A stretch of DNA of 38,168 bases from an uncultured cyanobacterium (lineage in GTDB: Bacteria; Cyanobacteriota; Cyanobacteriia; Cyanobacteriales; FACHB-T130): positions 1 to 38,168 of the forward strand of contig CAKZHE010000025.1 of NCBI GenBank assembly GCA_936920195.1, read 5' to 3'. Each line of letters starts with the position of its first letter. Position 1 is the stretch's first letter. The notes beneath the pieces were generated by a model. It saw only the letters and a list, made by a program, of their open reading frames with translations. It did no database searches and was not told the origin of the DNA. Of this stretch, positions 1-38,168 are shown in pieces. The position numbers were made by a program, and so were the translations under genes.

Positions 1-381
1 TTAAACGTCTCTGGCTTGGTCAAAAATCGTCGGCTTGCGAGGGCAATTAGTCTCCAAGGATGGAGAGAATTTAGGACGCTTTGCGTTGCTAAGTCGCAGA
101 AGTTTGGAAGAGTTTTTCAAGTTATAAGTCGATGGGAACCAACCAGCCAAATTTGTTCTGAGTGTGGCTATAAATGGGGTAAACTCGATTTAAAAGTGCG
201 GTCGGTTCGATGTTTGAACTGCGGTATTGAACACGACCGAGATGAAAATGCCGCCAGAAATATAAATCAAGTCGGGATAGGGCATTGCCACGACTCTAAA
301 CGGACGCAGAGACAGAGTAAGACTAGCCCGCTAGCATCAGTCAGTGAAGCGTCAAGAATCACTGTGGCTTCAGCCCGGTGA
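1..381 (+). CDS. tnpB: IS200/IS605-family TnpB (RNA-guided nuclease), C-terminal part only
   Basis: The frame is open from base 1 (reading LNVSGLVKNRRLARAI), so the gene enters from the left edge and only the last ~126 codons are present. It has the TnpB C-terminal zinc finger: CSECGY, a spacer, then CLNCG, followed directly by HDRDENAARN, whose DRD carries the last RuvC aspartate. TnpB proteins are transposon-encoded RNA-guided DNA nucleases related to Cas12. The visible catalytic and zinc residues are intact, so this end is not obviously decayed. The TGA stop at 379-381 lies inside the apparent transposon right end. Whether the N-terminal half and a TnpA gene exist cannot be seen. Confidence 0.9.
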   Translation, partial: LNVSGLVKNRRLARAISLQGWREFRTLCVAKSQKFGRVFQVISRWEPTSQICSECGYKWGKLDLKVRSVRCLNCGIEHDRDENAARNINQVGIGHCHDSKRTQRQSKTSPLASVSEASRITVASAR

Positions 382-390
382 GTATGTCAA
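300..390 (+). mobile_element. IS200/IS605 right end and probable reRNA (omega RNA) 3' region
   Basis: The last part of tnpB and the bases just after it contain a short imperfect hairpin (GGCT-TC-AGCC at about 367-376) and then GGTGAGTATGTCAA, ending near 390. The tetranucleotide TCAA is the kind of right-end cleavage sequence used by IS608-like elements. In this family the guide RNA is transcribed from the tnpB 3' end through the right end, and the guide is the flanking DNA. Here the guide would begin near base 391. The boundary is inferred from pattern only. Confidence 0.5.
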
Positions 391-455
391 ATCTCTGCGA
401 AATTGACTAAATTAAACTCTTGAGCCTCGCTGCCATCTTTTTTCCCCAAACTCCC

Positions 456-3116
456 ATGTCAACTCTTGTGATCGTTGAATCTCCAACCAAAGCCCGCACC
501 ATTCGCAATTTCCTACCATCAGGTTATCGCGTTGAGGCTTCTATGGGTCACGTCCGCGACCTACCTTCATCGGCGGATGAAATTCCCGAAGCGCTCAAAG
601 GGGAAAAATGGGCGCAGTTGGGAGTCAATGTTGAGGCTAATTTTGACCCGTTGTATGTGATCCCGAAGGATAAAAGTAAAATCGTCAAAGCGCTGAAAGA
701 TGCTCTGAAAGGGGTAGATGAACTGGTACTAGCCACTGACGAAGACCGGGAGGGCGAAAGCATTAGCTGGCATTTGTTACAATTGCTGAAGCCGAAAGTA
801 CCCACTAAGCGGATGGTATTCCACGAAATCACTAGGGAAGCAATTCGCGATGCGCTGAAAAATTGTCGCCAAATTGATGAACGGTTAGTACACGCCCAGG
901 AAACTAGACGCATTCTTGACCGTTTGGTAGGTTATACTCTGTCGCCGCTGTTGTGGAAAAAGATTGCTTGGGGACTTTCAGCGGGGCGAGTACAGTCGGT
1001 GGCAGTGCGCCTATTGGTACAGCGAGAACGCCAGCGCCGCGCTTTCCATGAAGGGACTTATTGGGATTTGAAAGCTCTGTTGGAACAGGAAAAACAACCC
1101 TTTGATTCTAAGTTAATTACTTTGCAAGGGACGAAAATTGCCACGGGGAGCGATTTTGATCCGAATACGGGACAAATCATTGTCGGACGGAATGTCAGGC
1201 TGTTAAATGAAGAGGAGGCGATCGCCTTAAAAGAGCGGTTGACGGATAAGCCTTGGACTGTGACTGCCATTGAAGAAAAGCCCGTAGTTCGCAAACCCGC
1301 CCCACCTTTTACCACTTCGACTCTACAACAGGAATCTAACCGCAAATTGCACCTGTCGGCACGGGATACCATGCGGACAGCACAAAGTTTGTACGAGCAA
1401 GGGTATATTACCTATATGCGGACAGATTCGGTTCATTTGTCCGAACAGGCGATCGCAGCGGCACGTGCCTGTGTCGAAGAGAAATACGGCAAGCAATACC
1501 TCAGTCCCAAACCTCGGCAATACGCCACCAAAACCAAGGGCGCGCAGGAAGCCCACGAAGCCATTCGCCCAGCAGGTAGCACTTTTCGGATTCCCCAAGA
1601 AACGGGATTGAGCGGACGGGAACTGCACCTGTACGATCTAATTTGGAAGCGGACTATTGCTAGTCAAATGGCAGATTCTCGGCAAACCCACATCAGCGTC
1701 GATTTGCAAGTGGAAGATGCCGGATTTCGTTCCACAGGCAAGCGAATTGATTTCCCTGGCTATCTCCGCGCCTATGTGGAAGGTTCCGACGATCCCGATG
1801 CCGCCATCGAAGACCAAGAAGTAATTTTACCACCTTTAAAAGTAGGCGATCGCCCCACTTGCCAAGAATTGGAAGCTGTCGGACATGAAACCCAACCCCC
1901 GGCGCGCTACACCGAAGCCTCCTTAGTCAAAACCCTGGAAAGTGAAGGAATTGGTCGTCCCAGCACCTACGCCAGTATCATTGGCACAATTATTGACCGG
2001 GGCTATGCCCAAATGACTAATAATGCTTTAATTCCTACCTTTACTGCCTTTGCAGTCAGCACTCTGTTGGAAAAGCATTTTCCCGACTTGGTAGATACCA
2101 GTTTCACCTCCCGCATGGAACAAACCCTAGATGAGATTTCCACCGGGGAAGCCCAATGGTTGCCCTATCTGCGGAAATTCTACCTGGGGGAAACCGGATT
2201 GGAAAATCAAGTTCGGCAGCGGGAAAGTCAAATTGATAATATTGCCGCTCGGACAGTAGAATTGGAAAATCTGGCGGCGAAAGTTCGCATTGGTCCCCAC
2301 GGTCCCTACATTGAAGTGGAAACCAATGGCAGCACCGTGAAAGCTTCCATTCCCAAGGATCTTACCCCTTCCGATTTGACTCCGGAACAGGTAGAAGTCC
2401 TGTTACGCCAAAAAACCGAAGGTCCCGACAAAGTTGGTTTGCATCCGGAAACCGGAGAACCGATTTATTTATTGGTGGGGGCATACGGTCCCTACGTGCA
2501 GTTGGGAGAAGTTTCGGAAACCAACAAAAAGCCAAAACGCGCCTCTTTGCCCAAGGGAGTCAAACCGGAAAATGTCACCTTAGACATGGCTGTGGGCTTA
2601 TTGGCACTGCCGCGCAACCTGGGGACGCATCCGGTGAAAGGAGGCAAAATTCAAGCCAGTTTAGGGCGGTTTGGTCCCTATATTGCCCACGACCAAGGTA
2701 AGGAAGGGAAAGAATTTCGCTCTTTGAAAGCTAGCGATGATGTTTTGACAGTCACCTTAGAACGGGCTTTAGAAATTTTAGCCGAACCGAAAAAACCGGG
2801 ACGCGAACGGAAGTCCAAAGCCCCTTTACGGGAGTTGGGTTTGCATCCCACGGATAACGAACCTGTGAATATCTATGATGGTCCCTACGGACCTTATATC
2901 AAGCACAATAAAACCAACGTGGCTATCCCGGAAGGGCAAACAGCGGAAAGTGTCACTTTGGAAACGGCGTTGGATATGCTCGCCGCGAAGTCTTCCACCA
3001 AGAAATCTTCCAGCAAGTCCAAATCTACGACCACGAAAAAGACAGCTACATCAGCAACGGAGAAAAAAACGACTACCAAAAAGACCACTAAAACAACTTC
3101 TACCAAGAAGTCTTAA
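456..3116 (+). CDS. topA: DNA topoisomerase I (type IA, omega protein)
   Basis: This enzyme relaxes negatively supercoiled DNA by transient single-strand cleavage. Starting at ATG 456 it has 886 residues and opens with [15 protein letters not shown], the Toprim motif; ATDEDREGE follows as the metal-binding DxD/E part. The catalytic tyrosine is Y320 in YITYMRTDS. The C-terminus carries several topoisomerase C-terminal repeats, recognisable by [26 protein letters not shown] and GPYGPYIKH, then a Lys/Ser/Thr-rich tail of about 50 residues. A TTG at 420 would add 12 residues that do not look like the family, so I prefer ATG 456. The gene stands alone, just after the transposon end, with HIP1 sites inside it. 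Confidence 0.97.
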
Positions 3117-3188
3117 AATGGGGGCGATCGCTGGGATGGAAAAAAGAGCGATCGCCTATCCTTCTAAAATTAATAGAATTGAATGTGC

Positions 3189-3602
3189 TTATGGTAAGCA
3201 TATAATCCCTAATCCTGCCATTTGGCGAATATGCTCATCAAAAGAAAAGACATAAGCTGTACCTAAACGCTGTGCCATAACTAATATTGAGCAGTCAGTA
3301 TAACTCCAGAATTTGTCATTGTAGCGGCGAAAAGCTTCCCAGGTTGCAGCATCGTCATCATCTGATAGGTTGATATATTGATGCTCCTCTCGCAATATTT
3401 GACCAATTTGAATAGAAGCATTAATTGAAACTTTAGACCGAAACCAAGTGACAGTCTCATCAAAAACTGATTCTAAAATTATCCAGCGAGTGTTAGGATT
3501 TTGCCGAAGAAACTGTTGTGCAACTTTATGGTGTTTTTCAGAACTGATAAAAAACTCAACCAAAGCGGAAGTGTCAACGATAACTTGTTTAATTAATACC
3601 AT
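3189..3602 (-). CDS. PIN-domain ribonuclease toxin (VapC-like)
   Basis: A 137-residue protein with a PIN-domain layout: N-terminal VDTSALVEFF with the first acidic residue, a central ESVFDE, then SYTDCSILVMAQ with the third aspartate and VFSFDEHI near the end. PIN toxins are Mg-dependent RNases that usually cut tRNA or rRNA. Its ATG overlaps the TAA of the upstream gene by one base (TAATG), so translation is probably coupled to the antitoxin. All acidic positions expected for activity appear to be present. The TA assignment rests on domain and gene order. Confidence 0.85.
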   Translation of the reverse strand: MVLIKQVIVDTSALVEFFISSEKHHKVAQQFLRQNPNTRWIILESVFDETVTWFRSKVSINASIQIGQILREEHQYINLSDDDDAATWEAFRRYNDKFWSYTDCSILVMAQRLGTAYVFSFDEHIRQMAGLGIICLP

Positions 3603-3868
3603 TAGTAAATTCCTTCGTCTACCTTTTCTCCATAGTTAGTAATGATTTTACCTTGTTCGTCTTGCCCAACAATATATTCTGCTTCAGGATGAGCAATTTC
3701 AAAAGCGCCACACAATTGCCAAGTTTGAGTCTTGGTGATGTCAATATCTGGATTCTCAGGCTTAATATAATTTTCCAAGGCTTGAACTACTATTTCTTGA
3801 ACTGGACATCCAGATCGCTCTAACTCAGACATTAACTTGTCTGGAATTTCAATCGTTAATTGAGTCAT
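3602..3868 (-). CDS. Antitoxin partner of the PIN toxin
   Basis: An 88-residue protein starting MTQLTIEIPDKLMSELERSG, which has the short beta strand plus amphipathic helix of a ribbon-helix-helix-type DNA-binding N-terminus (EIPDKL is common in cyanobacterial VapB-like antitoxins). The C-terminal half is polar and acidic and would wrap the toxin. It lies directly upstream of the PIN gene with a 1-bp overlap. Such antitoxins usually repress their own promoter, which would lie in 3869-3901. The exact antitoxin family cannot be fixed by eye. Confidence 0.75.
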   Translation of the reverse strand: MTQLTIEIPDKLMSELERSGCPVQEIVVQALENYIKPENPDIDITKTQTWQLCGAFEIAHPEAEYIVGQDEQGKIITNYGEKVDEGIY

Positions 3869-3901
3869 AAAACTATGTAATCCGTGTAATACTTCAAGAA
3901 G

Positions 3902-4522
3902 TTAGACTTTAGCGTTCAAAATCTGATTTGCAGTTAATTTGAGTTCAGGAAAAGTGGGAATTTCCACCAGGCGATCGCCTTGATAAAAAACTTCATCATA
4001 TAAGTCTTCTACCAAAGTTAACACTGATACTCCTGGTTCAACATCTTTGCCATTACCATCTTGGGTCAGGAAATTAACAATGACATAAACGGGAATGCCA
4101 ATAATATTATATTCGGCGCGTTTGGTACGGCGATCGCGTCCAAAAGTTCCTTTACTAATCACTTCAACAACCAGCAAAGGAGGCGTTTCATCTAGTTCAA
4201 TAATTGCTTCTTTATTCAGCAAACTTTCCCACTGACTTCTAGGAACAACGCAAACATCAGGACAGCGCGATGTATCCCGCTTGCCCACTTGGGGAATCCG
4301 CACTCCAATCGCTGCTTGCATCGCCACCCAATCTAAACCTATACGGGCTATTTCATTATCAAAACTGCGTTCTAAGAATTTCATGATCGCACCATGTTGT
4401 CCTCTTGCTTGTCCCATTTCAACTAGCACCCCTCTTTCTAGTTCGTAATGTTTGTCTGTATCATCTTCGTAGGCCAGATATTGCTCAAAGGTCAAGATTT
4501 GTGGTATTAGGGTAGCAGTCAT
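3902..4522 (-). CDS. Uma2-family (DUF820) restriction-endonuclease-fold protein
   Basis: A 206-residue protein with the Uma2/DUF820 pattern: FEQYLAYEDDTDKHYELERGVLVEM at the start, the PDVCVVP segment, and PLLVVEVIS followed by K of RRTKRAEY, which supplies the PD-(D/E)xK-like active site. The family is hugely expanded in cyanobacteria; its biological role is not established. ATG 4522 is preferred over ATG 4546 because AGGAG lies about nine bases before it (inside a HIP1 site). Partial relatives lie at 4553-4612 and 7547-7908, so the gene belongs to a locally duplicated set. Confidence 0.85.
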   Translation of the reverse strand: MTATLIPQILTFEQYLAYEDDTDKHYELERGVLVEMGQARGQHGAIMKFLERSFDNEIARIGLDWVAMQAAIGVRIPQVGKRDTSRCPDVCVVPRSQWESLLNKEAIIELDETPPLLVVEVISKGTFGRDRRTKRAEYNIIGIPVYVIVNFLTQDGNGKDVEPGVSVLTLVEDLYDEVFYQGDRLVEIPTFPELKLTANQILNAKV

Positions 4523-4552
4523 GGCGATCGCTCCTGTTGGTAGCATCTAAAG

Positions 4553-4612
4553 TTTAGCATTCAAAATCTGATTTGCAGTTAATTTTAGTTTAGGAATTTT
4601 CACCAGGCGATC
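4553..4612 (-). pseudogene. Remnant of a second Uma2 gene (3' end only)
   Basis: Bases about 4553-4612 repeat the 3' end of the neighbouring Uma2 gene (compare 3906-3975): both carry TTCAAAATCTGATTTGCAG and CACCAGGCGATCGC with small differences. Only the last ~20 codons are represented. It sits directly upstream of the intact copy in the same orientation, as expected if a tandem pair lost most of one member. Confidence 0.65.
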
Positions 4613-4707
4613 GCACCTATTTTTTTAACATAACTTAAGAAATAGGCGATCGCCGTATTGGTAGAACTAACATGAGATAGAGGCGATCGCTACTGAGGGC
4701 ATAATCG

Positions 4708-7032
4708 ATGACAGCAGCAAACATCAGACAGAAGTGGGCAACAATACTGCCCACAGCACTTTTACTGGGAGTTGTCAGTTTAGGGGGAGTCTTGCCCATT
4801 ATCGCCCATGCCCAAACCAACCCTGCCTCGCAGACTCCTGCCACGACGCAGAATAACCCAGAATTAGCCGAAGCCGAACGACTAAATCAACAGGTAACTG
4901 AGCTTTCCAACCAAGGGAAATATGCTGAAGCTACTCCCCTAGCAGAACGCGCTCTGGCAATCAGGGAAAAAATCTTAGGAGCCGAACATCCTGATGTGGC
5001 TCAGAGCCTCAATAATCTGGCATTACTGTACGATCCCCAAGGGAAATACGCCCAAGCCGAACCTCTCTATCTACGCGCTCTGGCAATTAGGGAAAAAGTC
5101 TTAGGAGTCGAACATCCTGGTGTGGCTACTAGCCTCCATAATCTGGCAGCACTGTACCGCAACCAAGGAAAATACAGCCAAGCCGAACCTCTCTATCTAC
5201 GCGCTCTGGCAATTCATGAAAAAGTCTTAGGAGCCGAACATCCTGATGTAGCTGCTAGCCTCAATGGTATGGCATCACTGTATCGAGACCGGGGAGATAC
5301 GAGCCGTGCCATAGAATTTACAACTCGCGGACTGAATATTCAAGAACAAAACCTCGCCACTAACCTCGCATTTGGCTCAGAATCAGACAAACGCGCCTAC
5401 ATTGCCACTATCTCCTTCACTACTGACACAACTATCTCCTTGCACCTACAAGCAGCCCCCAATAAACCCCAAGCAGCACGTCTGGCTTTAACTACCATCT
5501 TGCGGCGCAAAGGGCGCGTCCTTGATGCTCTCACCGACAGCCTGCAAATCTTGCGCCGCCACCTCACCCCAGAAGATAAAACTTTACTAGATAATTTAGC
5601 CACTACTCGCTCTCAACTAGCAGCATTGATTTTCCACAAACCAGAAAAACTCTCTCTCCAAGAATATCAACAACAAGTGGCGAACCTGAAAGCCCAAGCA
5701 GAAACTCAGGAATCTGCTCTAGCTCGCCGCAGCGCCCTATTCCGTACTACTACCCAACCTGTCACCATTGAAGCCGTGCAGAAGCTGATTCCAGCCGATG
5801 CCGCTTTAGTGGAGTTGGTACTTTACTATCCTTTTAATCCCAAACCTACAAGAGATAAAAGATGGGGAAATCCCCGCTATGCGGCCTACATTCTCGGCTC
5901 CCAAGGTGAACCCCAATGGCTAGACTTGGGCGAAGGGAAAACAATTGATAAAGCGGTGAAAGAGTTTCGTAATGCTGTAGTTGATACCAAACAAAAAAAG
6001 ACAGGCCGAGAAAAAGGTAGAGCTTTGGATGCTATTTTAATGCAACCAATCCGGCAAAAGTTAGGGAATATTCGTCAAATTCTGCTTTCTCCTGACAGTC
6101 AATTAAATTTGATTCCCTTTGCCGCGTTGGTAGATGAAAATAACCATTACCTAGTAGAAAATTATCAGATTACCTATTTGACCACAGGCCGGGATTTGTT
6201 ACGGTTAACAAACCATAATCCCAGCCAACAATCCCCGATGGTTTTAGCTAATCCTGATTTTGACAAATCTGGTAATTCTAATTCGACTCAAATTGCGTCG
6301 GCAAATCACGGGGCGGGGGAGCATTCTACAGATTTGAATAATCTGCAATTTAGTAGTTTACCAGGAACCGCCGCCGAAGCCCAAGAACTTACACCTTTGT
6401 TGTCAACTGCCACAATTTTAACAGGTTCGGAAGCCACAGAAAATGCCCTGAAGCAAGTCAATTCTCCCAGTATTCTGCACGTTGCTACTCATGGCTTTTT
6501 TCTCCAAGATGTACCCCTAGTAGCTCCCCCCAGCCGAGGCGGAATCGAAGTTGCATCTATCAACAATTCCCCCTCGGAAACCAAAACTCCTACTCCCGGA
6601 AGTTTAGAAAATCCCCTGTTACGTTCTGGATTGGTGCTAGCTGGTTTTAATCTGCGCCAAAGTGGTAAAGAAGATGGGGTATTAACAGCTTTGGAAGCCG
6701 CAGGTTTAGATTTGATTGGCACAAAGTTGTTGGTATTGTCAGCTTGTCAAACTGGTTTAGGAGACGTTGCCAACGGGGAAGGAGTATATGGTTTGCGGCG
6801 AGCCTTTGCTATTGCCGGAGTGGAAAGCCAAGTAATGAGTTTATGGTATGTTAGCGATACGGGAACCAAAGCATTGATGGTGAACTACTATCAAAGATTG
6901 CTCAAAGGTGAAGGACGTTCGGAAGCTTTGCGTCAAACTCAATTAGAGATGCTGCAAAGTCAAACTTTGAATCATCCTTATTATTGGGCAGCTTTTATTC
7001 CTTCCGGCGATTGGACTCCGGCTCAATTTTAA
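4708..7032 (+). CDS. Exported TPR-CHAT protein (caspase-like peptidase family)
   Basis: A 774-residue protein. Residues 1-36 form a signal peptide ending AHAQ. Residues ~52-210 hold tandem 42-residue TPR units of the kinesin-light-chain type (AEPLYLRALAIREKVLGAEHPDVA repeated with variation). A helical linker follows, then a C-terminal CHAT domain (~residues 380-770). The caspase-like dyad is visible: H595 in HVATHGFF and C680 in LSACQTG. CHAT proteins are C50/C14-clan peptidases; when linked to TPRs they are usually protein-activated proteases. The export signal would put it in the periplasm or outside. The gene is single; its target cannot be seen. ATG 4708 follows several HIP1 sites, with no strong Shine-Dalgarno. 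Confidence 0.92.
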   Translation: MTAANIRQKWATILPTALLLGVVSLGGVLPIIAHAQTNPASQTPATTQNNPELAEAERLNQQVTELSNQGKYAEATPLAERALAIREKILGAEHPDVAQSLNNLALLYDPQGKYAQAEPLYLRALAIREKVLGVEHPGVATSLHNLAALYRNQGKYSQAEPLYLRALAIHEKVLGAEHPDVAASLNGMASLYRDRGDTSRAIEFTTRGLNIQEQNLATNLAFGSESDKRAYIATISFTTDTTISLHLQAAPNKPQAARLALTTILRRKGRVLDALTDSLQILRRHLTPEDKTLLDNLATTRSQLAALIFHKPEKLSLQEYQQQVANLKAQAETQESALARRSALFRTTTQPVTIEAVQKLIPADAALVELVLYYPFNPKPTRDKRWGNPRYAAYILGSQGEPQWLDLGEGKTIDKAVKEFRNAVVDTKQKKTGREKGRALDAILMQPIRQKLGNIRQILLSPDSQLNLIPFAALVDENNHYLVENYQITYLTTGRDLLRLTNHNPSQQSPMVLANPDFDKSGNSNSTQIASANHGAGEHSTDLNNLQFSSLPGTAAEAQELTPLLSTATILTGSEATENALKQVNSPSILHVATHGFFLQDVPLVAPPSRGGIEVASINNSPSETKTPTPGSLENPLLRSGLVLAGFNLRQSGKEDGVLTALEAAGLDLIGTKLLVLSACQTGLGDVANGEGVYGLRRAFAIAGVESQVMSLWYVSDTGTKALMVNYYQRLLKGEGRSEALRQTQLEMLQSQTLNHPYYWAAFIPSGDWTPAQF

Positions 7033-7095
7033 AGCTGTCAGCCATAATTTGACTATCCCTCGTCCACCTTTTCTTCATAGCAATGAAAACCCAAC

Positions 7096-7293
7096 CAGGA
7101 CTTACGCAACACCTCTATTCGTAGTGGACTGTCTCAGCTAAAATGGGGCATTAAGAAAATCCCCACAAGCTCTGATTATCTGACTTGCTGCGGTTTTCTA
7201 TTGCATCAAATTAGCTGAAACAGTCTAGTAGGGTGTGTTAGCGCAGCGTAACGCACCATAAACGCTATATGTAGAGCAACTGCGTAAGTCCTG
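7096..7293. repeat. Inverted-repeat element with CAGGACTTACGCA ends
   Basis: CAGGACTTACGCA at 7096-7108 is matched in reverse complement by TGCGTAAGTCCTG at 7281-7293, enclosing 198 bp with no coding capacity. The same terminal motif brackets 7454-7540, and a single end occurs near 20,360. This looks like a miniature non-autonomous element or a family of dispersed foldback repeats. It has been entered by another element at 7122-7230. Confidence 0.6.
7122..7230. mobile_element. 109-bp MITE with TA-bounded inverted ends, nested in a repeat
   Basis: The outer 20 bases at each end match in inverted orientation at about 17 of 20 positions (left TAGTGGACTGTCTCAGCTAA, right ending CTGAAACAGTCTAGTA). 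Both ends begin or finish with TA, as expected for IS630/Tc1-type elements that duplicate a TA target. The 70-bp interior has no gene. It lies inside the CAGGACTTACGCA element, so it is probably the later insertion. Confidence 0.55.
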
Positions 7294-7453
7294 CCAACAA
7301 ACCACTGCTAAATGTTGGGTTTCCACTGTCGTTCCAACCCAACCTACGATTCACCACTACTATTTTGCCTTCCTTTGCGTCCTTTGCGCTCCCTTTGCGC
7401 CCTTTGCGTTAAAAAATAATTGATAATTAGAACTTACACAACTTCCTCAAAAA

Positions 7454-7540
7454 CAGGACTTACACAACTATCCTAGAAATAGGGGCAACCACGGGGGGAT
7501 TGCCCCTACAAAACGCTATATATGTTCTGCGTAAGTCCTG
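7454..7540. repeat. Short inverted-repeat element enclosing a GGGGCAACC hairpin
   Basis: CAGGACTTACACA at 7454 pairs with TGCGTAAGTCCTG at 7528-7540. Inside, AGGGGCAACC...GATTGCCCCT (7481-7507) is a self-complementary hairpin found again twice in the 16,475-16,885 element. This is an 87-bp version of the 7096-7293 element. Confidence 0.6.
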
Positions 7541-7546
7541 AAAAAG

Positions 7547-7908
7547 TTAAACTTTAGCGTTCAAAATCTGAAGTTAAAACCGATACTCCTGGTTCAACAT
7601 CTTTGCCATTACCATCTTCAGTCAGAAAATTAACGATGACATAAACGGGAATGCCAATAATATTATATTCGGCGCGTTTGGTACGGCGATCGCGTCCAAA
7701 AGTCCCTTTACTAATTACTTCAACAACCAGCAAAGGAGGAGTTTCATCCAGTTCAATAATTGCTTCTTTATATCGCACCATGTTGTCCTCTCGCTTGTCC
7801 CATTTCGACTAACACCCCTCTTTCTAGTTCGTAACGTTTATCTGTATCATCTTCGTAGATGAGATATTGCTCAAAGGTCAAGATTTGTGGTATTAAGGTA
7901 GCAGTCAT
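7547..7908 (-). pseudogene. Uma2-family pseudogene with two internal deletions
   Basis: This stretch is a close copy of the intact Uma2 gene, including the AGGAG-HIP1-ATG start context at 7908. Compared with the intact gene it lacks about 170 bp in the middle (the copy jumps from the equivalent of 4386 to 4215), which shifts the frame and creates TAA at the junction after GQARGQHGAI. A second deletion removes most of the last 30 codons. The remaining 75-codon frame at 7554-7781 is the out-of-frame 3' half and is unlikely to be functional. Confidence 0.85.
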
Positions 7909-8282
7909 GGCGATCGCTCCTGTTGGTGGCATCTAAAGTTTATCTTTTATAACTTATTTCGCCCCCGCTAGTTCAAATATACTAATTCAATCCCTGCCCC
8001 TATATTCCCTCCATTGATAGGAAATACTAATCAAACGCAAATTTTTTGCTGAAGAAAGAATAAATTAACCGCGCAATTCCTCTAGCCCTTACCCCGTGAG
8101 GGTTTATACCCCTCAATCATTCCTTCCGGAAAGGCGAAAAACATTCCAGTACAATACTGCACCAGACCAAGAGCGCTGCCAAAAAACTGGACATCTGAAA
8201 TCTTTCCGGTAAAATCTAAACCAAACTTTAAAAAAATGCCCAACTATTACCTGAAAATCTGGAGGATAGACCTATTACTAGC

Positions 8283-9638
8283 TTGACAGACACCCAATCT
8301 CTGCCGGAAGCAGACAAGTCAGTCCTACAGATATGGGGCAGAGCCTCCCTGAAAGGACACGTCAGCATTAGCGGCGCAAAGAATTCTGCCCTGGCAATTA
8401 TGGCGGGAGCGCTACTTTGTCCCCAAGATTGCCGCCTGCGGAATGTACCTTCTTTGGCAGATGTAGGACGGATGAGCCAAATTCTCGCTGCCTTGGGCGT
8501 GAAGATCGAAAAACAAGGCAATATTCTCGATATCAATGCTAGCGATATTGGTCACTCCAAGGCTCCTTATGAATTAGTCTCGCAATTGCGGGCGAGCTTT
8601 TTTGTCATTGGGCCATTGCTCGCCCGGTTGGGAGCGGCGAAAGTGCCTTTACCCGGTGGTTGTGCCATCGGTGCTAGACCTGTGGCTCTGCACGTCAGCG
8701 GACTGCAAAAAATGGGGGCAGATGTCCAAATTGATATGGGCATGGTCAATGCTTCTTTAATTGGGGGCAATAAGCGGCTGCAAGGGGCAAGAATTTATTT
8801 GGATTACCCCAGCGTCGGGGCAACAGAAACGCTGATGATGGCGGCGACGTTGGCGGAAGGGGAAACGATCATTGAGAATGCGGCGCAAGAGCCGGAAGTT
8901 GTGGATTTAGCCAACTTCTGCATTGCGATGGGGGCGCAAATTCGCGGTGCGGGGACAAATACGATCACGATCGCTGGTGTGCCTAGTTTGCACGCGGTAG
9001 AGTACGATATCATTCCCGACCGAATTGAAGCGGGGACGTTCCTAGTCGCAGGCGCAATTACCCATTCCGAAATCTCTCTCTCGCCCATTGTTCCCGAACA
9101 TCTCACCGCTGTAATTGCCAAGTTGCGAGACATCGGCGCGGAAATTATCATTGAAGATCGCGATCGCCTGCGAATCGTCCCAGGACGCAGCCACACAGCG
9201 ACGGATATTGAAACTTTACCCTATCCGGGATTTCCCACGGATATGCAGGCGCAATTCACAGCTTTATTAACGCTGAGTGAAGGAGACAGCGTGATCACTG
9301 AAACTGTGTTTGAAAATCGCTTGCGCCATGTCGCAGAATTGCAGCGGATGGGGGCAGATATCCGCGTTAAGGGCAATCACGCCATTATTCGAGGAGTACC
9401 CAAACTATCTGGCGTGCCAGTCATGGCGACAGATTTACGAGCATCAGCGGCGCTGGTGATCGCAGCCTTAGCAGCGGAAGGAACAACTACTATCCAAGGA
9501 TTGCACCATTTAGATCGAGGCTACGACAATTTAGAATTGAAGTTACGGCAATTGGGCGCTAAACTGCAACGATTTCAGGATGCCGCAGAAGCAGACTTAA
9601 ACTTACCTGGGACTGTGGCTCAGGAGGAGTTAGTGTAA
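8283..9638 (+). CDS. murA: UDP-N-acetylglucosamine 1-carboxyvinyltransferase
   Basis: MurA transfers enolpyruvate from PEP to UDP-GlcNAc, the first committed step of peptidoglycan synthesis, in the cytoplasm. The 451-residue protein has the family hallmarks: [13 protein letters not shown] near the N-terminus, the catalytic loop [12 protein letters not shown] with the reactive cysteine C127 (the residue alkylated by fosfomycin), and [10 protein letters not shown] and [15 protein letters not shown] in the C-terminal lobe. A TTG start at 8283 is used; GGAGG lies about 18 bases upstream, which is long, and no in-frame ATG precedes it, so the start is slightly uncertain. The gene is single. Confidence 0.97.
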
Positions 9639-9722
9639 ACTAGCCGACGCTCTTTTGAGCAATTTTATTCATGCAATAACAGTTTCTGATCGATCAATTG
9701 GCTTTTCTGACTACCGTTCTAA
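9639..9722. repeat. Dispersed repeat (CTAG...CATGCAATAA...TGACTACCG family), copy 1
   Basis: Directly after the murA stop, the sequence CAATTTTATTCATGCAATAA and then TGGCTTTTCTGACTACCG recurs elsewhere: a parallel copy at 16,547-16,634, an inverted partial copy at 16,726-16,787 and an inverted copy at 22,943-22,996. The following bases to 9880 hold another fragment but no credible gene; a 65-codon frame here is repeat-derived. Confidence 0.6.
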
Positions 9723-9880
9723 GTGGTACAGTGAGCCTGCCGAACTGCTGAATTTTAGGCGGTGTGGGGCGGGTTTAGATCATTTGTCGGTGAGGAGCAA
9801 AGATCTGAGTAAACCCGCCCCTACAAAATACCGACTTGGGTTAATAACTTAGACTCGCTATTGGGAACGAGTGAACTTGG

Positions 9881-11989
9881 CTAAGGTAGCTGCCATACTT
9901 TAACAGTTTTATCCCAAGCACCACTAGCTAGGATTTTTCCGTCAGGACTAAAAGCAACTGAATGGACGGTTTTTCCATGACCAGAAAGAGTCCCTAATTC
10001 TACTCCTGTTTTGGCATCCCAAAGTTTAATAGTTTTGTCATTACTCCCACTAGCCAGGGTTTGATTATCTGGAGCGATCGCTATTGCTTGTACAATATCT
10101 GAATGACCAGTTAAAGTCCGAATTGCTTTGCCAGATTGCCAATTCCAAAGTCTAATAGTTTTATCTTGACTGCCGCTCGCGAGGAATTGACCGTTGGGAC
10201 TAAAGGCAATGGCATGAACGCATTGAGAATGTCCTAGGAGAGTCCGAATTTCATTGCCAGTGCTACTATCCCATAATTTGATTGTTCCATCGCAACTACC
10301 GCTGGCAATAGCCTGTCGGTACGGACTAAATGCCACTGTCTGAATATAATTGGAATGTCCGTTTAACGTTAAAGTGTTTTCCCAGGTATTAAGATCCCAC
10401 AATTTGATAGTTTCATCATCGCTTCCGCTAGCAATAGTTTGACCTTTTTTATCGATGGCAACGGCAGTGACTTTCTTAGTATGCCCAGTCAATGTCCTGA
10501 TTTCTTTTCCAGTTTTGACATCCCATAATTTAATAGTTTTGTCGTCACTACCGCTAACTAAAATTGTGCCATCAAAATTGAAAGCGATCGCCCGCACTTT
10601 TTTGGAATGTCCGCTGAGAGTCCGAATTTCTTCGCCATTCCTTAAATCCCAAAGTTTGATGGTATTATTTTCACTACCCCCAGCTAGAATACCATTGGGA
10701 CTAATTGCCAGTGACCGACCTGTGGTAAGTACCCAGGGATAAACGCCTAAATCATAAATTAATAAACTTTCGCTATAATCTTTAATTGCGGCATCGCGAT
10801 CGCCGATCGCTTGATGAGCAACTCCTCGATTATAATAGGCTGCACGATAATTATTATTTTGTTCAATTGCTTGGCTAAAATCTGCAATGGCATTGCGCTT
10901 TTGTCCCAATTTTGAATAAGCTAATCCTCGTTTATAATAAGCATCAGCATAGTAAGTTTTGGCATCGTCAGCCTTGCTATTAATGGTTTCGCTAAAGTCG
11001 GCGATCGCGTGTTGATAGTCTCCCAATTCGCCTTTGATTGAACCTCTTCTAAAAAGTGCTGCTGGATAATCTAAATTTAGATCGGTTGCTATGTTTAAAT
11101 CTGCCAAAGCTTTCTGATATTCCTTGGTCTGAGTATAAACAATTGCGCGACTGAGATATGCTTCATAGTAATCAGGATTTCTATTAATTGCTTCGGTGAA
11201 GTCTCTCAGCGCTGATTGATAATCTCCCTGTTTAATATACAACTGACCTCGCCCCAGCAAAGGATCAACATATCGATCGGCATCTTCTACAAATTTCGCC
11301 TTTACTTCCATCGCTTTATTATAGTCTGCCATCGTTCGCTCTAAATAGCCTAATTCTGAATAGGCGCGGCCTCTACTCAAATAAGCTTCAGCAAAATTAC
11401 CATCTTTAATTAAAGCATCGGTATAATGTTTAATTGCACTTTCATAATTTCCTTTTTGGCTTTCTTCAATTCCGAGGCGGTAATTTTCTAAAGCTTGAGA
11501 ATTGAATAGGGAAGATCCATTATTATTAATAATTTTAATGAAATTAACTTCTTTGATATTAAAAAAGAAATCAACTCTGCCAATTAAACTAAGGCTGGGA
11601 GAGAAAGCCAAAATATTAGGATCAAAAACGAAATTAGAAAGCAGTTGAAATTTTTGATTTACTTGAACATTTTGAGTTACTTGGAAGTTTTGATTTAGAT
11701 TTAATAAAGCCGGGTTGCCATTAATCAGATTTCCAAAAATAGTAATATCTGGCAAAAAAGATGACACAGCAGTAGCTAAACCTTCTAATTTCGAGAAAAT
11801 ACTTAGTCCAGTTTCAAGGGTAGATTGAGTTGTTGCCTCAGCTATCTGATTGCCAGTCAAATTGGAACTGGGAAGAAATAGCCCAGTTATGCTGATGATT
11901 AATGCGAACAAAATTGCCAAGGAAACTCTAAACAATAGCTGGATTTTATTAGCAATCGCCTTTGAATAGCGACCAGAAAAAAATTGCAT
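9881..11989 (-). CDS. Membrane-anchored TPR and WD40 beta-propeller protein
   Basis: A 702-residue protein. ATG 11989 is chosen because GGAGG lies seven bases upstream; the frame extends to 12037 without such a signal. Residues ~15-45 form a hydrophobic N-terminal segment (signal anchor or signal peptide). Residues ~170-410 contain about seven TPR units (SAIKHYTDALIKDGNFAEAY and similar). The last ~275 residues hold seven WD40 repeats, each closing with KLWD, RLWN or KVWQ, enough for a complete propeller. No enzyme motif is present, so it is probably a scaffold. The low-complexity segment at ~85-165 (LNLNQNFQVTQNVQVNQ) is unusual. Confidence 0.9.
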   Translation of the reverse strand: MQFFSGRYSKAIANKIQLLFRVSLAILFALIISITGLFLPSSNLTGNQIAEATTQSTLETGLSIFSKLEGLATAVSSFLPDITIFGNLINGNPALLNLNQNFQVTQNVQVNQKFQLLSNFVFDPNILAFSPSLSLIGRVDFFFNIKEVNFIKIINNNGSSLFNSQALENYRLGIEESQKGNYESAIKHYTDALIKDGNFAEAYLSRGRAYSELGYLERTMADYNKAMEVKAKFVEDADRYVDPLLGRGQLYIKQGDYQSALRDFTEAINRNPDYYEAYLSRAIVYTQTKEYQKALADLNIATDLNLDYPAALFRRGSIKGELGDYQHAIADFSETINSKADDAKTYYADAYYKRGLAYSKLGQKRNAIADFSQAIEQNNNYRAAYYNRGVAHQAIGDRDAAIKDYSESLLIYDLGVYPWVLTTGRSLAISPNGILAGGSENNTIKLWDLRNGEEIRTLSGHSKKVRAIAFNFDGTILVSGSDDKTIKLWDVKTGKEIRTLTGHTKKVTAVAIDKKGQTIASGSDDETIKLWDLNTWENTLTLNGHSNYIQTVAFSPYRQAIASGSCDGTIKLWDSSTGNEIRTLLGHSQCVHAIAFSPNGQFLASGSQDKTIRLWNWQSGKAIRTLTGHSDIVQAIAIAPDNQTLASGSNDKTIKLWDAKTGVELGTLSGHGKTVHSVAFSPDGKILASGAWDKTVKVWQLP

Positions 11990-12396
11990 ATCAATACCTC
12001 CAAAATTAATTGAATTATAAGTAGCGCTGCGAAACATTAGTTACAAAACTGGGTGGGCGCAAATGGCGATCGCGCCAATAGCTTCGACAGGTTACTTTGA
12101 GCAAATTTCAGGTTCCGCCTTTTGAAGGGGGGGATTAACCAACTGTAACCAGAATAAATCAAATTGGTTACACCAACTTTGCCTAAATACTTATATACTA
12201 CTTTTGAGTGCGGCAAGCAAGTATCTGGGAACATTTCTTTATCCAGATGGCGGCTGGGGGGAATTTATCCTCACTGCCTGCAATCACAAGCATTTCAGCC
12301 ATGCCGTGTCTGGACAAAACCGCGCTCAAGATGCGATCGCTGCCCCAAAAAAAGCTAAAGTGGTAAAAACCAGTCCTAAATCAAGGAATAATCCTC
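11990..12396. promoter_or_regulatory. Divergent intergenic region, no gene recognised
   Basis: This 407-bp stretch separates the leftward TPR-WD40 gene and the rightward DUF4870 gene, so both promoters must lie in it. It contains two HIP1 sites and an 8-bp inverted repeat TGTAACCA/TGGTTACA (12,144-12,151 and 12,165-12,172) with a 13-bp spacer that could be an operator. Short open frames (for example 12,204-12,410) have no family features and overlap the next gene. Confidence 0.4.
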
Positions 12397-12732
12397 ATGG
12401 AAGACTTTGAAAAGCGCAAACTCTTATCCGCTCTATGTCACGGAGCAATTTTTCTCAGTTCTAGCGTTATTTCTGTCGGCATTCCGATTTTGATCTTATT
12501 TCTAGTAGATGATCCTGTTGTCAAAGGTAATGCTAGGGAATCTCTCAATTTTCATATTAATTTGTACATTTACGCTTTTGTTTTTATCCTATTAATCGTT
12601 GTGTTAATTGGGATTCCCTTGCTGGTTATTTTAGGGCTACTCAGTTTCATTATGCCGATAATTGCAATTGTCAAAGTTTTGAGCGAACCCAATCAAGTCT
12701 ATGTCTATCCATACATTTTTCGGCTAGTTTGA
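12397..12732 (+). CDS. DUF4870-family small membrane protein
   Basis: A 111-residue protein with the DUF4870 (Tic20-like) pattern: KRKLLSALCHGAIFL at the N-terminus, a first membrane helix, the conserved DPVVKGNARESLNFHIN loop, then two further hydrophobic segments (FVFILLIVVLIGIPLLVILG and the next helix) ending in IIAIVKVLSEPN. Function is unknown; the fold is a three- or four-helix membrane bundle. ATG 12397 is preceded by AAGGA about ten bases upstream. It is monocistronic and followed by a strong inverted repeat. Confidence 0.85.
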   Translation: MEDFEKRKLLSALCHGAIFLSSSVISVGIPILILFLVDDPVVKGNARESLNFHINLYIYAFVFILLIVVLIGIPLLVILGLLSFIMPIIAIVKVLSEPNQVYVYPYIFRLV

Positions 12733-12781
12733 TGCTGATTTTGAGGAGATTTTTTTAATTTTATCTTTGCTACTCATAATT

Positions 12782-12903
12782 CAATACAGTTCAGTTAACT
12801 AAGTTCGTAGTTGGGCTTTAGCCCTAATCCGGAGAGGGCTGAAGCCCAACTACGAACTTTTGGTTTCTTTTATTTGTGACCATCTACTAACTGAACCGTA
12901 TTG
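12782..12903. repeat. 122-bp foldback element with ATACAGTTCAGTTA-type ends
   Basis: Outer ends CAATACAGTTCAGTTA (12,782-12,797) and TAACTGAACCGTATTG (12,888-12,903) are inverted repeats with one mismatch. Inside, a 25-bp arm at 12,801-12,825 pairs with 12,835-12,859 (GTAGTTGGGCTTTAGCCC versus GGGCTGAAGCCCAACTAC) around a 9-base loop. It has no coding content and looks like a MITE that also forms a strong hairpin between two convergent genes, where it could end transcription from both sides. Confidence 0.65.
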
Positions 12904-12905
12904 GC

Positions 12906-13733
12906 TCATAATTCGGTGGGAACAAAGGCATTCAAACGTTGTTGCAACAACAGTTTGAGAATTGTTTGAGTGACGGCAACTAATCCTAATCTGGCTTGAG
13001 AAAGTTGGGGTGCGATCGCTTTTATTTCCCCCCATATCCGACAATAGCGATGGAATCCATCAAAAGCAGTGGCAATTTGCAAACAACCTGCGGGAGTTAA
13101 AGAGTTAAATTCATCGAGGGTTTGTAACAAACTAGCAATTAGGCGCTGCTCCTGGGGATGGATTAAAATTAGGTTTGGTGGTTCATGGTGGCTTAACCAA
13201 GGGATAGGAGATGGAGCAATTACTTGCCAATTTAAGACTTTTAGATCGGGATCGCTAAGTTGCATTAAACCTTCTTGATGTCCCAAACGCAAGAGGGAGC
13301 AACAGCGAGCGCAGGCATATTGAATGGGAAAGGGATTGATTTGAATAGGGGAGGGTTGGGTAATATCGCTTATTTCTTGAGGAATCGCTAGCCACTGTTG
13401 CAACCAGGCGGCTAAATCGCGATCGCTTAATTGTAAGTCAATCCAACCTTTTGGGGTGGCGGTTACGATTAATTCTGGTAAGATGGGATTTGGAGTTCTC
13501 TGCGATATTTCTGCGACTAAAGCAGCGGCTAATTCTATCTGATTTAACTGCCATTGGTTAGATAATTTAATGGCGATCGCTGACTGATAAGTTATTTTGC
13601 CAGGGGTTGTCAGCAGCTTGAGGGGGATACTTTGAGGCGAACAGGTGCTTTCGATATTTAATCTTTTGGCAATGACAGCGATCGCCCGGATTATTTGATC
13701 TTGCAAAAGCATTTTAATGGCTATCTTGGTCAT
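12906..13733 (-). CDS. Arginyl-tRNA-synthetase-like protein lacking the catalytic core (DALR anticodon domain)
   Basis: A ~276-residue protein that matches the two ends of ArgRS but not the middle. The N-terminal half resembles the ArgRS additional domain 1: AIAIKLSNQWQLNQIELAAALVAEI, then TATPKGWIDLQLSDRDLAAWL in place of the usual GPGFINFRLS. The C-terminal half resembles the DALR anticodon-binding helical domain: QYACARCCSLLR, then EQRLIASLLQTLDEF, AFDGFHRYCRI and RLGLVAVTQTILKLLL. HIGH and KMSKS-type motifs and the Rossmann core are absent, so it cannot aminoacylate; it may bind tRNA. Start choice (13,733, 13,712 or TTG 13,775) is uncertain. It is divergent from the kinase gene. Confidence 0.8.
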   Translation of the reverse strand: MTKIAIKMLLQDQIIRAIAVIAKRLNIESTCSPQSIPLKLLTTPGKITYQSAIAIKLSNQWQLNQIELAAALVAEISQRTPNPILPELIVTATPKGWIDLQLSDRDLAAWLQQWLAIPQEISDITQPSPIQINPFPIQYACARCCSLLRLGHQEGLMQLSDPDLKVLNWQVIAPSPIPWLSHHEPPNLILIHPQEQRLIASLLQTLDEFNSLTPAGCLQIATAFDGFHRYCRIWGEIKAIAPQLSQARLGLVAVTQTILKLLLQQRLNAFVPTEL

Positions 13734-13775
13734 ATCCTTCCCGATTTCCACCCCGAAATCCAGATTAATTATCAA

Positions 13776-14006
13776 TATATATTACCTCAAAAAAATATTG
13801 ACTTCGGGTAAAATTGTCAATCAGCCAACGGCTAGAGATTTAATCATCTGAAAGATGTTTTTTTGAAGTTCTGATTTTTTTGACCAACGAGAATGACAGT
13901 AAATTTGACTTAGTATATTTCCGGAAACTGTCAGCGATCGCTGAAAAATTATCTAGACTTGAGTGAAAACACTGAGTCACTGGATCGCTAGCAGGCTATT
14001 TATCCG
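13776..14006. promoter_or_regulatory. Divergent promoter region between ArgRS-like gene and kinase
   Basis: An AT-rich 231-bp intergenic region with genes reading away on both sides. It contains one HIP1 site within a longer palindrome (TCAGCGATCGCTGA near 13,932). I see no recognisable regulator site beyond that. Confidence 0.35.
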
Positions 14007-15941
14007 ATGATTGGTAAACTACTAAAAGGACGCTATCAAATTGTCCAATTCATCAACGCAGGTGCTTTTGGGCAAATATATTTGGCAGAGGATATTCACC
14101 AACCGGGCTTCCCCAAATGTATTGTGAAATACTTGAAATCTTTTAGTCAAGACCCCCGTTGCTTACCCGCCGCCAAGCGACGATTTATTAGCGAAACTTT
14201 TACCCTCAAAAGACTGGGACACCACGATCAAATTCCCCAGCTATTAGCTTGCTTTGAAGACAAGCAGGAATTTTATTTAGTCCAAGAATTTGTTCAAGGA
14301 CACGCTCTCAATGCAGAGCTACCGATTCGGAATGGCTGCTTAAAATGCTGGACAGAACAACAGGTAATTCAACTGTTGCAAGAGGTTCTGGGTATTCTGG
14401 AATTTGTCCACAGTCAAGGAATAATTCATTGCGATATTAAACCCAATAACTTAATTAGACGGATAGCTGATGATAAGTTATTTTTAATTGACTTTGGGGC
14501 GGTGCAAACCATCCGGGGACAAAGCAGTATTTATCGGCAATATTGGAAAGGCAATCTGCATAATATTTCCTCTAGCTTATTAGGATATACCCCCGCCGAA
14601 CAACTAATTGGTTATACCTGTCCCAATAGTGATATTTATGCTTTAGGGGCGATCGCTATTCAAGCCTTGATTGGTTTAGAACCCTCGCAACTGCAAGCTC
14701 ATCCAGAAACTAGGGAAATTCAATGGCAACATTTGTATCAGGCCAAAACTGACCTCAGCCATAAGTTAGCAGAGATTTTGACAAAAATGGTGCGCTACGA
14801 TTTTCGGGAACGCTACCAGTCCGTATCGGAGGTACTGGCAGCACTCCAACAATTAGCTCATATCCCCGTTCCGGTATTAGTGGGTGGGAATAATCAAGTC
14901 AAAACCTTAAATGTGCGGAGTTTAACGATGAATAGTCAGCCAGAAATCATTTTTGATCCTACGGAACTAGATTTGCCTACGGAGCCAGCTAGTAATGTTA
15001 AAACTACCGCAGTAACAAATAAACCATCTCCCTTATTGACAGGTATGGGAGTAGGGATTGCAGTAAATACGCTCGCTATTTCCTTTGGACTTTATTCTTT
15101 AGTGCATACCGCTACTTCCGACTCCGAGCCGGATATTTTAAATAAAGCCACTGAAGATTATCAACGGGGAGATTTGAATGAAGCGATCGCCCTAGCCGAA
15201 TCCATTCCCAATCATAGTTCAGTTTATCCCGAAGCTCAAGCTGCTATTATGGAATGGCGGCAAGATTGGCAACTGGCGATCGCGCAATTTCAGGCAGTAG
15301 AAAAGGCATTTAATGAGCAGAGGTGGTTAGAGGTAGTGATTGAGGCGCGGAAAATCCCCCCCATTACCTATTGGCAAAATAAGGCGCAATTGTTAGTCAA
15401 GAAAGTTCAACCTCAGATTGATGCTGAAGCGCAAACGTTACTGCAACAAGCTTACGAACAGGCATTGAATAAAGATTTTACTGCGGCGCTGAAATACTTA
15501 CAACAAATTCCTCCCGAAGCATCAGCGATCGCTATTGTCCAACAAAAGCGGGTTGAATATAGCCAAAAGCAAGAAATCAAGGCTGACTATTTATTACAAC
15601 AGGCTTTTAATTTGGCAGCAACTAAAGATTTTCAGGGAGCCTTGGAATATCTGCGCGAAATTCCCCCAGGAACTGCAGCTTATGCCAAAGCAGAAGCTAA
15701 AATTGATGAATATCTGGAAAAGCAACGCATCAAGGATTTTGTGGCGACTACGCCTCCTTTAACTTTGATTCATCTGCCGCAGATACCAGAAGTTCCCCAG
15801 GATAGTAAGGCAGAAACGCCGCAAGATTTAAATCCCGGCAACCGCTTGCAAGAGGCAATGCAACAATACCTGATTAAAACTACTGATGAATTGAATGCTA
15901 CCCCAGAGGAAGCAGAAAAAGCTCCTACTTCGCAACCTTAA
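14007..15941 (+). CDS. Transmembrane Ser/Thr protein kinase with helical repeat tail
   Basis: A 644-residue Hanks-type kinase. The N-terminal kinase domain (about 1-290) has the glycine loop NAGAFGQIYLAE, lysine K41 in CIVKYLK, the catalytic loop HCDIKPNN with D143 and the metal-binding DFG with D162, so it should be active. The HRD arginine is replaced by cysteine, which suggests little dependence on activation-loop phosphorylation. A single membrane helix lies at ~343-367 (GMGVGIAVNTLAISFGLYSLV). Beyond it are three TPR-like helical repeats (ALNKDFTAALKYLQQIPPEA; LAATKDFQGALEYLREIPPG) and a charged tail. The kinase would be cytoplasmic. Its 3' end overlaps the convergent GNAT gene by 17 bp. 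Confidence 0.94.
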   Translation: MIGKLLKGRYQIVQFINAGAFGQIYLAEDIHQPGFPKCIVKYLKSFSQDPRCLPAAKRRFISETFTLKRLGHHDQIPQLLACFEDKQEFYLVQEFVQGHALNAELPIRNGCLKCWTEQQVIQLLQEVLGILEFVHSQGIIHCDIKPNNLIRRIADDKLFLIDFGAVQTIRGQSSIYRQYWKGNLHNISSSLLGYTPAEQLIGYTCPNSDIYALGAIAIQALIGLEPSQLQAHPETREIQWQHLYQAKTDLSHKLAEILTKMVRYDFRERYQSVSEVLAALQQLAHIPVPVLVGGNNQVKTLNVRSLTMNSQPEIIFDPTELDLPTEPASNVKTTAVTNKPSPLLTGMGVGIAVNTLAISFGLYSLVHTATSDSEPDILNKATEDYQRGDLNEAIALAESIPNHSSVYPEAQAAIMEWRQDWQLAIAQFQAVEKAFNEQRWLEVVIEARKIPPITYWQNKAQLLVKKVQPQIDAEAQTLLQQAYEQALNKDFTAALKYLQQIPPEASAIAIVQQKRVEYSQKQEIKADYLLQQAFNLAATKDFQGALEYLREIPPGTAAYAKAEAKIDEYLEKQRIKDFVATTPPLTLIHLPQIPEVPQDSKAETPQDLNPGNRLQEAMQQYLIKTTDELNATPEEAEKAPTSQP

Positions 15942-16443
15942 TAGAACTTATACTGCTTGGGGTGAGTGGATAAACATAATTGGCTGCTATGAGCAAGGTT
16001 GCTGCTTGGGGAGTCAGAATCATTGGGTAGTTTAATTCTGGGTAAATGGGCAATTCGGCGATCGCAAATCCCAATCCTTGATAAAATTTAACTGCATTGG
16101 GTGTAGCATTCAAGCGTAGCAATCCTTTAGTGCCGAAATTGCGCGATTCAATAGCGAGCGATCGCAACAAACAAGATCCCGCTCCTTTGATTTTTTCAAT
16201 CTTATTCCAAGGAGCGGTTAACAGCAGCGAAATATACAGACAATCTTGCCAGGGATAAATCACTGCTGCCGCCTGAAGTTTGGTGTCAGCGAATAAACCC
16301 CGATAGGTAATAGCAGGGTGGTGCGGGAATAGGTGCAATACATCAAAGTAATCATCGGCAAGAATCCCCTGATGGGTTTCTATGTAAGGAAGCCACTGCT
16401 CCTCAATTAGATACCATACCCAAAAGTTACTCCAGCTATTCAC
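15925..16443 (-). CDS. GNAT-family N-acetyltransferase
   Basis: A 172-residue protein with a GNAT layout: a beta strand LYISLLLTAPWN, then the acetyl-CoA loop and helix KIKGAGSCLLRSLAIES, followed by GLLRLNATPNAVKFYQGLGFA, the classic C-terminal GNAT segment. The substrate cannot be inferred. It is convergent with, and overlaps by 17 bp, the kinase gene, so no terminator fits between them. Confidence 0.85.
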   Translation of the reverse strand: MNSWSNFWVWYLIEEQWLPYIETHQGILADDYFDVLHLFPHHPAITYRGLFADTKLQAAAVIYPWQDCLYISLLLTAPWNKIEKIKGAGSCLLRSLAIESRNFGTKGLLRLNATPNAVKFYQGLGFAIAELPIYPELNYPMILTPQAATLLIAANYVYPLTPSSISSIKVAK

Positions 16444-16474
16444 ACATTGCCCCAGCTATTGATATTAGATCTGC

Positions 16475-16885
16475 TATAGCGCGTCTGAATGAGTCGATGC
16501 ACTCCCGTAGGGGCAATCCCCCCGTGGTTGCCCCGATGCGTAGGCGCTAGGCTGTTGACTTGGAGCCTTTTTACGGTGTTTCTGCTCATGCAGTTTCTGA
16601 TCGGTTAATTGGCTTTTCTGACTACCGTTCTAAAGTTTCGATCCCCCTAAATCCCCCTTAAAAAGGGGGACTTTGAGGAATTTTCCGGTTCCCCCCTTTT
16701 TAAGGGGGGTTAGGGGGGATCGGACACGGTTGTTGCATGAATAAAGTTGCTGCAAAACTGATAAAGTGAACAGCCTAGGCAGAGCCTGGGAACCAGATTA
16801 GGAAATATCAGACACAGCTACACATCGGGGCAACCACGGGGGGATTGCCCCTACGGAATTGCACAACTCATTGAGACGCGCTATA
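16475..16885. mobile_element. 411-bp composite element with ~63-bp inverted ends
   Basis: Bases 16,475-16,538 and 16,823-16,885 are inverted copies of one another over about 63 bp with roughly 90% identity (both include TATAGCGCGTCT and GGGGCAATCCCCCCGTGG). Between them are a large palindrome (16,639-16,722), two copies of the CTAG dispersed repeat in opposite orientation (16,547-16,634; 16,726-16,787), and CAGAGCCTGGGAACC. No gene is present. It looks like a nested, palindromic non-autonomous element that fills the whole gap between two genes. Confidence 0.6.
16639..16722. repeat. Long imperfect palindrome CGATCCCCCTAAATCC / TTAGGGGGGATCG
   Basis: CGATCCCCCTAAATCCCCCT at 16,639 pairs with AAGGGGGGTTAGGGGGGATCG ending at 16,722, and a second inner pairing CCCCCTTAAAAAGGGGG forms a small hairpin. 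This C/G-run palindrome is a common dispersed repeat in filamentous cyanobacteria. Confidence 0.65.
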
Positions 16886-16896
16886 TATCCAGTCTA

Positions 16897-18783
16897 CTAC
16901 CGATTTGGTTGACTGGCAGTTAGGGGGCAACTTTGAGCAATGGCGGTTGTTTCTGAGCCGCGCAATTTGGCGATCGCTACCTCAATTTCACTTAGTTTAG
17001 CTTGTAAGCTGCAATACTGCACTTGCACGATTTTCAGTTCTTCCGCCGTGGCTTTTTTCTTGTCGTTAATCTCTTGCAAAGCTACTTTAGTGACTTGGTA
17101 TTGTTCTTCATTGGTTTTGATTTCCTGTTTCAGAGTAGCTGATTTTTGTTCGAGAGCAGCACTTTCGGTTTGGTTAGCTTTCAGAGTTTCATTGGAAGAT
17201 TTAACTTCAATTCGCAAGCCTGCCACGTTTTCTTCCAGAGATCTTAATTCTGCTCTGGCTACTTGTTGTTTATCTTCCGCAGTTTTAGTTTCTTGCCGTG
17301 CCAGGATCAATCTTTCTTCCAAGGATTTCAATTCCACATTAGAAGATTGCAATCTTTCCTGAGTTTGTTGCAGTTCTCGGCTAGTAACTGCATACTTTTC
17401 TTCTAAACTTCTGACCGAAACTTCATTGGCTTGTCGGCGCTCGTCAGAAGTTTTTAGTTCCTGCCGTGCCACTACCAATCTTTCTTCCAAGGATTTTAAT
17501 TCGGCACTGCTAGAACGGTATTTATCTTCAGCAATTTGAGTGTTGTTCTTTGCCGTGGCTATCCGTTGTTCCAAGGATTGGAACTCAAGATTATTCGCTT
17601 TTAAACGTTCTTCAGAAGACTTGACTTCTGCCCTAGCATTAGTTAATTTTTCTTCAGTTTCCCGCAATTGGGCGTTGGAGGCATTCAGCTTATCTTCAGC
17701 AACTTTACTATCGGCTTTCAGGATAGTTAGTTTGTCTTCGTAGGTTTTTAATTCCGTTTTGGAAATTTTCAGCGTTTCTTCCGTGGTTTTAATTTCATCC
17801 CGCAGAGAAACTAATCTGTCTTCCGATTTGCGTAACTCATTTTGAGAAACTCTGACTTTTTCTTCAGCGGCGCGACTTTCGTTTTGCAAAGTATTATATT
17901 TCGCGATCGCCCCATCTAGTTTTGATTCCGATTCCTGCAATTGACTCTGAACTAAAGTTAGCCTGGATTCGGAATTGCTCAAATTTGTCTGGGAAACTTT
18001 CAGCTTTTCTTCAGCGGTGCGAATTTCAGTTTGTAGAGCTACCAATCTTTCTTCAGAAACTGGTTGCGACTGGGATGACGTGGTGGAAGAACGCCGCACT
18101 GCTGTCAGCAATTCCGTACTAACTAAATCGTCAGGTTTAATCGCTAGGGCTTTTTCAATGGAAGCAATTGCTTCTTGAGAGCGATTCAACCGATACAAAG
18201 AAATTCCTCTGCCATTCCAAGAAGAATAATCTTGAGAATCGATTTTCAGAGCTTGATCGTAGGAATCAACGGATTCTTGGTAGCGATTCAGTTGATAAAA
18301 TGCTAACCCTCGCTTTGCCCAGGGAGCGGCAAGATCGGGTTTAACTTGGATAACTTGATTGTAGGCGGTAACTGCGTCTTGATAGCGGCGCAATTCGTAG
18401 AGAGAGTTACCTTTTTCTAAGAGAGCCAAGGGATAATTTGATTTCAGTTTCAGGGCTTCTTCGTAGGAAGAAAGGGCTTCTTCCTGTTTGCCCAAGTTCT
18501 TGAAGGCATAACCCCGCCAGTACCAAGATAACAGAGAATCCGGTTGGAATTTGACTATTTGATCGAAGAGGGCGATCGCTTCTTGATATTGTCCAAGTCC
18601 CAATAATCCGGAAGCTTGTTTAAATAACTCATCCGCATTTAAGGATTGAGCTATAATTTGTCTGGAGACAGCAGGGCGATGAGCAGATACTTGGGCAGTG
18701 GTTTGAGCATTCGCATCAGCTATGCTAGTAGACATTAAAGTACCTAATGCTACTACTACGGGCAGATTCAATCTTGTTTTCAT
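16897..18783 (-). CDS. Exported TPR protein with 28-residue-repeat coiled coil
   Basis: A 628-residue protein. Residues 1-27 are a signal peptide (VVVALGTLMSTS...ANAQ). Residues ~51-220 hold five 34-residue TPRs (EAIALFDQIVKFQPDSLLSWYWRG and so on). From ~243 to ~605 lies one long coiled coil built of about ten tandem 28-residue units, each four heptads, with the consensus xLEERL-x4-xE-K-x2-E-(x)-ELK. Total coil length would be about 50 nm. The C-terminus is short and carries a second cysteine-containing segment. It is probably a periplasmic or envelope scaffold; the partner is unknown. It is a single gene, downstream of the ABC ATPase in the same orientation but 96 bp away. Confidence 0.88.
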   Translation of the reverse strand: MKTRLNLPVVVALGTLMSTSIADANAQTTAQVSAHRPAVSRQIIAQSLNADELFKQASGLLGLGQYQEAIALFDQIVKFQPDSLLSWYWRGYAFKNLGKQEEALSSYEEALKLKSNYPLALLEKGNSLYELRRYQDAVTAYNQVIQVKPDLAAPWAKRGLAFYQLNRYQESVDSYDQALKIDSQDYSSWNGRGISLYRLNRSQEAIASIEKALAIKPDDLVSTELLTAVRRSSTTSSQSQPVSEERLVALQTEIRTAEEKLKVSQTNLSNSESRLTLVQSQLQESESKLDGAIAKYNTLQNESRAAEEKVRVSQNELRKSEDRLVSLRDEIKTTEETLKISKTELKTYEDKLTILKADSKVAEDKLNASNAQLRETEEKLTNARAEVKSSEERLKANNLEFQSLEQRIATAKNNTQIAEDKYRSSSAELKSLEERLVVARQELKTSDERRQANEVSVRSLEEKYAVTSRELQQTQERLQSSNVELKSLEERLILARQETKTAEDKQQVARAELRSLEENVAGLRIEVKSSNETLKANQTESAALEQKSATLKQEIKTNEEQYQVTKVALQEINDKKKATAEELKIVQVQYCSLQAKLSEIEVAIAKLRGSETTAIAQSCPLTASQPNR

Positions 18784-18879
18784 AACTTATCACAAAAGTT
18801 GTAGGGGCGAGACGTAGTTACCAGGTTAAAAGTTCCCTGGTCATAGAAATTTTCTTTTTGATCGCGAAAGGGCGAAGAA

Positions 18880-19608
18880 TTAAAGAATTTGGGCAAGAAA
18901 TTTCCGGGTACGTTCTTCTTTGGGATTTTGGAAAAATTCTTCTGGGGGGGAATCTTCCACTAGCATACCGCCATCCATCAACACTACTCGGTCGGCAACT
19001 TCGCGGGCAAACCCCACTTCGTGCGTCACAACTACCATAGTCATACCATCTTTTGCCAGCGATCGCATCACATCTAAGACTTCTCGCACCATTTCCGGAT
19101 CTAGGGCGGAAGTGGGTTCATCAAAGAGCATAATTTTCGGTTGCATGGCTAAGGCTCGCGCGATCGCGACTCGTTGTTGTTGTCCTCCCGATAATTGTCC
19201 GGGGTATTTTTTCGCCTGTTCTAAAATCCCGACTCTTTCTAACAATTGCATTGCCGTTTCTTCTGCCTGTACCTTAGCAATGCGGCGGACGTGAATAGGT
19301 GCTAAAGTGATATTTTCTAAGACAGTTAGGTGAGGAAAAAGATTAAATTGTTGAAATACCATGCCTACTTCCCGGCGAATTGCTTCAATATCTCGCATAT
19401 CATGGCTGAGGGGAATAGTATCAATTTCAATTCGTCCTTTCTGATATTCTTCTAAAGCGTTGAAAGTGCGAATAAAAGTTGATTTTCCAGAACCAGACGG
19501 TCCCATCAATACAACTACTTCTCCTCGATTAACAGTGAGGCTAACTCCCCGCAAAACGTGGAATTTACCATACCATTTTTCGACATTTTCGGCAATGATG
19601 ATACTCAT
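18880..19608 (-). CDS. Polar amino acid ABC transporter, ATP-binding subunit (GlnQ/BgtA-like)
   Basis: A 242-residue ABC ATPase. Walker A is GPSGSGKST (36-44), the Q-loop is [13 protein letters not shown], the signature LSGGQ is at 139-143, Walker B LFDEP places E164, and the H-loop is VVTHEVGF. Length and the [10 protein letters not shown] and MVREVLDVM segments place it in the polar amino acid uptake group (HisP/GlnQ). It would energise import through permeases in the inner membrane, but no permease or binding protein lies beside it; in cyanobacteria these subunits are often encoded apart. It is five bases downstream of hicB, in the same direction. Confidence 0.93.
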
Positions 19609-19613
19609 AGTTT

Positions 19614-19934
19614 TTAGGATTCAATAGATTGGGGATGGAAATTTATAGATTTGGTAATTCGTACTAGCAGATCGTCACTAAGATCAATTTTTCGGTTAGG
19701 TAAAGGAATTTCATTGCCTAGTTCATAAACCGTTTCAATCCATAATTCTCTAGCTTCAGCAATATTTGCGATCGCTTCTTCCAAAGTTTCACCTTGAGTT
19801 AAACATCCAGGCAAGTCTTCAATCTCGGCTACATAACCACCATCCTCTTTGTCAGGATAAATAGCAATTGGATAGTTTAAGCTGAGGTAATAATCTAAAG
19901 ATTTACGTTTTAGCACCGTCTTCTGGTTCTCCAT
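19614..19934 (-). CDS. hicB: HicB-family antitoxin
   Basis: A 106-residue protein with the HicB fold signature: [47 protein letters not shown], a partial RNase H fold. The C-terminal ~35 residues ([18 protein letters not shown]) are too short for a full HTH, so DNA binding, if any, is unclear. Its start overlaps the upstream hicA by 32 bp, indicating one transcript. HicB neutralises HicA by covering its active-site histidine. Confidence 0.88.
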
Positions 19935-20271
19935 TGTAGTTTTCTTGTGGATTGCTAGCTATGTTTTCTTCTCGCTCGTTTTGGGTTTCTTCGTCCCTGA
20001 AATCTGGGGATAGTTCGCTGGCTATATTTTCTCTCCATTGGATTAACTCTAAGCTAGTCACTATTTTTTTTATATAAATTCTCTTGACTTTTTTGCCACC
20101 TTTTTTCGGAATAGTGAAAACTCGCCCTTGGCTATCGGCAAAAGTGTGATGACTTCCTTTGGATCGCTTTTCTTCAAAACCCAGTGCCTCAAGTACATAA
20201 ACCAACTCTTCAAAACGTACTTCAGGTGGATTAGAGAGGAACTGCTGAATTAATTTGCTTAATTTACTCAC
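19903..20271 (-). CDS. hicA: HicA-family mRNA interferase toxin with long C-terminal extension
   Basis: A 122-residue protein from a GTG start. Residues ~15-73 match HicA (FEELVYVLEALGFEEKRSKGSHHTFAD...IPKKGGKKVKRIYIKKIV), a dsRBD-like RNase whose catalytic histidine lies in GSHH. Typical HicA is 60-80 residues; here about 48 more residues follow, acidic and Asn/Glu-rich, with an imperfect duplication (RENIASELSP / EENIASNPQE). The extension overlaps the hicB start. Order toxin-then-antitoxin is normal for hicAB. Confidence 0.85.
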   Translation of the reverse strand: MSKLSKLIQQFLSNPPEVRFEELVYVLEALGFEEKRSKGSHHTFADSQGRVFTIPKKGGKKVKRIYIKKIVTSLELIQWRENIASELSPDFRDEETQNEREENIASNPQENYNGEPEDGAKT

Positions 20272-20415
20272 GATTTTTAGAAGTCAAGAGTTAGAATAAA
20301 GCAGTAGTAGTTAACTGGTATGCGGTGCCTTAGCGCCAGCGTAACGCACCCTGCTAATAGAGGTGTTGCGTAAGTCTAAAGATTCTCGTTCTGGCATTGT
20401 TAGGATGATACATTT
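20272..20415. repeat. Intergenic repeat fragment between hicA and a hypothetical gene
   Basis: This 144-bp divergent gap contains GCGTAACGCACCC and AGAGGTGTTGCGTAAGTC, which are fragments of the element at 7096-7293. It must also hold both divergent promoters. Confidence 0.45.
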
Positions 20416-20838
20416 ATGAAAACTAAAATCTGGGCTGTAACACTTGCGATCGCTCACCAAGAAAAACTAGAAACTAGACTGCTTGGCATTATTCAATATT
20501 TATCTCAAATTTATCCCCAAAGTCAATGGGTAATCTCAGATATTGACTCTACAGGCAGCTATGGCAATAAATTAACTTGTCGCGCTAATCAAGAAGAATT
20601 TTATTTATCCCCCATAGAGCTTTTAACCGTTTGCCAGGAAGATGGTCAAATCATCGATCTGGAGGCAACTTTAGTCGCATCTGAGCAAGAATTATGCAAA
20701 ATTCTGGTTCAAGATGGTGTTTCCATTGATGTTTTGGGAGTAGGCGATTTGCTGCCAGAAATAGTTCTGGGGGAATATATTGTTGCTGACTTGGGACTAT
20801 TTCTGTGGCATCCCGAACGCTCCATCATAGAAGTTTAA
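20416..20838 (+). CDS. Hypothetical cyanobacterial protein, 140 aa
   Basis: I do not recognise a named family. The protein begins MKTKIWAVTLAIAHQEK and is acidic, with alternating strand/helix character (QWVISDIDSTGSYGN, then LTCRANQEEFYLSPIELLTVC, then VLGVGDLLPEIVLGEYIVADLG). There is no membrane segment or signal peptide. The reading frame contains a HIP1 site and backbone-like codon use, so it is probably a real gene. It converges on the SPOR-like gene with a 13-bp gap. Confidence 0.65.
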   Translation: MKTKIWAVTLAIAHQEKLETRLLGIIQYLSQIYPQSQWVISDIDSTGSYGNKLTCRANQEEFYLSPIELLTVCQEDGQIIDLEATLVASEQELCKILVQDGVSIDVLGVGDLLPEIVLGEYIVADLGLFLWHPERSIIEV

Positions 20839-20851
20839 ATCAATCAGCACG

Positions 20852-21571
20852 CTAGCGGGGAACCCACATTACTTTTCGCCCATCTACCATCATAGTTAAA
20901 AGACCGCGATCGCTCAATTGCCGCAGCGCATTACTAGCTTCATTGGGGCTAGTTGTATGCACTGCCAGCAAATATTGTTGACTGCCAAACATCACTAAAG
21001 CCGCATCGCTACCAGTTAACTGTTTAATTTGGGCCGCCACATCCGGATTGTTGGCATAATCAACTAAAACCGCATAAACATTGCCCAAATTTTGAGAATT
21101 ATAGACTTGAGTAGTCGGGGTTGAAAAAGTGGTAGTTGGGACTACTACGGTAGAATTGCCAGGAACAGCCGTCGATAAATTGATTGTCCCCGGATTAGCC
21201 GTGGTGAAATTCGTGGCTGGGGCAGTAAAAGTAGTTGCGGTAGCGGGAGCAGGCCGCGCCACCACTGCTTTCAATCCGGCAATATCATTAATATACTGCG
21301 CCCATTTATTCGCATCATCCAAACTTTTCAACCCACCAATCCGAGTGACAAAATCATTCAGATACCGACAAACATTAATCTGGGCATTGCTAGGCAAAGT
21401 ACGCTGGAGATGCTGCGGCACATCGCTAGTTTCATTCAGTACCAACAACAAATATTCGTTCTGCGCCGGAGGTTGACATTCGGTGGCGGTTTGGGCAAGA
21501 ACTTGTCCGCTGGAGACAGTCAACCCGGCAGTTACCAGCAAAATGCTCGCCAGAAAAGATGTTTGACGCAT
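20852..21571 (-). CDS. Exported protein with two SPOR-like modules
   Basis: A 239-residue protein with a signal peptide (FLASILLVTAGLTVSSGQVLAQ). Residues ~38-105 (YLLLVLNET...LQRTLPSNAQINVCRYLNDFVTRIGGLKSLDDANKWAQYI) and the last ~75 (VYAVLVDYANNPDVAAQIKQLTG...YLLAVHTTSPNEASNALRQL) each look like a SPOR/sporulation-related fold, which binds denuded peptidoglycan. They are joined by a Thr/Pro/Ala-rich linker of ~50 residues. It lies 10 bp downstream of ycf54 in the same direction, so the two are probably co-transcribed. The SPOR call is by pattern only. Confidence 0.6.
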   Translation of the reverse strand: MRQTSFLASILLVTAGLTVSSGQVLAQTATECQPPAQNEYLLLVLNETSDVPQHLQRTLPSNAQINVCRYLNDFVTRIGGLKSLDDANKWAQYINDIAGLKAVVARPAPATATTFTAPATNFTTANPGTINLSTAVPGNSTVVVPTTTFSTPTTQVYNSQNLGNVYAVLVDYANNPDVAAQIKQLTGSDAALVMFGSQQYLLAVHTTSPNEASNALRQLSDRGLLTMMVDGRKVMWVPR

Positions 21572-21581
21572 AGTTAGCTAC

Positions 21582-21911
21582 TTAAGATACAGTTGCTAGG
21601 GAAGCCAAAGGATCGGAAATAGTTGCCGAGGGCGCTTCAAATGTCCCAGTAATTACATATTCTAAACGCAGTTTCATCCAAGTGATGAATTGGGGATTGG
21701 TAGAAACGATAGCTACTGCTGGTTGGGGACATTTGGCTTTCACTGCTGCCAATTCCGGTGCTTCCAGAAAAGCTGGTTGCTTGACTAGCCAAAAATCAAT
21801 GGTTTTTTCTTGTTCGTGGTAATTACGAGTTCTTTCCCGCAGCACTTCGTCTAAAGGTTCTTTTTTGAGCAAAAATTCTTGACTTGCTAAAACGTAGTGA
21901 TATGTTGCCAT
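21582..21911 (-). CDS. ycf54: Ycf54 / DUF2488, Mg-protoporphyrin IX monomethyl ester cyclase factor
   Basis: A 109-residue protein containing the highly conserved cyanobacterial and plastid segment EKTIDFWLVKQPAFLEAPEL, then KCPQPAVAIVSTNPQFITWMKLRLEYV. Ycf54 is required for accumulation and activity of the AcsF cyclase that forms the isocyclic ring of chlorophyll; loss causes precursor build-up in Synechocystis. The length fits the family. It appears to lead a two-gene unit with the SPOR-like gene. This gene alone supports an oxygenic-phototroph host. Confidence 0.93.
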   Translation of the reverse strand: MATYHYVLASQEFLLKKEPLDEVLRERTRNYHEQEKTIDFWLVKQPAFLEAPELAAVKAKCPQPAVAIVSTNPQFITWMKLRLEYVITGTFEAPSATISDPLASLATVS

Positions 21912-21954
21912 TTTCGCGATCTTTCCAACTTGTGTTTGTTTGCCAAGATTAACC

Positions 21955-22008
21955 GTTTGGAGTTGGGCTTGAGCGCTATATAATTCGGGCTAAAGCCCAA
22001 CTCCAAAC
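21955..22008. terminator. Strong hairpin between pdxJ and ycf54
   Basis: GTTTGGAGTTGGGCTT (21,955-21,970) and AAGCCCAACTCCAAAC (21,993-22,008) are perfect 16-base inverted repeats around a 22-base loop. It begins at the pdxJ stop codon and lies before the ycf54 start, so it is placed to terminate or stabilise pdxJ mRNA. There is no clear T-run. The arms resemble those of the hairpin at 12,801-12,859, so it may be a dispersed repeat. Confidence 0.6.
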
Positions 22009-22730
22009 TAAAGAAGTCCTCGAATAGCCTGTTTCATTTCCCGGACAGCCCGTTCCATTCCCACTAAAGCGGCTCTACTGATAATGGTATGACCGATGTT
22101 GAGTTCTTCCATCCCTGGAATTGCCGCAATGGGATAAACATTCCAGTAAGTCAGTCCGTGACCAGCATTGACTCTTAAACCAGCCGCGATCGCCTGTTGG
22201 CAACCGCGAGCCAGTAAGATTAATTCTTGCCCTCTGCTTGCCTCATCTCTGGCTTCAGCATAGCGTCCGGTATGCAATTCAATAAATTGCGCTTTTGTCG
22301 CTGCTGAGGCCGCGATTTGATAGGGATCGGCATCGATAAATAGACTAACTGGAATTCCGGCTCCTTGCAACCGGGCGACAATTTCAGTTATTTTCACCTG
22401 TTGACCGCGAATATCTAAACCGCCTTCGGTGGTAACTTCTTCGCGCCGTTCGGGAACCAAAGTGATGTAGTCTGGTTTAATTTCCAGCGCGATCGCCACC
22501 ATTTCTTCCGTAGCTGCCATTTCCAAATTGAAATGGGTGCGGACTGTTTGCCGCAATAATCGCACATCTCGGTCTTGGATGTGCCGTCTATCTTCCCGCA
22601 GGTGCGCCGTAATCCCATCCGCGCCAGCGAGTTCGGCTAAAACTGCTGCCGCCACTGGGTCAGGTTCGACAGTGCGTCGTGCCTGCCGAATGGTAGCAAT
22701 GTGGTCAATGTTAACGCCAAGTGTGGGCAA
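22008..22730 (-). CDS. pdxJ: Pyridoxine 5'-phosphate synthase
   Basis: PdxJ condenses 1-deoxyxylulose 5-phosphate with 3-amino-1-hydroxyacetone phosphate to make pyridoxine phosphate (vitamin B6). From TTG 22,730 the protein has 240 residues, the usual length. Family motifs are all present: [78 protein letters not shown] and [11 protein letters not shown]. The frame stays open to 22,823, but the extra 31 residues do not match the family and run into repeat DNA; AGAAGGGA lies just before the TTG. It is a TIM-barrel cytoplasmic enzyme. Confidence 0.95.
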
Positions 22731-23110
22731 TCTTCCCTTCTCCCTACAATGCCAAAATCCTTCGCCCTCAATTCTACCCGAATAGTTGCGATGCAAGGCT
22801 GTTTCACACTTACTCAGGTTCAATTTCCGCTCTGTTTACTCGTTCCCAGGCTCCGCCTCGGATGACAAAGCGAGGCAGAGCCTCGCGATTCGGTTCCCAG
22901 GCAGAGCCTGGGAACCAGTTCAAGGGGAGTGAGAATATCGAACACGGTTATTGCATGAATAAAATTGCTCAAAAACTCGCAAAGTCAACAGCCTAGCCCT
23001 GCCCCATCACCCCATCACCCCATCCCCCCTGCCATCGAATTCAGTATCTAAATTGACTAAATACCAAATTATTTTCAAGTACAATTAGGCAAGCTTCATT
23101 TGGGTTGCCA
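22731..23110. repeat. Repeat-filled divergent gap upstream of pdxJ and the histidine kinase
   Basis: The 380-bp gap holds GGTTCCCAGG...CCTGGGAACC hairpins (22,842-22,916), copy 4 of the CTAG dispersed repeat (22,943-22,996, ending AGTCAACAGCCTAG) and a short tandem repeat of CCCCATCA (about 23,002-23,027). The last ~70 bases are AT-rich and contain TTGACT at about 23,053, a possible -35 box for the kinase gene. Confidence 0.55.
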
Positions 23111-24598
23111 ATGCTGCCAAAGTCAACTTCACAACCTGAATCGGATTTAGATAAAATCAAAACAGCGCGACAGATTAATGCTGCCGTAGTCAATATCAGC
23201 GGCTGCCAGCGGATGTTATGCCAAAGAACCGCCTTGTTTGCCTTGAGGCTAGCGAATGAACCAGATTTAGCCAAAAGAGATGAATGGCGGTTTAGCTTGC
23301 TAACTAATTTGGCTTTGATGGAAAAACAGCATCAGGGACTAATTGCCGGAAATCCAGATCTAAAATTATCTGGCAATCTATCCTCTGCCATTAGGAAGAT
23401 GTATTTCCATCCACCCTTGAATCTGAATCAGCAAATTCGCCGCTATATTGCTGAGGGGAGGATGCTGGCAGAATCAACAGATGAAGCGATCGCCCTCGAT
23501 AATCCTCACTTACAATATATTCTTGCCGCAGCCTCAGATCAACTATTAGTATCTTTAGATATAGTTGTCCAACAATATCAGAAAGAAAGCGAAAGCGAGC
23601 AAATAGCGATCGACATTTACCAAAATGAACTTTATTGCCAAAGTTGTACGGCTACTGCTATTGCCCAGGCACAGGCAAAACAGTTAAAAACTACTTTGTA
23701 CGAACTTCAAAAAACCCAAGCACAACTAATTCAAACTGAAAAAATGTCTGTTTTAGGGCAGCTAATTGCTGGAGTTGCCCACGAAATCAACAATCCTGTT
23801 ACCTTTATTTATGGCAATCTCACCTATGCCAGTAACTACGTGGAAGATTTATTAAAAATTCTGCAACTTTATCAACGACACTACCCCAATCCTCATCCCG
23901 AAATTGCTGAAGAAATTGACTTGATTGATCTAAATTTTTTAATTGAAGATTTGCCTAAAGTTTTGGGTTCTATGCAAATTGGTGCAGATCGTATTCACCA
24001 AATTGTCTTATCGCTGCGGAATTTTTCCCGAACAGACGAAATGAGTATGCAGCTAGTAGATATTCACACGGGAATTGAAAGTACGCTCTTGATTTTGCAA
24101 CATCGGCTGAAAGCTAATGGCAGAAATTGTGGGATTACCGTTCGTAAATCCTATGGGAAATTGCCCTTAGTAGAATGCTATTTAGGGCAATTTAATCAGG
24201 TATTAATGAATTTATTCAGCAATGCCATCGACGAGCTAGAAAAATCCGATCTTGAGCGCTCCAAGGCCGAAATTTACCAACAGCCTAGCCAGATTACCAT
24301 TGAAACTAAGGTTTTAGATCGACAAACTATTGCCGTTGGGATTGCGGATAATGGCGGAGGTATGCCGGAATCTGTGCGGCAGCGATTATTTGAACCATTT
24401 TTCACTACTAAACCTGTGGGTAAAGGGACAGGTTTAGGATTATCAATTAGCCAGCAAATTATTGTCGAAAAGCACAAAGGCAGACTGCGCTGCGAATCTC
24501 AACTAGGGCAAGGGACACAATTCTGGATTGAAATCCCCATTCGCCACAGCCAGGAATTGCCGAACAACAATTGGATGCCACAATGTAGCATTGCCTAG
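23111..24598 (+). CDS. Soluble histidine kinase with PilJ-type N-terminal domain
   Basis: A 495-residue protein from ATG 23,111. Residues ~10-155 resemble the PilJ/type-IV-pili transducer N-terminal helical domain ([28 protein letters not shown]). A coiled-coil linker ([31 protein letters not shown]) leads to the phospho-acceptor H224 in GVAHEINNP. The ATPase domain has the N box [11 protein letters not shown]1 DNGGGMP, F box FEPFFTTK and G2 GKGTGLGLS. No membrane helix or signal peptide is seen, so it should be cytoplasmic although this sensor domain is normally periplasmic. No response regulator is adjacent. Confidence 0.92.
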
Positions 24599-24812
24599 GG
24601 TGTAATGCCGTACATTCCCATAACTCTTATTTTCTCAGCTTTCTGGTTTTCAAAGTAATTCCCGCGTACCAATTTTGTGTACCACTGGGCCGGGAACCCT
24701 TATTCTTTCGTGAAAGGGGAAAGAGCGATCGCCCTCTCCCCACCTATAAGCAAATACCCCGGCAGCGCCCCAATCCAAATAAGGCAAGGTTATAGATAAT
24801 TAATGCGATCGC
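24599..24812. other. Junction region between backbone and accessory element
   Basis: No gene is seen in these 214 bp. The stretch contains two HIP1 sites (24,727 and 24,804) and an imperfect pair GTACCAATTTTGTGTACCA near 24,667, flanked by TTCCCG/CGGGAA arms. From here rightwards gene style and HIP1 content change, so an attachment site might lie in or near this gap, but its partner copy would be outside the window. Confidence 0.35.
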
Positions 24813-25061
24813 TTACTTCCAAAGTTTATTTACAACAAACGACCCAACTTCTACAATTATCACTCCCATCGTCACCCACAATTTCATGGTAGTATCCATC
24901 ACTGCAAGTTTGGTATTTAGGTTTGAGGAATTGCGGTTTTCCCGGTCGTTAACATCCCTTAAATCTTGCTTGAGTGATGAGACTTGCTCCTCAAGATAAT
25001 TGATGCGCGTACCGAAAACGCGATCGCAGTTGCCACAATATTCATCATTCCGCTCAGTCAT
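24813..25061 (-). CDS. Small CxxC / coiled-coil / single-TM protein, holin-accessory-like (XhlA-like)
   Basis: An 82-residue protein. Residues 8-11 form CGNC, residues ~20-55 a predicted coiled coil (INYLEEQVSSLKQDLRDVNDREN), and ~60-78 a single membrane helix (LWVTMGVIIVEVGSFVV) before a short basic end. This layout matches XhlA-type phage haemolysin/holin-accessory proteins, but homology is not proven. As the last gene of the leftward set it occupies a place where lysis genes often lie. The CxxC motif is unusual for that family. Confidence 0.5.
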   Translation of the reverse strand: MTERNDEYCGNCDRVFGTRINYLEEQVSSLKQDLRDVNDRENRNSSNLNTKLAVMDTTMKLWVTMGVIIVEVGSFVVNKLWK

Positions 25062-25100
25062 TGAATTTACTCCAGCGTTGGTTCAACCAAACTTCGGTAG

Positions 25101-25895
25101 CTACACATCCCTAGCCCAGTAGACACCACTTTCATCGTCAACCTTTCTCGCCAACCCTAAATCAGCCAATTCCTGCAAAGTGCCTGTAACATCTCGAACT
25201 GGAGCCATACCACCACTACCCCGGTGCAAAGCCACAATATCAGAAAGACTTTGAGGAACATCAGACAACAGCAGGAAAATAGATTGTTGTAAAGGTAATA
25301 ATTCTGCGGTACTGACTCTGGCAGCTAATGTTAGCGGTTCGCACCAATGAAAAACCTCAAAATTTAGGCGATCGTCACAGGGAGATTTATACCCAATTCT
25401 GCCCTTAAAGGTCTTTTCGGCTGTGTTTAAGATATTGGTTTCAGTGTACCCAGTGAAACTTTTCTTCTGACTTTTGGGAAGTATCCGAACGCCAATCAGT
25501 CGCCCTTGCAGTGGGCTACCCGGTTTGACATTGTAAGGGATTCTTAATTCCCTAGGTTTGGGCATAGCCCCAGTAAACATTAATCCTTGCCTACTGGGAC
25601 CAATCATTATCTCCTGAACAGGTGGAGCAGGAAAATAAAAAACTGAATTACCTTCAGCCCACATTGAGGGAGAGGAGAAGCTGGGATAGAATTCGCAGAC
25701 CTGAATATAGCACCCTAACCAAGCTCGACTGGGACTACTACTGCTTAGATCTAAGGTGAAGTTGTTGATTCTGATCAGGAAAAAATCAGATAAACTTCTC
25801 CCCCCAATGGTTCCAGTAGAGAAGGTGGCATCTGAATAAATCCATTGATAATGTTCTGTTGATTCTGGGACTAAATTAAGCAGTTCCCACGACAT
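25101..25895 (-). CDS. Unknown 264-aa protein of the leftward virion-like set
   Basis: I do not recognise a family. The first ~190 residues look beta-rich (WIYSDATFSTGTIGGRSLSD, FFLIRINNFTLDLSS, GRLIGVRILPKSQ), like a jelly-roll or carbohydrate-binding sandwich. The last ~65 are helical (LLPLQQSIFLLLSDVPQSLSDIVALHR, then VTGTLQELADLGLARKVDD, which resembles a winged-helix hairpin). There is no signal peptide. Its start overlaps the previous gene by 20 bp, so they are translated together. A receptor-binding or structural role is inference from context only. Confidence 0.7.
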   Translation of the reverse strand: MSWELLNLVPESTEHYQWIYSDATFSTGTIGGRSLSDFFLIRINNFTLDLSSSSPSRAWLGCYIQVCEFYPSFSSPSMWAEGNSVFYFPAPPVQEIMIGPSRQGLMFTGAMPKPRELRIPYNVKPGSPLQGRLIGVRILPKSQKKSFTGYTETNILNTAEKTFKGRIGYKSPCDDRLNFEVFHWCEPLTLAARVSTAELLPLQQSIFLLLSDVPQSLSDIVALHRGSGGMAPVRDVTGTLQELADLGLARKVDDESGVYWARDV

Positions 25896-26175
25896 TGCCG
25901 AAAACGTCCGTTATAAGAATTGGTGGCATTTCCTCGACGGCATCAACATAACTATCGATGTCTTGTTTATGCCAATGTTCGACGATATCAAGATAAGTTT
26001 CGCAATCAATTTCTCCCGCCAAGAAATCAAGTAATGCCCCATTAACTGAGACATTACGTTCGATTTCATACTCCAGCGCATCTTGACTATCTGTTGGTTC
26101 AACAATGAAGAAAGATAGCTGGGGCGAGACTAACTCAATTAGGCGACATAACTCGCCAGTAAGTTCATCAGGCAT
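25876..26175 (-). CDS. Unknown 99-aa acidic protein
   Basis: A small, strongly acidic protein with few basic residues (DALEYEIERNVSVNGALLDFLAGEIDCETYLDIVEHW, PPILITDVFG). It overlaps the upstream paralogue gene by 8 bp and the downstream gene by 20 bp, so it is in the middle of a tightly coupled operon. Small acidic proteins between structural genes often act as tail-assembly or scaffolding factors in phages, but nothing in the sequence proves that. Confidence 0.68.
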   Translation of the reverse strand: MPDELTGELCRLIELVSPQLSFFIVEPTDSQDALEYEIERNVSVNGALLDFLAGEIDCETYLDIVEHWHKQDIDSYVDAVEEMPPILITDVFGNVVGTA

Positions 26176-26728
26176 AGAGTCTTTCTGGCTGGAAACTAAC
26201 AGTAAACGCCGTGGCTGCTATCTTAGTTTTGATGGAAGCTTGTTGAGTAAATTCGTCCTTATTTGTGGTTGTTTGACCAAAGGGCTGAGTATAGGATGCT
26301 GCAATAATTTTGGTATAGGGCAACCCAGTGTAGTAGGCACTTGCCACCGGAGTTCGAGTAGTTGCCCTTTGAGCCAAAATAGCTTTTGAGGAAATGAATC
26401 CCTGATTGCGTTTTGTGCCTGCCACCACAGCATCCAAACCTAAGTCCGTCTCGGAAACAGTGGTAGCTGTCAAAATAGTGCCTGCCAAACTCCGTCCGCT
26501 GCAGCTAACCGCCAAGGGGGTACTCAACCCGGTACCAGCATCCTTTGTAAATCCAAATGGGTGTAGCTGCCTTCTCAGGGTAGCCCCTCTTGTTGTACTC
26601 CTCACCGTATTCGGGGCTGCGGTTCCTCCAGGTCGGGTCGATAGGTACCTACTAAGGACAGGACCAGTTCTAGCCGCCCCATCCCTAAGGGCATTATTTA
26701 GCCTTGAAAATCGTTGTGTTCTTCCCAT
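26168..26728 (-). CDS. Virion-like protein, paralogue 2 of the QRF...PERLY pair
   Basis: A 186-residue basic protein starting MGRTQRFSRL and ending SFQPERLYA. It is clearly related to the gene at 26,788-27,369: both share M-x-x-x-QRF-x-RL at the N-terminus, a shared core (YYTG-x-x-Y, then SYTQPFG), and F-x-PERLY at the C-terminus. The middle differs. AGGAG lies before the ATG. It is Thr/Ala/Ser/Arg-rich with little helix, as in beta-rich virion proteins. Family and function are unknown to me. Confidence 0.75.
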   Translation of the reverse strand: MGRTQRFSRLNNALRDGAARTGPVLSRYLSTRPGGTAAPNTVRSTTRGATLRRQLHPFGFTKDAGTGLSTPLAVSCSGRSLAGTILTATTVSETDLGLDAVVAGTKRNQGFISSKAILAQRATTRTPVASAYYTGLPYTKIIAASYTQPFGQTTTNKDEFTQQASIKTKIAATAFTVSFQPERLYA

Positions 26729-26787
26729 TTCCCCATCTCCTACTTATGTCAATCTTTTTAAGGCAAAGCTATTACTAAAAAATGCGA

Positions 26788-27369
26788 TTACAAGCCGTAG
26801 AGTCTTTCTGGGAAAAAGCTCATAGTAGCCCTTGGTATTGCATTTATAACCTTGTCTCTAAGTGTTTGACACTGCCCGGTAAAGGAAGTGGTTACAGCAG
26901 TACCAGTACCTACAATTCCAAAGGGCAAAGTATATGTTGACCCTCCCCTTGGCAGATACCTTCTACCACTGTAGAAAGCAGTCACTCTTGCGGCTGGGGC
27001 TGTAGCAGGTGGGACGAGTACCACTATTCTAGCCGGGGAGAACCCATTATCAATTACTGGATTAGCTCCCGTTCCCCCATAACCTAATTCTGCATCGCTC
27101 AAACCCAGAGTAGCTTGTTCTGCTTTAGGACGAGCATGGAGCGCTGCTTGATATCTTTCAGGTGCAGTTACAGGACTAGAAAAAATATTCAGCCAGACAT
27201 CAAATTTTTTACCTTTCCTACTAGCCGCAGGCAGGGTTGAATAAGTTCTCCTCCTCGTCCCATTTTGGTACTGCTGGAAAAGGTCAATCGGACTACCTGC
27301 TGTTGCCGTTCCCCCGGCATTAAGCTTTACACTTTGCTTAAGCCGATTAAATCTCTGTCGCTTCGCCAT
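26788..27369 (-). CDS. Virion-like protein, paralogue 1 of the QRF...PERLY pair
   Basis: A 193-residue basic protein starting MAKRQRFNRL and ending SFFPERLYGL, preceded by an ideal AAGGAGGTGGTGAAATG, the strongest ribosome site in the region, which implies high expression. It shares FYSG-x-x-Y, TYTLPFG and the PERLY end with the next gene. The Arg/Lys-rich N-terminal ~50 residues could bind nucleic acid, and the rest is beta-like. Strong translation and tandem duplication fit a major structural protein, though this is inference. Confidence 0.75.
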   Translation of the reverse strand: MAKRQRFNRLKQSVKLNAGGTATAGSPIDLFQQYQNGTRRRTYSTLPAASRKGKKFDVWLNIFSSPVTAPERYQAALHARPKAEQATLGLSDAELGYGGTGANPVIDNGFSPARIVVLVPPATAPAARVTAFYSGRRYLPRGGSTYTLPFGIVGTGTAVTTSFTGQCQTLRDKVINAIPRATMSFFPERLYGL

Positions 27370-27385
27370 TTCACCACCTCCTTAA

Positions 27386-27679
27386 TTAGATAACCGGAGT
27401 GGAACTGGAAAAGATAGAGACATTAAATTGATGGCGCTGCATGACTTCCCCAGTCTCAGCGGTGGAAACATAATTAGGAACTGAGGCAATAAATTTTTGC
27501 GGTTCATTCGCGAAGTTGGGATCGTTCAGGCGTTTATCTTGCTCTACCTTTGCCGCCGCAGTCAGAAAATGATAGGTAAATTGATCCGCATTCAAATCGC
27601 CATAGTTTAACTTACCATCTTCAGTAACAGTCAACTTACCACCGGACGCGTCGGCAATTTGCTTGACAGTGAGCTTCAT
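27386..27679 (-). CDS. Unknown 97-aa protein, first gene of the leftward set
   Basis: It begins MKLTVKQIADASGGKLTVTEDGKLNYGDLNADQFTYHFLTAAAKVEQD and ends with beta-like HQFNVSIFSSSTPVI. AGAGG lies about nine bases before the ATG. The N-terminus looks like a small alpha/beta or HTH-like unit (VKQIADASGGKLTV), but I cannot assign a family. It is 16 bp upstream of the strongly translated paralogue gene and shares its promoter. Confidence 0.68.
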   Translation of the reverse strand: MKLTVKQIADASGGKLTVTEDGKLNYGDLNADQFTYHFLTAAAKVEQDKRLNDPNFANEPQKFIASVPNYVSTAETGEVMQRHQFNVSIFSSSTPVI

Positions 27680-27754
27680 ACAAGAATTCCTCTACTTAAC
27701 GAAACTTCGACTAAATTCACCATAGCCCTGCCTACCCACCCCTGTCAAGAGCTG

Positions 27755-27779
27755 AAACCCTTGTTAATCAAGGGTTTTT
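27755..27779 (+). terminator. Intrinsic-terminator-like hairpin inside the divergent region
   Basis: AAACCCTTG (27,755-27,763) and CAAGGGTTT (27,769-27,777) form a 9-bp perfect stem with a 5-base loop, followed by TT and G on the plus strand and preceded by AAA, so it could work in both directions. Between divergent promoters it may act as an attenuator or block read-through; it could also be an operator. Confidence 0.55.
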
Positions 27780-27798
27780 GCCCATCTCAATAATTTAG

Positions 27799-27814
27799 CA
27801 ACCCTATAGGGTTG
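27799..27814. promoter_or_regulatory. Perfect 16-bp palindrome, candidate operator
   Basis: CAACCCTATAGGGTTG is fully self-complementary and lies 65 bp before the rightward set. Palindromes of this size between divergent phage promoters are typical repressor sites. The regulator is unknown; the XRE gene at 34,749-34,985 is one candidate, although its own upstream repeats differ (AATCG). Confidence 0.45.
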
Positions 27815-27878
27815 TCGAGAATAGGACGGATTTTTTGAAACTGATCGACTAGAATAGAAAATACTCCTCAAAGCACCT

Positions 27879-28379
27879 ATGGCAAACATCAACTGGGGGC
27901 CTGGCGCACCCTATACCCCTCCCACCTTAGAATCAGCGGCCTACCTGTTCGCCCAACAGTTGGCAGTCCTCCAGCGCTCTCCCAGTAGCAACCCACAAAG
28001 TAAAGACATTGTAGGTATTACTACGAATGACGTAACCGATACCGTTTCCATCAGCTTCAGTATCCCTTGTACGCCGACCAGAAATGCTGGTGGAGTTACT
28101 GTCTATTCCGTAGTGCAGTATTTTATTGGCGATATTTATGTCTTCAAGGCTGGCAATACATTGATTGCTACCCATCTTTTAGAGGCTTTTAAAGAGTGCA
28201 TTGAATTCATTCAAATTAAAGAATTTGATACTGCCTCAAATACAACTGCTGTCAACAATGTTTCATTCTCTATAACCTCGGACGGGACTAATTTCTCTGG
28301 CTCCCTAGTCCTAGACTTAACAGCAATAATTAGCACCGCTGGCACTGTGCAATATACGGCTAAATCTTATTTGGCATAA
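27879..28379 (+). CDS. Unknown 166-aa protein, first gene of the rightward set
   Basis: It begins MANINWGPGAPYTPPTLESAAYLFAQQLAVLQRS. The rest is beta-rich with alternating polar residues (DTVSISFSIPCTPTRNAGGVTVYSVVQYFI, NNVSFSITSDGTNFSGSLVLDLTAII). Length, Gly/Ser/Thr content and lack of a signal peptide resemble a small tail or capsid-decoration protein, but no family is recognised. It ends 59 bp before the collar-like gene; both start MAN. Confidence 0.68.
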   Translation: MANINWGPGAPYTPPTLESAAYLFAQQLAVLQRSPSSNPQSKDIVGITTNDVTDTVSISFSIPCTPTRNAGGVTVYSVVQYFIGDIYVFKAGNTLIATHLLEAFKECIEFIQIKEFDTASNTTAVNNVSFSITSDGTNFSGSLVLDLTAIISTAGTVQYTAKSYLA

Positions 28380-28438
28380 ATCCCCGATAATTCAAGTTAG
28401 AATTTGGGATGTTTGATAAATTCAATTAATCGAAAGCA

Positions 28439-29245
28439 ATGGCAAACGAAATCACTCAACAGGAAATAGTAGAAGTTACCGATGCACTGATTACTGAAGC
28501 TAATATTTCTATCAATACTTATCCTTTGTGGACGAATTCAGTTACTCAACAAGAGACTGATTGGTTGAACAAAGGCTATGAAATTAATGTTAGGAATATT
28601 GTCAGCAACTTCATGCTGGACTATACACTTACCTCCTTAAAGGCAGCATCACCGCCTATCGTTCCGATTGAAGCGAGCCAGAGTGAAATGCAGCGAGCCT
28701 ATGATGATTGGCGATGGAATGCGCCTCAATATCGAATTACTTTAATGAAGTCTGTTGACAACGGTGCAAACTGGCGACAAATCGCCATCATTCCACTGAT
28801 TCAGCGCGGGGATAAGCCTTATGTCAGCATTGATTTAATGCCGTATATTAGTCCGGGCAATAGCAGAGCCTTTAATTCTAAAACTTTATTAGGATTTAAA
28901 GGGATTACGGCTGGAAATGGATTAATTAAATCAACAGATGTACTAACTATTTCAGCTACAGTATCTAAAATTATTACGGTCACAAATATGGGCGACCCAA
29001 AAAGGTTGATAGGGGAAATCATTATGATACAAGGGAAGACTTCAACACCGCCTGGATTTCTCCGATGTGATGGGCAGACCGTTAGTAAAATGATCTATCG
29101 CGATTTGTGGTTGCAAAATCAGTTTGTCCAAGGAGTTGATGCGGGAGGAGATAGTTTTTATATCCAAAACATGAATCAACACTGGGAGAATGTTTATGGC
29201 TGGAGTTTTGCCTACGATTACTTCGTTTACACGGGGGTTTACTGA
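28439..29245 (+). CDS. Phage tail-collar-like protein, 268 aa
   Basis: Residues ~190-235 read GEIIMIQGKTSTPPGFLRCDGQ followed by TVSKMIYRDLW, which is the phage tail-collar signature (PPGWLLCDGQ-x-S-x-x-x-Y-x-x-L) found in tail fibres and microcystin-dependent protein. The N-terminal ~190 residues are alpha/beta and unlike known fibres; the last 30 are aromatic (HWENVYGWSFAYDYFVYTGVY). This is the clearest phage-type feature in the accessory region. Its TGA overlaps the ATG of a 27-codon ORF. Confidence 0.72.
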   Translation: MANEITQQEIVEVTDALITEANISINTYPLWTNSVTQQETDWLNKGYEINVRNIVSNFMLDYTLTSLKAASPPIVPIEASQSEMQRAYDDWRWNAPQYRITLMKSVDNGANWRQIAIIPLIQRGDKPYVSIDLMPYISPGNSRAFNSKTLLGFKGITAGNGLIKSTDVLTISATVSKIITVTNMGDPKRLIGEIIMIQGKTSTPPGFLRCDGQTVSKMIYRDLWLQNQFVQGVDAGGDSFYIQNMNQHWENVYGWSFAYDYFVYTGVY

Positions 29246-29328
29246 TGGATGGGGTCTTCAATGTGATGAATGAAGGGAAGGAGCTTAATCCACCCCCTGA
29301 ATCGCGCCTAGGAAACTTCTACAATTGA
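29245..29328 (+). CDS. Putative 27-codon micro-gene coupled to the collar-like gene
   Basis: The collar gene stop TGA (29,243-29,245) overlaps an ATG (TGATG) that opens MDGVFNVMNEGKELNPPPES and closes at TGA 29,326-29,328, twelve bases before the next ATG. It fills the whole gap between the two genes in frame with termination-reinitiation geometry. The peptide is short and has no known family. It may equally be a coupling leader or chance. Confidence 0.4.
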   Translation: MDGVFNVMNEGKELNPPPESRLGNFYN

Positions 29329-29340
29329 TTTTGAGGTGTT

Positions 29341-31566
29341 ATGGAGCCGGTTGGGATAAAAGAAAGAGACATAGAAAGAGATTACACTCCACCAGTGGAG
29401 CGGGGACCAGAAGCCCTACAAGAGTTTGTAGACATAGACCAGAAGTGGACAGACGGAGAAACTAGAGGAGATCTTAGATATAGAGCTAGAGGTGATGACG
29501 AACGAACCCAAAGCACTATTTCGCGCCCTTATGGAGACACTCCTGGCGGGAGGCAAATAGATGTCGATATAACAAGCAAAAATCGTAAGACGGGCGATAC
29601 TTTTGAAGAAGACAGGACAATCATATATGATGATCTGTCGAAAATTCCAGGGAGGCGTTCTTATGAGTCTAATTCCAGATTTAATCGGCCTAACAAGATC
29701 GACTCAACAACCAGAACAGTAATTGACACCGAAATAATTGTTGAGGGTTGCTGGGTTTATGTTTATTTAGTTGTAAGCTCTGTGACGGAAATCTCTCTCG
29801 ATAATAAACCTTCCAGGGTGTTTGGCGGAACAGAGGTAGTATTGGACGACAGCTATATGCTGCCATTTTGCAATAGGCCACCTAAGCAGGCAGACCCAGA
29901 ACCAGGAGAACCCCCGCCAGTTGTTTGGAAACCTGTTGAATTCAAAGGGGGACAATGCAATGGGATGTGGTACAAAGTTTTGTTAAATTACTCGGTTAAC
30001 GGAATTTATGATATTTACAGTAAAAAATCCCTACCGCCATTTATTTATCAACAAAGTATCTACTGTCGAGGCCCGATAAAATCAATTTTTTTGAAAGAAA
30101 CAACGATACCAAGGGGGCCAACACTTCCAGAGTTTTACTATACTAACAATTCCTTTTTCGTTGTTTGCAATGGCCTTGTCCCCCCATCCAATAAACACAC
30201 TATTGCTCAAGAGACTCCCAGTGGGCCGGGATACATAAATGAATGGACAGCATACTCGCAGTCCTGGGATCGCAGACCTTTCCACGGGCAAGTGGATGTA
30301 TCCCCATTGGGGGCAACCGTAACCCCTTTACGACCAGAAGATCAGGACACCTGCGGCAACCCAGCACCTATCCCAGAGCCGCCGCAGGTGATTAGATGGT
30401 GGGATTGGGTTCCCCCGCCGCCACCGCCTTATCAACCAAGGAGAGAAGAGAAAATGGAATGTTGCGATTTAATTTATTCTGAGGTGCGCCGATTGCAGGG
30501 AATGCAGGCCAAAAGCGAACAACAACGCAATTTGGACTTGTCAGCCGTTCATCAAAAATTAGACCTTTTAATTGGACGAATTGGGAATCCCCAAATTATC
30601 AGAATATTGGATGAGAATCCTAAAGAAGAGGGGTATCAATGGAGTTTCAAGCGCCCTGATAATTTGTTTGAATTGCTAAAGATAATGAGCGATTCGGCTG
30701 AACAGACGGGGTTTGCCATTGGAAAGCATGAATATCCGATTACGGTTAAAGTAGACGATTCCTGGCTGCAAGATTTAGATAGTATGCTGTCTGACAATAT
30801 TGATCAGCTAGCTGATTTCTTGAAGTTCCTTGATATTGACACTTACACTGAAGGGTTGCCAAGTCCGTTGAGGCTTGGACTGTCCCTGCTCGCGCCTATT
30901 GCGCCCAAAGATATCGCTTTTGTTACCAAATGGATTATCGACCGTGCTAGGGAATCTCAAGAAAACAAGAAGATTGAAAATCTGACTCAATTAATTAAAT
31001 ATCTGCAACAGGATGTGGCTGACGTAGCTGAAGCACAAGCGGACGGTGAAGAAAGTGATGTATTTCCGCTGACGATTGATGCCAGTAGATTTGGGGGAAG
31101 TGGAGAAATAACTTTTGAAGATAAGGAAGAGTTCTACTCAGAACTTATTGTCTTGTTGACTGGAAGTGTGAAACAAAATGCTACATTAGTGGATGCGGCA
31201 ATGAAGACGGTGGCAGAAACCAGTCATGCTAAAGTTGAAGCAGCCAAATGTTATATATTGCTAAATGAAATTTCGCAGTACATGGACTATGGGCGCAGAA
31301 GTCGGATTTTTGACATTCCCATTCAATATACACCAGGGCAACCGAAGCCCTCAAAAGATATTAGTAAGGGGTTCAATGCCGGAGCAGTAAATGATGGCAA
31401 GGGAGATGCCTATCTAATGGAAGACTTTTTTGAAAACTCTAATGCTAAGGTAGGAATTGATGAGTGGGATGGAGAGAATTCTATGAGGGATTTGTTTATT
31501 GAAATCTTGGATGCGCTCGCCGCAATTAGACCTGGAGCCACGGGAGGGGGAATCACCCTAAGTTGA
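29341..31566 (+). CDS. Large unknown structural-like protein with polyproline hinge, 741 aa
   Basis: No family is recognised. Residues 1-350 are charged then beta/loop-rich, beginning MEPVGIKERDIERDYTPPVERG and containing PGEPPPVVW near 190. A polyproline hinge (WVPPPPPPYQPRREEK) near 355-370 leads to a helical C-terminal half, with ECCDLIYSEVRRLQGMQAKSEQQRNLDLSAVHQKLDLLIGRI as a coiled coil and later acidic helices (ENLTQLIKYLQQDVADVAEAQADGEESD). It is acidic, has no membrane segment or signal peptide, and follows GAGGTG. Its size and position fit a tail or minor virion protein, by inference only. Confidence 0.75.
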   Translation: MEPVGIKERDIERDYTPPVERGPEALQEFVDIDQKWTDGETRGDLRYRARGDDERTQSTISRPYGDTPGGRQIDVDITSKNRKTGDTFEEDRTIIYDDLSKIPGRRSYESNSRFNRPNKIDSTTRTVIDTEIIVEGCWVYVYLVVSSVTEISLDNKPSRVFGGTEVVLDDSYMLPFCNRPPKQADPEPGEPPPVVWKPVEFKGGQCNGMWYKVLLNYSVNGIYDIYSKKSLPPFIYQQSIYCRGPIKSIFLKETTIPRGPTLPEFYYTNNSFFVVCNGLVPPSNKHTIAQETPSGPGYINEWTAYSQSWDRRPFHGQVDVSPLGATVTPLRPEDQDTCGNPAPIPEPPQVIRWWDWVPPPPPPYQPRREEKMECCDLIYSEVRRLQGMQAKSEQQRNLDLSAVHQKLDLLIGRIGNPQIIRILDENPKEEGYQWSFKRPDNLFELLKIMSDSAEQTGFAIGKHEYPITVKVDDSWLQDLDSMLSDNIDQLADFLKFLDIDTYTEGLPSPLRLGLSLLAPIAPKDIAFVTKWIIDRARESQENKKIENLTQLIKYLQQDVADVAEAQADGEESDVFPLTIDASRFGGSGEITFEDKEEFYSELIVLLTGSVKQNATLVDAAMKTVAETSHAKVEAAKCYILLNEISQYMDYGRRSRIFDIPIQYTPGQPKPSKDISKGFNAGAVNDGKGDAYLMEDFFENSNAKVGIDEWDGENSMRDLFIEILDALAAIRPGATGGGITLS

Positions 31567-31567
31567 T

Positions 31568-31807
31568 ATGGCGGAAAAAGATAAATCGAAGCAACAACAA
31601 GACAGAATCAGGCAAAATATTGAGACTCAACTTAGTCGCCCTGGACATAGTTTGGCACAGACTAATTCTATTCAAGCCCTAGGGAAACAAACTTGGGAAG
31701 AGTTTGTCGCATTCCTCAAAAAAGAATATCCACACCTGAATTTAGATCTCGACAAGTTTAAGCCCCAAGCTGCCAATGCAAAAATGCCAATGAAGGGAGG
31801 TAAATAG
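31568..31807 (+). CDS. Unknown 79-aa Gln/Lys-rich protein
   Basis: A hydrophilic, mostly helical protein (MAEKDKSKQQQDRIRQNIETQLSR, then WEEFVAFLKKEYPHLNLDLDKF). It starts one base after the previous stop and ends with GGAGG-containing codons that form the ribosome site of the next gene, so it is certainly in the same operon. Scaffold or chaperone is one guess; there is no direct evidence. Confidence 0.65.
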   Translation: MAEKDKSKQQQDRIRQNIETQLSRPGHSLAQTNSIQALGKQTWEEFVAFLKKEYPHLNLDLDKFKPQAANAKMPMKGGK

Positions 31808-31809
31808 TT

Positions 31810-32754
31810 ATGGGATGGGGAAGCGTATTGACGAAAATGTCAACGTTCGGGACAAAAGTCCAAAAGGCTGCGAAAGCTGCTAAAGGGGCAGCGAAAACAG
31901 CAGGCAAGGGAGCCGCCAAGGTAGGGAAGGGAGCCGCCAAGGTAGGGAAAGGAGTTCTCAAGGGTGGAGGTGCGGTAGTTGCTGGAACTCTGGGAGCCTT
32001 GAAATATTTTGGCAGTATCGCATTAAGTTCGCTTCTTACCCTTGGCTTTATGAAGTCCATTTCTTCGGTATGGAGTGGGGTGGTTCAAACTGTCCAAATC
32101 GCCTATAGCTACAACATTAATGCCACGGATAAGGAGATAGAAGCATCAATCACGTCTAACATCAATGCTCTGAAGGTGCAGTTTCTAGGCTCAATGGCAT
32201 ATTCGCTCTCTTGGCTAGTTTGCGGTGGTTTACCAGGGGCGCTGACTCACGCCATCAATCCCGGCATTGCCAGTCAACTTCTGGGTTATAAAGACCCACA
32301 GACTAAGAAGTGGGTGGGGGGAACGTTGACGGATGAGGGGCGACAGGAAGTTTTATCTAGGATGACGGCGATTAGCTACGGCTGTTATCGGAGTACGATT
32401 TACGCCACTATGTCGAGAGCTTTTAAATCGGCTCGCCGTTGGTTGAAGCGACCGGGACACCCTTTCCACAACATGATTAAAGCTCAGATGGGGGAGGAGA
32501 ATTTTAAAAAGTGGGGGGATGAATCGCTGCCGCTGTGGAGTTTTGCCTCCCATGTTGAGAATAGAATAGAAAGTATTAAAGACCCGCAGAAACGGGCAGA
32601 AGCAGAGGCGATTGTAGAAAACCTTCTGGAGGGTTGTTTGGAAGGGTCTACGGCTTTTGTGAATAGTCTGGATGCGGCGCTCGCGGCGCAAAGAATGGCG
32701 CAGGAAGCTATGTTAGGGGCGTATGGCGGGGTAACTGTTTCTGTAGGAGTGTAG
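31810..32754 (+). CDS. Membrane-associated protein with histone-like Lys/Ala/Gly-rich N-terminus
   Basis: A 314-residue protein. Residues ~18-55 are a low-complexity basic stretch (KAAKAAKGAAKTAGKGAAK and KVGKGVLKGG) with two in-frame copies of GAAKVGKG, like the tails of histone H1-type or phage DNA-condensing proteins. Two hydrophobic segments follow (VVAGTLGALKYFGSIALSSLLTLGF, and FLGSMAYSLSWLVCGGLPGAL). The C-terminal half is helical and amphipathic. A role in holding DNA at a membrane or capsid is conceivable. GGAGG lies before ATG 31,810. Confidence 0.7.
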   Translation: MGWGSVLTKMSTFGTKVQKAAKAAKGAAKTAGKGAAKVGKGAAKVGKGVLKGGGAVVAGTLGALKYFGSIALSSLLTLGFMKSISSVWSGVVQTVQIAYSYNINATDKEIEASITSNINALKVQFLGSMAYSLSWLVCGGLPGALTHAINPGIASQLLGYKDPQTKKWVGGTLTDEGRQEVLSRMTAISYGCYRSTIYATMSRAFKSARRWLKRPGHPFHNMIKAQMGEENFKKWGDESLPLWSFASHVENRIESIKDPQKRAEAEAIVENLLEGCLEGSTAFVNSLDAALAAQRMAQEAMLGAYGGVTVSVGV

Positions 32755-32762
32755 TACCCAAA

Positions 32763-33455
32763 ATGGGGAAGGCATTTTTCGTCGGTAATGATTTGTTGGT
32801 TCGGCAAAGTATTCTGATGTATTGTGCCTTCCTGGATATGATCCATGACCGCGACATCGGTACATTTTGCGGTGATACTAATGACAATCTTCTCAGAACT
32901 AAGAATTTTGGTTTAAGTCTAAAAATTCTATTTTCTGAACATTCTACGCCGCCTTTTTATCGAGATGCTCAGATAGGCCGATATAATATTCCTTCTATTG
33001 ATAGGAGCAAGCTTGATTGGTTGGTAATTAAAAATGCTTGTGGTGGTGCAAATGGGTTTATGTATGGCAATTATCGCTATACATTAAATTGCCGGGATAA
33101 GCACGATGGTTCGTTGCATCAATTAAGCTGTCACGGTAATTCGCCCCAAGAGGCTGAGGCGCAAGTAATGAGATTCTTTGCCCTGACGCATCTAGAAGCG
33201 CTCACGGATAGCTCTACGGAGGAAAAAAAGACGCTACGAAGTCAGACTCATAGCGCCAAGGTTAAGAAGGCTGTGCGGGTTCACCCAATTCGCTGTACGG
33301 TGATGTCTCAGGCTGCTTCCAAAAAGTTGAGTGCGAGGAAAACTTTGGATGGTCCGAAGAAAACGGCGGATTATAGTTTTCCTTTGTGGACTAAGAAAGC
33401 ACCGCTGGATTTTGAAGCTGAAATCAAAAAGTTAATGGCTTTGGGGACTAATTAG
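32763..33455 (+). CDS. Unknown 230-aa protein with basic C-terminus, last rightward gene
   Basis: The N-terminal ~145 residues contain FVGNDLLVRQSILMYCAFLDMIHDRD, YTLNCRDKHDGSLHQLSCHGNSPQEAEAQVMRFFAL and several Cys/His residues. The C-terminal ~85 are Lys/Arg/Ser-rich (HSAKVKKAVRVHPIRC, ASKKLSARKTLDGPKKTADYS). The basic tail could bind nucleic acid. No family is recognised. It overlaps the 3' end of the convergent HNH gene by 4 bp. Confidence 0.68.
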   Translation: MGKAFFVGNDLLVRQSILMYCAFLDMIHDRDIGTFCGDTNDNLLRTKNFGLSLKILFSEHSTPPFYRDAQIGRYNIPSIDRSKLDWLVIKNACGGANGFMYGNYRYTLNCRDKHDGSLHQLSCHGNSPQEAEAQVMRFFALTHLEALTDSSTEEKKTLRSQTHSAKVKKAVRVHPIRCTVMSQAASKKLSARKTLDGPKKTADYSFPLWTKKAPLDFEAEIKKLMALGTN

Positions 33456-33769
33456 CTTTTTGGCTTTTTTATAAAACGATTGAACAATAATGCTTCTGTT
33501 ACGGTGATGTTGAGTCGGTTGTCCGCGCACTTGCGAACATAGCAAGGGGTGCAAAGGGCTATGAGGTTTTCGGGTTGGTTATTTTCGGGGTTGCGATCGA
33601 CGTGATGCACGGTCAGCGTAAACATTGCTTGTAGGTAGCGATCGCCGCGCCATTGCTTGGGGTCTGAACAGTCAATTCCGCATTGTTGACATTTCCAATT
33701 GGCGGCTTCTTTGACTGCGATCGCGATCGCTTTCCAGTTCTTGGGATATCGGGAGAAATTCATCGGCAT
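33452..33769 (-). CDS. HNH endonuclease
   Basis: A ~105-residue protein with an intact HNH nuclease: CQQCGIDC, then LTVHHVDRNPENNQPENLIALCTPCY, which gives two zinc-binding CxxC motifs and the catalytic histidine pair. HNH nucleases of this size accompany phage packaging modules or act as homing nucleases. The GTG at 33,808 would extend it by 13 residues into the repeat region; ATG 33,769 is preferred. A HIP1 site doublet lies inside it. No terminase is adjacent. Confidence 0.88.
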   Translation of the reverse strand: MPMNFSRYPKNWKAIAIAVKEAANWKCQQCGIDCSDPKQWRGDRYLQAMFTLTVHHVDRNPENNQPENLIALCTPCYVRKCADNRLNITVTEALLFNRFIKKPKS

Positions 33770-34222
33770 GGGTCTACTCACTTGGGTGGTGGTTCGGGCT
33801 ACTTCCACTCACTTCCACTTACTTCCAGGGTGTAAGTCTGGGAAGCCACTGGTAGTCAGCACTTCCGGGCTTACACTTCCACTTACAGAACTTCCCATCA
33901 GCTAGTTGGGAAGTTGGAAGTATAAGTTGGGAAGTTGGGAAGTTAGTTCGGAATTTTCCAGCTAGTTGAACTCGAACCTTCCTAACTCGAACTCGAACTC
34001 GCGAACTTGGTTCTGGGAGTAGGTTAGGGAAGTTTGGCAGTTTGGCGATCGCTAACTTCCCTAACTGGGGAAATGTTTTTTCCGAACTTTTCCCAATGTG
34101 GAAAAGTTTTCCGGAAGTGGAAAACCCGGAAAACCTTTGGGAAAGCGGGTTTTCCGGGTTTGGGAAAAGTTTCCGGGAAATTTTCCACAGCTAGTTGGAA
34201 ATTTCCGGGAAAACTTGAATTT
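33770..34222. repeat. Repeat-dense noncoding region, candidate origin or partition site
   Basis: The region is full of short repeats. Bases 33,801-33,830 are three 10-bp tandem units ACTTCCACTC/ACTTCCACTT/ACTTCCAGGG. ACTTCC recurs to 33,892, then the complementary strand motif GGGAAGTT appears at 33,908, 33,929 and 33,937 and near 34,026, so the halves can fold back. CAGCTAGTTG occurs three times (33,899, 33,959, 34,188). TCGAACTCGAACTCG is a short tandem near 33,985. From 34,080 the DNA is built of TTTTCCGG/CCGGAAAA motifs. No protein-like ORF is supported. It borders the replication-type genes, which suggests an iteron origin, centromere-like site or packaging signal. Confidence 0.6.
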
Positions 34223-34579
34223 TTAGTCTGGGTTCAGGTCGATCGGATCTAATTCATCCTGGTCAATGTCAGCAATTCGCCAGTAGTGATTGACGGGAAT
34301 CACGTTGTCAACAAAAGCTTGGTCAGCCATATAGTCATAAAAAACTTGGTATGACCAGCCAAAAACTAGGCCATTGTTTCCTCCATCTTTTTTGACAAAC
34401 GAGCAGCCAGTGACAAAACCATAGTTGGTGAATGTCCGTCCAAATCTTGCCCGATCCTGTTTGTCGTGACAAGTCCAGGTGTATTCTACTTGCTGACCTA
34501 TTTGGAATTTGGGTTGAGGGAATTTTTTAACCCATTCAGGGTCTGAGGGCGACAGGGTATGAATCTCTTGCGCTAGCAT
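34223..34579 (-). CDS. Unknown 118-aa protein, possibly SH3-like
   Basis: It contains KFQIGQQVEYTWTCHDKQDRARFGRTFTNYGFVTGCSF, then NGLVFGWSYQVFYDYMADQAFVDNVIPVNHYWRIADI, a strand-rich pattern like small SH3-like barrel proteins of cyanobacterial plasmids. The C-terminus is acidic (DIDQDELDPIDLNPD). No named family can be assigned. It is preceded by a gap with a terminator-like hairpin. Confidence 0.65.
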   Translation of the reverse strand: MLAQEIHTLSPSDPEWVKKFPQPKFQIGQQVEYTWTCHDKQDRARFGRTFTNYGFVTGCSFVKKDGGNNGLVFGWSYQVFYDYMADQAFVDNVIPVNHYWRIADIDQDELDPIDLNPD

Positions 34580-34621
34580 ATTTAAGCCTCATTGTTGACT
34601 GTGAACATTTGGGGAAGTCCT

Positions 34622-34662
34622 CCTGGGGCGGTGCGTCAACACCGCTCCAGGGGGCATTTTTT
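34622..34662 (+). terminator. GC-rich hairpin with T-run
   Basis: CCTGGGGCGGTG (34,622-34,633) pairs with CACCGCTCCAGG (34,640-34,651) with one mismatch, followed on the plus strand by GGGCATTTTTTA. This is a typical intrinsic terminator reading rightwards, yet no rightward gene precedes it here, so it may end an unannotated RNA arising from the repeat region. A second weaker pair GGATGGGC/GCCCATCC lies at about 34,694-34,740. Confidence 0.55.
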
Positions 34663-34748
34663 ATTGGGACTCTAGCCGAGGGATTAGGAAAGGATGGGCG
34701 GTCGTTAATTGGTGCATTGAACGAGTGAAAATGCCCATCCGAAAGCTG

Positions 34749-34985
34749 TTAGCCGTGCATGACAAGGTTTTGGGGTAGCTCTTCAAACCTTCTCCCAACT
34801 GCCTGACAAAACTTATCCCACTGCTGCTTTGTCATGGCGGGTTCAGTTCCCTTTTCCCATCGTCGGAGCGTTGAGCTTGATATGCCTAGTTCATAAGCTA
34901 GCTGTTCTTGAGTAAGTTTTGCTTCTTCGCGCAGTTGTTTCAAGGTTGAGTCGATCTCCTGTTGACCTTTGCTTCTTTTAGCCAT
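34749..34985 (-). CDS. XRE-family HTH transcriptional regulator
   Basis: A 78-residue protein with a Cro/CI-type helix-turn-helix: LKQLREEAKLTQEQLAYELGISSSTLRRWEKGTEPAM. Lys-rich N-terminus MAKRSKGQQ. It is about the size of small phage or plasmid repressors. The DNA just before its start has three AATCG repeats at 13-bp spacing, a plausible self-binding site. Confidence 0.9.
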   Translation of the reverse strand: MAKRSKGQQEIDSTLKQLREEAKLTQEQLAYELGISSSTLRRWEKGTEPAMTKQQWDKFCQAVGRRFEELPQNLVMHG

Positions 34986-35009
34986 AATATCACAATAGGC
35001 GACTAAATC

Positions 35010-35040
35010 AATCGACTGTTTTAATCGATTAACTTAATCG
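35010..35040. promoter_or_regulatory. Three AATCG direct repeats at 13-bp spacing, with TTAATCGATTAA palindrome
   Basis: AATCG occurs at 35,010, 35,023 and 35,036, exactly 13 bp apart, and the central copy is part of the perfect 12-bp palindrome TTAATCGATTAA (35,021-35,032). This cluster lies 25-55 bp upstream of the XRE start, so it is probably its operator; it could also be a short iteron set. Confidence 0.55.
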
Positions 35041-35374
35041 CTGGTAGGTAGATGGATTTTGGGCAGTCCGAACTTTGCACGCAGGGCTGCCTACTACTAA
35101 GTCTCCCAGAAAGGAAAGCTCGCTTGGAGTCCAGCGCATAAGTCGTTGCATCGCAGCGCAACATCCAAAGGAGCAACCCAAAAAAAATAGCGGTAGGCGT
35201 AATACCTCCCGCTGGAATAAATTCAATTACCCATCACCATGCACCACAGCACTAGATCAGTCAATCTGGAAGCATATCGGGGGGGGGTAACTCTACTACT
35301 GGTGGCGACACTGCTCGCGCCTACCCCACCACCAGATCGCAATCATCACCGAGGCAGCGGTCGTTGCAAAGCAT
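35041..35374. other. Gap with no confident gene
   Basis: Several short frames exist on both strands (for example 35,029-35,226 minus and 35,239-35,442 plus), but none has family features and they overlap each other. GGTAGGCG..TACC-type short repeats and a G9 run at 35,279-35,287 are present. The promoter of the XRE gene and possibly of other genes must lie here. Confidence 0.4.
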
Positions 35375-35671
35375 CTACCGACCACCTTGTTCCCACTCAT
35401 TCAAGGGATCTTCTTTCTGTGGCTCTGGTTCGTCCGGGATGAACTCCATACTGAGTCGAACTCGCCCTTTTTGCCAGCCTCCACCAGCAGGACTTAAATA
35501 TCGACAACGAATAAGTGGTTTCTCGCTGTCCAGATGAATCCACGCGATTAATGCCTTCCCTACCTCTCGGAGATGGGTTTGAAGCATTTGCCCAGTAAGG
35601 AGCGTGAGAGCGTTAACATTCTCGCGTTCCAACTCAATGACATCATCCGCGCCAATTTCAATATTGCTCAT
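35375..35671 (-). CDS. KGK-domain-like protein
   Basis: A 98-residue protein. Its C-terminal half reads LIRCRYLSPAGGGWQKGRVRLSMEFIPDEPEPQK, close to the cyanobacterial KGK family pattern (WQKGK-x-R-x-x-x-EF-x-PDEPE), with Arg replacing the second Lys. Function of the family is unknown; it is common on cyanobacterial plasmids. ATG 35,671 (MSNIEIGADDVIELE) is preferred over 35,692. Confidence 0.6.
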   Translation of the reverse strand: MSNIEIGADDVIELERENVNALTLLTGQMLQTHLREVGKALIAWIHLDSEKPLIRCRYLSPAGGGWQKGRVRLSMEFIPDEPEPQKEDPLNEWEQGGR

Positions 35672-35720
35672 TGCAATGCACCAAAACATCAATATCTAGT
35701 ATTCCCCCCAATCCATCCAA

Positions 35721-35858
35721 ATGTACAAACGTAACCTTTGCCAGAAAAATCGCCGTCGCCAGAAGCGCGGCCTCAAGCCTCGCACCCCTGAAAGTCAGAT
35801 CGCCGCATGGCAATCAAAAACTCGCTTCAAAAGAATAGCCAGCCTGACCATCTACTAA
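35721..35858 (+). CDS. Putative very basic 45-aa protein
   Basis: ATG 35,721 opens MYKRNLCQKNRRRQKRGLKP and runs to TAA 35,856-35,858, with about one third Lys or Arg. It occupies an otherwise empty gap between the leftward KGK-like gene and the rightward acidic-tail pair. High basicity over the whole length suggests nucleic-acid binding or a ribosomal-protein-like peptide. No Shine-Dalgarno is obvious, so it may be chance. Confidence 0.35.
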   Translation: MYKRNLCQKNRRRQKRGLKPRTPESQIAAWQSKTRFKRIASLTIY

Positions 35859-36053
35859 GTCCGCACAGCTTCGCGTGAAACCTAGTCCATTCATCCACCA
35901 ATAAACTCGCCAAAAACCTAATTAATTACTTCAAAAAACATTGAAGTCCAACCCCGTCCAAATTTGAAACAGACTTATGGCTGTCACCAAATAGTTAGGG
36001 ATGTCAGCCGACGAAATCAACAACCAACAACTCAACCAATCAGGATCAGGAAA

Positions 36054-36458
36054 ATGACAAGAATAAAAATGTTCCATCTAAGAATAGATTTGCACGGGCA
36101 AGTGTGGGAACTTGAAATTTATCGAAACGCTTCATTCATGTTTCACTTTGACTACATAACCTCTGAGGCTTATCAATTGATTGAGTTTGTCCTACTGGGT
36201 ATTTCAATTGATTTTCACAAATCATTTATTAAATGCCAATCTGTATACCTTGTTCTATCTTGGTGGGAAAAATCAGCAGCCTTCTGTGCTGGCGCAATAA
36301 TTCACGGAAATCATGCCTGCTTCGCAGAACCTGAACATGGAAACCATCTAAATTGGCTATTCAAAGGACAGCTATTTGATCTCGCTGCATTCTGGCGCGA
36401 ACCTAAAGAAGAAGAAGAGGCAGAGGAAGAAGACCCAGTGAATTATGAAGGTGTTTAG
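36054..36458 (+). CDS. Acidic-tailed unknown protein, paralogue A
   Basis: A 134-residue protein from ATG 36,054 (MTRIKMFHLRIDLHGQ). It shares with the next gene the core WEK-x-x-A-x-C-x-GAI-x(8)-F-x(6)-H-x-x-W, and the same order of segments, so they are tandem paralogues. The C-terminus is a strongly acidic tail (EEEEAEEEDP). The start was set by aligning with paralogue B; the frame is open from 35,964. No family is recognised. Confidence 0.65.
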   Translation: MTRIKMFHLRIDLHGQVWELEIYRNASFMFHFDYITSEAYQLIEFVLLGISIDFHKSFIKCQSVYLVLSWWEKSAAFCAGAIIHGNHACFAEPEHGNHLNWLFKGQLFDLAAFWREPKEEEEAEEEDPVNYEGV

Positions 36459-36505
36459 TAGAGAGCGATCGCCCCTTATCCATTTGAACTAGGAACTTGA
36501 AAACA

Positions 36506-36913
36506 ATGCGCCATCAATTATTTGGCATTAAATACAGAATTGGCGAAGGAATTTGTGCTGCCGGAGTCTGTTTCACCACTTCGGTTGCGATTGGGTTTAG
36601 TTTTCAGAAAAGACTATCGCCGACTGTCGATACGTTAATCATTCACTTGCTATTTATAGAGGTTTTTGTTCATCGCACCGCCTTCAGATTTGAAGTTGCT
36701 ATGAACATCGAAACCTTATGGGAAAAAATAGTCGCTATCTGCAATGGAGCAATAGTCTCCGATGACTCGGCTGTATTCCGAAGCGAGAAGGATTCAGATC
36801 ATTACCACTGGATATTGAGACACCAACGTGTTTGTAATGACGACGATGACGATTACTGGGGACCTAGTGATGACGAATGTGAAGACCAATACCCGCATGA
36901 GGACTACGAATAA
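36506..36913 (+). CDS. Acidic-tailed unknown protein, paralogue B
   Basis: A 135-residue protein from ATG 36,506, with AGGAA ten bases upstream; the TTG at 36,497 would be weaker. It shares LWEKIVAICNGAIVSDDSAVF and H-x-x-W with paralogue A and also ends in an acidic tail (NDDDDDYWGPSDDE). Its TAA overlaps the ATG of the helicase-like gene by one base (TAATG), so the two are translationally coupled and probably functionally linked. Confidence 0.7.
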   Translation: MRHQLFGIKYRIGEGICAAGVCFTTSVAIGFSFQKRLSPTVDTLIIHLLFIEVFVHRTAFRFEVAMNIETLWEKIVAICNGAIVSDDSAVFRSEKDSDHYHWILRHQRVCNDDDDDYWGPSDDECEDQYPHEDYE

Positions 36914-38168
36914 TGTTTGCAGCAGCAACAGACAGATTGCCACCCCAATCAGTAGACGCGGAGGAAGCCATCCTAGGCGGCATCCTATTAGACCCAAACG
37001 CCATTGAACGAGTCAAAGACATCCTCCAACCAGAAGCTTTTTACTTCAATTCCCATCGCAACATTTACCGCGCTGCCCTAGCCCTGCATGAAGATGGTAA
37101 GCCTACAGACTTATCCGGAGTCACCAACTACCTGAAAGATAAACACTGGCTAGAAGGCTGTGGTGGAACAGAGAAAATGGTTCAGCTAGTTGATAGAACT
37201 GTTTCCGCCGTTAACATTGATTATCTCGCCGGGTTAGTCAACGAGAAATATCGCCGTCGCCAAATCATTGAATTAAGTTTGGAAATTCACAATCTAGGCT
37301 ATGACACCTTTACCAATGAAGCTGTCATCTTAGAAGAAGCCAAACTAAAGCTAGAGAAAATTGCCTCATTATCCACTGGGGTTGTCACCACCAAAGAGAA
37401 ATTAATTGCCGAAATCAAGAAGATCGACCAATTAGAGTCACCCGTAGACCAATACTTTGCTTGGGACAAACTAGCTAAAGACACTGGCAAAAGTGTCAAA
37501 ACCCTAAAAGAATTGGCAATGGCAATTGAAGCTGATGAACCTTTAACGGTTTACTCAGCCAAAGAATTCGCCCAACGCCAAATCGTTGAAACTGAATGGC
37601 TAGTCCCCGGCTTACTGAGGATGGGAACCACCAGTTTGCTAGTAGCAGAAAGTAAAACTGGTAAATCCCTACTTCATTACGATTGGGCTTATCACATCGC
37701 CACCGGAACCCCTTGGGGAGAATTCCCGGCTGCTGACCCTCAAAACGTGCTAATTGTCCAAACCGATGAACCGGAAATTGATTGTCAAACCAGAATCAAA
37801 TATCGTGGTTTGGATGAACTTGACAATGTTAATATTCTCACCAATTTCTCAACCCATCGCATCGGCAGACTCAGAAAGGAAATTCAGAAGAGAAACATCA
37901 AAGTAGTCATCATTGACTCTCTACTCAGCATCAACAGATTCTCATCCGTCAATGCGAACGAGATTGAATTTGCCTATTTCATGTATCGTTTAAAGGATTT
38001 AGCCAGCGAATTTGGTTGCCATTTTCTACTAATTAGCCATACCAACAAATCAGCCAGTACAGGTCTAGATAAAATCGCTGGCAGCTACGGCATCCCGGCG
38101 AGCGTGAGTGATATTTTCCTACTATCCAGAAAACCTGCTGCCCCACCTGACGACTTGGAAAGAATTCT
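36913..38168 (+). CDS. DnaB-N / RecA-fold (RepA-like) replicative ATPase, right end cut
   Basis: Open to the window edge, at least 418 residues. Residues ~8-120 match the DnaB helicase N-terminal domain (PPQSVDAEEAILGGILLDPNAI, then FYFNSHRNIYRAALALHEDG). After a helical linker comes a RecA-like ATPase that resembles plasmid RepA/AAA_25 rather than DnaB: Walker A is ESKTGKS (246-252) in LLVAESKTGKSLLHYDWAYHIATG, Walker B is VVIIDSLLS with D335, and LLISHTNKSASTGLDKIAGSYGIPAS follows. The protein would act as a replicative helicase or its loader for the element. Translation is coupled to the acidic-tailed gene. Confidence 0.85.
   Translation, partial: MFAAATDRLPPQSVDAEEAILGGILLDPNAIERVKDILQPEAFYFNSHRNIYRAALALHEDGKPTDLSGVTNYLKDKHWLEGCGGTEKMVQLVDRTVSAVNIDYLAGLVNEKYRRRQIIELSLEIHNLGYDTFTNEAVILEEAKLKLEKIASLSTGVVTTKEKLIAEIKKIDQLESPVDQYFAWDKLAKDTGKSVKTLKELAMAIEADEPLTVYSAKEFAQRQIVETEWLVPGLLRMGTTSLLVAESKTGKSLLHYDWAYHIATGTPWGEFPAADPQNVLIVQTDEPEIDCQTRIKYRGLDELDNVNILTNFSTHRIGRLRKEIQKRNIKVVIIDSLLSINRFSSVNANEIEFAYFMYRLKDLASEFGCHFLLISHTNKSASTGLDKIAGSYGIPASVSDIFLLSRKPAAPPDDLERI

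Follow-up and report, generated by a model that had tools for sequence, protein, structure and literature searches.

Twin basic proteins of an undescribed family in a conserved, fibre- and lysis-associated cassette of cyanobacterial mobile elements

What do two adjacent, similar genes of a cyanobacterial contig encode, and in what kind of element do they lie? Both genes are situated on the reverse strand of the window, the whole 38,168-nt stretch of DNA that was analysed, and the initial annotation took them for tandem paralogues and candidates for a novel major virion protein. The first paralogue, c1a (26788..27369, (-)), encodes 193 aa with a pI of 10.7, and the second, c1b (26168..26728, (-)), encodes 186 aa with a pI of 10.95. 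Their N-terminal starts, MAKRQRFNRLKQ and MGRTQRFSRLNN, have the motif QRF-x-RL in common, their C-terminal ends, FFPERLYGL and FQPERLYA, share PERLY, and the cores, YSGRRYLPRGGSTYTLPFG and YTGLPYTKIIAASYTQPFG, both contain the pattern Y-[ST]-G...[ST]YT-x-PFG. The local alignment of the two proteins scores 96, whereas 500 shuffles reach at most 65; therefore they are paralogues (blastp E 8e-5), and the tandem pair with its common termini and core is real, both open reading frames being present at these coordinates. Thus, c1 is duplicated in the window and the copies have since diverged. The duplication is not a general trait, since the window is the only one of 46 c1 loci, itself counted, to contain two c1 genes above threshold; L115, a locus outside this set, has two adjoining, weakly similar genes, both below threshold. 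Similarly, the claim that c1a possesses the best ribosome site holds within the window, where pairing with the 16S end has an energy of -15.3 in c1a (the strongest among 16 genes compared), -12.0 in c6 (the next best) and -8.0 in c1b, but across the family the c1 site is the strongest or tied in just 9 of 44 loci, which rules out a strong ribosome site as a family trait.

The c1 family is undescribed. Neither c1a nor c1b matches Pfam or PHROGs at E up to 1, or NCBIfam at E up to 0.1. When 46 c1 members are scanned against PHROGs, ten families are matched weakly, each by at most two members and with a best E of 0.012; the single-member matches to a 'virion structural protein' (0.012) and a 'minor tail protein' (0.04) are too weak and scattered to be usable. 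A tblastn search of 50,697 phage records with c1a yields nothing at E up to 10, and c1, c6 and c7 have no relative in the phage records searched. Queries with c1 (two), c6, c7, the C-terminal part of c13 and the c5 of the window also find no relative in viral contigs, in scans built on short conserved patterns that distant relatives could escape. No relationship is detected between c1 and the other cassette families, and searches of the open-access PMC literature listed no paper with a description of these elements in its title or abstract start. In cyanobacteria, c1 is present in 12 of 195 genomes of the order (single-protein query), in 35 of 388 genomes of the class, approximately 1 in 11 (profile search), and in 23 of 386 genomes of a phylum sample (wider profile, stricter limit), the own genome being counted in each case. 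A scan by the neighbouring c7 family returns 24 loci, every title of which is cyanobacterial; these loci overlap the other locus set, and the two sets are not independent.

The AlphaFold2 model of c1, built from 18 sequences, adopts an alpha/beta fold of moderate confidence (mean pLDDT 75, pTM 0.64). The best Foldseek E values are 0.46 in PDB and 0.40 in BFVD, and the best VIA-align Z of 3.5 (rmsd 2.7, 62 residues) lies at noise level. Viral capsid chains occur in the fold lists at E of about 1 (nora virus, 1.1; permutotetra-like virus, 1.4), and no tail-tube beta-sandwich matches the moderate-confidence model in the PDB, BFVD and VIA-align lists. Hence, the jelly-roll, tail-tube or capsid match that was to be sought in structure databases did not emerge at significance, and a jelly-roll or tail-tube fold for c1 is without support, although the absence of a family from these lists is no proof against that fold. 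Meanwhile, no confident enzyme-family match, named beforehand as the result that would speak against a virion protein, appeared, and the absence of family and fold matches in Pfam, PHROGs, NCBIfam, PDB and BFVD bears out the word 'novel'. The second cassette protein that was folded, c7, likewise has an alpha/beta model (pLDDT 83). In comparisons with BFVD and by VIA, it has one separated BFVD match, the nameless A0A510E869 (E 2e-3, probability 1.00, TM 0.40), for which a literature search returned no paper, and a VIA-align Z of at most 4.8 on PDB (rmsd 2.9, 51 residues).

The c1 proteins are predominantly basic, with a median pI of 10.0 (range 5.5-11.0) and a median charge of +9.7, and those of the window carry charges of +15.6 and +14.6. 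They are soluble by hydropathy, TM-like segments being found in 2 of 47 proteins. The neighbouring c2 is acidic in 40 of 40 cases, with a pI of about 4.05-4.8 (median 4.05); in the window it comprises 99 aa (25876..26175, (-)), with a pI of 4.05 and a charge of -19.

Clustering of the open reading frames of the window and 46 fetched loci defines a conserved cassette, in which a large fibre-like c5 or c13 is followed by c9 or c7, c1, the acidic c2 and c3, with further fibre-like and lysis genes. The 46 c1 loci contain 47 c1 proteins, the window included; c2 is found in 40 of these loci, c3 in 24 (again counting the window among the loci), a c7 or c6/c9 relative in 41, and a c13 or c5 relative in 43. 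Nearly all of these loci were fetched by c1, so that its constancy there is a matter of selection, and some are cut by contig ends. Among the 24 loci fetched by c7, c1 is present in 19 (E<=1e-5, filters off), and two plasmids, Tolypothrix unnamed14 and pHT582-2, carry cassette genes but no recognised c1. The c13 and c5 proteins are related through their C-terminal parts (hhalign 97.6), while the match of c7 to a merged c6/c9 profile is weak (hhalign probability 61). Some relatives have a c6-c9 fusion, and in others c7 occupies the place of c9. In c13, a highly variable N-terminal part, in the form of a coiled coil or of proline-rich or collagen repeats, precedes a conserved C-terminal part, a layout that suggests an anchored fibre. 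In c4, by comparison, the N-terminal part is conserved and the C-terminal part variable. Among the fibre domains adjoining the cassette are Collar, with a match under the Pfam cut-off, and a phage tail repeat together with F5/8C; the lysis domains include M15 and VanY peptidases with peptidoglycan-binding domains, as well as an endolysin. The phage-type fibres and the endolysin are present in relatives, whereas the window has just the fibre-like match of c4. Collagen repeats are located within the fibre-like c13 of two plasmids from one Nostocales strain (L118, 10582-12720; L116, 3393-5525). In L116, a 1,664-aa protein (9827-14821) adjoins a reduced cassette and contains what we take, by its motif, to be a possible MACPF-like stretch.

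In the window, the cassette is divided between two operons. Downstream of c1b and c2 on the reverse strand, a 264-aa protein, c18 (25101..25895, (-)), occupies the place of c3 and has one relative, at L019; beyond it, an 82-aa protein with one C-terminal TM-like segment (24813..25061, (-)) is in a holin-like position and has a very weak XhlA-like match (E 0.08). A 97-aa gene (27386..27679, (-)), with no relatives among the fetched loci, is located between c1a and the promoter region. The divergent regulatory region separating the two operons (27680..27878) is followed on the forward strand by c8 (27879..28379, (+), 166 aa) and c4 (28439..29245, (+)), a candidate receptor-binding protein whose Collar match (E 1.3e-4) is below the Pfam cut-off and whose best match to PHROGs tail families has an E of 3e-5. 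Next are c5 (29341..31566, (+), 741 aa), which shares homology with the c13 proteins in their C-terminal part; a 79-aa gene (31568..31807, (+)) at the position where the plasmid pMIC7113.08 has a 90-aa gene; c6 (31810..32754, (+), 314 aa); and c9 (32763..33455, (+), 230 aa). An HNH nuclease-like gene (33452..33808, (-)), with its best Pfam match below cut-off, and a helix-turn-helix regulator (34749..34985, (-)), a protein of a general type found in 21 of 46 loci, lie further along. The element runs to the contig end, inside a replicative helicase with a DnaB N-terminal domain and AAA_25 (36913..38168, (+)). A second tandem paralogue pair (36054-36458 and 36506-36913, (+); blastp E about 1e-6) adjoins this helicase. 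Outside the element, 7554-7781 (-) is a shortened near-copy of the middle of the gene at 3902-4546 (-), which is presumably Uma2-like.

The spacing of the genes sets c1 apart. The gap before c1 has a median of 104.5 nt (range 16-278, 38 cases with a same-strand neighbour), whereas the other cassette genes (c2, c3, c5, c6, c7 and c13) mostly abut or overlap the upstream neighbour, with medians of -4 to 5 nt; a few longer gaps also occur before c3, c5, c13 and c2. The median is 4.5 nt for c2 and -4 nt for c3, which overlaps or abuts its neighbour in most of 24 cases. Furthermore, a palindrome that no more than 2 of 40 dinucleotide shuffles reach is present within 110 nt upstream of c1 in 18 of 47 cases, the other 29 failing the test; c2 has such a palindrome in 0 of 40 cases, c7 in 1 of 30, c3 in 3 of 24 and c13 in 5 of 34. 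Some of the loci are near-duplicates. In a slightly different set with 100 shuffles, the palindromes of 24 of 52 c1 leaders are reached by at most 5. A second copy of the locus's own palindrome elsewhere in the locus was seen in 1 of 16 loci, with 3 mismatches. Among 12 longer stretches from 11 loci, perfect palindromes with arms of at least 6 are absent from 6 (L016, L056, L063, L117, L118 and the short stretch of L025). The window has no such palindrome directly before either c1; instead, the perfect palindrome CAACCCTATAGGGTTG is located in the divergent region (27799..27814), is reached by 0 of 200 shuffles, and shares an identical 14-base core with the palindromes before c1 in L080 and L090. 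It is a candidate regulator site at the c1 operon that may have been kept despite the changed gene order. A further inverted repeat with similar half sites, AAACCCTTG-5-CAAGGGTTT, lies next to it at approximately 27755-27777. The promoter-like TTGACA-18-TATGGT facing the c1 operon (27719..27748, (-)) is a consensus match in a region with 10 such matches against a shuffle mean of 8.3, that is, with no enrichment. A sigma-70 promoter was rejected as a feature of c1 leaders, which have a mean score of 4.8 against 5.9 for shuffles; a G-N-TAGA motif, picked after the leaders had been inspected, is found in 14 of 47 leaders, whereas shuffles give 3.9 (9 at most).

The relatives of the window element are mobile. 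In 6 of 46 loci, the cassette is located between direct repeats of tRNA 3' ends, 9.9-16.9 kb apart: tRNA-Gly in L016 (16.9 kb), tRNA-Lys in L023 (9.9 kb), tRNA-Cys in L064 (14.3 kb), tRNA-Glu in L067 (15.5 kb) and in L079 (13.8 kb), and tRNA-Met in L083 (12.6 kb). In these delimited elements, the cassette is accompanied by primase/helicase-like and integrase-like genes, except that L023 has the att repeats but no recognised integrase. The ends of a 15.2-kb contig, L059, are identical over 60 bases, as in a circle. Complete circular plasmids carry cassette genes including c1 (pMIC7113.08, 20,803 b; pHT582-1, 37,028 b) or with no recognised c1 (pHT582-2, 15,633 b; Tolypothrix unnamed14, 20,757 b), and two copies in one 6.3 Mb contig are 94.8% identical over 8 kb. 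In the window, neither an att repeat nor a tRNA-Lys remnant is found, the contig shows no integrase (the best candidate of its own genome is a weak match and lies on another contig), and Rfam returns nothing for 22000-38168. Three recombinase clusters occur in the c1 loci, namely a small tyrosine integrase (15 loci) and two others, which we take to be larger integrase-like (12 loci) and IS110-like (11 loci); the elements seem to exchange recombinases.

The content of the elements was assessed with 122 proteins, 114 of at least 90 aa from seven relatives and 8 of the window. At E<=1e-4, the Pfam scan gives 20 families, including integrase, peptidase M15, collagen, malectin and primase-type domains, among them D5_N and VapE-like primase domains. 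Terminase, portal and capsid are absent from all 20 families, although very divergent versions could escape, and none of the three is among the best 25 of 72 PHROGs families matched at E<=1e-4; the families listed first are integrase (6 members), endolysin, tail fibre and primase. The other cassette proteins of the window likewise show no terminase, portal or capsid in Pfam and PHROGs. No ATPase common to all elements is seen, and a subset has related membrane-anchored ATPases, which might be a motor for DNA packaging or export. ATPases that are weakly related and have hydrophobic stretches at the N terminus are found in L015 (16220-17689), L021 (1-762), L025 (14036-15442), L064 (7937-9421), L074 (11874-13229) and L117 (13323-14513), the last with weak FtsK/HerA matches.

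On the reading to which we give about an even chance, the window would cover a portion of a small temperate element, mobile now or in the past, and the conserved cassette would encode an extracellular particle with c1 as a basic structural protein. Elements of this kind are probably viruses or phage satellites. The cassette may be the particle-making part of such an element because of its conserved operon, fibre domains, lysis genes and tRNA integration. An abundant structural protein is the most likely role of c1 because the gene is steady together with c2, possesses its own leader and encodes a basic protein. On this basis, c1 would be a soluble protein of the particle, probably abundant, made from its own regulated leader and perhaps in contact with nucleic acid, and c2 could serve it as an assembly chaperone. 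The c5/c13 proteins would form an anchored spike or fibre, and c4 a receptor-binding protein with exchangeable tips. The genes behind c3 would supply additional fibres together with a peptidoglycan hydrolase and a holin-like protein, and release of the particle would be by lysis. Against this reading stand the lack of a fold or family match between c1 and any structural protein and the absence of relatives from the viral contigs and phage records searched, so that no particle-derived sequence is known. The strong ribosome site confined to the window, the relatives with no recognised c1, the lack of a recognised integrase in L023 and the 29 c1 leaders that fail the palindrome test also speak against it.

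Phage satellites (PICI, P4-like, PICMI) have sizes of about 10-17 kb, tRNA att sites, an integrase, a regulator and a primase. The present elements resemble them in all of these, with att sites in 6 of 46 loci, D5_N and VapE-like primases and no recognised capsid, portal or terminase family among the 122 proteins. In that case, the cassette would add to or redirect the particle of a helper phage, for example in adsorption, with c1 and c2 as part of the addition. This is a serious rival because size, att sites and primases fit satellites equally well, but on balance it is somewhat doubtful. Unlike satellites, the elements possess a conserved cassette of their own that includes fibre and lysis genes, they have no known helper, and none of the core cassette proteins tested matches a phage protein for which it could substitute; to our knowledge, typical satellites lack a cassette of 5-7 kb that combines several fibres with a lysis gene.

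In a bolder reading, which we regard as unlikely, c1 would be the major virion protein of a cyanobacterial virus lineage whose capsid has an unknown architecture and whose packaging machinery escapes recognition; the lineage would be widespread as small proviruses, integrated at tRNA genes or existing as plasmids, that virus finders miss. The relatives do supply the phage-like context that the initial annotation supposed (tRNA sites, integrases, endolysins, fibres and operon), but 'major virion' itself is a step that we infer from the c1 leader, the strong ribosome site in the window and the basic charge. A Caudoviricetes prophage is defined by terminase, portal and HK97-type capsid genes. The elements share with this group an integrase, a repressor-like HTH, fibre domains (Collar, tail repeat), an endolysin and a holin-like gene at the operon end, but are much smaller, and no terminase, portal, capsid or tail-tube homologue was found in them at the sequence level. 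In genome size, integration and anchored spike-like proteins, they resemble small tailless or filamentous prophages (corticovirus-, tectivirus- and inovirus-like), but no common protein family was found with these, and c1 is neither a jelly roll, according to the model, nor a short membrane coat protein. An inovirus has a short single-span membrane major coat protein and a Zot-type ATPase; in contrast, TM-like segments occur in 2 of 47 c1 proteins, and no Zot family is found in Pfam at E<=1e-4 among the 122 proteins, although some relatives have membrane-anchored ATPases.

The cassette might also encode a particle that kills or adheres without being infectious, similar to a tailocin or bacteriocin, and that plasmids and integrative elements carry as cargo, a view that accommodates the fibre domains, the peptidoglycan hydrolases and the lack of recognised DNA-packaging genes. 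It is quite improbable, because no sheath, tube or baseplate homologue is among the Pfam families found in the 122 proteins, and the delimited cassettes are situated with primase/helicase- and, except in L023, integrase-like genes, unlike a host-owned locus. Equally improbable is an intracellular role for c1 and c2 within a structural operon, c1 as a basic toxin or DNA-binding protein and c2 as its acidic antitoxin or partner. Such a pair would suit the opposite charges, the constancy of c2 (40/46), its short gap and the upstream palindromes, but is at odds with a position inside an otherwise structural-looking operon, where c3 mostly overlaps or abuts its neighbour.

The c1 family is present in 35 of 388 genomes of the class, yet the searches of phage records and viral contigs turned up no relative. 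Should the elements make particles, a common group of cyanobacterial viruses or satellites would have been overlooked, since its core genes resemble none known. Delimited and circular copies exist, some of them in named strains, which makes the question directly testable.
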